From contig OZ014411.1 in NCBI GenBank assembly GCA_963965975.1, positions 22,720,249 through 22,784,248 of the forward strand: a DNA stretch of 64,000 nucleotides. The letters are read 5' to 3'. Shown piece after piece: positions 1-64,000 of this stretch. The position numbers and the translations under genes are program-made. The notes under the pieces are model-generated. The model made no database searches, was not told where the DNA came from, and was given only the letters and a program-made list of their open reading frames with translations. The first letter of the stretch is position 1; every line of letters begins with the position of its first letter. Source of the DNA: Xestospongia bergquistia (taxonomy: Eukaryota; Porifera; Demospongiae; Haplosclerida; Petrosiidae).

Positions 1-30
1 TGTACACATAAAATGAAAAATTATCCTTAC

Positions 31-814
31 CAATGCAGGTGTGTTGATCAGCAGCAAGTTGATAACCATTTAGACAGACACATCGATAGCTACCTTGTGT
101 ATTTTCACATTGAGCTAAGCTGTGACAGCTGGCCTCTCCATTTTGACACTCATCAATATCTACATGTGTTATAAACAGGAAAGATTAAAAATAAAATTGA
201 AAATATATTGTCTAATAATTGTATATATTAGCTTATAGGAATAGTACAAACTAATTAGTGATAATAAGAATATTTTTATTGAGAAGTCCATTCAAGTCAT
301 GTTGCAAAAGTCTCATCAAGAAAACATCAAAGATAATCTTTGTGGTGTCACAAACACTAAAATATTCACAAAGCATGGATGATAGCATTACTGCAACATG
401 CTAAAAGTGTGGTCTAGGAAAATTATAAAATAGTAATAATGTATGCACTCCATCGAATTAAATAACTTCTATGTAAGAACATACTTAAATGTACTTATTG
501 TTTCATTTTTTCAGCCATTAATAAGAAATTGGAGCATTTCACTAATATATGCAGACAGCAAGTGTGTTGCAGTGTTTGCAGCTGGTATCTTTTTTGAAAT
601 AGATATCATATTATATTATGAAGAATAATACAATTTGCAATGATAATTGCTTTATTTAATGTTTGTTCATTTGTTTTGTTGATAAATTATTTGTCTGAAC
701 TACCTGCTTGTTCATGATACACAGATCATAGCTAATTAATGGCAATCAGTCATTTGTTAACTTAAGGCAGCTAAATAAAGCCATAGCAACAGTATTCCAA
801 ATTTTTCTAGTATA

Positions 815-858
<44 letters not shown>

Positions 859-1016
859 GTATATTAAAGTATCTAGGTCTGTTGAAGAGTGCTCGATATC
901 GTTTAGACAGAGTGGGTTAGACCAGCGTTATGCGATCAACGCGTGAAACTCAGAGTAACAGCAACCAAGTGAGAGCTCTGTTCTTCTGTCCTTCAATTCT
1001 GGTCTATATATATATA

Positions 1017-1074
<58 letters not shown>

Positions 1075-1613
1075 CCCAGACTGCCACTCCCCCACCGAGT
1101 GAACGGGCAGTCAGTATTTGTTCTGGGTCATAGCCTTTGAAATGATATGATCAAACAGAAGCACTGTTCACCTACAAATTATTATTGGTGACAAAATTAT
1201 GCAGGAAATATCTTGTAAGTGAACAAGTTTGCTATATCAGCCATTTCTGAGAGGTGTAACAATCATGCATTTTCCATAGGGTCATGATGATCACTGATAT
1301 CATGCTGATAACGGTAGGACCAAGAATGCACCAGGTGGCCATATAACTTAGTAACATGATAGTCTGTGCATTAGACTACATATTTATTACAAAGCAATTT
1401 GAGTCTAAAGTAAATGCAGTGAATTATTTAACTTTTGTTGCCTATTCCTTGTCAACAAACTGCCACAGAATGCTTACTCAAACTCAGAGATGGTTTGTCA
1501 GGGTCATGACTTGTAATGCATGTTAACTTTGCAATCCTTGTGACCTTGTTATAACTGATCACGTAAAGTGATATCTATTTTTGGTAAAACAGCGCGTCAT
1601 AATTCACAGCTTA

Positions 1614-1651
<38 letters not shown>

Positions 1652-2642
1652 GCGTTATGTGTTTAGGGAGAGGAGTTAGGAAATAATCCGCTGTGTTAGC
1701 GCACTCTATTATCGTGCTTCGTAGTTCTCTGCGTTTATAGCTTTATTACTAATGTCCCTTCACAGACATACATAGCTACTACGGGCGATATGCATGATTG
1801 CATAATAATCAATTGTCAAAAGGTCAATGGTGAAAATAGTAGCGTCGTGTATCAAAGAAGGGGTATTCCCAGAGTTTCTAGGCATGGTAAATAAATATCG
1901 TGTATTCTTTTATCATTGTAGATCCAATTTAAAATGAAATATGCACCTTTCAAGACAGTTATAGTACAAGTATTTTTTCAATAATAATTATAGTTTTGTT
2001 CTAATCAACAAAATACCTTCAAAAATGTACATTTATATATTCATCACTTATCCTGCTGTTGTGTTCAAAAAAACTGTTTACTGATTCTGTAGTACTAAAT
2101 TTTTGCTAACCTTCCTCACACCTATTTCCAGTCCATCCACAGCCACAAGTGCAAATATATGGTGACACACAAATTCCATGCACACATCCAGATGGAGGGC
2201 ACCGCGCTAAAATGACATAATAATTTCAACATTTTGCGTAATCGATATTATACCAATACAATAAGGATAAGTTCCAGTATAAAGTGGACAGCAAGTTGAA
2301 TCTTGATAGTAGACGGCTACTTGTGTATAAGCCATACGATATGAGCTTCTTTGTCTATACAGCGTATATGACATTCGTCTTTACGTTAAGAACTAGTATG
2401 AACAATAACAAACCTGTATGCATTGCAACGAGATAACCAAAGAAAGCCACATCCGTATGTATACCCTGAGGAATGGTAGACTGTGACAGTATGCCCATTG
2501 GTCTCATAATATACTCCACTTTGGTAACAACTATGTAAAAAGGTTAGATATAATCATGCAGTTTATACTAATCTTACCTTTGACTTTCAGAGAAAGTGAT
2601 CAGAATTGCTAAGAGTACTACTGTGATACTAAATACTTTCAT
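31..2642 (-). CDS. Secreted EGF-domain protein, 5' part (runs off the left edge)
   Basis: Four exons can be read on the minus strand: 2578-2642, 2414-2530, 2111-2206 and 31-159. The first starts at the ATG at 2640-2642 and encodes a classical signal peptide (MKVFSITVVLLAILITFSES). The second gives a Cys-rich stretch beginning CYQSGVYYE and containing GCGFLWLSRC, somewhat like an EMI-type head domain. The third is a compact EGF module (CPPSGCVHGIC..CTCGCGW). The fourth is a calcium-binding EGF module starting DIDECQNG, a single phase 1-1 exon of 129 bp. The arrangement resembles short metazoan EGF proteins that join a head domain, a plain EGF and a cbEGF, so the product is probably extracellular. 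The junction between exons 2 and 3 is off by one base in my reading (phase 2 leaving, phase 1 entering), so that boundary is not settled. The 1.95-kb intron 160-2110 carries AT and AC microsatellites and a MITE. The 3' end lies outside the window. Confidence 0.75.
821..868. repeat. (AC)n/(AT)n microsatellite
   Basis: Simple dinucleotide run, about 28 bp of AC followed by AT, in the large intron of the EGF gene. It directly precedes the dispersed repeat at 866-1004. Similar AT runs lie at 1008-1069 and 1618-1649. Confidence 0.9.
866..1004. mobile_element. Dispersed palindromic MITE-like repeat, copy 1 (one arm)
   Basis: The block from 866 to about 920 (core GTTGAAGAGTGCTCGAT) recurs at 54074-54130. 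The block 921-1003 (core GAAACTCAGAGTAACAGCAA) matches the right arm of the palindrome at 54223-54305. The left arm present in the second copy is nearly absent here. (AT)n tracts flank the element on both sides, as expected for an insertion into TA-rich target. No coding capacity is seen. Confidence 0.7.
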
Positions 2643-2895
2643 TGTGAAAGCAAATTACCAAATTTTAATCTACTGCATGAAGATGGAAAAACATGATTTA
2701 TATATAATCTTGATTGTATGGATTCTGATGGCACTTGTGGCTTCAACATATATATGCCTCAAACAATGAATAATGGCAGATAGCATCATTCATTTAAAAG
2801 TTTAAAAAAACATGTTGTTTTGTACATAATATCACTAGTAAAATACATATGTTACTTTAACTAACTAATTAGTAGCTTATATTAATGAACACTGT

Positions 2896-3032
2896 ATATG
2901 GAATCTAGAACTCATGTGAATTACTCACTGTTTGGCACATTGCATTATTACATAACGTTTGCTAGTTCGTAATAGTACAACATGTCAATAATTTTTACAG
3001 TGAGTAATTCACATGAGTTCTAGATTCCATAT
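2896..3032. mobile_element. 137-bp MITE with 36-bp perfect terminal inverted repeats
   Basis: Bases 2896-2931 are the exact reverse complement of 2997-3032. The arms begin ATATGGAATCTAGAACTCAT, and only 65 bp lie between them. There is no ORF. It is the least decayed of three related copies between 2.9 and 4.4 kb. It must be a recent or selectively maintained palindrome, because both arms match completely. Confidence 0.85.
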
Positions 3033-4004
3033 TAGTAATCCACTAATGTAAGCTACAAATTAGTTTTTAAATTAACTGATCATTTTGCAGTATATGCACA
3101 CTGTAAAATTAATATCTTATTTTAAGTTCACATTGCTAGAGTTCATTCATGTGAATTGATCACTATAATATAATTTGTTGCTTTGTAATAATACAAGTAA
3201 ATAAAAACATTTTCTAAAAATGCAATAAATGCAGTGATGGGTAATATCAGTCCAATACAAAGAATACAAACAAGATAGTATGGATGGCAATAGTATCAGC
3301 CCTATATAATAGCACATACACAGAATGCATTAATCTATGCCTGATATCGATATTATTTAGATAATTGGCAAATAATGTTAATTGTTTGTTCCAACTGCAT
3401 TATTATATAGGGATTATGAAATTGTTATCACTACTACCTTGTTTGAATTCTTTATTTAGACTGGTATTACCCATCCTTTCATTTATTTCATTTAGAAAAT
3501 GTTTGCGTTTTACTTGTGTGTGTAGTTGTTTTTTTAATTCAAGTGTTTTGATAGTCACTAGCAAAACCTGTAACATCTTAGAAGTCAATGGGGTTCTATG
3601 TTTAACCAGCTTACCAAAAAACGTTCTTAAATATTGTGATGAAGGCAGTGTCGTTAATAATAAATAAAGTGATAACAAGAAAGTAGTTGAAAATTTGGAA
3701 TTATTCCTTAATGAGTTCTGAACACGAATTGTAGCTAGACTTACAGTCATCGTCTTATCAATCATACAATGGTTATCCAGGGTTTTCTTTTAAGCTAAAC
3801 ATAGTGCATGAAATAATATATACTTACACTTCAGTATATCTATAATATTTTTCGTTCGTATACACTTTTTTCCCGTTACAATTATTTATTAATATAAAAT
3901 ATTTTAATAAGCTAGAGTAGCTCTTGATAATAAACTGTAGTCGGAGAGAGTCCACGTGCTTGTAAACTACAGGCATATATAATAATTTGAAAAATGGTAC
4001 AAAT

Positions 4005-4113
4005 GGTATCCAGAGTTCATGTGAATTACTCATTGTAAATTTGTTACTTCATTATAGAACATCATGCCAACAGATTGTACAATGTGTAATTCACATGACA
4101 TTTAGATCCATAT
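4005..4113. mobile_element. Second, diverged copy of the 2896-3032 MITE
   Basis: The arms at about 4005-4037 and 4079-4113 share the core CATGTGAATTACTCA (and its complement) with the copy at 2896-3032. They carry several mismatches to each other. The flank after the right arm (about 4120-4215, core AAATTAACTGATTATT) also matches the flank of copy 1 at about 3044-3123. The repeated unit is therefore larger than the palindrome itself. Confidence 0.65.
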
Positions 4114-4249
4114 ATTGTAATCCACTGATGAAAGCTACAAATTGGTTGTAAAATTAACTGATTATTTTTTGCAATACAGTACATTTATACTGTAAAATCT
4201 AATATGTTATTTAACAACTAATTCATACCTCACATGGATGGATTGTTAC

Positions 4250-4354
4250 AGAATCTACAATTTATGTGAATTACTTGCTATAAAGTTTGTTGCTTGGTAA
4301 TAGTTACCATACCAACAAATTATTTCGTGAGTAATTTACATGAAATGTAGATTA
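4250..4354. mobile_element. Third, diverged copy of the same MITE
   Basis: The arms at about 4250-4281 and 4325-4354 contain ATGTGAATTACTTG and its near complement. The internal part (TTTGTTGCTTGGTAATAGT) resembles the interior of the other two copies. No coding content. Confidence 0.55.
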
Positions 4355-4439
4355 CAATTAATTCATGTAAAAAATAGTTATGAATGATTTTAAATTGCCA
4401 ATTATAAGTAGTATTTTAGGTGTTAGGGCAACTACTCTG

Positions 4440-5420
4440 GGCTGAGCATGTATATTGCAATGTGTACATATCTGTTAAGTTACAACCACATTATAACAGG
4501 TGTAATTAAGTTCTCTCTTTAATTAAGTAAGATGAAGCAATTAGCCTGCAACCATTTCTGGTTATCAGGGATAGATAAAGAAATGGAATCTTTTAGTCAA
4601 TCGTATACTTGTCTCAAAAATATGCCTTCACCTTCGCCATTACATCTGCAGTACTAGTCATGGCCACAGAAGCTTGGCACATATTTCCTATATTTGGAAA
4701 ACCTATTACGTAGTTATTGATTATGAACTCTCTAAATTGTTGAGATATAGGAAATATCACAGATATCTATTTGTTAGACTATCAAGATTATACTCCGCGT
4801 CTTTTCAATACTTGATTTGCTAAAACAAATAGTATCTGATAAATGGACCTCAGTTCATTTCTAACGAGTTCTCTACTTTCTGTATAAAGAATGTCATTAA
4901 GCATATACGATCAAATCCTTACCATCCTTTGACAAATGGAGCTATTGAAAGATTCCTTCAAACATGTAAAAGAACCTTAAAACCAGGACGAAAGGAAGGA
5001 AAGGTACACAACAAGTTATCTCAAACTTTTTACTAAAATATCGATGAACTCCTCATAGGGTTACAAGAGTATCTCCATGTTCATTGATGTTCAAAAGAGA
5101 ACTTATAGAATAATATTTTCTCTACTAAGACCATCTCACGACCAATTAGTTGCTAGTAGTTAAGCTGACTGCAAAGTTTATCATGACAAGTATAGTAAGT
5201 GAAGAGACACAGGGCAGCAACATGTAATGGTCACATATTATACTATCATACCAAAGATGAGAAAAGGGTTTCTTGTGTTGTTATGAGTGAAAAGAGAGAC
5301 TTAGCTTATTTAGTTGAATTGTCTGATGGTTTTAAGAGATTTATTGACCAAATGACTATAGTCAAAAGGTTGATGATTTACACGAGCAGTCTATTGATCT
5401 CTTTTTATTCATAACAACAA
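4440..5420 (+). mobile_element. Gypsy-like LTR retrotransposon fossil (integrase part)
   Basis: The plus strand keeps recognisable pieces of a pol integrase: first a zinc-binding-like segment (about 4530-4650), then a core segment with the family's TNGAIERFLQ-type motif near 4930-4960. It is a broken fragment with several breaks, no identified gag and no confirmed LTR pair. The AT-rich stretch to about 5880, with an AATAAA signal near 5850, could be remains of its 3' end; I could not confirm this. It looks old. Confidence 0.6.
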
Positions 5421-7115
5421 AAGCAACCCATTTCTCATCTTTGGTTTAATTTGTCCTGTGTCAATTTGATCCTTATCACTTCCCTACTTATGACTCTTAG
5501 GATAATACCCTTAGATATAGGGATAGTTCAAACAAATTTACTTTTTTATTTCTGATTATATTTAGAGTAGACTAGAGTCTAGACACATCATCAAATATAA
5601 TTTCCAATTATAATATGTCTTGATATAATTGTACATCTGATAACTCTTGGATGTTTGTCTCCTTATATATTATCTGTGGTGTAGCCACAGCCTTCTATAG
5701 CCTTTTGCTTTTTGTTTTGATTAAGTGGGGAAGAGTGTGTTTATGAATGAATGTATAATGTAGTAATTATTGTGAGCTGATATATTAGATATGAGCTTGC
5801 TCAGTGGTAGATTTGGCACATAGTTCTTTTTGGTCTTGTATGATTTGATAAAATAAACATTTGTTCAATTATCTGTTATTATCACTATGTCTGATCATGC
5901 AAATATTACCATAGACATCCATTGTAAACTTGCTATGAAGGTTAGTGTTCATGATCTTTTTGTTATGTAGAATCTTTGATTCAGAGACTCATGTAGAGTT
6001 CTTAAAGATCAAGTGAAGTATTGAGACATGCACATATATAATAGCTATTTATTGATACAAGAGATATTGAAAGTCAGTGTCAATCAGAATATTAAAAAAG
6101 CTGTCCTAAAAATTATGCTATAGAGCCAAAGTGGTTAGCAAACCAAATTGATTGCCAACTTTTAGAACCACTCTATAGTTGCCAAGCATTTTCAATAGTT
6201 TTTGAATGATTGGGATCACTCCATCAATAGATATCTACATAAACCTCAGTAAATGAGTGGCTACATTTGTAAGACTCACATTTACAGTTCTATGACATAT
6301 TCCCAAAGCACAATAGAGTTATGTTTGCAAGGATAGAAAGTGAAGAAAGAGATAATCTAAGAGATAGGTATGTAAATAATTGAAAAGACTGATCAGATAA
6401 TAGTCCATGCACTTCTTTTGATAGTTATCAGCCTTTCAGAAAATCTATCCATAATATCAAAAGCATGCATCTCATTGCTCAAAACTACCATTGTTTTTAT
6501 CACCATTACAAGAAGTACTCATCTGACTATTGGAATATCCATCTAAGCAATAAAAGTCAATTTAAAAGTTGACTGATGTAAGAAGTGGCTATATAGAGTC
6601 CCGGGCAAAATAGCCATACTTCAATCTAAAATAAAAATATTGGAATTAAATTTACACACACCACATATATATAGATAGACAGACCTCATTAACTTATATA
6701 TAAGATGTTCCTAACATTTGACAATATATACTAAGATAACACGTTCAAACAATTGCAAACAACATCATGGTACCACTTCTCAGCAGTATCTGTGATTGTA
6801 CAAATACTGTACATATGCACTCTAAAAGAATTGCATGGTTATTTCTGTATACTATTGCGGCATTTGACTTAAGTTCTAAGGATTCTCTATAATATTAATA
6901 GACATCTATCTCCTCATTCAGAGTTAGAAATTTAAATTTAAATTTAGTTTCCTTGTCATTACAAAAGGAAATCTGAAAATGTCTGTCTAAACAATAAAAG
7001 TCAATTTTAGTTTTCCATCCTAGTATGGATTTACAAATAATTGTGAAAATAATAAAAATGTAATCACTCTATTTTTAAAAAATATGTTAACTTGTAATTA
7101 ATAGGTCATGTCCTT
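5421..7115. other. Intergenic stretch without a recognised gene
   Basis: AT-rich sequence between the retroelement fossil and the 3' end of the aldo-keto reductase. I see no conserved reading frame, splice-linked exons or clear inverted repeats. The part up to about 5880 may belong to the fossil upstream. Confidence 0.5.
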
Positions 7116-10100
7116 TCAGGCAGTTGTGCCAGGTAGTACATAGGCTGAATCAGAAGTTACATCCCAAGCACTTTCCACAGAATCAATTCGAGGAAGGAAC
7201 AACCAATCATAGGTATTTCGTCGAAGGTTTCTATCAAGTCGTTTAATACGTTCTATTTCTTCAGGTTCAAGTTGAATCTTAGTAGCATCAAAATTTTCCT
7301 TAATATGATCCTCTTCAGTTGACTTTGGTATAGTGACATCTCCCAAATGAAGTAAAAAGGCAATACATATCTGAAAGAAATAAAAAATGACTAGAGAAGT
7401 ATGCTAGAGTGCATAAGACTACAAAGATAGAAATGTACATGTAGTACAAAAATAAAGTATTATAGCCTTTCTTCATGCTTGACCTTTGAGTTTTCTTACT
7501 GCTAATATTATGAATAATTAAAGTAACACCTTTGCACTTAACCATGAAATTAAAATACAATGTAGGAAGGGTATGATATTGGCAACCTGAATTTATTTTT
7601 GTTTAATAATATTTTAATTACATACATTATATATTACCTGAGCAGTGGAAACGTTGTGTTCAGTGGCAATTTCCTTAATGGTAGCATCTTGTAACAAGTT
7701 TGGTTCATCTTTTAACTTTTCAGGACGGCCAGGAGATCCAAGTGGAGAATATGCAACAAATGTAATACCTAAAACATAACAATAAACAGTTGCAAGGATA
7801 GAACATATAACTTTTAACATAATTACTTTGAGAGAATCATTAAATATATATCTACTAACAACTTCATAGCACATGCACACAACATTCTTTGTAGAACCTC
7901 ATACACTTCATTTTATATAAAACATAGTCTAAGTTAACCATTTCAATTTCTGGTACTTAAGTTCTCCATATTATTATCTTTGTCTTCTCTTTCCACTCAT
8001 GAAACCTTTTAATCCATCTTCAAGTTGATTTTTGTATATTTTTTATTTATTTAAATTGATCAGTTGTTTTTGATTAGAATGCATTGAGGGTGTGGGATAG
8101 CACTCCTGTTGTTAAGCTTGAAGAATTCCTTCCAGAAATTGTCAGAAGAAAGCTTGTCCAGCATGGTTATTTACTTATCACAAATCTAGTAACAATTCTT
8201 AAACACTACATCTAGACACTCATATACATGTGTTGCAGTAGTAATAGTCAATCATTTAAATTTTTGTGTGATTACACTTGTTTTATTGCTATAGCAATAA
8301 AACAACCTTATTATTCTATAACTGTTTTAGAAGATACTGACTTATCAATGACATGCTACAAAGATTATATAATTACCAGTAGTATCTGTAGAAGACTAAT
8401 AGCTACAGAATGCAAGAAATATGGGTAGAGAAGCAAGCTATACTATAGTGAGAAGCTTTGAGCATGATCAGCCACACCTATTGTTATAGCAGTCACAATT
8501 AGGGAGAATGAAATGTATTGGTTGCTACGTACATCAATGAATTAAGGATGTGACTTAATTTCATTCATTACATTCAATTGTCACATACGACAATAGAATA
8601 AAACAAATTTTGTGGATATACGCATGTATATGTATATGTGTATATACACACACAAACATACACACACACACAAACACACACACATATACACACACACACA
8701 TATATATGATTAACATGTGGTTCATAACAGCTATAGGACTGCCTGGCTCACATAACATGCCGGGTGGTAAAAGCGTAACAGCAATCTGATTGGTCAATAA
8801 TAGTGAAATTTAAGATTTATTGTATAACTAGTATAATGAATATAGCATATTAGTATTAATAAACATAATGTCTCTTACTTTTAGACTTGCAGTAGTCTCG
8901 TAATTTGTACTGAAGTAAATGAGGATTACTTTCAACTACAAGATTAATAAAATATATGTTTTAGGTTATTGTATTATAATGAAGATGTTTTAAATGTGTA
9001 AATTTTTCACAGGAATTGTCATATATGAAATAAATTAGTTATTGATAGGTATGTGTAATACTAGTTAGTGCTTTGTAGTGTCATAATTAATTAGTACTAA
9101 TTAATATTAGTACTAATGGTATAATACTATTTCTTGTCATTTATTAATCACATTTTCTTAAATGCTATACGCTGTGTTTCAAAGTAGCAGAATTGATGAA
9201 TTTAGGTTATTATAAACATTCTAAATGTTATTTCATTTTGAGCTATCCAAATTATTATCATTTAAAGAAAACTATAGCACAAATTATTATTTAATGTTCT
9301 ATTCCTCTTACAAACTAAAAACTTGATTTTTATTACCTTGATTAACAGCAGGTATTATCTGTGCAGTTTTCAGAAGTGCTTCCAGTTTAGTAATTGTGAA
9401 GTTAGACACTCCAATAGCTTTAACAAGTCCTTTTGAAAGAACATCCTCCATTGCCTATATATAATAGAATGTAATTATTATAAAACTAAATCAATTACAA
9501 GTAATCATACATATGGTCATAGTATACTTGTAAGTAATGAGGAAATTACTTTACAACTAACATGATAAAGTCGTTTTTAAGTACAAATCATAATGATAAT
9601 AGTCATTGCTTTTGACTTGATCAACTTACCTTAACTACATATTTAATGTACAATCATGTATTTGCTCATTGACACAATATATATTAAATAATTATCTCAA
9701 TAATTTTATGGTACACAGTAGGTAATTGGTTTGGAGAATTAAAATAAAATAAAACAAGACCATAAATAAACAAGTAAAAATCACTCTATATTTGATACCA
9801 ATCTCACAGTATAATGTTAGAATTTTTGGGAAAGAAAGAGCTTCTGTAGCTACCTAGTTAGCCTAGAAGTATGGATGATCCATCGTTTATACTCAGGTTA
9901 ATAAAATTCATAAGCTGCCATATACATCAGTAGTTAAGTTATAAAGTCTGAGTGTAGTCCTTACTTTTACTTGTTGTATACAACAACATAATAAAATGAT
10001 GAAAACAAATATACCAATATAAATATGAAAACAAACATACCAATATAAATGTCATAAATATTAGTCATGTGCCTGACATGCTTCTGTTCCAGATAAAACA

Positions 10101-13100
10101 AAATGTTACCTGTCAATATATACAATAGCTACATTTATTATAAACTGTCTGTAAGCTACCACTTACTACCACTGTAAGCTTAAATTCGATCTCTAATTAA
10201 GAAAAGTATTAGCATTGTCCTCTTTGTCAGAGAAAAATAAGATAGTATATTGTTGTCCAAGACTGTCAAAATTAAATTCAACCAATAACCTTTTTTAAAA
10301 TTTAACTTTTATGTGTGGTTTATCAAACTAAATGAATAATTGTTATATAATCATTGTGCGTACAAGTAAACTGATAGGATTTACCTTCCATGTGTTGGCT
10401 ATATTTTCCTCATCATATCCAAGTACACTGTCAGGTGTGGGAAACACTTCACCTCTTTTAACACCAAATGGAGTATGAATCTATAGAAATGAAAGTACAG
10501 AAATTAAACATATAAAATCATGGGATTAAAATTTAATGTTATTTACAAAACACTATTGATCAATATTAAATTAATTTAAACATGTATATGTGTCAGATAT
10601 GTGTTTATTTTACTTTATCTTATAACAGGAAGTTATGGTTTATTAAATAGATTATAATTAACCGTTAGAGTGCTTAGCTAATAGATGTGTAGGCAGCCAA
10701 GTGTGTTGTCTTTATCTAATATTATGTAGTTTAGTTGCCTTTACACAATAACACACTTCAATACATGTATATTAAATGAATTGTTTAAAGTGGACACACA
10801 CACACACACATACTCTTTATACTAACCAACCATATTAAGTATAATTACAACATTAAGTATATTCATTACTACAAATTTATATAGATTAAAAGGTGAAGTT
10901 TCCTGTACAACAAAACTGGTAATCCTATGTAGTCAACTCATACAAACATAATCAATAAATCATTTAGACCCTAACTCAGGTCCTTAACTTGTGTATTTAT
11001 TAGTATGGGTTGATAGGGTTACCTTGCCTGGATGCTACTTATTAGTATGGGTTGATAGGGTTACCTTGCCTGGATGCTACTTATTAGTATGGGTTGATAG
11101 GGTTACCTTGCCTGGATGCTACTTATTAGTATGGGTTGATAGGGTTACCTTGCCTGCATGCTACTTATTAGTATGGGTTGATAGGGTTACCTTGCCTGCA
11201 TGCTACATGTACCCAGGGCAGTGTTGCCCTAGTTGATACTTGTGAGGCTTGGCACCACTTGCTTCAACATAAACGTCAACAAATACAATTTGTATTGTAA
11301 GTCTATTGCAGGGTCATGTGGTTATGGTCAGCAGGTCAAGAATAAGAATATCAAGAATAGATTCATCTCTTACCATCAGCCAGTCTATCTCCAGATGGCT
11401 AGCTACCTTATACTAACATACACACATATGTATAACAATACCATTGAGTACAAACACTGTAAAATAAGCATATTCATTAACCACAAATTACTACAAGTAC
11501 ACACACTAATTGATGTCATATTCTAAAAAGGAACAAACTATTTGTGTGTTGTACTGGGTAGTAAGAAACAAGTCTAGTTAAAATCACGTACCAAGAACAA
11601 GTCCACATAGTCTAGTTTAAGTCTCTGTAGACTATCTCTACAAGCACTCTCCACATCACTAGGACTATGATAACAACTCCTATATAGAAAACAAAGGAAG
11701 ATGATTTAATAAATGAGGTAATTTTTAAGACACAAACAGATAAAGTCACATTCAAGAGACAGACATTACAAGGGAAGCCACTTAGTTAGTTCTATAAACA
11801 GATGACAATACATTTGGATTGTGCCAGACATGAAATCACTTCAAGACAATCTTCTATAAAACTACAGCTGTTAAAACATAGTACATGTGTCTGAATGATT
11901 TAACTATGATTATGAAATCATAATGACCAACACAATTTGCTTACAGATATGATCATTATAAACAAAATAGTAAGGATACATGTACAATATCATCAATGAC
12001 AATGTGATTTACAATATATATGAACTGACATAAGTACATGTACATTAAGAAGTTGCTCAAGATATTATTTGAAATGTTATAGATATCACTTAATCAATTA
12101 ACTTTACTTATTTACATGACATCTCTTTGAAACTTTACGTGTAATTTAACAAAATATTAATAAATTTTAGGCCTGGATAAAACTAGTTGAAATATTACAT
12201 TTCCAGTATGAGAAAGTCCTTATACCATATAAGGTAACTATAGTTGCAGATAGTACTGCTGTACTTACCATAACTTTGTAGTGATGAACATGTCTTCTCT
12301 TTTGACCACACCTTCTTTAAACAACTTCTCTAAAGCCTCTCCAATTTCTTCTTCATTTTGATAAATAAAAGCTGTATCAATGTGTCGATAACCTATCTTT
12401 ACTGCTACTTCCACTGCTGGAGCAGCTATTCCTGGTATTGGATCTTCTTGCCAAGTACTACATAAAAAAACACCAAATAACAAATTTAACAATCAGGCAA
12501 CACAAATAGTACATATTAACATTCACATTATTTTGGAAATACTCTCAAACTATAACAATTTATTTGATACTAAATCAGAAAATAGTATAATCAGGAATAC
12601 ACACACACACACACATTTGAAATTTACACTAGCTAGAAAACGATTGAAGGCATCAATTAGAAATTACAGTAATTACATACCACATAGTTAACTAATAGGA
12701 CACAAAGTTTACATAGCATGTTAATATAGTATTATTTTAACTATCCTAATATTAAGTGACTATCATATACTAGTAGTAATACAAAGTGTCTCTTGGGAAA
12801 ATCTATAATAATTATATAATACTAAATTACAAACTAAACATTTTAGAAACACAAAAAAACAGTCTGCATATTATATAATTGACTTCAATTAATCTATAAT
12901 AATAAATAACTAATCAAATTCCTTCATTAAAGTTTATAATCCCTTTAAAACCTGTTAAGAAGTTTATAAATTCCCACTTACAAACCTGTAAATGAGGAAA
13001 TAGTTTTATAATTACTATTATAGTGAATAATGTGATGAGTTGTTGTTATAATAGATCATTTGATTATATTAATACAATCAGAGGATTCTGAAATGTTAAT

Positions 13101-13644
13101 GAAGTGCTTTGTGAAAATGTGACAGGTCTTTAAGTGCTTTGATTAATAGGGGAGTGGTTTTATATTGGTCTGGTCACATAATTTTAAAGCTTTGAGAAAA
13201 TTAAATTTATTCTTAATTTGTAGGAGTTGTCTCACTACATTGCTCCATTATGTCTCCCAAATAAGCACTTTTATAATATAAGTGTCACAAGTGTACATAA
13301 ATTGCTATACAAACCTCATGCCTTCAGCCCTCAGTTCATAAATGCCTCCACCTTATAACCAATACATAAATAATGCAGGGTACAGTTGTACCCAGTGAAT
13401 AAGTGTGACATTAGGATGTCATCACACAAATACTAAAAACAATACTGGTGGTACTAGCAAAATCACAGCAAATATCAACTATTAGTCAATAAATGTATGC
13501 AACAAGGAACTTTTAGATTATAACTCACCCTAGTCCAAGTGTGGGCATTCGTACACCATTGTTAAGGACTACCTATAATAGAAAGGATAGAATAATTTCT
13601 AGTATAACACCTGTGTGTACTTCCTATCTCACCGTATTTGCCAT
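7116..13644 (-). CDS. Aldo-keto reductase (AKR1/aldose-reductase type), complete, 9 exons
   Basis: Exons: 13633-13644, 13529-13572, 12269-12457, 11592-11679, 10385-10480, 9337-9454, 8879-8935, 7638-7768, 7116-7370. All splice phases agree and the total is 990 bp, giving 329 residues and a stop. Exon 1 holds only the four codons MANT. The protein is a typical NADPH-dependent (alpha/beta)8-barrel reductase of aldehydes and ketones, expected in the cytosol. The catalytic tetrad is intact: Asp46 in GYRHIDTA, Tyr51 in FIYQNE, Lys80 in ITTKLW, His113 in LIHTP (usually LIHWP, so Trp to Thr beside the histidine). GVSNF, AYSPLGS and IPKS cofactor-binding motifs follow in order. Length and motif spacing match animal AKR1 enzymes, so it is probably functional; the substrate cannot be told. 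The introns hold an AC-rich tract (8640-8706) and a 42-bp minisatellite. Its 5' end is copied four more times inside the GT92 array. Confidence 0.93.
8628..8706. repeat. AC/AT-rich microsatellite in an AKR intron
   Basis: Imperfect alternating purine-pyrimidine tract (ACACAC, ATATAC, ATATAT) of about 80 bp. Shorter (AC)9 runs lie at 10794-10811 and 12599-12616 in other introns of the same gene. Confidence 0.85.
10999..11206. repeat. Minisatellite, about five 42-bp units
   Basis: Unit core TAGTATGGGTTGATAGGG followed by TTACCTTGCCTGGATGCTAC. The first three units carry GGATGC and the last two GCATGC, so the units are almost identical. It lies in the AKR intron between the 11592 and 10385 exons. 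Because 42 is a multiple of three it gives an apparent open frame on the plus strand, which I do not regard as a gene. Confidence 0.95.
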
Positions 13645-13843
13645 AGTTGAGGATAAAGATGATGATAAGGCAACTAGATAATCAGCCACACCCTACGTCA
13701 TAACAGTTATTGATAATAGTAATATAATAAGAAGTTAATTGATTGATTATTAATAACAGTACATTATCTGGTATTGTGTTAGTAATGTCTCGATATAAAA
13801 AACAGTGACAATAAAGTAACTAAAATAATAATAATAAAATCTT

Positions 13844-16592
13844 CTAACAAATGTGACTTTGAATACCCTCTAAAGTTTGATTGAAATATCTGCTCATAAA
13901 AAATGACCGTTCCTTCTTCTTTGGGACTTTATATCTCAGTCTAAAACGATAGTGAAACAGTAGTCCAACATTTAGTGGTACATCATAATGACTCATGTAC
14001 CCATTTTTTACAAGTTGCACACCATGAACATCACCTGATATCATTGCTTGAGGTTTCACTATTACTTTATGATTGGGATGTGACTTGGCATCAGTTATTG
14101 GATCACCACTTCGTAAAGTGTAAGTAACATAACGTGGCCACTTCATTTTGTCACATTTCTCTGAAAATTTTACATCTGGAAGACTAATTCCATCACTCCA
14201 AAATACTGTATGAAAGAAGACATATGATGCTGCTTTTGGGCTTGATCTTTCTAACACAGGAAGTAAGTCAGTTATTTTTACATATTTTTTCTCTTGAGGT
14301 ATAATAAATTCATCAATATCAGTTAAAGCAAGGTACTTGACACGATATAGATTACGATAGATACATTCATTGATAAGACCAGTTTGTCCCCAAGCTACAG
14401 TAAGTCCAGACAGTACAGCATTTATGTTCCAGTCAAGTACCTCCACAGTGCTAGCATTGATATAAGGTAATAAAATGTCATAAAATGACTCTGGAACACT
14501 CTGGAAATAAACAGTAATAATTTCTGCACCTAGTGCTAAGTTTAATTCTATCCAATCTATTAACAACTGAGGGTCATTCAAATTATAAAGAGGTTGGTGA
14601 AGACAAATGCCAAAAGTGTAGTTTTTGCTTACAACTGATTGTACTGGAAATGAGACTGATAAATTGACACATTGTGCATTAGTGGTGAGTTTAATTTGCA
14701 ATGGAATTTCAGATGGAATTTTAGAGCTGGTTTTTAGTAAATAAGAGACCCAAAATCGACGCCATTTTGGTACAACTTGACCAACCTGTGTCCATACTAC
14801 TAACTTTATACAAATTGATGATCTCATATCATCATAGTCTAATAGAGCATACAAATCAGGTTTCTTGTTAAACTTCTTTAAGTCATGCATACTAATAAAT
14901 AAAATAGTTACATCACTCTTGTTTCTTTCATCATAATAAGCCAGACGTCTAATCTGAAGTGAAAATCAGGGATAAAATAAAAATATCATTATGGTTATAT
15001 GAACTGTTAACTAATTATCGTATTAAAAGCACGAAGCTCATTTTTAAATATCTTTTTACAATATAAAAATGTTTGCAATAGGTCAATGTAAAGTTGTTTG
15101 AACTGTTCATTTTTACTGACAAATCCACATGTATTAACCCTCACTACTTACTGGTTGAGAGTTAGAGTACTATTGTCAGTCTGTCTATCTGTCTGTTCCA
15201 AAACCATTTACTTTGTATGCATTATGTAATTTTCTATATAATATTATTGAAAACTTGTACAAATGCTTCCCTCTCAAATTATGGTAATTTGCTTACATTG
15301 ATCTGCTAAGGTCTTCCACGTCTATTAATGAATATTTAATCCTTACTGTTCATTCAGTTACAGTATTTGCTTTGTGTATGAATATTGGCTGGCAATGCAT
15401 TTCAAATTGTTCTAACTTGTTAACATCAGTGTGTACAGCTTCACAGAAAAAGCCAAAACTATTTGTTGTTGTAGATCAAAAAAAATCTGTCAAAGGAAAA
15501 CAAACCTTGAAAAAGTAAGAAAGACTCTTCAAAAAAGCACATGCAAGACAGAACAAGCATTTGGTTTATTCTACATCAGAAGGTATAGTTAGGAATGGGT
15601 TTTACTTCAGCTCAAACTTCACAACCATCAGAAACTCAATCTATGTTACCTTTAGAGATTCAATATAATAACTGCTCTAACAGCTTACTACAAAGTTTAA
15701 GGTGTATTATTGATAATAATCTACTAATAATAATTAGTTTGAAGCCAAACTTCCAAGTCATCAACAATGCTAATAACACATGTCGCCATGTGAGTCATAG
15801 CATGCTCAAGGTTTAAATGTTCCTTTGATTTTTGATACATGTATTACTAGTATTACAGACTCAACAAAATGTATTTACTATATGCATTAATGTAAGTATC
15901 ACTTACCACAAAATACTGGTTAATGTGAACCCATAACTTGTTAAGTGGAGCTGGATGATAAAATAGAGACTCAATTTCGCTTGACATCTAAAATAAAATG
16001 TCAGATTACAGAACTATACAACTAATAACGACATCAAGACTGTACATAAATTAATAGAGTCTATAAACTTCTTTGTATTCATCCTTTGTTATCTATAGAC
16101 CTACATAACTAATGTACATATATACACTGGATAATGGAGCAGTATAACACTTTTAACTATGGAAAGCAGGCATACCACTCAAACCTTAATGAACCAATCT
16201 CCACTAACCACTTTGTTGGCAAATTATGGGTACAATTGATTTGTTGAAGACAATAATATTTACACATGTAATAAATATATGACTTCTATTGTTAAAAGTG
16301 AGAGACATCTGCATGTATTCTACACTAGTGTCTTTATGTACTCTCAGAAAGTCAGTAAATAGCTGATAAGAGCTTATACTCTCAGCCCTAGACCTACACA
16401 ACACTCACAGTCCTGAGTTTAATTTTGTGAAGTGCCAAACTGCCAGCTTACTTCGCGATCTTGTGGCTTCATTTTGAGTATTGTGAAGTCTATAGATTGC
16501 CAACTATAAGCTAGACAAGTTATCAATAGGACTAAAGCAACTGCAATGACTAATCCAGCCACAAGCACACGTTTAAGAAGTATTAACGACAT
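13844..16592 (-). CDS. GT92 family glycosyltransferase, copy A
   Basis: Exons 16452-16592, 15907-15987 and 13844-14953 join in phase to give 443 residues. Exon 1 begins at the ATG at 16590-16592 (the upstream in-frame triplet is TTG) and encodes a short cytosolic tail and one membrane segment at about residues 11-30 (VAGLVIAVALVLLITCLAYS). This is a type II Golgi topology. Exon 3 holds the GT92 (DUF23) domain: FGICLHQPLY, LIDWIELNLALGAEIITVYF, the DxD-type DIDEF near residue 286, HKVIVKP, VHG and the HYR motif near 408. Known members of this family transfer galactose to glycans; the acceptor here is unknown. The 3' part of exon 3 has A-specific changes (HGVQLVKNGYMSHYD) not seen in C or E. 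The exon 2 frame itself starts with ATG, so a shorter form lacking the membrane anchor is conceivable. The AKR gene starts only about 200 bp downstream of the stop. Confidence 0.9.
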
Positions 16593-16999
16593 TCCTTTGT
16601 ATTTCAATCAGTCACCAAACGTATGTATGTAAGTCATGGTCAGACCCAGCCCCTATGATTGAACGACAGACTTATTCACTGCATTTACTTTTCCTTTTTC
16701 CCTACCTTGAATTTATATAACTATACCATACTATAAACCTCCTGTTTTTAGTTTGGTACAAATATTGTTTGTTCAGTTATGTTGTCTATAGTAACTTTTA
16801 TCTGATTATATTTTATATACAATCATTTATATTTATATTTTGTTTCTTCCTGTAGATAGATTACCTCTTCTTAGATATGAATCAAGAGACAGTGTGACTG
16901 CTATCACTGCACTTCTCTTTAAGCACTATGTTCAATAAACTAGATACATTAAAAATAGAGTAAAAGCCATATTAATTTTTAATCATGCTCAGCTAGAAG

Positions 17000-17100
17000 G
17001 TGGACTACCTATAATAGAAAGGATAGAATAGTTTCTAGTATAACGTCTGTGTGTCTCACGGTATTTGCCATAGTTAAGGATAAAGATGAGCAACTAGATA
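17000..17100 (-). pseudogene. Copied 5' end of the aldo-keto reductase (beside copy B)
   Basis: From 17003 the sequence matches the AKR region beginning inside its exon 2 (GGACTACC..TATAATAGAAAG, equal to 13567 onward). It continues through intron 1 to a copy of exon 1 at 17060-17071 that still reads ATG GCA AAT ACC followed by GTGAG. Only the first few bases of AKR exon 2 are included, so no reductase can be made from it. The copied stretch continues through the former AKR upstream region into the 3' end of GT92 copy B. Confidence 0.8.
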
Positions 17101-17246
17101 ATCAGCCACACCTATATCATAACAGTTATTGATATAATAAGTTGATTGATTATTAATAACAGTACATTTTCTGATCTTGTGTTATTAATGTCTTGATATA
17201 AAAAGACATAATAACAATAAAGTAACTAAAATAATAATACAATATT

Positions 17247-19985
17247 CTAACAAATGTGACTTTGAATACCCTCTAAAGTTTGATTGAAATATCTGCTCAT
17301 AAGAAATGATCGTTCCTTCTTCTTTGAGACTTCATATCTCAGTCTAGAACGATAATGAAACAGTAGTCCAACATTTAGTGGAACATCATACTGTCTCTTG
17401 AAGCCATTTTTTACAAGTAGTGCACCATGAACATCACCTGATATCATTGCTTGAGGTTTCACTATTACTTTATGATTGGGATGTGACTTGGCATCAGTTA
17501 TTGGATCACCACTTCGTAAAGTGTAAGTAACATAACGTGGCCACTTCATTTTGTCACATTTCTCTGAAAATTTTACATCTGGAAGACTAATTCCATCACT
17601 CCAAAATACTGTATGAAAGAAGACATATGATGCTGCTTTTGGGCTTGATCTTTCTAACACAGGAAGTAAGTCAGTTATTTTTACATATTTTTTCTCTTGA
17701 GGTATAATAAATTCATCAATATCGATTAAAGCAAGGTACTTGACACGATATAAATTACGATAGATACATTCATTGATAAGACCAGTTTGTCCCCAAGCTA
17801 CAGTAAGTCCAGACAGTACAGCATTTATGTTCCAGTCAAGTACCTCCACAGTGCTAGCATTGATATAAGGTAATAAAATGTCATAAAATGACTCTGGAAC
17901 ACTCTGGAAATAAACAGTAATAATTTCTGCACCTAGTGCTAAGTTTAATTCTATCCAATCTATTAACAACTGAGGGTCATTCAAATTATAAAGAGGTTGG
18001 TGAAGACAAATGCCAAAAGTATAGTTTTTGCTTACATTTGATTGTACTGGAAATGAGACTGATAAATTGACACATTGTTCATTAGTGGAGAGTTTAATTT
18101 CTAATGGAATTTCAGTTGGAATTTTAGAGCTGGTTTTTAGTAAATAAGAGATCAAAAATTGATTCCATTTTGGTACAAATTGACCTACATGTGTCCATAC
18201 TACTAACTTTACACAAATTGATGATCTGTTATCATAGTCTAATAGAGCATATAAATCAGGTTTCTTGTTAAACTTCTTTAAGTCATGCATACTAATAAAT
18301 AATATAGTTACATCACTCTTGTTTCTTTCATCATAATAAGCCAGACGTCTAATCTGAAGTGAAAATCAGACATAAAATAAAAATATCTTTATGGTTATAT
18401 GAACTGTTAACTAATTATCATATTAAAAGCACGAAGCTCATTTTTAAATATCTTTTTACAATATAAAAATGTTTGCAATAGGTCAATGTAAAGTTGTTTG
18501 AATTGTTCATTTTTACTGACAAATCCACATGTATTAACCCTCACTACTTACTGGTTGAGAATTAGAGTACTATTGTCAGTCTGTTTATCTGTCTGTTCCA
18601 AAAGCATTTACTTTGTATGCATTATGTAATTTTCTACATATTAAAAACTTGTAAAAATGCTTCCCTCTCAAATTATGGTAATTTGCTTACCTTGATCTGC
18701 TAAGGTCTTCCACATCTATTAATGAATATTTAATCCTCACTGTTCATTCAGTTACAGTATTTGCTTTGTGTATGGATATTGGCTGGCAATGCATTTCAAA
18801 TTGTTCTAACTTGTTAACATCAGTGTGTACAGCTTCACAGAAAAAGCCAAAACTATTTGTTGTTTTAGATCAAAAAAAATCTTTCAAAGGAAAACACACC
18901 TTGAAAAAGTCAGACTCTTCAAAAAAGCACATGCAAGACAGAACAAGCATTTGGTTTATTCTACATCAGAAGCTATAGTTAGGAATGGCTTTTACTTCAG
19001 CTCAAACTTCACAACCATCAGAAACTCAATCTATGTATGTTACCTTTAGAGATTCAATATAATAACTACTCCAACCACTTACTACAAAGTTTAAGGTGTA
19101 TTATTGATAATAATCTACTAATATAATTAGTTTGAAGCCAAACTTCCAAGTCATCAACAATGCTAATAACACATGTCGCCATGTGAGTCATAGCATGCTC
19201 AAGGTTTAAATGTTCCTTTGATTTTTGATACATGTATTACTAGTATTACAGACTCAACAAAATGTATTTACTATATGCATTAATGTAAGTATCACTTACC
19301 ACAAAATACTGGTTAATGTGAACCCATAACTTGTTAAGTGGAGCTGGATGATAAAATAGAGACTCAATTTCACTTGGCATCTAAAATAAAATGTCAGATT
19401 ACAGAACTATACAACTAATAATGACATCAAGACTGTACGTAAATTAATAGAGTCTATAAACTTCTTTGTATTCATCCTTTGTTATCTATAGACCTACATA
19501 ACTAATGTACATATATACACTGGATAATGGAGCAGTATAACACTTTTAACTATGGAAAGCAGGCATACCACTCAGACCTTAATGAACCAATCTCCACTAA
19601 CCACTTTGTTGGCAAATTATGGGTACAATTGATTTGTTGAAGACAATAATATTTACACATGTAATAAATATATGACTTTTATTGTTAAAAGTGAGAGACA
19701 TCTGCATGTATTCTACACTAGTGTCTTTATGTACTCTCAGAAAATCAGTAAATAGCTGATAAGAGCTTATACTCTCAGCCCTAGACCTACACAACACTCA
19801 CAGTCCTGAGTTTAATTTTGTGAAGTGCCAAACTGCCAGCTTACTTCGCGATCTTGTGGCTTCATTTTGAGTATTGTGAAGTCTATAGATTGCCAACTAT
19901 AAGCTAGACAAGTTATCAATAGGACTAAAGCAACTGCAATGACTAATCCAGCCACAAGCACACGTTTAAGAAGTATTAACGACAT
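17247..19985 (-). CDS. GT92 family glycosyltransferase, copy B
   Basis: Same three-exon plan as its neighbours: 19845-19985, 19300-19380 and 17247-18353, in phase, 442 residues. The membrane segment, DIDEF, HKVIVKP and HYR motifs are all present. It differs from A by a one-codon deletion near the start of the catalytic region (DYDNRSS for DYDDMRSS). It has its own version of the C-terminal third (VKNGFKRQYDVP, LRYEVSKKKE). The encoded protein is identical to copy D, 7,161 bp away. Upstream of exon 1 lies a 359-bp MITE insertion that copies A and C lack. Probably functional. Confidence 0.9.
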
Positions 19986-20066
19986 TCCTTTGTATTTCAA
20001 TCAGTCACAAAACGTATGTAAGTCGTGGGTCAGACCCAGCCCCTATGATTGAACGACAGACTTATT

Positions 20067-20425
20067 TCCTCAGACAGACATTCCAATTCCTATTTCTAAT
20101 TTCAATATAGCGGGGTTATACGGAGTTTTAATGTCCGTTCTCGGCTTCTCTAAATAATCGAACTACAAGATACAACCAAAATCAGGGACCCAACCTAACT
20201 GGAAACATCTCCCTGACGCTCAATTCTAAGAGACGGCTCGTGGTACTCGCGCTCCGCGTTTTATTAAGTAACAAGAAAAGCCTAGAAGTGGCGCACATGC
20301 CAAAAATGGAATTAGGAATGAGAAATTGGACTCATCAACTGGATCGTTAATTGGAATTTTTAAATACGCCAAGGTTCGCGAAGAAATAAGAAAAAGGAAT
20401 TGGAATGTCCGTCTGCGGCTTCCTT
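20067..20425. mobile_element. 359-bp MITE in the copy B upstream region
   Basis: Copy A reads straight through at this site (about 16665), which defines the insertion. It is flanked by a 7-bp duplication ACTTATT (20060-20066 and 20426-20432). The ends are imperfect inverted repeats containing CAGACAGACATTCCAATTCC and its near complement GGAATTGGAATGTCCGTCTG. A conserved inner block has TTCTAAGAGACGGCTCGTGG. No ORF. It is richer in GC and CpG than its surroundings. Confidence 0.85.
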
Positions 20426-20757
20426 ACTTATTCACTGCATTTACTTTTCCTTTTTCCCTACCTTGAATTTATATAACTATACCATACTATAAACCTCCTG
20501 TTTTTAGTTTGGTACAAATATTGTTTGTTCAGTTATGTTGTCTATAGTAACTTTTATCTGATTATATTTTATATACAATCATTTATATTTATATTTTGTT
20601 TCTTCCTGTAGATAGATTACCTCTTCTTAGATATGAATCAAGAGACAGTGTGACTGCTATCACTGCACTTCTTTAAGAACTATGTTCAATAAACTAGATA
20701 CATTAAAAATAGAGTAAAAGCCATATTCATTTTTAATCATGCTCAGCTAGAAGGTGG

Positions 20758-20860
20758 ACTACCTATAATAGAAAGGATAGAATAGTTTCTAGTATAACGT
20801 CTGTGTGTCTCATGGTATTTGCTATAATTGAGGATAAAGATGAGCAACTAGATAATCAGC
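20758..20860 (-). pseudogene. Copied AKR 5' end, decayed (beside copy C)
   Basis: Same relic as at 17000, but the exon 1 copy near 20812-20826 reads ATA instead of ATG, and the donor has become ATGAG. It is thus inactive both as a start and as a splice site. The identical version at 27919-28021 sits beside copy E. Confidence 0.75.
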
Positions 20861-21004
20861 CACACCTATGTCATAACAGTTATTGATATAATAAGAAGTT
20901 ACTTGATTGATTATTAATAACAGTACATTATCTGATCTTGTGTTATTAATATCTTGATATAAAAAGACATAGTAACAATAAAGTAACAAAAATAATAATA
21001 AAAT

Positions 21005-23753
21005 CTAACAAATGTGACTTTGAATACCCTCTAAAGTTTGATTGAAATATCTGCTCATAAGAAATGATCGTTCCTTCTTCTCTGGGACTTTATATCTCAG
21101 TCTAGAACGATAATGAAACAGTAGTCCAACATTTAGTGGTACATCATAGTGACTCGTGTAGCCATTTTTTACAAGTAGCGCACCATGAACATCACCTGAT
21201 ATCATTGCTTGAGGTTTCACTATTACTTTATGATTGGGATGTGACTTGGCATCAGTTATTGGATCACCACTTCGTAAAGTGTAAGTAACATAACGTGGCC
21301 ACTTCATTTTGTCACATTTCTCTGAAAATTTTACATCTGGAAGACTAATTCCATCACTCCAAAATACTGTATGAAAGAAGACATATGATGCTGCTTTTGG
21401 GCTTGATCTTTCTAACACAGGAAGTAAGTCAGTTATTTTTACATATTTTTTCTCTTGAGGTATAATAAATTCATCAATATCAGTTAAAGCAAGGTACTTG
21501 ACACGATATAGATTACGATAGATACATTCATTGATAAGACCAGTTTGTCCCCAAGCTACAGTAAGTCCAGACAGTACAGCATTTATGTTCCAGTCAAGTA
21601 CCTCCACAGTGCTAGCATTGATATAAGGTAATAAAATGTCATAAAATGACTCTGGAACACTCTGGAAATAAACAGTAATAATTTCTGCACCTAGTGCTAA
21701 GTTTAATTCTATCCAATCTATTAACAACTGAGGGTCATTCAAATTATAAAGAGGTTGGTGAAGACAAATGCCAAAAGTGTAGTTTTTGCTTACAACTGAT
21801 TGTACTGGAAATGAGACTGATAAATTGACACATTGTGCATTAGTGGTGAGTTTAATTTGCAATGGAATTTCAGATGGAATTTTAGAGCTGGTTTTTAGTA
21901 AATAAGAGACCCAAAATCGACGCCATTTTGGTACAACTTGACCAACCTGTGTCCATACTACTAACTTTATACAAATTGATGATCTCATATCATCATAGTC
22001 TAATAGAGCATACAAATCAGGTTTCTTGTTAAACTTCTTTAAGTCATGCATACTAATAAATAAAATAGTTACATCACTCTTGTTTCTTTCATCATAATAA
22101 GCCAGACGTCTAATCTGAAGTGAAAATCAGGGATAAAATAAAAATATCATTATGGTTATATGAACTGTTAACTAATTATCGTATTAAAAGCACGAAGCTC
22201 ATTTTTAAATATCTTTTTACAATATAAAAATGTTTGCAATAGGTCAATGTAAAGTTGTTTGAACTGTTCATTTTTACTGACAAATCCACATGTATTAACC
22301 CTCACTACTTACTGGTTGAGAGTTAGAGTACTATTGTCAGTCTGTCTATCTGTCTGTTCCAAAACCATTTACTTTGTATGCATTATGTAATTTTCTATAT
22401 AATATTATTGAAAACTTGTACAAATGCTTCCCTCTCAAATTATGGTAATTTGCTTACATTGATCTGCTAAGGTCTTCCACGTCTATTAATGAATATTTAA
22501 TCCTTACTGTTCATTCAGTTACAGTATTTGCTTTGTGTATGAATATTGGCTGGCAATGCATTTCAAATTGTTCTAACTTGTTAACATCAGTGTGTACAGC
22601 TTCACAGAAAAAGCCAAAACTATTTGTTGTTGTAGATCAAAAAAAATCTGTCAAAGGAAAACAAACCTTGAAAAAGTAAGAAAGACTCTTCAAAAAAGCA
22701 CATGCAAGACAGAACAAGCATTTGGTTTATTCTACATCAGAAGGTATAGTTAGGAATGGGTTTTACTTCAGCTCAAACTTCACAACCATCAGAAACTCAA
22801 TCTATGTTACCTTTAGAGATTCAATATAATAACTGCTCTAACAGCTTACTACAAAGTTTAAGGTGTATTATTGATAATAATCTACTAATAATAATTAGTT
22901 TGAAGCCAAACTTCCAAGTCATCAACAATGCTAATAACACATGTCGCCATGTGAGTCATAGCATGCTCAAGGTTTAAATGTTCCTTTGATTTTTGATACA
23001 TGTATTACTAGTATTACAGACTCAACAAAATGTATTTACTATATGCATTAATGTAAGTATCACTTACCACAAAATACTGGTTAATGTGAACCCATAACTT
23101 GTTAAGTGGAGCTGGATGATAAAATAGAGACTCAATTTCGCTTGACATCTAAAATAAAATGTCAGATTACAGAACTATACAACTAATAACGACATCAAGA
23201 CTGTACATAAATTAATAGAGTCTATAAACTTCTTTGTATTCATCCTTTGTTATCTATAGACCTACATAACTAATGTACATATATACACTGGATAATGGAG
23301 CAGTATAACACTTTTAACTATGGAAAGCAGGCATACCACTCAAACCTTAATGAACCAATCTCCACTAACCACTTTGTTGGCAAATTATGGGTACAATTGA
23401 TTTGTTGAAGACAATAATATTTACACATGTAATAAATATATGACTTCTATTGTTAAAAGTGAGAGACATCTGCATGTATTCTACACTAGTGTCTTTATGT
23501 ACTCTCAGAAAGTCAGTAAATAGCTGATAAGAGCTTATACTCTCAGCCCTAGACCTACACAACACTCACAGTCCTGAGTTTAATTTTGTGAAGTGCCAAA
23601 CTGCCAGCTTACTTCGCGATCTTGTGGCTTCATTTTGAGTATTGTGAAGTCTATAGATTGCCAACTATAAGCTAGACAAGTTATCAATAGGACTAAAGCA
23701 ACTGCAATGACTAATCCAGCCACAAGCACACGTTTAAGAAGTATTAACGACAT
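21005..23753 (-). CDS. GT92 family glycosyltransferase, copy C (A/E hybrid)
   Basis: Exons 23613-23753, 23068-23148 and 21005-22114, in phase, 443 residues, all GT92 motifs intact. From exon 1 through most of exon 3 it matches copy A exactly at protein level (for example PKWRRFWVSY). The last stretch of exon 3 matches copy E instead (HGALLVKNGYTSHYD, LRYKVPEKKERSF). The last A/C difference is at 21180. The first position where E departs from both is at the equivalent of 21349. The gene is therefore the product of a crossover between an A-type and an E-type gene within that interval. Reading frame is preserved, so a hybrid enzyme is expected. Confidence 0.9.
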
Positions 23754-24160
23754 TCCTTTGTATTTCAATCAGTCACCAAACGTATGTATGTAAGTCATGG
23801 TCAGACCCAGCCCCTATGATTGAACGACAGACTTATTCACTGCATTTACTTTTCCTTTTTCCCTACCTTGAATTTATATAACTATACCATACTATAAACC
23901 TCCTGTTTTTAGTTTGGTACAAATATTGTTTGTTCAGTTATGTTGTCTATAGTAACTTTTATCTGATTATATTTTATATACAATCATTTATATTTATATT
24001 TTGTTTCTTCCTGTAGATAGATTACCTCTTCTTAGATATGAATCAAGAGACAGTGTGACTGCTATCACTGCACTTCTCTTTAAGCACTATGTTCAATAAA
24101 CTAGATACATTAAAAATAGAGTAAAAGCCATATTAATTTTTAATCATGCTCAGCTAGAAG

Positions 24161-24261
24161 GTGGACTACCTATAATAGAAAGGATAGAATAGTTTCTAGT
24201 ATAACGTCTGTGTGTCTCACGGTATTTGCCATAGTTAAGGATAAAGATGAGCAACTAGATA
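24161..24261 (-). pseudogene. Copied AKR 5' end (beside copy D)
   Basis: Exactly 7,161 bp from the relic at 17000 and with the same content: the start of exon 2, intron 1 and an intact-looking exon 1 copy (ATG GCA AAT ACC, then GTGAG) at 24221-24232. Confidence 0.8.
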
Positions 24262-24407
24262 ATCAGCCACACCTATATCATAACAGTTATTGATATAATA
24301 AGTTGATTGATTATTAATAACAGTACATTTTCTGATCTTGTGTTATTAATGTCTTGATATAAAAAGACATAATAACAATAAAGTAACTAAAATAATAATA
24401 CAATATT

Positions 24408-27146
24408 CTAACAAATGTGACTTTGAATACCCTCTAAAGTTTGATTGAAATATCTGCTCATAAGAAATGATCGTTCCTTCTTCTTTGAGACTTCATATCT
24501 CAGTCTAGAACGATAATGAAACAGTAGTCCAACATTTAGTGGAACATCATACTGTCTCTTGAAGCCATTTTTTACAAGTAGTGCACCATGAACATCACCT
24601 GATATCATTGCTTGAGGTTTCACTATTACTTTATGATTGGGATGTGACTTGGCATCAGTTATTGGATCACCACTTCGTAAAGTGTAAGTAACATAACGTG
24701 GCCACTTCATTTTGTCACATTTCTCTGAAAATTTTACATCTGGAAGACTAATTCCATCACTCCAAAATACTGTATGAAAGAAGACATATGATGCTGCTTT
24801 TGGGCTTGATCTTTCTAACACAGGAAGTAAGTCAGTTATTTTTACATATTTTTTCTCTTGAGGTATAATAAATTCATCAATATCGATTAAAGCAAGGTAC
24901 TTGACACGATATAAATTACGATAGATACATTCATTGATAAGACCAGTTTGTCCCCAAGCTACAGTAAGTCCAGACAGTACAGCATTTATGTTCCAGTCAA
25001 GTACCTCCACAGTGCTAGCATTGATATAAGGTAATAAAATGTCATAAAATGACTCTGGAACACTCTGGAAATAAACAGTAATAATTTCTGCACCTAGTGC
25101 TAAGTTTAATTCTATCCAATCTATTAACAACTGAGGGTCATTCAAATTATAAAGAGGTTGGTGAAGACAAATGCCAAAAGTATAGTTTTTGCTTACATTT
25201 GATTGTACTGGAAATGAGACTGATAAATTGACACATTGTTCATTAGTGGAGAGTTTAATTTCTAATGGAATTTCAGTTGGAATTTTAGAGCTGGTTTTTA
25301 GTAAATAAGAGATCAAAAATTGATTCCATTTTGGTACAAATTGACCTACATGTGTCCATACTACTAACTTTACACAAATTGATGATCTGTTATCATAGTC
25401 TAATAGAGCATATAAATCAGGTTTCTTGTTAAACTTCTTTAAGTCATGCATACTAATAAATAATATAGTTACATCACTCTTGTTTCTTTCATCATAATAA
25501 GCCAGACGTCTAATCTGAAGTGAAAATCAGACATAAAATAAAAATATCTTTATGGTTATATGAACTGTTAACTAATTATCATATTAAAAGCACGAAGCTC
25601 ATTTTTAAATATCTTTTTACAATATAAAAATGTTTGCAATAGGTCAATGTAAAGTTGTTTGAATTGTTCATTTTTACTGACAAATCCACATGTATTAACC
25701 CTCACTACTTACTGGTTGAGAATTAGAGTACTATTGTCAGTCTGTTTATCTGTCTGTTCCAAAAGCATTTACTTTGTATGCATTATGTAATTTTCTACAT
25801 ATTAAAAACTTGTAAAAATGCTTCCCTCTCAAATTATGGTAATTTGCTTACCTTGATCTGCTAAGGTCTTCCACATCTATTAATGAATATTTAATCCTCA
25901 CTGTTCATTCAGTTACAGTATTTGCTTTGTGTATGGATATTGGCTGGCAATGCATTTCAAATTGTTCTAACTTGTTAACATCAGTGTGTACAGCTTCACA
26001 GAAAAAGCCAAAACTATTTGTTGTTTTAGATCAAAAAAAATCTTTCAAAGGAAAACACACCTTGAAAAAGTCAGACTCTTCAAAAAAGCACATGCAAGAC
26101 AGAACAAGCATTTGGTTTATTCTACATCAGAAGCTATAGTTAGGAATGGCTTTTACTTCAGCTCAAACTTCACAACCATCAGAAACTCAATCTATTTATG
26201 TTACCTTTAGAGATTCAATATAATAACTACTCCAACCACTTACTACAAAGTTTAAGGTGTATTATTGATAATAATCTACTAATATAATTAGTTTGAAGCC
26301 AAACTTCCAAGTCATCAACAATGCTAATAACACATGTCGCCATGTGAGTCATAGCATGCTCAAGGTTTAAATGTTCCTTTGATTTTTGATACATGTATTA
26401 CTAGTATTACAGACTCAACAAAATGTATTTACTATATGCATTAATGTAAGTATCACTTACCACAAAATACTGGTTAATGTGAACCCATAACTTGTTAAGT
26501 GGAGCTGGATGATAAAATAGAGACTCAATTTCACTTGGCATCTAAAATAAAATGTCAGATTACAGAACTATACAACTAATAATGACATCAAGACTGTACG
26601 TAAATTAATAGAGTCTATAAACTTCTTTGTATTCATCCTTTGTTATCTATAGACCTACATAACTAATGTACATATATACACTGGATAATGGAGCAGTATA
26701 ACACTTTTAACTATGGAAAGCAGGCATACCACTCAGACCTTAATGAACCAATCTCCACTAACCACTTTGTTGGCAAATTATGGGTACAATTGATTTGTTG
26801 AAGACAATAATATTTACACATGTAATAAATATATGACTTTTATTGTTAAAAGTGAGAGACATCTGCATGTATTCTACACTAGTGTCTTTATGTACTCTCA
26901 GAAAATCAGTAAATAGCTGATAAGAGCTTATACTCTCAGCCCTAGACCTACACAACACTCACAGTCCTGAGTTTAATTTTGTGAAGTGCCAAACTGCCAG
27001 CTTACTTCGCGATCTTGTGGCTTCATTTTGAGTATTGTGAAGTCTATAGATTGCCAACTATAAGCTAGACAAGTTATCAATAGGACTAAAGCAACTGCAA
27101 TGACTAATCCAGCCACAAGCACACGTTTAAGAAGTATTAACGACAT
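24408..27146 (-). CDS. GT92 family glycosyltransferase, copy D
   Basis: Exons 27006-27146, 26461-26541 and 24408-25514, in phase, 442 residues. The product is the same as copy B, whose every landmark lies exactly 7,161 bp to the left. I noticed only isolated single-base differences in noncoding parts (for example near 26195 against 19034). It carries the same upstream MITE (27228-27586) as B. Type II membrane topology with complete GT92 motifs; probably active and functionally redundant with B. Confidence 0.9.
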
Positions 27147-27227
27147 TCCTTTGTATTTCAATCAGTCACAAAACGTATGTAAGTCGTGGGTCAGACCCAG
27201 CCCCTATGATTGAACGACAGACTTATT

Positions 27228-27586
27228 TCCTCAGACAGACATTCCAATTCCTATTTCCAATTTCAATATAGCGGGGTTATACGGAGTTTTAATGTCCGTT
27301 CTCGGCTTCTCTAAATAATCGAACTACAAGATACAACCAAAATCAGGGACCCAACCTAACTGGAAACATCTCCCTGACGCTCAATTCTAAGAGACGGCTC
27401 GTGGTACTCGCGCTCCGCGTTTTATTAAGTAACAAGAAAAGCCTAGAAGTGGCGCACATGCCAAAAATGGAATTAGGAATGAGAAATTGGACTCATCAAC
27501 TGGATCGTTAATTGGAATTTTTAAATACGCCAAGGTTCGCGAAGAAATAAGAAAAAGGAATTGGAATGTCCGTCTGCGGCTTCCTT
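27228..27586. mobile_element. Same MITE, copied with the doublet (upstream of copy D)
   Basis: Lies exactly 7,161 bp from the element at 20067-20425, with the same ends and the same ACTTATT duplications. It was therefore inherited through the segmental duplication rather than inserted separately. One internal base differs near 27258. Confidence 0.85.
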
Positions 27587-27918
27587 ACTTATTCACTGCA
27601 TTTACTTTTCCTTTTTCCCTACCTTGAATTTATATAACTATACCATACTATAAACCTCCTGTTTTTAGTTTGGTACAAATATTGTTTGTTCAGTTATGTT
27701 GTCTATAGTAACTTTTATCTGATTATATTTTATATACAATCATTTATATTTATATTTTGTTTCTTCCTGTAGATAGATTACCTCTTCTTAGATATGAATC
27801 AAGAGACAGTGTGACTGCTATCACTGCACTTCTTTAAGAACTATGTTCAATAAACTAGATACATTAAAAATAGAGTAAAAGCCATATTCATTTTTAATCA
27901 TGCTCAGCTAGAAGGTGG

Positions 27919-28021
27919 ACTACCTATAATAGAAAGGATAGAATAGTTTCTAGTATAACGTCTGTGTGTCTCATGGTATTTGCTATAATTGAGGATAAAG
28001 ATGAGCAACTAGATAATCAGC
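27919..28021 (-). pseudogene. Copied AKR 5' end, decayed (beside copy E)
   Basis: Same decayed version as at 20758, with ATA in place of the start codon and no GT at the donor. It shows that the C and E flanks share a more recent ancestor with each other than with the B and D flanks. Confidence 0.75.
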
Positions 28022-28165
28022 CACACCTATGTCATAACAGTTATTGATATAATAAGAAGTTACTTGATTGATTATTAATAACAGTACATTATCTGATCTT
28101 GTGTTATTAATATCTTGATATAAAAAGACATAGTAACAATAAAGTAACAAAAATAATAATAAAAT

Positions 28166-31100
28166 CTAACAAATGTGACTTTGAATACCCTCTAAAGTTT
28201 GATTGAAATATCTGCTCATAAGAAATGATCGTTCCTTCTTCTCTGGGACTTTATATCTCAGTCTAGAACGATAATGAAACAGTAGTCCAACATTTAGTGG
28301 TACATCATAGTGACTCGTGTAGCCATTTTTTACAAGTAGCGCACCATGAACATCACCTGATATCATTGCTTGAGGTTTCACTATTACTTTATGATTGGGA
28401 TGTGACTTGGCATCAGTTATTGGATCACCACTTCGTAAAGTGTAAGTAACATAACGTGGCCACTTCATTTTGTCACATTTCTCTGAAAATTTTACATCTG
28501 GAAGACTAACTCCATCACTCCAAAATACTGTATGAAAGAAGACATATGATGCTGCTTTTGGGCTTGATCTTTCTAACACAGGAAGTAAGTCAGTTATTTT
28601 TACATATTTTTTCTCTTGAGGTATAATAAATTCATCAATATCGATTAAAGCAAGGTACTTGACACGATATAGATTACGATAGATACATTCATTGATAAGA
28701 CCAGTTTGTCCCCAAGCTACAGTAAATCCAGACAGTACAGCATTTATGTTCCAGTCAAGTACCTCCACAATGCTAGCATTGATATAAGGTAATAAAATGT
28801 CATAAAATGACTCTGGAACACTCTGGAAATAAACAGTAATAATTTCTGCACCTAGTGCTAAGTTTAATTCTATCCAATCTATTAACAACTGAGGGTCATT
28901 CAAATTATAAAGAGGTTGGTGAAGACAAATGCCAAAAGTGTAGTTTTTGCTTACATTTGATTGTACTTGAAATGAGACTGATAAATTTTCACATTGTACA
29001 TTAGTGGTGAGTTTAATTTCTAATGGAATTTCAGTTGGAATTTTAGAGCTGGTTTTTAGCAAATAAGAGACCCAATATTGACCCCATTTTGGTACAACTG
29101 GACCAACCTGTGTCCATACTACTAACTTTACACAAATTGATGATCTCTTATCATCATAGTCTAATAGAGCATATAAATCAGGTTTCTTGTTAAACTTCTT
29201 TAAGTCATGCATACTAATAAATAAAATAGTTACATCACTCTTGTTTCTTTCATCATAATAAGCCAGACGTCTAATCTGAAGTGAAAATCAGACATAAAAT
29301 AAAAATATCATATGCTTATATGAACTGTTAACTAATTATATATTCATTGTTTTCTGCCAATACATTTCAATAGACAATCTGGGCAATCCTTACATAGGCA
29401 CTGCTACCACATCCCTCAGTGTTTTGTTAAATAGTCTTTGACAAGAAAAGAAATGTTTGTATGAATTTGAGAGCCTTTGTTATAACTTAATAAGCTACAT
29501 GGTAAGCTAAATGTACAACTTATCTAAGGAAAGTTTGCTGTTACATGCAAATTTTGTTAGTTAAGACATTCATCACAACAACGAACAACACTACTCAGTT
29601 GCTTTAGAATATTTCTGAGACTTTTCATTGCCATAGTTACGACTAAATGCCATAGTAAAAGGGACACGAACTAACTCTAAATTTTGACACTTTGTTAAAA
29701 ATGCTTTTCTAAGTTTTTCTACTTTGTTAGTTTGATTTGTTTCTACATGTGTTTAATCCGTCTACATGATAATGTTCTTATTATGTAATAGCAAAATGTA
29801 AATTGTAATGCTCTATATACAAAGTGTTAAATAACAGCTATATGTCATATCACACTGTGGATAAATAGTGTATTGAATTTGTACAGAAAAGAATGAGTCA
29901 TTAATGTGATAGAACATCATGAGTGGGATCTGTTGCATCTTATAAGGAATGCATTTCCTATTAAGCCATACATTATAAAGAGTTTTGAGCGTGTTCAGTT
30001 ATCATAAAGTAAGGAGACATCCCGCATTATCTACTAAAACGTGTAAAATGTTGTTGTCCTTAAAAAAAAGATTGACTTAATATATATCAGAAAGTTAAGT
30101 CATGGCTATGACATTTACTTCAGTTCAAACTTTAAAACCATCAGAAACTCAATCTATATGTTACCTTTAGAGATTCAATATAATAACTGTACTAAAAACC
30201 TGTTAGCCACTACAAAGTTTAAGGTGTATTATTAATAATAATCAACTATTAATAATTAGTTTGAAGCCATACTTCCAAGTCATCAACAATGCTAATAACA
30301 CATGTCATCATGTGCGTCATGTGATATAGCACACTCCAGGTTTATATATTCCTTTGATTTAGATATACGCCCTAGTATTACTTACAACTAGACTCAACAA
30401 AATCTATTTACTATATATGTTATGTAATTATCACTTACCACAAAATACTGGTTAATGCGAACCCATAACTCGCCAAGTGGAGCTGGATGATAAAATAGAG
30501 ACTCAATTTCGTCTGACCTCTAAAATAAAATGTCAGATTACAGAACTATGCAGCTAATAATGACATCAAGATTGTAAAAAATAAAGTCTATAAACCTTTT
30601 GTATTTATCCTTTGTCATGCATCATGTATATAGACCTACATAACTAATGTACATATATACACTAGGAGTAAACATTTTTTACTTCTAGAAAACATGCATA
30701 TCACTCAAACTTTAATGAACCAATCCCACATGGTATGGCAAATTATGGATACAACGAAATTATTGAAGAAAATAATATTCACACATACAATAAATGACTT
30801 TTAATGTTACAAGTGAGATACTTGTATGTATTCTACATTAGTACCAGTTACTTCCTAGAATATCAACTCCCAAAATGTCACCTCTCAAAATATCATATCC
30901 CAAAATGTCGTCAACTTCTAAAAAATGTCACCTCCTAAAATGCTAACTTACATTACAGTATTAGAATTAGCTTATAGATAATAACTTGGTAAATCTAATA
31001 ATTTACCAAACAGTAGGCCTTACAAATTTCATTTTAGTATTATAGCCTTACAATCTTTGATGTTTTTTGGTAATACTAGAAGCAATTGCACAAACTAAGT

Positions 31101-31775
31101 TCATCAAGTTAGATAATTCAGTATATAAAAGGAGTAGTTTAGCAATGTTTACTCTGTTCATGACGGAATGCAGCTTTTTTACCACATAAAAATGTGGAAG
31201 AGCATTTCTTACTGGAGGATATAGATATTTGACTATCAGAAAGGGTAAAGAATTTGGGACATGTTCTGATTGATTTACCCAGACCACAGAGGAGGCTGAC
31301 GTTGTCAAAGACATCAGAATAAATCACAATCATGTCCCAAACTCTGCTAAAAACAAAACAGAAAAGACAGTAGCTAGGATGAAGAAGAAAGCTTGGATCC
31401 GAAGTAATGTAACAAACTATGTCTTTTATAGCATAGTAGTTGACATAGTGGGAGTAGATATTTTGATTATGAGAGTTGATATTCTGAGACCCACCCTAGT
31501 GCCTATATGTTTTGGAGACTTTCAGAAAATCAGACAATAGCTGATAAGAGAGTATGCTCTCGGCTCCATACCTACACAACACTCACTGACCTTGAATACA
31601 ATTGTGTGAGTGCATACTGCCAGCTTACTTCATGATCTTGCTGTATCATTTGGTCACGGAGTATTGTGATGTCCTTAAATTGCCAACTATAAGCTAGGCA
31701 TGCTATCAATAGGACTGTTGCAATTGTTATACCTAACAAAGCCACGAGAACACGTTTGAGAACTATTAATGACAT
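28166..31775 (-). CDS. GT92 family glycosyltransferase, copy E (most diverged)
   Basis: Exons 31629-31775, 30439-30519 and 28166-29275, in phase, 445 residues. Exon 1 starts at the ATG at 31773-31775 and is two codons longer than in A-D (ILRDQMIQQDHE at its end). The membrane segment has diverged (VALLGITIATVLLIACLAYS). Exon 2 begins AGG where A-D have ATG, so no internal start exists here. Exon 3 has all GT92 motifs, with the variants DGVSLPD and NASIVEV. Intron 1 is about 650 bp longer than in the other copies because of an insertion (about 30844-31490), and intron 2 is partly unrelated to theirs. Its exon 3 3' end is the donor of the matching part of copy C. It is the outermost and oldest-looking member of the array. 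Confidence 0.88.
30844..31490. mobile_element. Insertion of about 645 bp in intron 1 of copy E
   Basis: Copies A-D have a 464-bp intron here and E has 1,109 bp. The homology breaks after CTACATTAGT and resumes at GCCTATATGT. The insert ends contain AGAATATCAACTC (about 30857) and its complement GAGTTGATATTCT (about 31469), so it is bounded by short inverted repeats. Its left end also holds an imperfect tandem run of CAAAATGTCACCTC-like units (30868-30945). Short open frames inside it match nothing I recognise. Confidence 0.65.
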
Positions 31776-32490
31776 TTCTATGTCGGAATGGGGAGGTGCC
31801 AACTTGATTACTAGAGGTGGGGACCCTGGCAGGCAAAATGTTGCACTCGATCGTCTCTTGAATGATTATTTAAAATTCATTGAAATGTCTCTTTCCCTTC
31901 ACTAAACAAGCTGGAGAGTTTCATATGCAAAAATGTCAATGTTGTCAAGGGTCGTATTGTGTAGATGAACCTGGGTCACTATATAAAGTTTTAATTTCTC
32001 CTGGGTCATTTTGCCTTAAAAAGTGACATTGATTCATACAACAGTAAACTCACCAGAAATATCAGTCAGTAGTCCTTGCAAGTATTGTAATCGTGTATGA
32101 AGATGTAGTATTGTAAACTCTCAATAGTCACACCATTACCAGTATATAATGGCAATGGTGTGATGGTCACTTTATTGTATATACACATGCAACATGTATA
32201 CTGTGTTTACAGGTAACATGAAACATACAATGCCAAAAACATGGTCTTTAAACTAGCCATATCTCAATGTAAAATGGATGATGTTGCACCCATTCAGAAA
32301 TCATCAACCATGGGACTCCTATGCACACATGGTTAATGCATTCAATTATTGTTGCTTTCCTTTGCAAATCAAATTTAACAAGTAAAACTGTTAGTGTAAT
32401 TTAAAATATAAATCACCAAGCTAGAAAAGTAAAGCCAAAGTTTATCAAAAAGTTTTGAAGTTACTATAGTCTTGCATGTACAGATGATGT
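31776..32490. other. Spacer between GT92 copy E and the death-domain gene
   Basis: Upstream region of copy E. I see no gene. It may contain the copy E promoter, but no clear TATA or initiator can be assigned. Confidence 0.4.
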
Positions 32491-33809
32491 TTAATGAGGA
32501 AGGCCCAGATGGTCACGTATCTTATTTGCTTTTTCTTTGTGTTGAAGAAGAAGTCCCTCAATAGCGAAGATCAATGTCTCCCATGTAACTGGAGATGGTT
32601 GGGTGCTTATCCAGGTTCGAATTACATTATCAAGTTTAACATCATTTCCTACAGGACTTTCACTTAAGCCCTGCAAAGTATTGGAATCAACTCTTAGAGC
32701 TAAACCAATTGTATTCCATCTAGCACTAAGATCAGCCAATAAATTTAATACATCAAATCTGTCAGGAACTTTCTTAAGGACACCAGCAGTGCTAGCATCT
32801 GAAAAAAAAACATAAGAATAGCTAGAACGGACATTAATCCATTTTATACTTATATCTCTATTGATTATAATTCTAAAAGTTCAATACAAAAGCATGAAAT
32901 AATTTGTTATCTACAGATTGAAATATTACTAATAAGAAATGTATTTAGTTAAGTTGATTTCATGACTAGATAGCAGACAGTATGTCAATATATTCAACTA
33001 TATGATACTGTACTAGAACTTGCTTGCATGTATATGACTACTCGTTTTAATTTAATTGAAAGAGTACCCTTCAATGTAAAACTGATTGGTTAATGTAACC
33101 AATATATATGGTTATAATATTTTCAATGTTAGAGCAGTCTGAGTCAGTTACTAACAATGATTTTAAAAAATATAAATGTTATCATTTTGTAAAAAGCTAA
33201 ATTCATTTACAATACTTCTATAGTTTATAAATATGAAATCTTTTCCCAACGCACACACACATTAGTTGTCAAATGAAGCCACCTATCCATTCAAGGATCT
33301 ATCTGTCTATTAATCTTATTCTACTAATCTTTATTTCGCAAACCTGTCAGAGTAGATTCAATTTTGGCACTACTTGAAGACACACGCTTCCATGTAGCAA
33401 TATCTGTAATTTTGGCAGATGTAGCATTGTCTTCATAGAAAGTACATTGTGCCCAAACATGTTCTCCTTGCCAAAACAAAGGTCCATAAGGCTCATATTG
33501 AAATGTTGCCTCACACCACTTGTGTTCAGGAGAACAAGTTGTGCTAAGAGTGTTTCCAGGGTTGTCAATACCGGTAGCTCTGAATCGAACTTCACAATTG
33601 CTAACAGGAAATATCACTGTGATCTGTGGATTACTTGAGGACACTTTAACAGTGTGTTGTTCATCAAAACGATCTATCCAACTGAAACCTTTCGTAGGAG
33701 CATCACCACGTAGACGATCTGAGTTCCAGTAACTTGGACCTGCAATTATACCAGTTTCTCTAATTTTGTTATAGTCAACACCACTATGGGTCATATTGAT
33801 GAAGTACAA
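32491..33809 (-). CDS. Small protein with a C-terminal death-like domain
   Basis: Two exons are supported: 33344-33809 (possibly extending further up) and 32491-32798. They join in phase (ACA G plus AT gives Thr-Asp). The C-terminal 100 residues look like a death-fold domain: W-N-x-I-G-L-A-L-R-V, then VIRTWISTQPSPVTWETLI and a final helix ending IRDHLGLPH. The N-terminal part, about 155 residues with CEVRFRATG, four Cys and many beta-type residues (QITVIFPV, WAQCTFYE), matches no family I can name. No signal peptide or membrane segment is evident. The start is uncertain: the ATG at 33807 opens the frame, but related sequence lies further upstream (33812-33875). Death-fold proteins act as adaptors in apoptosis or innate signalling, and sponges have many. 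The role here is an inference. Confidence 0.6.
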
Positions 33810-33811
33810 AT

Positions 33812-33875
33812 TGTTAATATCAGTAGCTCTGAATCAAACTTCACAATTTCTTACAGGAAATATCACTGTGGTTTA
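33812..33875 (-). repeat. Partial duplicate of the upstream exon of the death-domain gene
   Basis: About 60 bp here (core CAGGAAATATCACTGTG, plus-strand reading) match 33563-33625 inside the exon with few differences. The copy is interrupted in the shared frame, since it contains TGA where the exon has CGA. It therefore looks like a remnant of an internal exon duplication rather than part of the current product. Confidence 0.6.
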
Positions 33876-33879
33876 AGGG

Positions 33880-34624
33880 TTTCACTTTAAAATAACACTT
33901 AGCTATATTAGGAATAGCTAATATAGAAAATATGTTACTAATAATAACATTACTACTGGTCTACTAACACTTAAGGTATCTGTTGTATCTAAAATACTTC
34001 ATGTGGTCCTGATAACAACTTTGCTAGTTCTTACATAAGGACTTGCCAAGAAGGAAATATGTCACTTAATAGGATTCATTATGACAATTATGTATGGATG
34101 TTGTACTACGTGATGACCACAAGCACTGTCAGCTTATCATATATAATGTCTCTAAGGTATTTACATTGTGGTTTATTTTGATTGATAGTATTGCTCATTA
34201 ATCAGGAGCTAATCAAGAAATTTGGAGAGAAGTGGAATAATAGGATATGATTAACAACAGGGGAGAGGGAGGGGCAATTACATTGTTCTTTAAATTGTTA
34301 ACATGGTGGTATGGCGAACCATTTATTGTAGTATACTGAAACCTGAGAGCACATGTCCCTCATTAACAATTCTTGGAAGGGGAGGCACTTGTCTACTATT
34401 TCCTAAAGATGATTGTCTTTACTGCATGAGAGACCAGTACATAGACACAACCCAATGAATACACACTTTACATGTACTTCCCACTAGAAATTGCATGCCA
34501 AGTTAATTAAGAGGAGGAGACTGGTAGCCTCTATCCCAATCATCCCTTGTTCACAGTACACACTCATGTATTATTTTGAATCAAACAAATTAACATTGTA
34601 ACAACTCATTATTGAACAATTACT
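33880..34624. other. Spacer between the death-domain gene and CNOT9
   Basis: No gene, repeat or structured element recognised. It should contain the upstream region of the death-domain gene and the 3' flank of CNOT9. Confidence 0.4.
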
Positions 34625-37600
34625 TCAAATAGAGCTAGTCAGTGGACTACTGTCATTAAATGGACTCTCTACTCCTATGTTTTGTAACAGTTGAATTAAC
34701 CATTTCTTTGTGGCTGAATCTTCTTTTAAACAAGAACCAAATGTTGTGTCTTTGAGTTGTTCTGGAATGATTCGACTTAGTGCTTCACGAGCTCTGAGAA
34801 AGAGAGAGAGTTTTGTTAATAGAGATGTTGTATTTCTGAATAACAAAATATATGATATATATCATGCTGAAGGCCAAAGAGTCTGTTAAATAATGCTAGA
34901 TTGTCCTTTGAAAGATCATCAGTACAGTTATATTATAGCTGTCCACATTTCATTCAAATTTTATTATCATTCCAAATTGCCAACAAACATGATGAAAGGT
35001 GTGTGTACTTCTATTAAGTAAATTCCTTCTCATGCATCCTTGCTAGAATTATATTCTTCAAAAAATAACGATTATGTTATCTTAGTTTGTACCTATGATG
35101 ATCAGTTAATCTAAGATAACATCGTACAACATGTTTTAGTAATCGAGCTGATGGTTCTTTTGCTAGCGAGTCCACCATTTTGTTCTGTATAAGAGATATC
35201 AACATGATGTTACTAATGAAAACATAACATGGTCTTGTATAGAAGTGGGGCAATTTGTCAAAATATTATACAAATAAAAAAAAGATTTGACAGTTTGCTG
35301 TTATTAACCATTGCTTTAGTTATCAGAGTGTAATAGCAATAGCTTCTCAATGTGACAAATAGGCTACATAAATAAGTACTAGAGTCAGAAGACAACAACT
35401 GTTTTCATATCATTCAAGAAAAACATTCTAATCAACCTTCTCATTACATTGTTAATAACAAAGCCTTAATGTTGTACAAAAAAACATAATAACCATTGAC
35501 TATCTGTGTAGTACATAGTTTTGTCCTTAGCTACATTGACTTTCAGTAAAGGACCTTTCAGTCCTTGCAAAAATTTCTACTCAATTAAATAGGAGTTGAT
35601 CCTACTTGGGATGGACTGTCTTTAGGTATAGTATTGAACTGGCTCACAATTTATACAATATGAGTTAATCAAGCACTTAGGGGATATAGTAACTTGAGTA
35701 TATTCATTGTGCAGAGTTATTTGATGTCATAACTACAAGAAAAGAAACTCGATAGCACTACTCTACTCATAAGAGGAGACATTTCCATGTAAAGCAGTAA
35801 GGTGATTATTTACTCACTAATTGAACATAACCTTACTTCTGGAATAAATTACTGTACCATCTTATGATAATTTATTATTATAATCATTTATTTAGGAAGA
35901 CATAAAATTTAACTAAAATAAAGAATACCAATATAAATTCAAAATGACTGCTGCTCAATGAACTAACATTTCAATATAGTTCTTACTGGTTCCTTGACTA
36001 TAGTTTGCTATTAGCTATTTCACTCTATGGACTAGTGACAATAAATCTAATTGAAGTGGTTAGTCTAAGAGATTATGTTACATTTTAATAACTTAGTTTT
36101 TACTGGCTTAGCACAGATTGATATTGTGATATTTCACTTACTAGTATCATAGCCACATGTGTGAATCTTTCATATGTCTGACAAATATAAGCTAGTCCTG
36201 TCTCATCTAAGAGTATCTTCTGTAATATGAAAGTGGCCACAGTTTTAGAGAGTTCACTACCAGATTCCATGATACGAAGACAGAGAGGAATTATTTCAGT
36301 GGTCAGTAAGAAATGAATCACTTCTTGATCATCAGTCTGCAAGGTATAGGAAAGACAGTATTGATGAACTAATTGATGTATATACACATGTATATAGTGT
36401 ATACTCCCTTTAATTCAAGCTGTGAAGGAAGTATATTCTATATACATATATGTATGTATGTATATAAGTCATTAACATAATGTAATGTATGATATATGTG
36501 TAGAGACCAAAGTATGGATATCAAAATGAGATCATGTGTTTTATATAAACTGGCATAAGTAAAGTGTCAAACTCATTTCTTCATGAAAATACCCTTAGTC
36601 ATGTCCAATGTTATCAAAATTAACTCTATTATAGTAAGTAGTGTAGCAAAGTTAAGGTTAAAAATCAATCTGCTAAGTCAAACCAAATAGAATATAGTAT
36701 GGTATCACTCAAGGGTATTGATGTAGTTATATTTGTACATGTAACTATTTATAATAAAAGTAAGTTAATATGATGTATATATAACTTACTTTAACTAGAG
36801 CTCCTACTACTCCTAGACTAGTCAGTCTGAGGTATTCAAATGGTCTATTTTTACTTACAGTATGTAGAAATGGATAGAGAAATAAAGGAATATGAGCTAA
36901 AAATAAAGAGGAAAAAATTGATACTAACACATATACAGTTAAAGAGCTAACTTTACTTCAAATATTGGACAATAAAAAGGGTCCCACAAAGTCTACATGT
37001 TTTGTTTATCTACAAGTAAAATTATTTATTTTCTTGTTGCACGAAGTGTATCTTATAAAGGCTGTACAAAGAGTAGTAACACAACTACTCTAATCACTAT
37101 GTCAACAGCTAAGGTCTTGAAGCAAGAACTCTTCATGTTGTTTAGAGCTAGTCTAACTATAATATTTTCATTTTCATGTAACTAACTGTATATATGATTA
37201 CAACAATATAATATGTGATTGTATAATATGTGATTGTATAATATGTGATTATATAATATGTGAGTGCTGTACATTGTATTGTAGATGAGTGTACCTGCTA
37301 AAAATTGTGATCTAGTCTCAGGATGCGAGGCAACACATTGTAATAAAGCTAGAGCATTACATACTCTATTTGACTGCTGAGCCTAATATAGTATAATAAC
37401 AATGACTAAATAAACATACTACTTATTTAACAAATACATGTATTGGTATACTTACTGTGAGGGTTGGTGGGTTGATAGCAGGATATATGGCAACTATCTC
37501 TTGTAATAGAGCAGCCATTGTCCCTGTTGGCAATAATATCATTTTATTAGTGTATAGCATGTGAAGTCACTCTTACCAAATGAATGCCATAACATTGGAG

Positions 37601-38272
37601 CTAAATCAGGTAACACTTCTCTTTTCTTACTACATAAAGTATATTAATACAATAAAATAGACACGACAACATATACTATGTCATAAGACATACCAGGTAC
37701 ATGTAAAAGCTTAAAATGTTTTTGGTTATGAGTTTATTCTACATGTTCCATATAAGTTCAATAAAAACTGGACAATTGCTTGACTTGTTTTAAAGTCCAG
37801 TCAAAATAACTATACATGTACATGTACTAAATACTGATCTATAAAATTAAAGCATCAAAAGAAGCTGAAATTAAGAATTAACTACAATGACACTGTTATG
37901 TTATGACCAGATTATGGTGACAATGTTTTCTTGAGTCAACATTATCGTTATAATTCATTGAGTGCAGTTATTTACCTTAATTCTATCAGTGCATGTTCAC
38001 GTGTATCTGGATTAGTCAGCTCTAATATCCAAGAATATACCTGTTCTCGATCTACGTTTCCAGAACTAGGAATACGTGACATATCACGTGACCCTTCTGA
38101 TGGAGGCATCCCAGGAGTTGGGGATGATATTGATCTAGTCATAGGAAATCTTTGTTGCTAGAATAAAAATAGAATGGTTAATACATTGATACAAAGGATC
38201 AAGAGGATATTCAGTTTATACTTGGGGCAGTGTAAAACCAGTACCAACTGACATAGATGCAGCAGTCTGCAT
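34625..38272 (-). CDS. CNOT9: CCR4-NOT complex subunit 9 (RQCD1/CAF40), complete
   Basis: Nine exons: 38222-38272, 37976-38157, 37577-37629, 37456-37523, 37295-37382, 36790-36896, 36142-36336, 35093-35184, 34625-34793. The sum is 1,005 bp with every phase consistent, giving 334 residues. The armadillo-repeat body is nearly the vertebrate sequence: [123 protein letters not shown] and [13 protein letters not shown]9 is a core subunit of the deadenylase complex. It docks Trp-containing silencing proteins and NOT1, linking microRNA repression to poly(A) removal. The N-terminal extension (about 60 residues, Ser/Pro-rich) and the C-tail ending LTSSI are less conserved. It is divergent from SPT5 with 123 bp between the start codons. 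Confidence 0.97.
37203..37263. repeat. Short tandem repeat, about four 15-bp units
   Basis: Unit TATAATATGTGATTG repeated with single substitutions in a CNOT9 intron. Confidence 0.85.
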
Positions 38273-38395
38273 AGTTACGGTTTAAAAAGAGTAGGTGTGG
38301 TTTGAATTGAAATCACGTGATCACTTAATCTCCGTCTATTTTAGTAATCGATACCTCGTGTTGTTTCTTGTTGCCTTGAATTTATAGTGACTATC
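38273..38395. promoter_or_regulatory. Shared divergent promoter of CNOT9 and SPT5
   Basis: Only 123 bp separate the two start codons, which face away from each other. The space contains the palindromic E-box TCACGTGA at 38313-38320, a class bound by bHLH-ZIP factors such as USF, Myc/Max and MITF/TFE. No obvious TATA box is placed for either gene, as expected for housekeeping genes. Both 5' UTRs must be very short. Confidence 0.7.
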
Positions 38396-41300
38396 ATGTC
38401 GGACAGTGAGGAGTCAGCTTATAGCGAGGTATGTTGTTATAAAATAACGTTTTTTGACAATAAATTGTGTAAAGGAACACCATATAACGACTGCATTAAG
38501 ATGCTAGGTATGTAATCTCATATTGAGTGTACTGATTATAACAGTGTTATCTAATTCAATAATTGCTTCACTTCAGTATCACACTATCAATTTTTCTACA
38601 ATTATCTGTGAACCTTTTTAAACTTACTACTAAGGATCTGTCCTCTGGCTCAAACCCCAAAGCTGAAAATCTCACTAGATATCTTAAAATACTAATAAAC
38701 ATATCTTGCTATAGTGCAGATGGTCATACAGTTACTATAAAATTAATAATGACATTAGTAATGAGTTGTATTTCAGTGTTCAGCCATTTTGTCATCATCG
38801 TAACTACTATAAACTATGTACATGTATTATATTGTAAATATTATGTATTATAAAGGAAGAGGAAGAAGTGGAAGAAGAAGTAGAAGATGACTTTGATGAT
38901 GATGATGAAGAAGAGCAAGAATACAAGCAACATAAGAAACGTCCAAGATCAGAGTTTATCCAAGAAGAAGCAGGTAAGATACTTTTAGCTTGTTCTTTTA
39001 TTATGTTTGAATGCTGACCATATCTCTGATTAAATTGGAATATGAGTCAATTTCTTTTAAATGTAATCATGTCTGGTGGTATGATAATGATTGTAATCAA
39101 ACTTGTACATTGTTGGTGTACTCAATTGTGTAGAAAACAGACTGACAGTGTAAACCTACATATTTTTTTACTAATCACTGTTCCAATATTTTTGTCACAT
39201 CAGGGATTAGTAAACATCACTTCATCCACAATTTATTTATATTTACTAAGCTAAAACTTTCATTTTTAATCCTTTTCAATATACAAAAGTCTTCACTCTC
39301 CAGTCTTTGAATTTAGCCTGACTTTGTAACAACTAGTATTTGAAAATGTGCAGGAGCCTTGGTTTCAGAATATACATGAATTAGTTTCTGACAGTGGTAG
39401 ACAAAACCTTGAAATAGCAGACTTGTTTGGGACAAATGTTATAGTGGAATACTAACAGAGATAGAGTACAGATTTTAAAACATATAGTCGCAATAGAGCT
39501 ACTTGCAGGTATGGATGGTTTTGTAGGAGGGGGATCATCCATTATGCCTGAAGAGTATGGAGGAACTCAACTTTGGTCAGTACAGCTGCATATAAGCTAC
39601 GTGTGTTTTGCTAAGTTGAGTTTGTTGAGGAAGAACTCCCACATAAGGAGCTAAAACCCTTATGTGTGTCATTGACAATTTGAATTGTATCTGCTGGATG
39701 CTAGAATAGGAGGATCTATTGTAGAATAGTAACTAGTAGTCTTCTACAAATGATGCAAACATGTACTTGGGTTGTTTAGAAACAATTCAAGCATGTTGAC
39801 AAACTGCTAAGACCAGATCTGTAACACAAGTTTACTGAGATCTGGGGATGTCTTGTAGAGCATGAATGTCTTTTCGACAGGTTATATTTGTTAATCTTTG
39901 TGCCAGGTGTCGCTGAACTACTGGTAGCTGTAAGTTAATGGGATGACCTTCAGTTCAGTGCCCTCTCTAGTAATATGATATCTTTAAATATGATAATATG
40001 TATTGAATATCAGTGTATTCAGTCTTCAATTAGAGATTGACAGATCACAATGATTTGACTTTACAAATACTACGAATAAATGTTACCTTTCTTGCCTCGA
40101 CTGTTTTAAGTTGTATCAAATGCTATTAAACTTGAAGGTAATGACTATTCTCTGTTGGTTGAGTTTTTTTAACCACTACCAACTGTTACATTCTACTACT
40201 GTCTAATATGTGATCTCTAAAATGTCATAGATGTACCCCTCTTATCTGATAGACTTATTTTAATTCATGTTAGAAATGCTATCAGTAAGAGTAGCCCTCC
40301 TCTTGTTGATAGATTCAAAGGTTGACTTTGTAGCATTGGATTTTTTGACAAAAACTGCTAACTTTCTGTTTAGTACCAAAATGGTTGCTATCATTGTTTC
40401 ACGACCCTGCAGCTTAACCAGAAGTATCATTTCAGAGAATATGGTGTTATATACAGTAATGTATGTGTTTATATGACTTCAGTTTTTAATGTAGAAGAAA
40501 TGTTAGTTTTATCAAGTATGTACATACACATGTAGTTTGTGCCATTTGCAACAAGTTTTGTTGGAAATACAACATTTTATGTATTATGGGCAATGATGAT
40601 GTTGATATTCTATTGTTAGTGATGACAATAGTCCTAACTGTACTAGTTAGAATTGTCACTAATGAACAAATAGTTGTCATGGTTACTCTGAGCTCATTGT
40701 TGCACACTGTTATTCAATATTAGTGTTAGATTGACTATAATTGATAGTTAAATAAAGTTAACATTTCTTAAGTCATGACTAGGTAAATAAAACATTATAA
40801 AAATAAAATATAATAACAATCAATTGTCATTTCTGTGTTCTCCGAGATAAATGCAGGCTTTCCTTTGTAGATTACAATAAAAGTCTTTGAAGGAGGTATA
40901 GACTCTATTGTGACTTTAGCCATTCAGTGAGCAAGTTCTCTTATGAGCTCTAGTGACTTTGAGTTATAGATTGTATTACAAATATTGGCTGTACATCTCT
41001 CTTTGTAATATCTTAGTCCTAGCTACTATAACTTTCTCTTAATTTTTATTTCTTAAATAAGCAAAAAAGGCCAACAATTTCTTAGGAATCAATTTAAATC
41101 TTTGTTATTATTATGTTTGAAAGTACATCTATTTTCTAACAAACCCTTGTAATCTTGTTATTCTCATTGTTATGCACATACATATACAAGTATATTGGTT
41201 GTCATGATCAATAGAATGATCTTTAATGGCTTAACATTTAATCATGTTGTCATGGCAACTTATAAATAATGTTAGTAATTGACTTAGCAATGTCAGCATC

Positions 41301-44300
41301 ATACCATATATAGTAAGCACGGACACATTTTTAAATAGTAGTATGAATATGTTTGATATAGTGATTCCTGACACCCCACAATAGCTCTGTGATTGATGTG
41401 GTATAAATTGTGTTGACAATGCTGATCTTGTTATCTGATCCAGGACCACTAATTTGACCAACATACTTGGTCCGGAGGTTCCTGGTTATCGTACTTACCT
41501 GGCCTACTAATACATTTGTATTAGAGGGCGCAATTTTTGAGTGTTGGGTTCTCTATGAACCCTACATTCACTACAGAAAATAAAACATATCAATGTTACT
41601 GATTGAATTGAATATTTGGGGTGTGGTCTTTATATTATGTGGGATAATAATATTTAATTCTGTGTGACACTAGACACTCTATGTATTGTTGTTAATTTGG
41701 TATTAGAGATTATACCAGCTGCTACATCTGCCTTAAAAATTATGCTCTGTGTATTAATATAAAGTTTAAGTATTAACAAAGATGAGTAATCTACAATAAT
41801 TCATCAAAAAAGAAGGAATTGACATGTTTTTTTTTGCAAATTTGTCTGTACAAAGTTGTTATGTCATCATGAAAGTTCTTTAACTACCTCATGAATTCTA
41901 ACAACTACCTTTCAAAGTGCTTTTTAGAGATATATATTCATAAATCCCACCAGAAATTGATTTTAAATGGTTCCAAATAAGTTTCAGAAGTTGTAGTAGT
42001 ATCAAAAATCAAGATATTTAATGTTAAAAGATACTAGGAATTTATATCAAATATCTTAACAATAGTCATAACAGTTAGCTTTCTTTTGAAAGTTTATTAT
42101 AATTTATAAAGTAGGAAATTTATATCAAAGAATTTTCTACTTCAGAACAACTGTTAATGTTGTTTGTATTATCTAAAGACTTTTTTGTTTTCCACTTGAA
42201 CAATTTGCTACTTTCCAATTGTTTATATTTTTAGTTACAAACAACACAGTTTAATTTTTATTATGATCAGCTCTATTCAAATAAGCTATGCTTTAAAACA
42301 AAGGCTGTTCTTCTTTTTCAAAATCCTTTTTATAACTAATTTTAATCATTTGTTTGTGAGGATAATCATTTGTTATTTTATTATATTTTTAGAGGAGACA
42401 GATGACGAAGAAGAAGAAGGTTATGAAGAAGAGGAAGCTGACTTCAAAAAATTCATTGAAAGATCTGAAAACAGTAAGTAACTAGTACAATTATTAACTG
42501 TCTGTATTACAATATATTATAATATCATCGTAACATGTACATGTATGTATTTTTGTAATACTAGTATGTGTATACACTATACAGCACTAGTAATATACTG
42601 TTGCTCTATATACATGTATATGAGATATTTATTCCATGTTATTAGAAATTTATGAGGAACCTAGTATTACTCATCGACGTAAACTGATGTTGGGAGAAAA
42701 TGAAGACGAAATGGTGGAATATTTTAAATCACGATACGCTTCTCAGTCTGCAAGGTAAGGAACATCTTGGAATGTAAAGATACATATATTTTTGTTTTTA
42801 TGTGTTGCTATATCTATTTATATACATATCATAAGTACATGTAATAAATGTGTTGTGTACATTCTTAGTATTAGGCAGATGAGTTATACTTGTTATTTAC
42901 ATGTACATGTAAATATTGTTATAAATACATGTATTTTGTTGTAGTTTGGATGACCTCGAAGAACAACCACAAGAAATTGTTCAACAGAGTCTGTTACCTG
43001 GAGTGAAGTGAGTTTACCATTCATATATTTATCTTTTGTATTTATTATTTCTCTCTTTTAGAGACCCTAATTTGTGGACTGTTAAGTGTCGAGTAAGTTA
43101 GACTACATATACATGTACTGTTATAATATTATATATATATAATATATATTCAGGAGCCCATAAAATTGCAGGGTAGGAATACATGAATATAATTATTTTT
43201 CATCTTTTTACAACTCTTAGAGGTGTTACTATAGTCTATTTGTGTTCACCTTGCTGATAAAAAAATTATCATAACTTTCTAATAACTCAACCAAATTCAA
43301 AATTTCAAAATCAAGCTGTCTCCTGAGAACCATCCAGTTCTTTTGGCGTCATTATTTATATGATAGGACCCATAAGAACAAGATTTATTGTACTTTCCAT
43401 AAGCAAAGTATAGGAGATGCCATTGACCACGAGGAATGTGATCTTGTGAATTTCATTAATTGATAAAATAGCTACCGCTTGAAGTGAAAAACCAGTATGG
43501 TCAGAAATTCATTCTAACTGTAAAACTTTAATCATATAGATTAAAAGTACTATACTACTGTAGCTAAAAAATTTGTTCTTACAAGAAAAGAAAATCAACT
43601 CTATACACGCTGGGTTTTATTTTCATGTGATATAAGAATAATACCACAAGTATTTAATTTATGATCTGTTGTATGTGTTATGTATACTACTTATACCCAC
43701 TACTAATTTCTGGCAGCAAGGTGAACGCAAATAGACTATAATTTAAGACCACTTGGGAAGCCACACCCACACACTTGTAAGTCACGGACTATTTCAAAAT
43801 CAAAGTTTTGTTGACAAGAAAATGAAAGAGCTAGTTGCTAAGATACAGAAAAAACTCAAGAAGACATTTTAAAGAAATTTTGGCAGCTATGCATACAGAT
43901 ATTTTAGTAGTAGTACTAATGGCCATGTTCGTTTGTTTATGGATATAGCTTCGTGAGTGGTTTAAAAGTAGTAACAGCTCTAAGATTTGCAGAAACGTTT
44001 AAATGAGTATTTTATGAACAACTATTACATTATAATATATGTAGGTTGTGTAGTAATTTATTGCTGTTTGTGTTAATGTTATTAGAACTTACTATGCACA
44101 AAGTTACCATAGACATGTTACATGTATAACTATTAGTATTATTGTTCATACTTTTATTATTTATAGATTGGTACTGAAAAAGAGACAGTTATGACTCTTA
44201 TTAGAAAGTTCATCTCTCTACAAACATCAGATACAGTAAGAATTGTTTTTAAGTTAATGCACATTGTGTTACTGTGATACATTAGCACTGATCACTGGTA

Positions 44301-47086
44301 GGGCAGTGGCAGTTAAATATTATCACTGGTAGAGCAGGGTTAAATATTATCACTGGTAGGACAAGGTTAAATATTATCACTGGTAGGACAGGGTTAAATA
44401 TTATCACTGGTAGAGCAGGGTTAAATATTATCACTGGTAGGACAAGGTTAAATATTATCACTGGTAGAGCAGGGTTAAATATTATCACTGGCAGGACAGG
44501 GTTAAATATTATCACCGGTAGGACAGGGTTAAATATTATCACTGGTAGGACAAGGTTAAATATTATCACTGGTAGGGCAGGGTTAAATATTATCACTGGT
44601 AGGACAGGGTTAAATATTATCTTTAGAGTTCGTTTTTCCAAGGACATTTCACTTGACAATGTTTATAACAACAGTTATTATCAAAAAAGTTATATATATT
44701 TTCGGACACCCTAAACTCTAAATAGACTCATGTTTATAAAAATTATGATGAGTTTTCCATTAATTGTATATTGACATGTAGGTACATAATAATTTGAATT
44801 AAGCTACTAATCACAGTGACTTTACTATTCACATAAACAAAGATTTTACAGGAGGAGCCTTGTCCCTTACTTGAGCAGTACCATTGATTTAGTGCCCTTG
44901 TTATATTCTTTACAGTCTTTGTCCTCTATCTCAGATGTTTGAATCAATATTTACGTGATTTTTCTATATTACATATATCTTTCTTATTTCTTTCTCTCCT
45001 TAGCCATTACAAATTAAAAGTGCTATTGCTGTGGAAGGTCTTAAAGGCTACATATATATTGAGGCTTACAAACAACAGCATGTCAAGCAGGTAATAATTA
45101 CATTCTGCATCCCTAGTGCTACCTACTTTTGGTTTAGACAATATTCCATATATTGTTGAGTTGCTGTTATTAGACTCTCTCTCTCTTACATACAGGCTAT
45201 TGAAGATATAGGTAATTTAGCATTAGGTAAATGGCAACAGATGATGGTCCCTGTCAATGAGATGACAGACGTATTAAGAGTTGTTAAAGATGCTGCCACT
45301 AGTCGTCTTAAACAAGGATCTTGGGTCAGAATTAAAAGAGGAATATATCGTGATGATGTTGCTCAAGTAAGAAGCATCATTAAATATAAAATAGACATTA
45401 TGTACATAAATATATGTCATTGTCTGTAATACAGTCTAGTACTGTAGCTAAATTAATGCAGTTACTAACTTACTACACATGTAATGACAGTATAGGTTAG
45501 TTGTAATATCTCTTATGCTGTATAAATCAAGAGGGAAAATAAAATGTTAAGTTAGGAGTAGTTCTAGTGTTAAGATTCAAATTTCATGTTCAGAATGTGA
45601 TCCAGGTGTGACACTTTTTCTTTGATAGGTTGACTATGTAGATACATCACGTCACAAAGTTGTCCTAAAAATGTTGCCACGTGTTGACTACTCACGTAAA
45701 AGGGGAGTATTAAAAGATTCTGATGATGATAACAGTCGCAAGAGAAAGAGAACACGACCTCCTGCTAAATTGTTTGACTCTGAAGCAATTAGGTAATTGT
45801 TGATCTATAGAGAAAATTAGTTTTCTCAAATATTTTCCTCTTAAACCAATAAATGGGAAATGTTCTCGCTGACAACGAGATGAGTTATGTTTGTATTATA
45901 CTCTATTATATCAGACACAAGCCTTCTATAAGAGATTTACATTTATATGCTTACATGTCCATAAATAGAAATGAAATGTGAATTTCTTTATAAATAATCA
46001 CACTTATGTGATGGTAGTCATGTTTATTGTAGGGAACTAGGCGGAGAGATTACTCATGATGGTGACTTTTTGGTGTTTGAAGGCAGTCATTTTCGAAATG
46101 GTTTTATGTACAAACAATTTGGAATGAATGCTATTGTGAGTTCTCATACAATTGTTATAATATAACATAAACAAGTAGAACCTGAACAATTACACATGTA
46201 CATGTATTTTTAAATGTTTTATACTATACATGTTATTATAGATCTTTGAAGGTGTCAAGCCAACGCTAGGAGAATTAGAAAAGTTTGAAGCGACACCTGA
46301 GGAAGTTGAAGTCGAAGGTATATTATATTCATATACATATTAGTATGTTCTTTAGTGAAAAATGAATTAGGATTGTATTATAGTGGTAACTGTTGAAGTT
46401 TGTAGTCAGTATTCAGGCCTTAACTATCAATTGTAATCCCTAACTTGAAACATTACCTTAATGAATTATTTATAAATACATGTACAATGTATCAATTGAC
46501 AAGTGAATGGTGCTGCAAAATCTCAACTTAGTTTATGTGGTTCAGTCATGCTTAGGAATGCGATAATCGTGTTACTGGAGCCTATGATCAGTTATGTTCA
46601 CAGCGAAAATGTTTACTTGATGTTTTGTGATGCAATAAACCTGAAGAAAGGAAAAAGCAGATATATTTAAAACAATTAAAAGATGTGATATCTAGAGCAG
46701 TGTGAAGGTGAATAAGATCAAAGACTAAGTTAGAAGTTAGGTATACAGAAATTATGCTACAGATGATAAAGTTTATTCATGGACAGACTAAGAGATCAAA
46801 GGAGCATTTGTCAATAAATCTAGCCTACCATTGCACAAGCCAAACTCTGTGTATCCATGTATTCCTAGTATATAGTGATGCATATATATCCTCTTCTAGT
46901 TAGTGGTAGTAGTGCTGGATCAGCAGGTCTTCAACCTGGTGATGTTGTTGAAGTGTGTGAAGGTGACCTGATGCATCTTCAAGGAACAGTTCTCTCTGTT
47001 GATGGTGAAACTGTCACTATGATACCAAAACATGAAGACTTACATGTAAGTAACAATTTAAATATTGAAAATTTTATCTCTTACAT

Positions 47087-47140
<54 letters not shown>

Positions 47141-50100
47141 GGATCCACTTGAATTTCAAACTCGTGAACTACGTAAGTTCTTCCAAGTTGGTGATCATGT
47201 AAAGGTCATAGCTGGAAGACATGAAGGAGAGACTGGACTGATAGTTAGAATAGAAAACAATCTAGCTATTTTATTTGCTGATCTGACAATGCATGAGGTA
47301 AATAATGTTAATGTGTAGTAATTTGTTATGTACAATAGTACATGTACATGTACTATTGTACATGTACAATAGTGCGTGTACATGATGTTCCTTTGTAAAG
47401 TACTGTACATAATACACTACTATAAAGTATAAACTACACATGTACATGTTTGTGCATATATTACATACATAACATGTATCCATGTAGATACATGTAGGTT
47501 ATTACTGTCATACTTTATGTTGTTATCTTGTTCTTAGCTTAAAGTACGTCCACGTGATCTTCAGTTATGTCTTGAGACAAGTAGTGGCGTTGATACTACT
47601 GGTCACTATCAATTGGGAGATATGGTCATGTTAGAGTAAGTATATATAGAGTAACACATTACAATGTATAATACCAAAGAATCATTTGTGTTACATAAAT
47701 TTGCTTTTCCCACCAGTTAGGTTTATAGGTAATGTAAATTTAAATAACACTAGTAAGTTTTTGTGTATGTAGATCAATACTACCAGTAGTGCATGAGCGA
47801 TGCAAAGGAGTGTCAAAGTTCCTTAACCAACTGTTGTCAAATCAAGGCTTAGAATATATCTATATATATGGACATAACTGCAAAGTGTTTTGCATTTTAA
47901 TAGCTTCTGGGCTGTAACCTCTTAGTTAGGTGTGCTTTAAATAGATAAATTTAAGAGATGTCAAGAATATAGCCAAGTGACCTTGTGAAGACACAGAAGC
48001 CCCTGCTACACAAAAACAAAGGCTGACTCTGTCAATGGACCCACGAATGACTGAACAGATGGGGCATTCCAGGCTTATTATTGGAGTATGCTCATAACAA
48101 TGTTATATCTTTATTCAGGATTTTATAATAACTACTACATCAGAAAAGAAATTTTTGTCATGGCAAACCTGGGACTTACTCAGACTCATGTATTATGGCT
48201 TTTAAGAACTTATGTGCTGATTTCACTTCTGCTTACCCTGGGTACACAATATATCCAGAACATCTCAATGGTAGTACAGTTAAGACTTCCTTTAGCCAGG
48301 TCACCTCAGGCCGATTATCATCACTGAACTATACTACTGCCAGAGGTGCAGTTATAATTAGAGGACGTGTTCATGGCAAGCTGAGGCATCACCATTGCTC
48401 TGTCACATATTTAACAGTACTTATGCTACTTAAGTGTATTTTCCTTATATGGAATAATCCCTGACCGTGTTTCAACAATGGTTAGAATACAAGTATAATG
48501 GCAGTTGGACACTCCTTCGCGACACTCATGCACTCCTGATAGTGACTGATACTACTAATGATTTTGTTTTATATTAATCTCTTATAGTCAACAAACAGTT
48601 GGTGTTATTATCCGTATGGAAAAAGAAACATTTAAAGTTCTCACTCAACATGGTAAAGAGATCAGTGTCAAACAGCATGCTGTACAGCCTAGAAAAACAA
48701 GAGCTGTGGCACTTGACTGTCATCAGGTTAGACATGTTACTAAACCTACAATGTATAATATATTGTAGTATTATCACCAATTTGTGAAAGCTACTTGTAA
48801 TAATAATTGAATCAATGATGTTAAATTTTTACTAATTTTGTTTACTTTTTTTGTCAGAACTCTATCACTGCTCGAGACATTGTTAGAGTTAGTAAAGGAG
48901 CTCACATTGTAAGTATACCTATCACGTACACTTAGCACTTCCCACTATTTGCCTGCATCTCTAGTGAAGATTAATTTATATACTTTGTTATGGCATAAGT
49001 ACCAGTCACTTATAGTAGTTAGTATTAGAGGGAGTGATAGATTCTATACCAATTTTTGGAATGATATTCTTATCCTTTCTATGAATATTGATAAAATATA
49101 TTTTTCATTAACTATTTCACTTACTGCTATATTTTTTAGGGCAAACAAGGCGAGATCAAGCATGTATATCGAGGATATGTTTTTATACATGCTCGTAATA
49201 TTATTGAAAATGGTGGCATTATTGTGACACGCTCAAAAGACCTTGAATTAGCTGGTAATACTAGCAATGTAAGTAAATGTCCAGTATAGTTGTAGCCATA
49301 TGGTCATGTACTCTGATGTTACAAATTTAAATTTGTACTAACCATCATCTATATAATAATTATCTAATATATGATGTCTTGATATTATGCTTACATGTTA
49401 TGGAAAATCCTATTTGATTTTGTTGTTTTGATAGGCCCAAGCTCTTACAGGATTTCAGAGTCCACGTTTATCTAGTCCTACTCCTCATAGAGGTTAGTCC
49501 AGTACTTCATTTACGAGTCACTGTATCAACTACAGTGTTGTGTTAGTAAACTATAACTAAAACTATTTTAGTAAGCATAGTATAACTAAAATTTTAGTGA
49601 ACATAGAGGTTTATATACCCATGCTTCACTTCACTTACCACACCTATAGGTGTGGTAACTGCTACAGGAAGTGATTAGTGATGCATAATTGATGTGCTAA
49701 GTGATAATGTGTTCACAAGTTTACATAGTTGTCAATGGCACTTGCAAGAAGATAGTAACTACATGTTCTGCACATGACTGAGCACATTGCCATTCGCCAG
49801 TTATAGCAGACTTATAGACGCAAACTTAGAAAGAGAAGTTATGTTTTCAAAAAACAAGAAATATATTGATGTTTAAAATACTTGTGTAAACTTTAACTAA
49901 AACTAAAATAGACCTAACTTTAACTAATATTGTTTAATTTTAGCAACTTTACTAAAACTAAAACTCCTACCAATAGGCTAACTTTACTATAACTATAAAA
50001 ACTAATATGAAAATATGTAATTAAAATAACACTAATTTATTACATGTACAGTTTAATTCAGTAATACCGTAAGGGTACAAATTTTTGAGGGTTTAAATTT

Positions 50101-52517
50101 TCGTGTTTTTTAAATTTTGCTTTATTATTTAAATTTCGTGGGTATTAATTTTCGTGTTTAGTGGGTGTGAAGTATTAATTAATGGGTGTGGTGTCAGACA
50201 CGTGTTGTGAACACAAGCGTGATTTTCCTGAAGTATGGCTACGTATTCCATTGAATCCATGGTGAGAGGGTACTATGTATACAAGAAAATCTGGGAGGCA
50301 GTTGACGGAGAAGTACTTCAGTGTAAAATAGAAAGAAGTAACCCTTTACAGTAGCTGTTATTGACACGCTTTATTGAGATCACGTGATTATGCGTGGGTG
50401 GAATAAAAGTTAAATTTCGTGTTAAAACAACAACCCACGAATATAGCGAAATTAAATCCCCCACGAAAATTTATACCCTTACGGTAGTACATTTACATGT
50501 AAATGCATTGACTATATTATATTGATATACTACTATCAGATAATTTATTTATTATAGGTGGGCGTGGAGGAGGTGGTGGTAGTCGACACATTAGTCGTGA
50601 TACTGGTCTCATTGGCAAGACAGTTAAGATTATACAAGGACCATATAAAGGATATATTGGTATTGTTAAAGATGCCACAGAGAGTACTGCTCGTGTTGAA
50701 CTTCATACAAAATGTCAAACTATATCAGTTGATAAACAAAGACTCAGTGTAGTCACGTAAGCAATACCAAGCATATTAATTGAAAATATTACTAATATAA
50801 ATATAAATGTATCTGTAAATGTTATGTTATGTCTGTCATGCTGAGGAATAAGCAACCAATGTAATAAAAGTAAAATTTAGCATTAGCTTGAGAGGCTTTT
50901 ATTTACCACTTGACTATCTCTTGGTATGAACATTATGTGAATTACATGTCATGTATATTAAAGTTATCAACAACTAATCTTATAATAATTATTTGGGATT
51001 ACATTGTACTGATGTGTTTTAGTCTCATATATACGTTTATGCAAATACCATAGAATGCTGCCCTTAAATAGTGTCCTTCACTCATGTTATCCATACATAA
51101 TGCAGCATCTCTTATTTGCATTCATATTAAGTATATATATAACAGATGTGTTTTATATATGTGTATACAGTTTACTTAAGTACATCTACAAGTATCTGTT
51201 TTTTAATAGTGGGCAAGAAAATGCTGGTATGACATCATCATGGGGACGTACTCCTCAATTTGGACCTAATACTCCAGCATATGGTAGTATGACACCGTCT
51301 TATGGCAGTATGACACCATTACCAGGAGGTGGAGGACGAACACCAATGTATGGTGCACAGACCCCAGTACACGGAGATGGTAAGTACAAAAGTATATAAC
51401 ATGAATATATAGTTATAATAGACAAACTATATTTAATTGTTTAGCATTATTGTACAGTCTGATAGTGTGATTGGATATATATGTACATGTTAACAATGTA
51501 TACATGTACATGTACTTTTAATGGCTGTGTTTCGTTGATTGATACTAAATTGTATTGTTCTGTTTTGTTCTTGTTTATTTCACTCACAGGTGGTCGTACA
51601 CCAAATTATAATCCAGGATTTATGACACCCTCTCATGATCCATCACGTACTCCATTACATGGTGGTAGTGCCTGGGACCCTAGTGTATCTAATACACCAG
51701 CTAGGTAAGTCCATAGAACCCTAGTGTATCTAATAAACCAGCTAGGTAAGTCCATAGAACCCTAGTGTATCTAATAAACCAGCTAGGTAAGTCCATAGAA
51801 CCCTAATGTATCCAGCACACCAGCTAGAAAAGTCCATATGTTACGGAAGACAAAGGCAGACATACAATTTTACTTCGTAATTTCATATCCTGCTTTAATT
51901 TTTCCAAAACATATATATTTTAATTCCAATTCTATTTTTTATCCTTCAATGGAATATTTAACAACTAAAATCCTATATCACCACCATAACTGGAAACATG
52001 TCATTTTGCTCCATTCTAAGAGACACCTTGTGGTGCTTGCACTCTCTGTTTCACTTCATTGAGTGATGGAAAGTAGAATTGGAATTGGAATGTCTGCCTT
52101 CTAGGGTATTTAACACATAGCACACTATGGTAATTAAAATAGAAATTGCTTCACATATGTGACTAATGAAGTGAAGTATACATGATCATGTCAATACATA
52201 TAAATTATTACTACCTGTCATGTAGTACATGAAGGTTTTCTTAGATGCTAAAAATACTCTATTTTTTTTAAATTTAATTTAATTTTTTTCTAATTTTGTA
52301 ATAACACTCTAATTTCTTACTGTATATACATGTGTAAAGTAACTCTAGATAAAAAAATAGTTACATGTTTTAAGTACAGGTACCTTAGTGGTTAGTAATT
52401 AATTATTTTTATTTTGTATAGACAAGATGAATGGTCCAGTTATTATGATAGTTCTGCACCTTCTCCTGGTGTAAGTATATCATGATGTACATGTATATAT
52501 TACATTTCTTGATATTA

Positions 52518-52548
<31 letters not shown>

Positions 52549-54571
52549 TTCTCTATCTCGCTCTTTCTCTCCCATGCACAGACTTATGCCAATCCAGCTA
52601 CTCCAGGCAGCGTACAATATGATAATCCTAGTACTCCTAGTCCTTTTGTGCCTGATTCTCCACAGAGTGCCTCATCATCTCATTATGGATCACACTACAA
52701 TGCAAGGTTACATAATTTAATTGAAATCTAAAATATATTTGTGCAGTTTAAATTAATAGTATTAATTATTCTTAATTGACCAGATCTTCTTGTTCACATT
52801 AGGACTCCAATGTACACATCTGATTATAAATATACTCCATCACCTGGTTATAGTCCAATGACTCCTGGTAGTAATCTAGAATATAGTCCCAGAACACCTG
52901 GCAGTCCTTTAGAAATGGGTGAGCTATTACTATCAGTACTAAACGCATACTGTAGCTTTTGAAGCTCAATGAATATTTGTGTTTATTCTAATTGTCAATT
53001 TAATGTATAGTAACATTCCTGATTTCCTGTTATAAGAGACAGTTTATTTTACTAATATATATTATCATTTAGTGTGTTATTGTCATTGTCTTTCTTTTTA
53101 CAGCTGACTCTGGTTATCCACCTGACATTGAAGTGATGGTGAAAGATATGTATCATGTTAGAATAATATAGCATACTGTAGACTAGTGTAAGATACTATT
53201 TTGCTCTTTATTTAGGATTCAAGTTTAGCTGGTAAAACAGGTGTTGTACGCAATGTATTGGGTGGGCGTGTCTCAGTCTATCTCTTTGATGATGGACAGG
53301 AAGTTGACATACCAGCTACTTTCCTTAGTCCAGTTCCTCCTGTGAAAAGTGATAAAGTATAAAGCAATTAATCTCATAACTTGTAAATGTAAACAATAAG
53401 TGAATAATTGTTTTATAAGATGCTAAGTTCACAGTGGAACCACAAAGGATTAGTAGCTTTACCACAGAAGACTATAGTATGCTAGAAATCAAGCCAGTGA
53501 GCCTTAGAACCATAATAGATCACACCCATTGTTGTAGCACTGGTAGTTAATGAGATTTATCAGTTGTAGTGGTTAAAAGATGTGGTTTTAAATGTATTTG
53601 TCTGTTGATTACTTTAAACAAGCCTCATGATTATTTTTATTGTCTGGGACTCATATAACACCAAGTAGTCCTATAGTTATTTGGACCAAGTACACAGGAT
53701 GTATATAAAATGTGGTAAAGATCCTACACAAAATGTAAAATGGCTGTGTAGCAACTGCATATACACAAATATTTATTTGAAATTTTTTAGCATGTGTGGT
53801 TTTCTGAAATAAGGTCACATTTATATATGTGACCTGATTTGCGAAAAGGGACCACTTCTGTCAAAACATTTGTGACCTGATTTGTGATAAAAAAACAATG
53901 TTAAAAAAATGCTAAAAACAGTACATATAGAATAGTTATGCATATATAACAAAGGTATGTATGCAAAATTGTTTTTTGAGATGTTTGAACAGTTGAGTTT
54001 TCACAAACAAGGTCACAAATGTTTTGACAGAAGTGGTCCCTTTTTGCAAATCAGGTCACATATATATATATATACTGAAGTATCTAAGTCTGTTGAAGAG
54101 TGCTCGATGTCGTTTAGACAGAACGGGTTAGAACAGAATTAAAGGACAAAAGAACAGGGCTCTTGCTATGTTGCTGTTACTCCGAGTTTCACGCGTTATC
54201 CGATCATCAGACAGCTCTCTAATGATCGCATAACGCATGAAACTCGGAGTAACAGCAACACAGCGAGAGGCCGAGAGCCCTGTCCTTTTATCCTTTAATT
54301 CTGTTATATATATATTTATTGGTATATCTATCACTTTGTTTTATTCTGTTGTTGAATGTAATAATTCAAAGTATTGCTTTCGTATTATGACGTTATTGAT
54401 TTGACTATTTTGTTACTTGTTCAGGTCAAATGTATTAGTGGCACTAATAGAGGTAACACTGGTACACTTATGAATATTGATGAAGGTGATGGCATTGTCA
54501 AATTGGACTCAGACAAGTCACTAAAAATCATAGCTCTGAACCAATTGGCTAAACTAGTTGTAAGATCTTGA
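38396..54571 (+). CDS. SUPT5H: Transcription elongation factor SPT5 (DSIF large subunit), complete, 28 exons
   Basis: Exon ends: 38396-38428, 38856-38973, 42393-42473, 42646-42754, 42945-43007, 43062-43092, 44167-44235, 45004-45090, 45196-45366, 45629-45792, 46033-46135, 46242-46317, 46900-47045, 47142-47297, 47538-47635, 48588-48726, 48858-48908, 49140-49268, 49435-49492, 50558-50756, 51210-51379, 51590-51704, 52422-52470, 52582-52706, 52803-52918, 53104-53156, 53216-53356, 54425-54571. The total is 2,997 bp, in phase throughout, 998 residues. Order of parts: acidic N-terminus ([20 protein letters not shown]), NGN domain starting DPNLWTVKC and containing [14 protein letters not shown], then KOW domains ([71 protein letters not shown]), then a C-terminal repeat region rich in TP/SP ([34 protein letters not shown]), which is the P-TEFb/CDK9 target, and a last KOW-like pair. 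With SPT4 it forms DSIF and controls Pol II pausing and processivity in the nucleus. Human SUPT5H is somewhat longer (1,087). Several introns contain MITEs. Confidence 0.98.
38974..42392. other. Large SPT5 intron 2 (3.4 kb)
   Basis: By far the longest intron of the gene; most others are below 1 kb. Apart from the structured RNA-like element near 41.5 kb I see no coding sequence. A frame at 39509-39577 with a plausible acceptor was examined and rejected because its phase does not fit the flanking exons. An X-box-like palindrome, GTTGTCATGGCAAC, lies near 41245. Confidence 0.6.
41456..41566 (+). ncRNA. Candidate Sm-class small nuclear RNA (U1-like or spliced-leader-like)
   Basis: Within about 110 bp the plus strand shows in order: a hairpin GACCAA-CATAC-TTGGTC (41456-41472), the sequence GTACTTACCTGGC (41491-41503), a hairpin CTAATAC-ATTT-GTATTAG (about 41506-41523), an Sm-type site AATTTTTG (41532-41539), and a strong final hairpin GGGTTC-TCTAT-GAACCC (41546-41562) extended by TGT/ACA. 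The ACTTACCTG part equals the conserved 5' end of U1 snRNA, which pairs with the 5' splice site. Sm site followed by a terminal hairpin is the standard 3' layout of snRNAs, SmY and spliced-leader RNAs. The rest does not resemble canonical U1 and no promoter element is recognised, so it could be a diverged snRNA, a pseudogene or chance. Confidence 0.3.
43230..43740. mobile_element. 511-bp MITE with TA ends in SPT5 intron 6
   Basis: The ends are inverted repeats of about 27 bp with one mismatch (left TATAGTCTATTTGTGTTCAC, right its complement ending AATAGACTATA). A TA dinucleotide duplicates at the borders, as in Tc1/mariner-type elements. No transposase frame. It explains most of the 1.07-kb intron. 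Confidence 0.8.
44286..44622. repeat. Minisatellite, about twelve 27-bp units, SPT5 intron 7
   Basis: Unit core GTTAAATATTATCACTGGTA followed by GGACAGG or GAGCAGG variants. The 27-bp length leaves all units in one frame and produces a repetitive 9-residue pattern on the minus strand, which I consider spurious. Confidence 0.95.
47092..47138 (+). repeat. (TC)n tract forming the polypyrimidine tract of an SPT5 intron
   Basis: About 46 bp of TC repeats end directly at the acceptor CCAG before exon 47142-47297. A hypervariable microsatellite therefore doubles as the splice acceptor tract. Confidence 0.9.
47636..48587. other. SPT5 intron 15, partly unexplained
   Basis: Longer than its neighbours. 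The middle (about 47.85-48.55 kb) is less AT-rich and has overlapping frames of 79-89 codons on the plus strand. Neither shows a motif I know. It may be a transposon remnant. Confidence 0.35.
50065..50486. mobile_element. 422-bp MITE with TACCGTAAGGGTA ends in SPT5 intron 19
   Basis: Left end TACCGTAAGGGTACAAATTT and right end complementary to TACCGTAAGGGTATAAATTT, followed on both sides by TTTTCGTG-type sequence. TA sits at both borders. Without coding capacity. It fills a third of the 1.07-kb intron. The flank 49550-49990 is a low-complexity CTAAAACT-type stretch resembling 55770-55920. Confidence 0.8.
51664..51830 (+). repeat. Tandemly copied exon end and 5' splice site, SPT5 exon 22
   Basis: A 41-bp unit containing the last bases of exon 22 and its donor (CCAGCTAG|GTAAGT at 51704/51705) is repeated in the intron. 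Two further near-perfect copies keep CTAG|GTAAGT (about 51745 and 51786), and a fourth degenerate copy has lost it (CTAGAAAAGT near 51825). Use of the second or third donor would add 41 or 82 bases and run into TAA in the reading frame, so only the first gives SPT5. Confidence 0.85.
51838..52105. mobile_element. Diverged copy of the GT92-locus MITE in SPT5 intron 22
   Basis: The inner block (CTGGAAACAT, then CATTCTAAGAGACACCTTGT) and the right end GGAATTGGAATGTCTGCC match the element at 20067-20425. The left end AAGGCAGACATACAATT is its diverged inverted repeat. It has lost most of the CpG positions kept in the GT92 copies, so it is older. Confidence 0.7.
52519..52546. repeat. (AC)n microsatellite before SPT5 exon 24
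   Basis: AC run of about 26 bp followed by a pyrimidine-rich stretch leading to the acceptor at 52581. Confidence 0.85.
53824..54065. mobile_element. 242-bp MITE with long inverted repeats in the last SPT5 intron
   Basis: Arms of about 60 bp: left begins TGTGACCTGATTTGCGAAAA and the right arm ends in its near complement (TTTTTGCAAATCAGGTCACA). Both carry GGACCACTTCTGTCAAAACA or its complement. The loop is AT-rich and noncoding. It directly abuts the repeat at 54074. Confidence 0.85.
54074..54306. mobile_element. Dispersed palindromic MITE-like repeat, copy 2 (both arms)
   Basis: 54074-54130 matches copy 1 at 866-920. Then follow two arms, 54132-54206 and 54223-54305, which are imperfect inverted repeats (cores GTTGCTGTTACTCCGAGTTT and GAAACTCGGAGTAACAGCAA). 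The ends pair as AACAGAATTAAAGGA and TCCTTTAATTCTGTT. This copy is the fuller version of the family. It lies in SPT5 intron 27, next to another MITE. Confidence 0.75.
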
Positions 54572-56279
54572 TGTAAACTGTTTTTTCTCTGCTTGTGGTT
54601 AAAACATTTTGTTTTTGTTTACATTTCAAGTTTAACACTGTTGTTGTTTTTATGTTAACAAATTATAAAATTATTATGAAACAAGTCAAACAACATGTGT
54701 AACACTAAAATAATGAATGGAAAGTCTTAACAAATATTATGGATAACAGAAACTTATGAGTTCTGACAGCTCTTAGTTGTTTATAATATGATTATGGCTT
54801 AGTAACAGAAAATTAACAGCCGTAAATCAACTCTCTTTGTGAGATAAACCCTGGGTTAATACCTACAAACTAATTAATATTAACATGCACTTTGTAAGTA
54901 ATAAATATTTAATACACTTTCTTTTATTATATTAATCAGTTTGTAGATATTAGGATGTGCCTTTCAAATACTCTTAAGTTTCACTTTCAATGTTTGTTCT
55001 GGGACCTGCATAATGAAAATAGTTCAATTGCTAGGCATTCCATTAACCAGTCACTTTGAGGAGCTCTTGTTAAACAGCAAGCCAGGCTTATGTACAAAAA
55101 ATTGGGAGGGCAAAATGTTACTGATACCATTTTCAGTACAAATCTCTTGAGCTTTTGATTGTTTGACTTGCACTCTTCTGTCAGAGCAAGTAATTATACT
55201 TTTTGATATAATTGCTGGACTTTCTTAAAGCCTATAAAATATAATCCCAAAGTATCTTTGTTTGCTCTGAATTTTATAAACAAGTATAAAGCTTAGCATA
55301 GCAATAGAAAACGCTCTAATACAACAGAAACTCTATGAAATATTTAATTTCGCATAATAAGGTTTATCTACCGGATTTTTTGCAGATTAATTAACCCTCA
55401 TCGTACATGAGTTTAGTATATATGTAACTCTCTAAGCGAAGAAGAGGCAAGAAAGCCGTCTCTGCACGAAGACTTAATAGTAATAACTAGAACTTCTTGC
55501 GAGTAAGTTTCAAACTGATTATATATATCTATATCTATCTATCTATATATCTGTATATATACATAGTGTTATTAAAAGTCTATGTATACGTTTTGTAGGT
55601 TGTAATAGAAATATGACAGTCAAGTTAGGATTTACAAAGTATGTTTATATATTTGGAGTTGTTAGATGTAGATTCTGATGTCTTTGTAAACTATACAATT
55701 CATCTGTGACTACTTAGTATATCATGGCCAAATTAGGTCTAGTAGTAGTGTGTTGATTTAGTTGTAAGATATGGTTTTAGTCCCAGTCTTAGTTAGTTAT
55801 TCTTATTCATAAAAATTATAGTTAGTTTAGTGCTTAAATAATAAATAATTTAGTTAGTTAACTAAAAATCAAAACTACTTTAGTTAGTTTTATTTTTTGA
55901 AATATTTTTAGTTTTAGTTATTATGAGTAAAACAAAGTTTAGATTCTGATTGTGTACACTGTATGTTATAAAATGTTATGGAAGACAATAAATCATATGT
56001 TAAAACATGTTAAACATAACCAAAACAGTTTAGGGAGCTAGAGTTTATGCTGTTTCAATGACGTCTTTATTTTAACAAATGTCTTTACTTTTTACAAAAT
56101 TAATACCTAAAAGTTCATTTCATTAATGCTCATATGCAAAGCATGTGCATGTAGTTATCATGAATCTTATTTTGTTGTCATGGATTCTGGTCTGCTCCTT
56201 TTCATAAGAGCATTCATTTGTTCTTACAATGTTAATAACACAGTTGGGCATGCTCAGAATAATGCAATAAATAATACTG
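54572..56279. other. Downstream of SPT5: no gene recognised
   Basis: AT-rich spacer. A TTAGTT-type low-complexity stretch lies at about 55770-55920. A short CpG-containing segment at 55385-55505 stands out in composition but has no usable frame. Confidence 0.45.
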
Positions 56280-56611
56280 CAGGGTTTCTTTCAGGGGGGG
56301 CAGGGGGGTATAGTACATTGACAGTTAGGTCCATTGATAGGAAAGTACAGATTAATTTTCCCAAAATCAGGAATTCACACACAAAATTACTAAGGATTCA
56401 AGGACCAACATCATAATTTTCAACTGACAGGTGTAAATTATATTTGTGTGAAGTCCCAGATTACACCAAAATGCATCAATAATAAAATGTCCAAAATCAA
56501 AATTTCCTGGGGGAGCATGCCCCAGGACCCCCCTACTTTGGATACGTACTTGCCCCACCAATAATCCATACTACCCCCCCCCCCCTTGGGCAAAAGATGA
56601 AAGAAACCCTG
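56280..56611. mobile_element. 332-bp MITE with CAGGG/CCCTG ends (hAT-like)
   Basis: Left end CAGGGTTTCTTTCA followed by a G-rich run (GGGGGGCAGGGGGGTATAGTA). Right end TACTACC plus a C-rich run, and then TGAAAGAAACCCTG. The CAGGG terminus is typical of hAT-type elements. An 8-bp target duplication is not clear. No transposase frame. Confidence 0.7.
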
Positions 56612-57444
56612 ATATCAATCATGTGGTGAATTAGAATATCAATCATGGTTGGCCTATAAATAAACAACTACACTCTGGTCGTATTAGAGACTTCCTATGT
56701 ATGAACTGATTACACTTCTGGTATTTTCATGATAGCCACATAACAACCGTTTTTATCAAACCCTTTGTTCAATTTTTTTGCTCGATAAGACCCTTTTGTC
56801 TGACTTGGTCACATATATAGGTAGGTGATAGTAATGCCTATGTAGGGGTGCCCCAAATTGTCTATTTAAGAATGCATTCGAAACAATGTGGGATATCATA
56901 TCATAGCTGATCACAGAGCCTCTCAATCACTTCCTTGCAGTGCTTCTTTAGGTATTAATGATTAAGTCATATCTTTTTAAGTACCATGACACATAATATG
57001 GTAATTAATGGCGTTCTTGTTGATTTTGTTGCTGTTGCTCCTTTTGTATTATTAGGTGATAGAAGATAAACATTTTAGCTATCATTTTCACTAAATTGAA
57101 GTGGGAACCAAATTTTGATATCACTTGTAAAACTAACAATGTCATTTTGGCAATTTCATTTTGTTTCACTCTTACATACACACCTTTTTTACAACATGAC
57201 ATTGTTGTGATGTAATAAAGAAATTCATGAATTGTGAGTATTATAAGTCACCTTTATAAACCACTAATGAAACTTGTTTGGTTGTTCTTATCTATGCTAA
57301 GACATGTCTGATATACAAAGTAGTAATTTCCTACTACTTCTTTTACCTCATAACTATGACCTATCAAATTGTACAGAATATAGGTTAAGTATGAGTACAA
57401 TGCTCTAGCTGCCATATTCATTAGAAATGGTTAAATAGGAAATA

Positions 57445-59265
57445 CGGTCAGGGGATGCGCGTTAAATAGAGTCAGCAACGTGCATAAGCGTGTGTAAAAG
57501 TATTAAGAACCAGGTGCACAATTGTGCATTATGAGCGAAGTAGCGGAGCAGCCACAACCTGAAAGGAGAATATTTTGGGACCTTCTTTAGCTGGTAGAAA
57601 CATAGGTGACTTAAAGATTCCAGAACTCAAACATTTTCTAAGTATCATCAGAGCCATTACCAAAGGAAAAAAGCTGACCTAGTTGCTAGGTTAGTAAATG
57701 TATTACGTGTAATTGTTTTTAATATATTAATTGTAAACTGTGACACCTCTGATGAGTCCCTTCAACTTATCTTCTATGGTGAAAGCCTATCTTAAGTATG
57801 GCACAAACAACGTGCAGTCCAGAGACCTCACAAGTCAACTGACACTGGTTTGTCAGATGAGCCAGAGCGTCCAGACCTTCCTTACACTCTATCAGATTGC
57901 AGCTCTTTCTTACACTCTATCAGATTTCTATAAACAGCAAGAACCACCTACTCTTTGGACTTTAACAGACAAGATGCAAGCATGGAACTGACCTCGTGGA
58001 TGTCACTTTGATCCCATTCCTGTGGAGCACCTTGGACCACAGCAACGAGAGTTGCTTCCTCCCAAGAAAAGTCATTATGGATCTATGATGGTTTTTGATC
58101 CTCAGCCATCTTGTTATAGAAGTTCTAACCCAAATGCTCTGGAAAAACTCAGGTACAATTTACTTCATCTCAATTGACCATGTGCACTTCTCAACATCAT
58201 TCTTTTGTCAGCTCAGAAGATTAACCATGATCACTGTTATAGTAATCAGTTCAGTAAATGGGCAATGACCTTTCAAAAATATGCAAGTTCTTTATTCTTT
58301 CCATTACTCATTCTACATAAATTCTTAGGAATGCAATGCGTCTGGTTGTAACAAGTTCTTCCTCCATTAGCTGGGTCTTCTCTCTGAGAAATGGTGGAAT
58401 ATTAGGATGAACACTACAAGGTATTTGCTCTCAAACTTCTTTGGCATGTTTCCTCTTATCTTAATCAGTGCTCTTTGAGGCCACAATGGTATTTCTTTTA
58501 GCTTCAAAAACAGGAAGTTAATCCAAGCAAGAATAACTCTAGAAACAATTGATAGGGATATGCCAAAATAGGAAGCAAGATCCTATTCCAGTAGTCCTAG
58601 TTGAAGACTAATTAATGTAAGAAAAATCTCTTTTTGTGGAGGTAATGCTCATGGTTGACAACGCTTACTTGGATGTTCACCAAGACTCTTCTCATTGTGT
58701 TTGCAAGAATAGCTAAAACCATCAACAGTGGTCCTAAAAATTGATGAAAGCTTCAAGTGCTCTATAATTAGGAAACCCTGTGAAGAATGCCACCTTACAA
58801 TCATCATACTTTATATTGTTAGCATTTCATCATTTGTTTTCTTTAATTTTGCTCCAGAAATAAGATCTCTCTAGCTGAAACCAACTCTAGCTTGATCTCA
58901 TCATAGTTCTCTTCTGTTTGTGTACAAATGTCACGGTTGAACTTTCAGTAGATAAAGAGGGGTCACGTGGCTAATAATTGGCTTGTAGGTGGCTTTCTCT
59001 CATTAGTTGGAGTTCGAGATGTAAACAGGACTGGTAGATATAGAGAAGGATTAACAAAGTGTTTACTGCAGACTCGTGTATTAGTGATAGGCAAATTCTT
59101 CCTCCCAATAGCATGGACCCATTGCTTTAAAAGAGATTTCTTACTTAATGGCAGTCGAAAGAAAGAAAAGTGAGAGCCTCTAATAGAATTACTTGAACAA
59201 CTGGTTACACAGCAGAATTAAACCATAGTGATGCTCACTCTATTTAACGCGCAGCCCCCAAGCCA
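57445..59265 (-). mobile_element. Decayed Harbinger/ISL2EU-type DNA transposon
   Basis: Terminal inverted repeats share TGCGCGTTAAATAGAGT (57456-57472) and its complement (59237-59253). The minus strand between them encodes pieces of a DDE_Tnp_4-type transposase: a region GFPNYRALEAFI (about 58780-58740), a helix-turn-helix block (LASYFGISLSIVSRVILAW, about 58600-58510, preceded by an internal stop), NMPKKFESKYL (about 58446-58410), and a C-terminal block EEELVTTRRIAFLRIYVE, then a stop and MERIKNLHIFERSLP (about 58350-58260). The catalytic core between NMPKKFE and EEELVTT is missing, since fewer than 100 bp separate them. It is therefore a defective, internally deleted copy. The plus-strand half (57530-58150) may hold remains of a second gene that I cannot name. 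Confidence 0.75.
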
Positions 59266-61290
59266 TTTATAACCATGTCTGAGTAATGAGTAATGTATTT
59301 TATGATTGTGTTAATTACTTGTTATTAAGCCAGTTTTCAGTATCAATGTTTGTTGATATTTAATAATAGTCTTTCTTGTATATATATATATATATATATA
59401 TATATTGCTATCATTTGAATTGTCTTTACGAGACCTTGCTCTTTGTACTTGTATTTAAATAGGTTGTGTTGTTAGTTGTTCATGGTAACTTTTAGTTAAT
59501 GTATTTCCAAGTGTTCAGTATGTGACATATACAAAGATATATTATTAGCTGTATATATAATATGTGTGTGTCTAAATATTGATGTATTTGCTTTGCAAAC
59601 ACAATTTTACACTATCACCAAAAGAATGGTGTAATTACCTCACTAAGATGAAAAAATAAATATCATGTTTAAAATTCTTGTAGATAGTATGTTGACATCC
59701 TCCATTTGGGTAGTGCTACTATTTATATATGGTAAATTACCAATCCTATTACCTATATATATATATATAGTTGCATAAAGGCTTGATGTCAGCTATCCTT
59801 ACCTAGTTCATCCCCAGATGCTCACTTGCTAACGTGGAAAAGTGCATCTGGTACACTTAGAGCACTTTCTTGGCATTACAGGAAGTATGAAAGCAGATGT
59901 TGGTCAGATGACATAACAGTGTTTTTTTAAGGTGGAGTATAGTTTTATCACCTTGATACTTGTGATAGCTATTCATTGTTCAGAAGAACAGCCTAACAAG
60001 AAAAGATATTTTCCTTCTACAGTGGTTGGTAAACACACTAAAAATTTCTTCCGCATACCATTTCTTAAACTGCTTCTACTTAACTTACTTTAGGTTCTAA
60101 GTAGCCCAACTCAGAAAAAAAAGGAAAGAAAACCTGTTGCCTTAGTAGCCATAACATTTGAAACACACAAAATTTATTCTTGAAATATGCTCTGTCTTAA
60201 ACTGTAAAGTTGATTGGTTGATTTAACCATTATTTGGTTATGTAGTTTGCAATGCAATTTTATTTTTGTTGAAAAAATAGGCACTACTGCTTATGTAGCT
60301 GTATAAACATCAATTTCATAATAAATTAGTAATCAAAATAGTATTATCTTTACTTTATGTATATTATACGACCTGTATAATTATGTATTAGTTAAATCAA
60401 CCAATCAATTTTTACAGTATAGTTTTGAGCAAATACATTCCAGTGGTATTAAATATTACGACATCACATAAATTTGATAACTCAATTTGTCAGCAGATGT
60501 TCCTTGTGCCAAGAAAATTCTTCGAGTGTGCCAGACGACTTTTTCATTTTGGCAAGGTTAGCAAGTGAGTATCTGGGGACAAGACTAAACTCCCTCTTAC
60601 CTTTACTTTTTAAACAAAATTATTTATATACTTGTATATATTGTAAATATATTACCAAGCTGGCCGATGTAGAAATGTTTAACTATACTCAACAAAGTAA
60701 GGACTTCTAGACAAATATAAAATTTTCAAGTATGGTCTAGAAAGCATCAGTGATTTAGAAATTACATACAAATATAAACAAAGTCAATGTTAATATCTTA
60801 GGAAGTGAGTTGTTAATCACTTTCATACAAGGCAACTAATATACAATAGTACAACAAAATCTCGTTAAATTTTACCTTGATATATGTGGCTCTCTCATGC
60901 TTAATAAGAATACAACAATTGACTTACCAGAACCTAAAACCACAGACAAGTAAGATTCTATTTTTAGTTATGTCACAGACAACTCAGCACAAGACTTAGA
61001 TGGTTCATTGTTTGGTGACACAAGAAAACAACGAAAAGAAGCATTTAAAAATATTAAAGAGCTCAAATTTGTTTACATCTAGAGCAGTGTGACTGTGTAA
61101 AGCTTCATACATGTATATAGTGTCAATGATCAGTTAATTCACTAAGACACACTAAGAGATGTACTATAATGTTCCTATTTACGTATCAACAAATTTGAAA
61201 ATTAAACAGTTGTAAATGTTATGAGGTACTGACATCTAAACTTTATGCAAGAAAGCTCATCTAAGTTTTTAATGATAATTTTAATCTATG
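59266..61290. other. Spacer before the 61.3-kb gene
   Basis: No gene recognised. It contains (TA)n runs (59380-59404, 59755-59770) and the MITE at about 60185. A first exon of the downstream gene could lie here, but I could not identify one. Confidence 0.45.
60185..60440. mobile_element. About 255-bp MITE with TGATTGGTTGATTTAAC arms
   Basis: Left arm about 60188-60226 contains ACTGTAAAGTTGATTGGTTG. Right arm about 60391-60436 contains the complement of TGATTGGTTGATTTAAC and of the outer TGCTC. The pair is imperfect. A similar single arm (AATGTAAAACTGATTGGTTA) lies near 33077. Confidence 0.6.
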
Positions 61291-61300
61291 TACTGTGACA

Positions 61301-62740
61301 ATGTTTTATTTTATTTTATATAGGACTAAACTGAAGCTTCTTTGCTCAGTCTGTTGTGTTGCAATGGTTATTGTAACACTGGTAACACAACAATTGCATA
61401 TTTTGGAGACAATTACAGATAATACAATCCTGCTTAAACATTACAATATCCCAATTCACTACGGTGATAATAATCAATGCTTTCTTGTAGGCAGATTGTT
61501 TGATGAACAATTAGGAATGTGTTTTTATCATCTTACTTCTTTTGTTCAAGTTGCTCACCTTTTAAATGCTAAACCCATTACTCCAATTACTTGTGACTCT
61601 CGTCTTTGCACCATCAATGGTAAATACTGCCAATGTATATATATGTCGGAAGGTGTAGCTTGTACTAAAATACCAAATAAACATGATAGGTTTTGTTCAT
61701 CAAATATTAGTCTTTTTGATATCTATGATGAAACTACTTTACAAGCTGACTTACAAGCTAATCATTTGCCTCAACTAGCAAATCTAGATACATTTATGAA
61801 AAGGTCATACCGATCACTGATTCTAATACATCCAATCTATCTCTCTTATTCTTGTTCTACTTGTTACGAAGCTGTAGGAGCTAAAAAGGTGGCACCATAT
61901 CTTAAAAATGCCTCAATAATTGAGTGTAGTTTCGACAAAGGTATTGCTGAAATTAGAAACGATTTTTTGACTGAATTAAATTTATTAGCAGAACAGTATA
62001 AAGTGCATCCTTTTGTAGTAATTGCTACATACTGTATTCGTTCATGGGTTCCATACAATGGTAATAATTTAATAAAAGAGTGGAAAATTGAAAATAACAC
62101 TTCTGTAGTCCTTACAACATGGAGAGGAATATCAAATTCAGGTGGTGTTAGAACTAGAATAGACAATCTTCCTCCATTTAAGATTATACGAATTGAGGGC
62201 TTCAAAGTTAGTAAACTTGTTAGTAATTCTGCTAAAAACTTTCTTAAAATTGTTACTCGTGGAAAGCCTTTCATTGGAATACAGATGCGGTCTGAACATT
62301 TTCGATTATTAATTAAGGACAAAACCAAGAAACAAATTGTGTGGAATTGTTTTAACAAGATTAGTGAAATAAGAGAGACTCTCCTAACTAAGGACTCGAA
62401 CTTAACTTATCTTCATTTTTGGGACTTAGGACAGTGGGGAAGTGCCTTTGGTAACATTAAAGTTGAGGGAAAACCATTACGACACCTCATTGAACAAACT
62501 GTTTTTAACAATGGTGAATACAAAGTAAATGAATACAACCCTTCAATATATGGTGGTCCTCATGATGCTGGTTTTGTATCTCGTGTTGAAAGTGAAGTTG
62601 TATCTGAAGCTAAACATCTTATTGTTATTGGAGGAGGCACATATCAAGATACAATTGTTAAAAAATTTGTTCGTAAGAACTCTGGTACGACAAATCTCTA
62701 CAGCTTACACAGTTGCAATTTGGAAAATTATGCCGTGTAA
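61301..62740 (+). CDS. Type II membrane protein, fucosyltransferase-like glycosyltransferase
   Basis: One open exon of 479 codons from the ATG at 61301; an in-frame GTG lies at 61295. A hydrophobic segment at about residues 14-29 (LLCSVCCVAMVIVTLV) after a short basic tail suggests a Golgi signal anchor. The lumenal part is Cys-rich and has several N-glycosylation sequons. It contains PFIGIQMRSEHFR, which resembles the donor-binding Arg motif of protein O-fucosyltransferase folds, and a C-terminal VVSEAKHLIVIGGGTYQDTI, like the final nucleotide-binding part of that fold. I infer a GDP-fucose-type transferase, but similarity is weak. TTTTATTTTATATAG at 61309-61323 looks like a splice acceptor, so the true N-terminus may come from an upstream exon. 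The stop overlaps an AATAAA at 62739-62744, a possible polyadenylation signal. Confidence 0.6.
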   Translation: MFYFILYRTKLKLLCSVCCVAMVIVTLVTQQLHILETITDNTILLKHYNIPIHYGDNNQCFLVGRLFDEQLGMCFYHLTSFVQVAHLLNAKPITPITCDSRLCTINGKYCQCIYMSEGVACTKIPNKHDRFCSSNISLFDIYDETTLQADLQANHLPQLANLDTFMKRSYRSLILIHPIYLSYSCSTCYEAVGAKKVAPYLKNASIIECSFDKGIAEIRNDFLTELNLLAEQYKVHPFVVIATYCIRSWVPYNGNNLIKEWKIENNTSVVLTTWRGISNSGGVRTRIDNLPPFKIIRIEGFKVSKLVSNSAKNFLKIVTRGKPFIGIQMRSEHFRLLIKDKTKKQIVWNCFNKISEIRETLLTKDSNLTYLHFWDLGQWGSAFGNIKVEGKPLRHLIEQTVFNNGEYKVNEYNPSIYGGPHDAGFVSRVESEVVSEAKHLIVIGGGTYQDTIVKKFVRKNSGTTNLYSLHSCNLENYAV

Positions 62741-62744
62741 TAAA

Positions 62745-64000
62745 GTCTATACATTTTACATTATGCATAATTATTCCTTGTTAAGCCATATTTATACCAA
62801 TATTGAGATATATTTGCTTATAAATATTACTAAATCCATTCTTAGTCATTTCATTTGTCTTAGTTGCTTGTTAGTCTCATTTTGATTTTTGTTAATTCTT
62901 CTTTTCTTAATAATATGAAATTTCAGACAAATGTTTTTAGATGATCGATTTTTTATAAGCCCAAAATTGTGTAGACTTTTCAAATATTTCATTTGGTTGA
63001 CATGCTGGTATAGAGTATCTAATTTATTATGGAATTATGCTCTCACATTATGCTAATAACTCATCTTTTTCTGTGTAGCTGTTGATGCAAATTTTCAGTT
63101 TTGTAAGCTCTTGTAGTTTTTGATTTCATTCTAGATTTACATTGCTTTTTGTTTTTGAGAAGGTTATTTAATATTCAGGAGATGTGTTATTAATTATAAT
63201 ACCAAAGCATATGGATATATGTATATAGTGTCACATATAATATGCTATTAAAGTAATTCAGTAGTGATGAATCTCATTAAAAAAACATAATCTGAGATTT
63301 TAATCACAAGATATTAAGCAAAAAATTAACAAAAGGTAATCCTCAAAATGAATATTGTTTTTGTATGTTAGGTTTTTCTTCTCAAAATTTGAATGGTAAC
63401 AATTCAAATTATATGTTACATGTATATTACAATGGATTTGGTTATGAAAAGGCTAAATGAGAAACTGATGTGGTTAAATTAGGCATATGTATGTGCTTTT
63501 AAATTGTGACTGCTCTGTTGCTGTGCAGACACTCCAGGCTTTTTACATATGAATATGTCAGATCTTTTTATGAATATACATTTGTCTTTTCCTAGAGTGT
63601 TATTGCACATAAATAAACACACAGTAACATCACTGAATGTAGCATCTAAAATGTACAAAAAATTTAATCAATATATTTTTAGATAAGGTGTGGTTTCAAT
63701 TATTGTATGTGAACATAAATTATTGAAGGATAGGAAAGTCCACCCACTCTCGTGTTTTATGTAGCACAATTCAATCAGAAACATCTCTTGCTGGCTTATC
63801 AGATATGTGTCATTATACAACAAATACACAAAACCTGTAATTGGTCAAAATGCTAAGCTTGCTAAAAGTGTTATGATCTCCCATCAGCCTGATAGCCTAC
63901 ATGTTTTGTTAGTGGCAGTTCATTCTTTCTTTTGAAAGTCAGAGATGTTCATACAGTCTCTCAGACAGCTGTAAATTACATGACTGCTGAATTATAGAAT
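62745..64000. other. Right edge: no gene recognised
   Basis: AT-rich sequence downstream of the 61.3-kb gene. No exons or clear repeats that I can support. Confidence 0.45.

Follow-up and report, generated by a model that had tools for sequence, protein, structure and literature searches.

A hybrid GT92 gene at the seam of a 7161-bp tandem duplication in the assembled genome of a sponge

The window, by which we mean the whole stretch of 64,000 nucleotides that was analysed, comes from the sponge Xestospongia bergquistia, contains no N, and carries five GT92 genes, which all lie on the minus strand and were named A to E by rising coordinate. The predicted models of these genes have three phase-0 exons with common splice sites and without internal stops, and the predicted proteins comprise 443 residues in A and C, 442 in B and D, and 445 in E. 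The genes, with the exons of copy C given separately, are as follows:

13844-16592, minus strand: copy A, with predicted exons 16592-16452, 15987-15907 and 14953-13844; proposed parent of the 5′ part of C
17247-19985, minus strand: copy B, with predicted exons 19985-19845, 19380-19300 and 18353-17247; apparently an older A/E mosaic
21005-22114, minus strand: exon 3 of copy C with the GT92 domain (PF01697, E=2.6e-25); A-type at and above 21349, E-type at and below 21180
23068-23148, minus strand: predicted exon 2 of copy C, 27 codons, phase 0, identical with A
23613-23753, minus strand: predicted exon 1 of copy C, 47 codons with the start and a hydrophobic stretch, identical with A
24408-27146, minus strand: copy D, duplicate of B, identical in exon 3, with a single substitution in intron 2
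28166-31775, minus strand: copy E, with predicted exons 31775-31629, 30519-30439 and 29275-28166; proposed parent of the 3′ part of C

About 10 kb left of the window there is a sixth GT92 copy, F (G000:C1:22709920-22711029, L006). Since its exon 3 carries two offsetting single-base indels and one TGA, copy F is probably a pseudogene. Its exon 3 is mostly E-like and its 3′ flank mostly A-like. Elsewhere in the window there are two minisatellites, one at 10994-11206 with a 42-bp period, inside an 82-codon open frame, and the other at 44291-44621 with a 27-bp period. On another contig, of 8.8 Mb, fragments resembling mitochondrial COX1 and containing stops (G000:C6:3154917-3155898 and 3199148-3200446) are perhaps nuclear copies of mitochondrial DNA. 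The mitochondrial contig itself, of 18,997 bp, has all its 25 tRNAs on the same strand, one of them labelled tRNA-SeC by a program that uses the bacterial code, and its cox1 can be read sensibly in code 4, features that look demosponge-like.

The 373-residue open reading frame of exon 3 of C matches PF01697 over residues 118-344 with 89.9 bits, against a cut-off of 23. Within it D216, D218 and E219, an acidic stretch that we take to be a DxD-type motif, are invariant in 12 aligned sequences, nine of which come from other GT92 loci of the genome. The hydrophobic stretch encoded by predicted exon 1 lies near the N-terminus, as judged by eye, and a type II membrane protein of the Golgi is a conceivable reading of it. 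In the genome 37 GT92 matches were found, three of which are fragments. The same contig carries a further close GT92 pair, at 13.02/13.03 Mb, whose members share 98% identity along 3.2 kb, so that the A-E array is not alone in having recent tandem copies.

When we compared exon 3 of A, C and E (1110 bp each) without gaps, A and E differed at 32 sites, and C agreed with A at the first 22 of these and with E at the last 10. The chance of such an order without exception is 1/C(32,10) = 1.6e-8. In an alignment of 1188 columns, which includes about 77 columns upstream of exon 3, there were 42 such sites, with C following A at 32 and then E at 10. A sequence-only reading of this DNA had described C as equal to A and then to E, with one switch in a coding exon whose minus-strand coordinates it gave exactly (22114-21005); the base-by-base alignment of the three copies bears this out, with a single breakpoint and no scattered A/E mosaic in C. 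The switch falls in the following interval:

21181-21348, minus strand: switch interval of 168 bp in which A, C and E are identical, the second-longest A/E-identical tract in exon 3

The same reading had located this interval correctly and had swapped the labels of its flanking bases. Position 21180 carries the E base and position 21349 the A base; read along the gene, the A-specific bases end at 21349 and the E-specific ones begin at 21180. Exon 3 of C is of A type for at least its first 766 bp, and the identity with A continues further upstream through the introns and exons 1-2. Beyond the stop, C is identical with E in the 3′ flank and into the spacer. The frame is kept in C, as had been proposed, and the 443-residue prediction contains no internal stop.

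The switch is located within the GT92 domain. The predicted C protein differs from that of A at six of 443 residues, all near the C-terminus, and, with gaps counted, from those of E and B at 37 and 23 aligned positions, respectively. At several of the switched positions C has the form common to E and F. Because A is the odd one out there, the switch may restore a common tail more than it invents a new one.

When we compared the window with itself at an offset of 7161, the segments 14020-21348 and 21181-28509 differed by two substitutions in 7329 compared positions. Hybrid C is the seam of a larger tandem duplication, which the sequence-only reading had overlooked, along with the sameness of B and D, the older A/E character of B and a MITE-like element in the spacers. 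The duplication consists of two units:

14020-21180, no strand: first copy of the duplicated unit, 7161 bp, with ends movable by 168 bp
21181-28341, no strand: second copy of the duplicated unit, 7161 bp, with substitutions at 19035/26196 and 20097/27258

The first unit runs from inside A through B to inside C, and the second from inside C through D to inside E; the 7161-bp unit carries the 5′ part of A, the whole of B, with D as its copy, and the 3′ end of E. The substitutions are G/T at 19035 and T/C at 20097, neither of them an indel or in a long homopolymer, and exon 3 of B and D is identical, with one difference between these copies, in intron 2. At 20097, in the B-C copy of a MITE-like element described below, T is the derived base, as C stands at this site in the two further copies of the element that were compared, and this suggests an independent change after the duplication; unlike 20097, the substitution at 19035 is not polarisable. 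As two substitutions separate the 7161-bp units, the duplication is recent and perhaps still polymorphic, and the earlier view of C as a young gene agrees with the two mismatches in 7329 positions.

Based on these observations, we consider it likely that hybrid C arose when E and A, in an array of the order A-B-E, underwent unequal homologous crossing over. The starting array would have contained three GT92 genes, all on the minus strand. E of one chromatid would have paired with A of the other, and an exchange inside the 168 bp of identical exon-3 sequence would have given the product A-B-(A/E hybrid C)-B(=D)-E, in which A, B and E are all retained. Hybrid C would then owe to A its upstream region, its first two exons and no less than the first 766 bp of exon 3, and to E the codons from there to the stop and the 3′ flank. 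Because the junction sits at homologous positions of A and E, the frame could be kept without coincidence. Such an exchange in A-B-E predicts a near-perfect duplication of 7161 bp with B equal to D in exon 3, and both were found, in keeping with the unequal crossing over between tandem copies that had been proposed from the letters. The retention of both parents and the duplication of the sequence between them also speak for crossing over. Counting against it is the limited similarity of A and E, about 94% along 1.4 kb, with no A/E-identical tract in exon 3 longer than 185 bp.

Here, we need to consider that the hybrid is true if the assembly is, and the main rival to a real hybrid C is a false duplication, in which the assembler went twice through the A/E-B loop and produced both a false duplicate and a false hybrid. 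The near-identity of the two units and the position of the junction within an A/E-identical tract are what such an error might leave. However, two substitutions part the units, one of them derived in one copy, and a loop via the 168-bp shared stretch would need very short overlaps; moreover, the genome, of 146 Mb, is assembled in 21 contigs and the window is free of N. A haplotype entered twice would be expected to show ordinary allelic differences, and it would not join at homologous points of A and E. We therefore regard an artefact as unlikely, although it is the alternative to which we give most weight.

We weighed two biological alternatives as well. If a pre-existing fifth copy had been overwritten by a tract from A or E, gene conversion would account for the switch, and conversion fits the homogenised appearance of the exon-3 core (A-E synonymous differences 1/128, compared with 67/695 in a noncoding piece upstream, p=1.6e-4) as well as the scattered A/E mosaic in B, where 16 of 50 sites are a-type, 30 e-type and four its own. 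Yet the identity of C is no short tract, since it equals A all along exons 1-2 and the introns, and E along the 3′ flank, and with D equal to B everything lies at one constant offset of 7161, which makes conversion very improbable as the origin of C. Any tandem duplication yields an identical two-unit structure, including one in which a replication or end-joining error joined equivalent points of A and E by chance, but an in-register junction in a 168-bp perfect match is improbable for such an error and expected from homologous exchange, and we give this origin hardly any credence.

Crossing over between E and A, our preferred reading for C, would have acted on an array with a history of its own. 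Upstream, B resembles A; its 3′ flank, in which the alignment to A stops at 13566, resembles E, and B looks like an older A/E product. Exon 3 of B (17247-18353), and likewise that of D, is a scattered A/E mosaic with variants of its own, unlike the clean switch in C. We considered B as a clean older single-switch hybrid and rejected this, because A and E types alternate inside the compared region. The spacers contain a MITE-like element:

20067-20425, plus strand: MITE-like element in the B-C spacer, with inverted ends of about 36 bp and a 7-bp target duplication, ACTTATT
27228-27586, plus strand: duplicated MITE-like element in the D-E spacer, a sequence match to the element in the B-C spacer

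The A-B spacer has the empty site of this element near 16670. Genome-wide, 456 first-look candidates were obtained, and the 40 that were scored comprised the two window copies and 38 others with 91-96% identity over most of their length, a count that is a lower bound given that 40 of 456 were scored. Because the site is empty in A-B and filled in B-C and D-E, the element orders two rounds of array growth. In the simplest order, a first A/E exchange or duplication would have given rise to B, the element would then have entered the B-E spacer, and the 7161-bp duplication would finally have produced C and D. Excision of the element from the A-B spacer, instead of its never having been present there, is less likely.

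We then examined divergence along exon 3. Both ends of the exon (13844-14953 in A) diverge more than the core among A, B and E. The synonymous differences in the core were 1/128 for A-E, 3/128 for A-B and 2/127 for B-E, and the low A-E value relative to the upstream noncoding piece suggests that exon 3 has been homogenised. Of 37 close GT92 pairs, 35 had a higher nonsynonymous rate in the C-terminal segment than in the core, the exceptions being C-E and L043-L046. Six of the 37 pairs are formed by A, B, C and E with one another, and because sequences recur in several pairs, the pairs are not independent. The 37 remained of 465 pairs from 31 sequences after the removal of 428 that had under 100 synonymous sites or a difference of 0.2 or more. 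We also considered whether the stretch preceding the GT92 domain has been under positive selection, and do not claim it: in this stretch pN exceeded pS in all six pairs among F, A, B and E, as in F-E with pN 0.031 and pS 0, and none of the differences was significant (Fisher p 0.18-0.64).

For A-B, synonymous differences in the pre-domain segment and C-terminus together amounted to 8/84, compared with 36/1487 in noncoding sequence (p=0.0017), in a test of one pair with segments picked after seeing the data and with a noncoding total that includes six differences in an 81-bp stretch beside the MITE site; for the pre-domain segment alone p was 0.11. Such a raised difference would be better explained by variants that are old or were imported than by selection alone. 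It might be supposed that the array is a shuffling device. The homogenised core would then act as a crossover platform, at which two rapidly changing ends, one preceding the GT92 domain and the other made up of the last 59 residues, are brought together in fresh combinations. The diversity would be maintained by selection acting on surface sugars, for example against microbes, with B as an earlier product and C as the latest. We think it improbable that the array works in this way.

In the excerpted account of GT92 genes in C. elegans (PMC10151413), galt-1 is a manganese-dependent galactosyltransferase, srf-2 affects the nematode surface and pathogen resistance, and three Arabidopsis members are galactan synthases. 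By analogy, the sponge GT92 genes may have a role in surface glycans. Hybrid C would be expected to be transcribed and to encode a working galactosyltransferase-like enzyme close to A. The sequence-only reading had gone further and credited C with a novel pairing of its catalytic core with a C-terminus for donor/acceptor binding. This is oversold, because the switch lies inside the GT92 domain and only six of 443 residues differ from A. A search for solved structures related by sequence gave none that was convincing, the sole match up to E=1 being an exo-beta-D-glucosaminidase chain at E=0.25, and an AlphaFold2 model of the hybrid exon-3 protein from four window sequences had a mean pLDDT of 30; for these reasons the C-terminal residues are not tied to substrate binding. 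Relatives sought in prokaryote genomes to deepen the alignment gave 40 pattern matches, none of them confirmed.

Anti-Lepore haemoglobin genes arise by unequal crossing over between tandem paralogues, which leaves an in-frame hybrid between both retained parents. The sponge A-C-E arrangement resembles them in having both parents with an in-frame hybrid between them, and differs in that a complete third gene, B, is included in the sponge unit. In the stickleback spiggin genes (PMC4989455), chimeric genes arose intrachromosomally and several chimeras are seen in transcripts, whereas the single chimera of the sponge is known from an assembly, where both the junction interval and the entire duplicated unit can be seen. 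The C. elegans genes srf-2, bah-1 and galt-1 share the PF01697/GT92 domain and belong to a large family, as the sponge genes do, and they have described mutants, while the sponge genes are known from sequence; the excerpted C. elegans account contains no claim of array recombination (PMC10151413). A literature search combining GT92/DUF23 with sponge gave no sponge GT92 array among the matches listed, which is weak evidence of absence.

The origin of C is an ordinary kind of event by a textbook mechanism with a modest change in the protein, and hybrid C alone leaves general understanding unchanged. It is a clean case, in which the chimeric gene, its parents, the junction and the complete duplicated unit all lie in one window. 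Should reads confirm it, the array would be well suited to following array turnover in a sponge and to finding out whether the end segments of GT92 proteins get shuffled.
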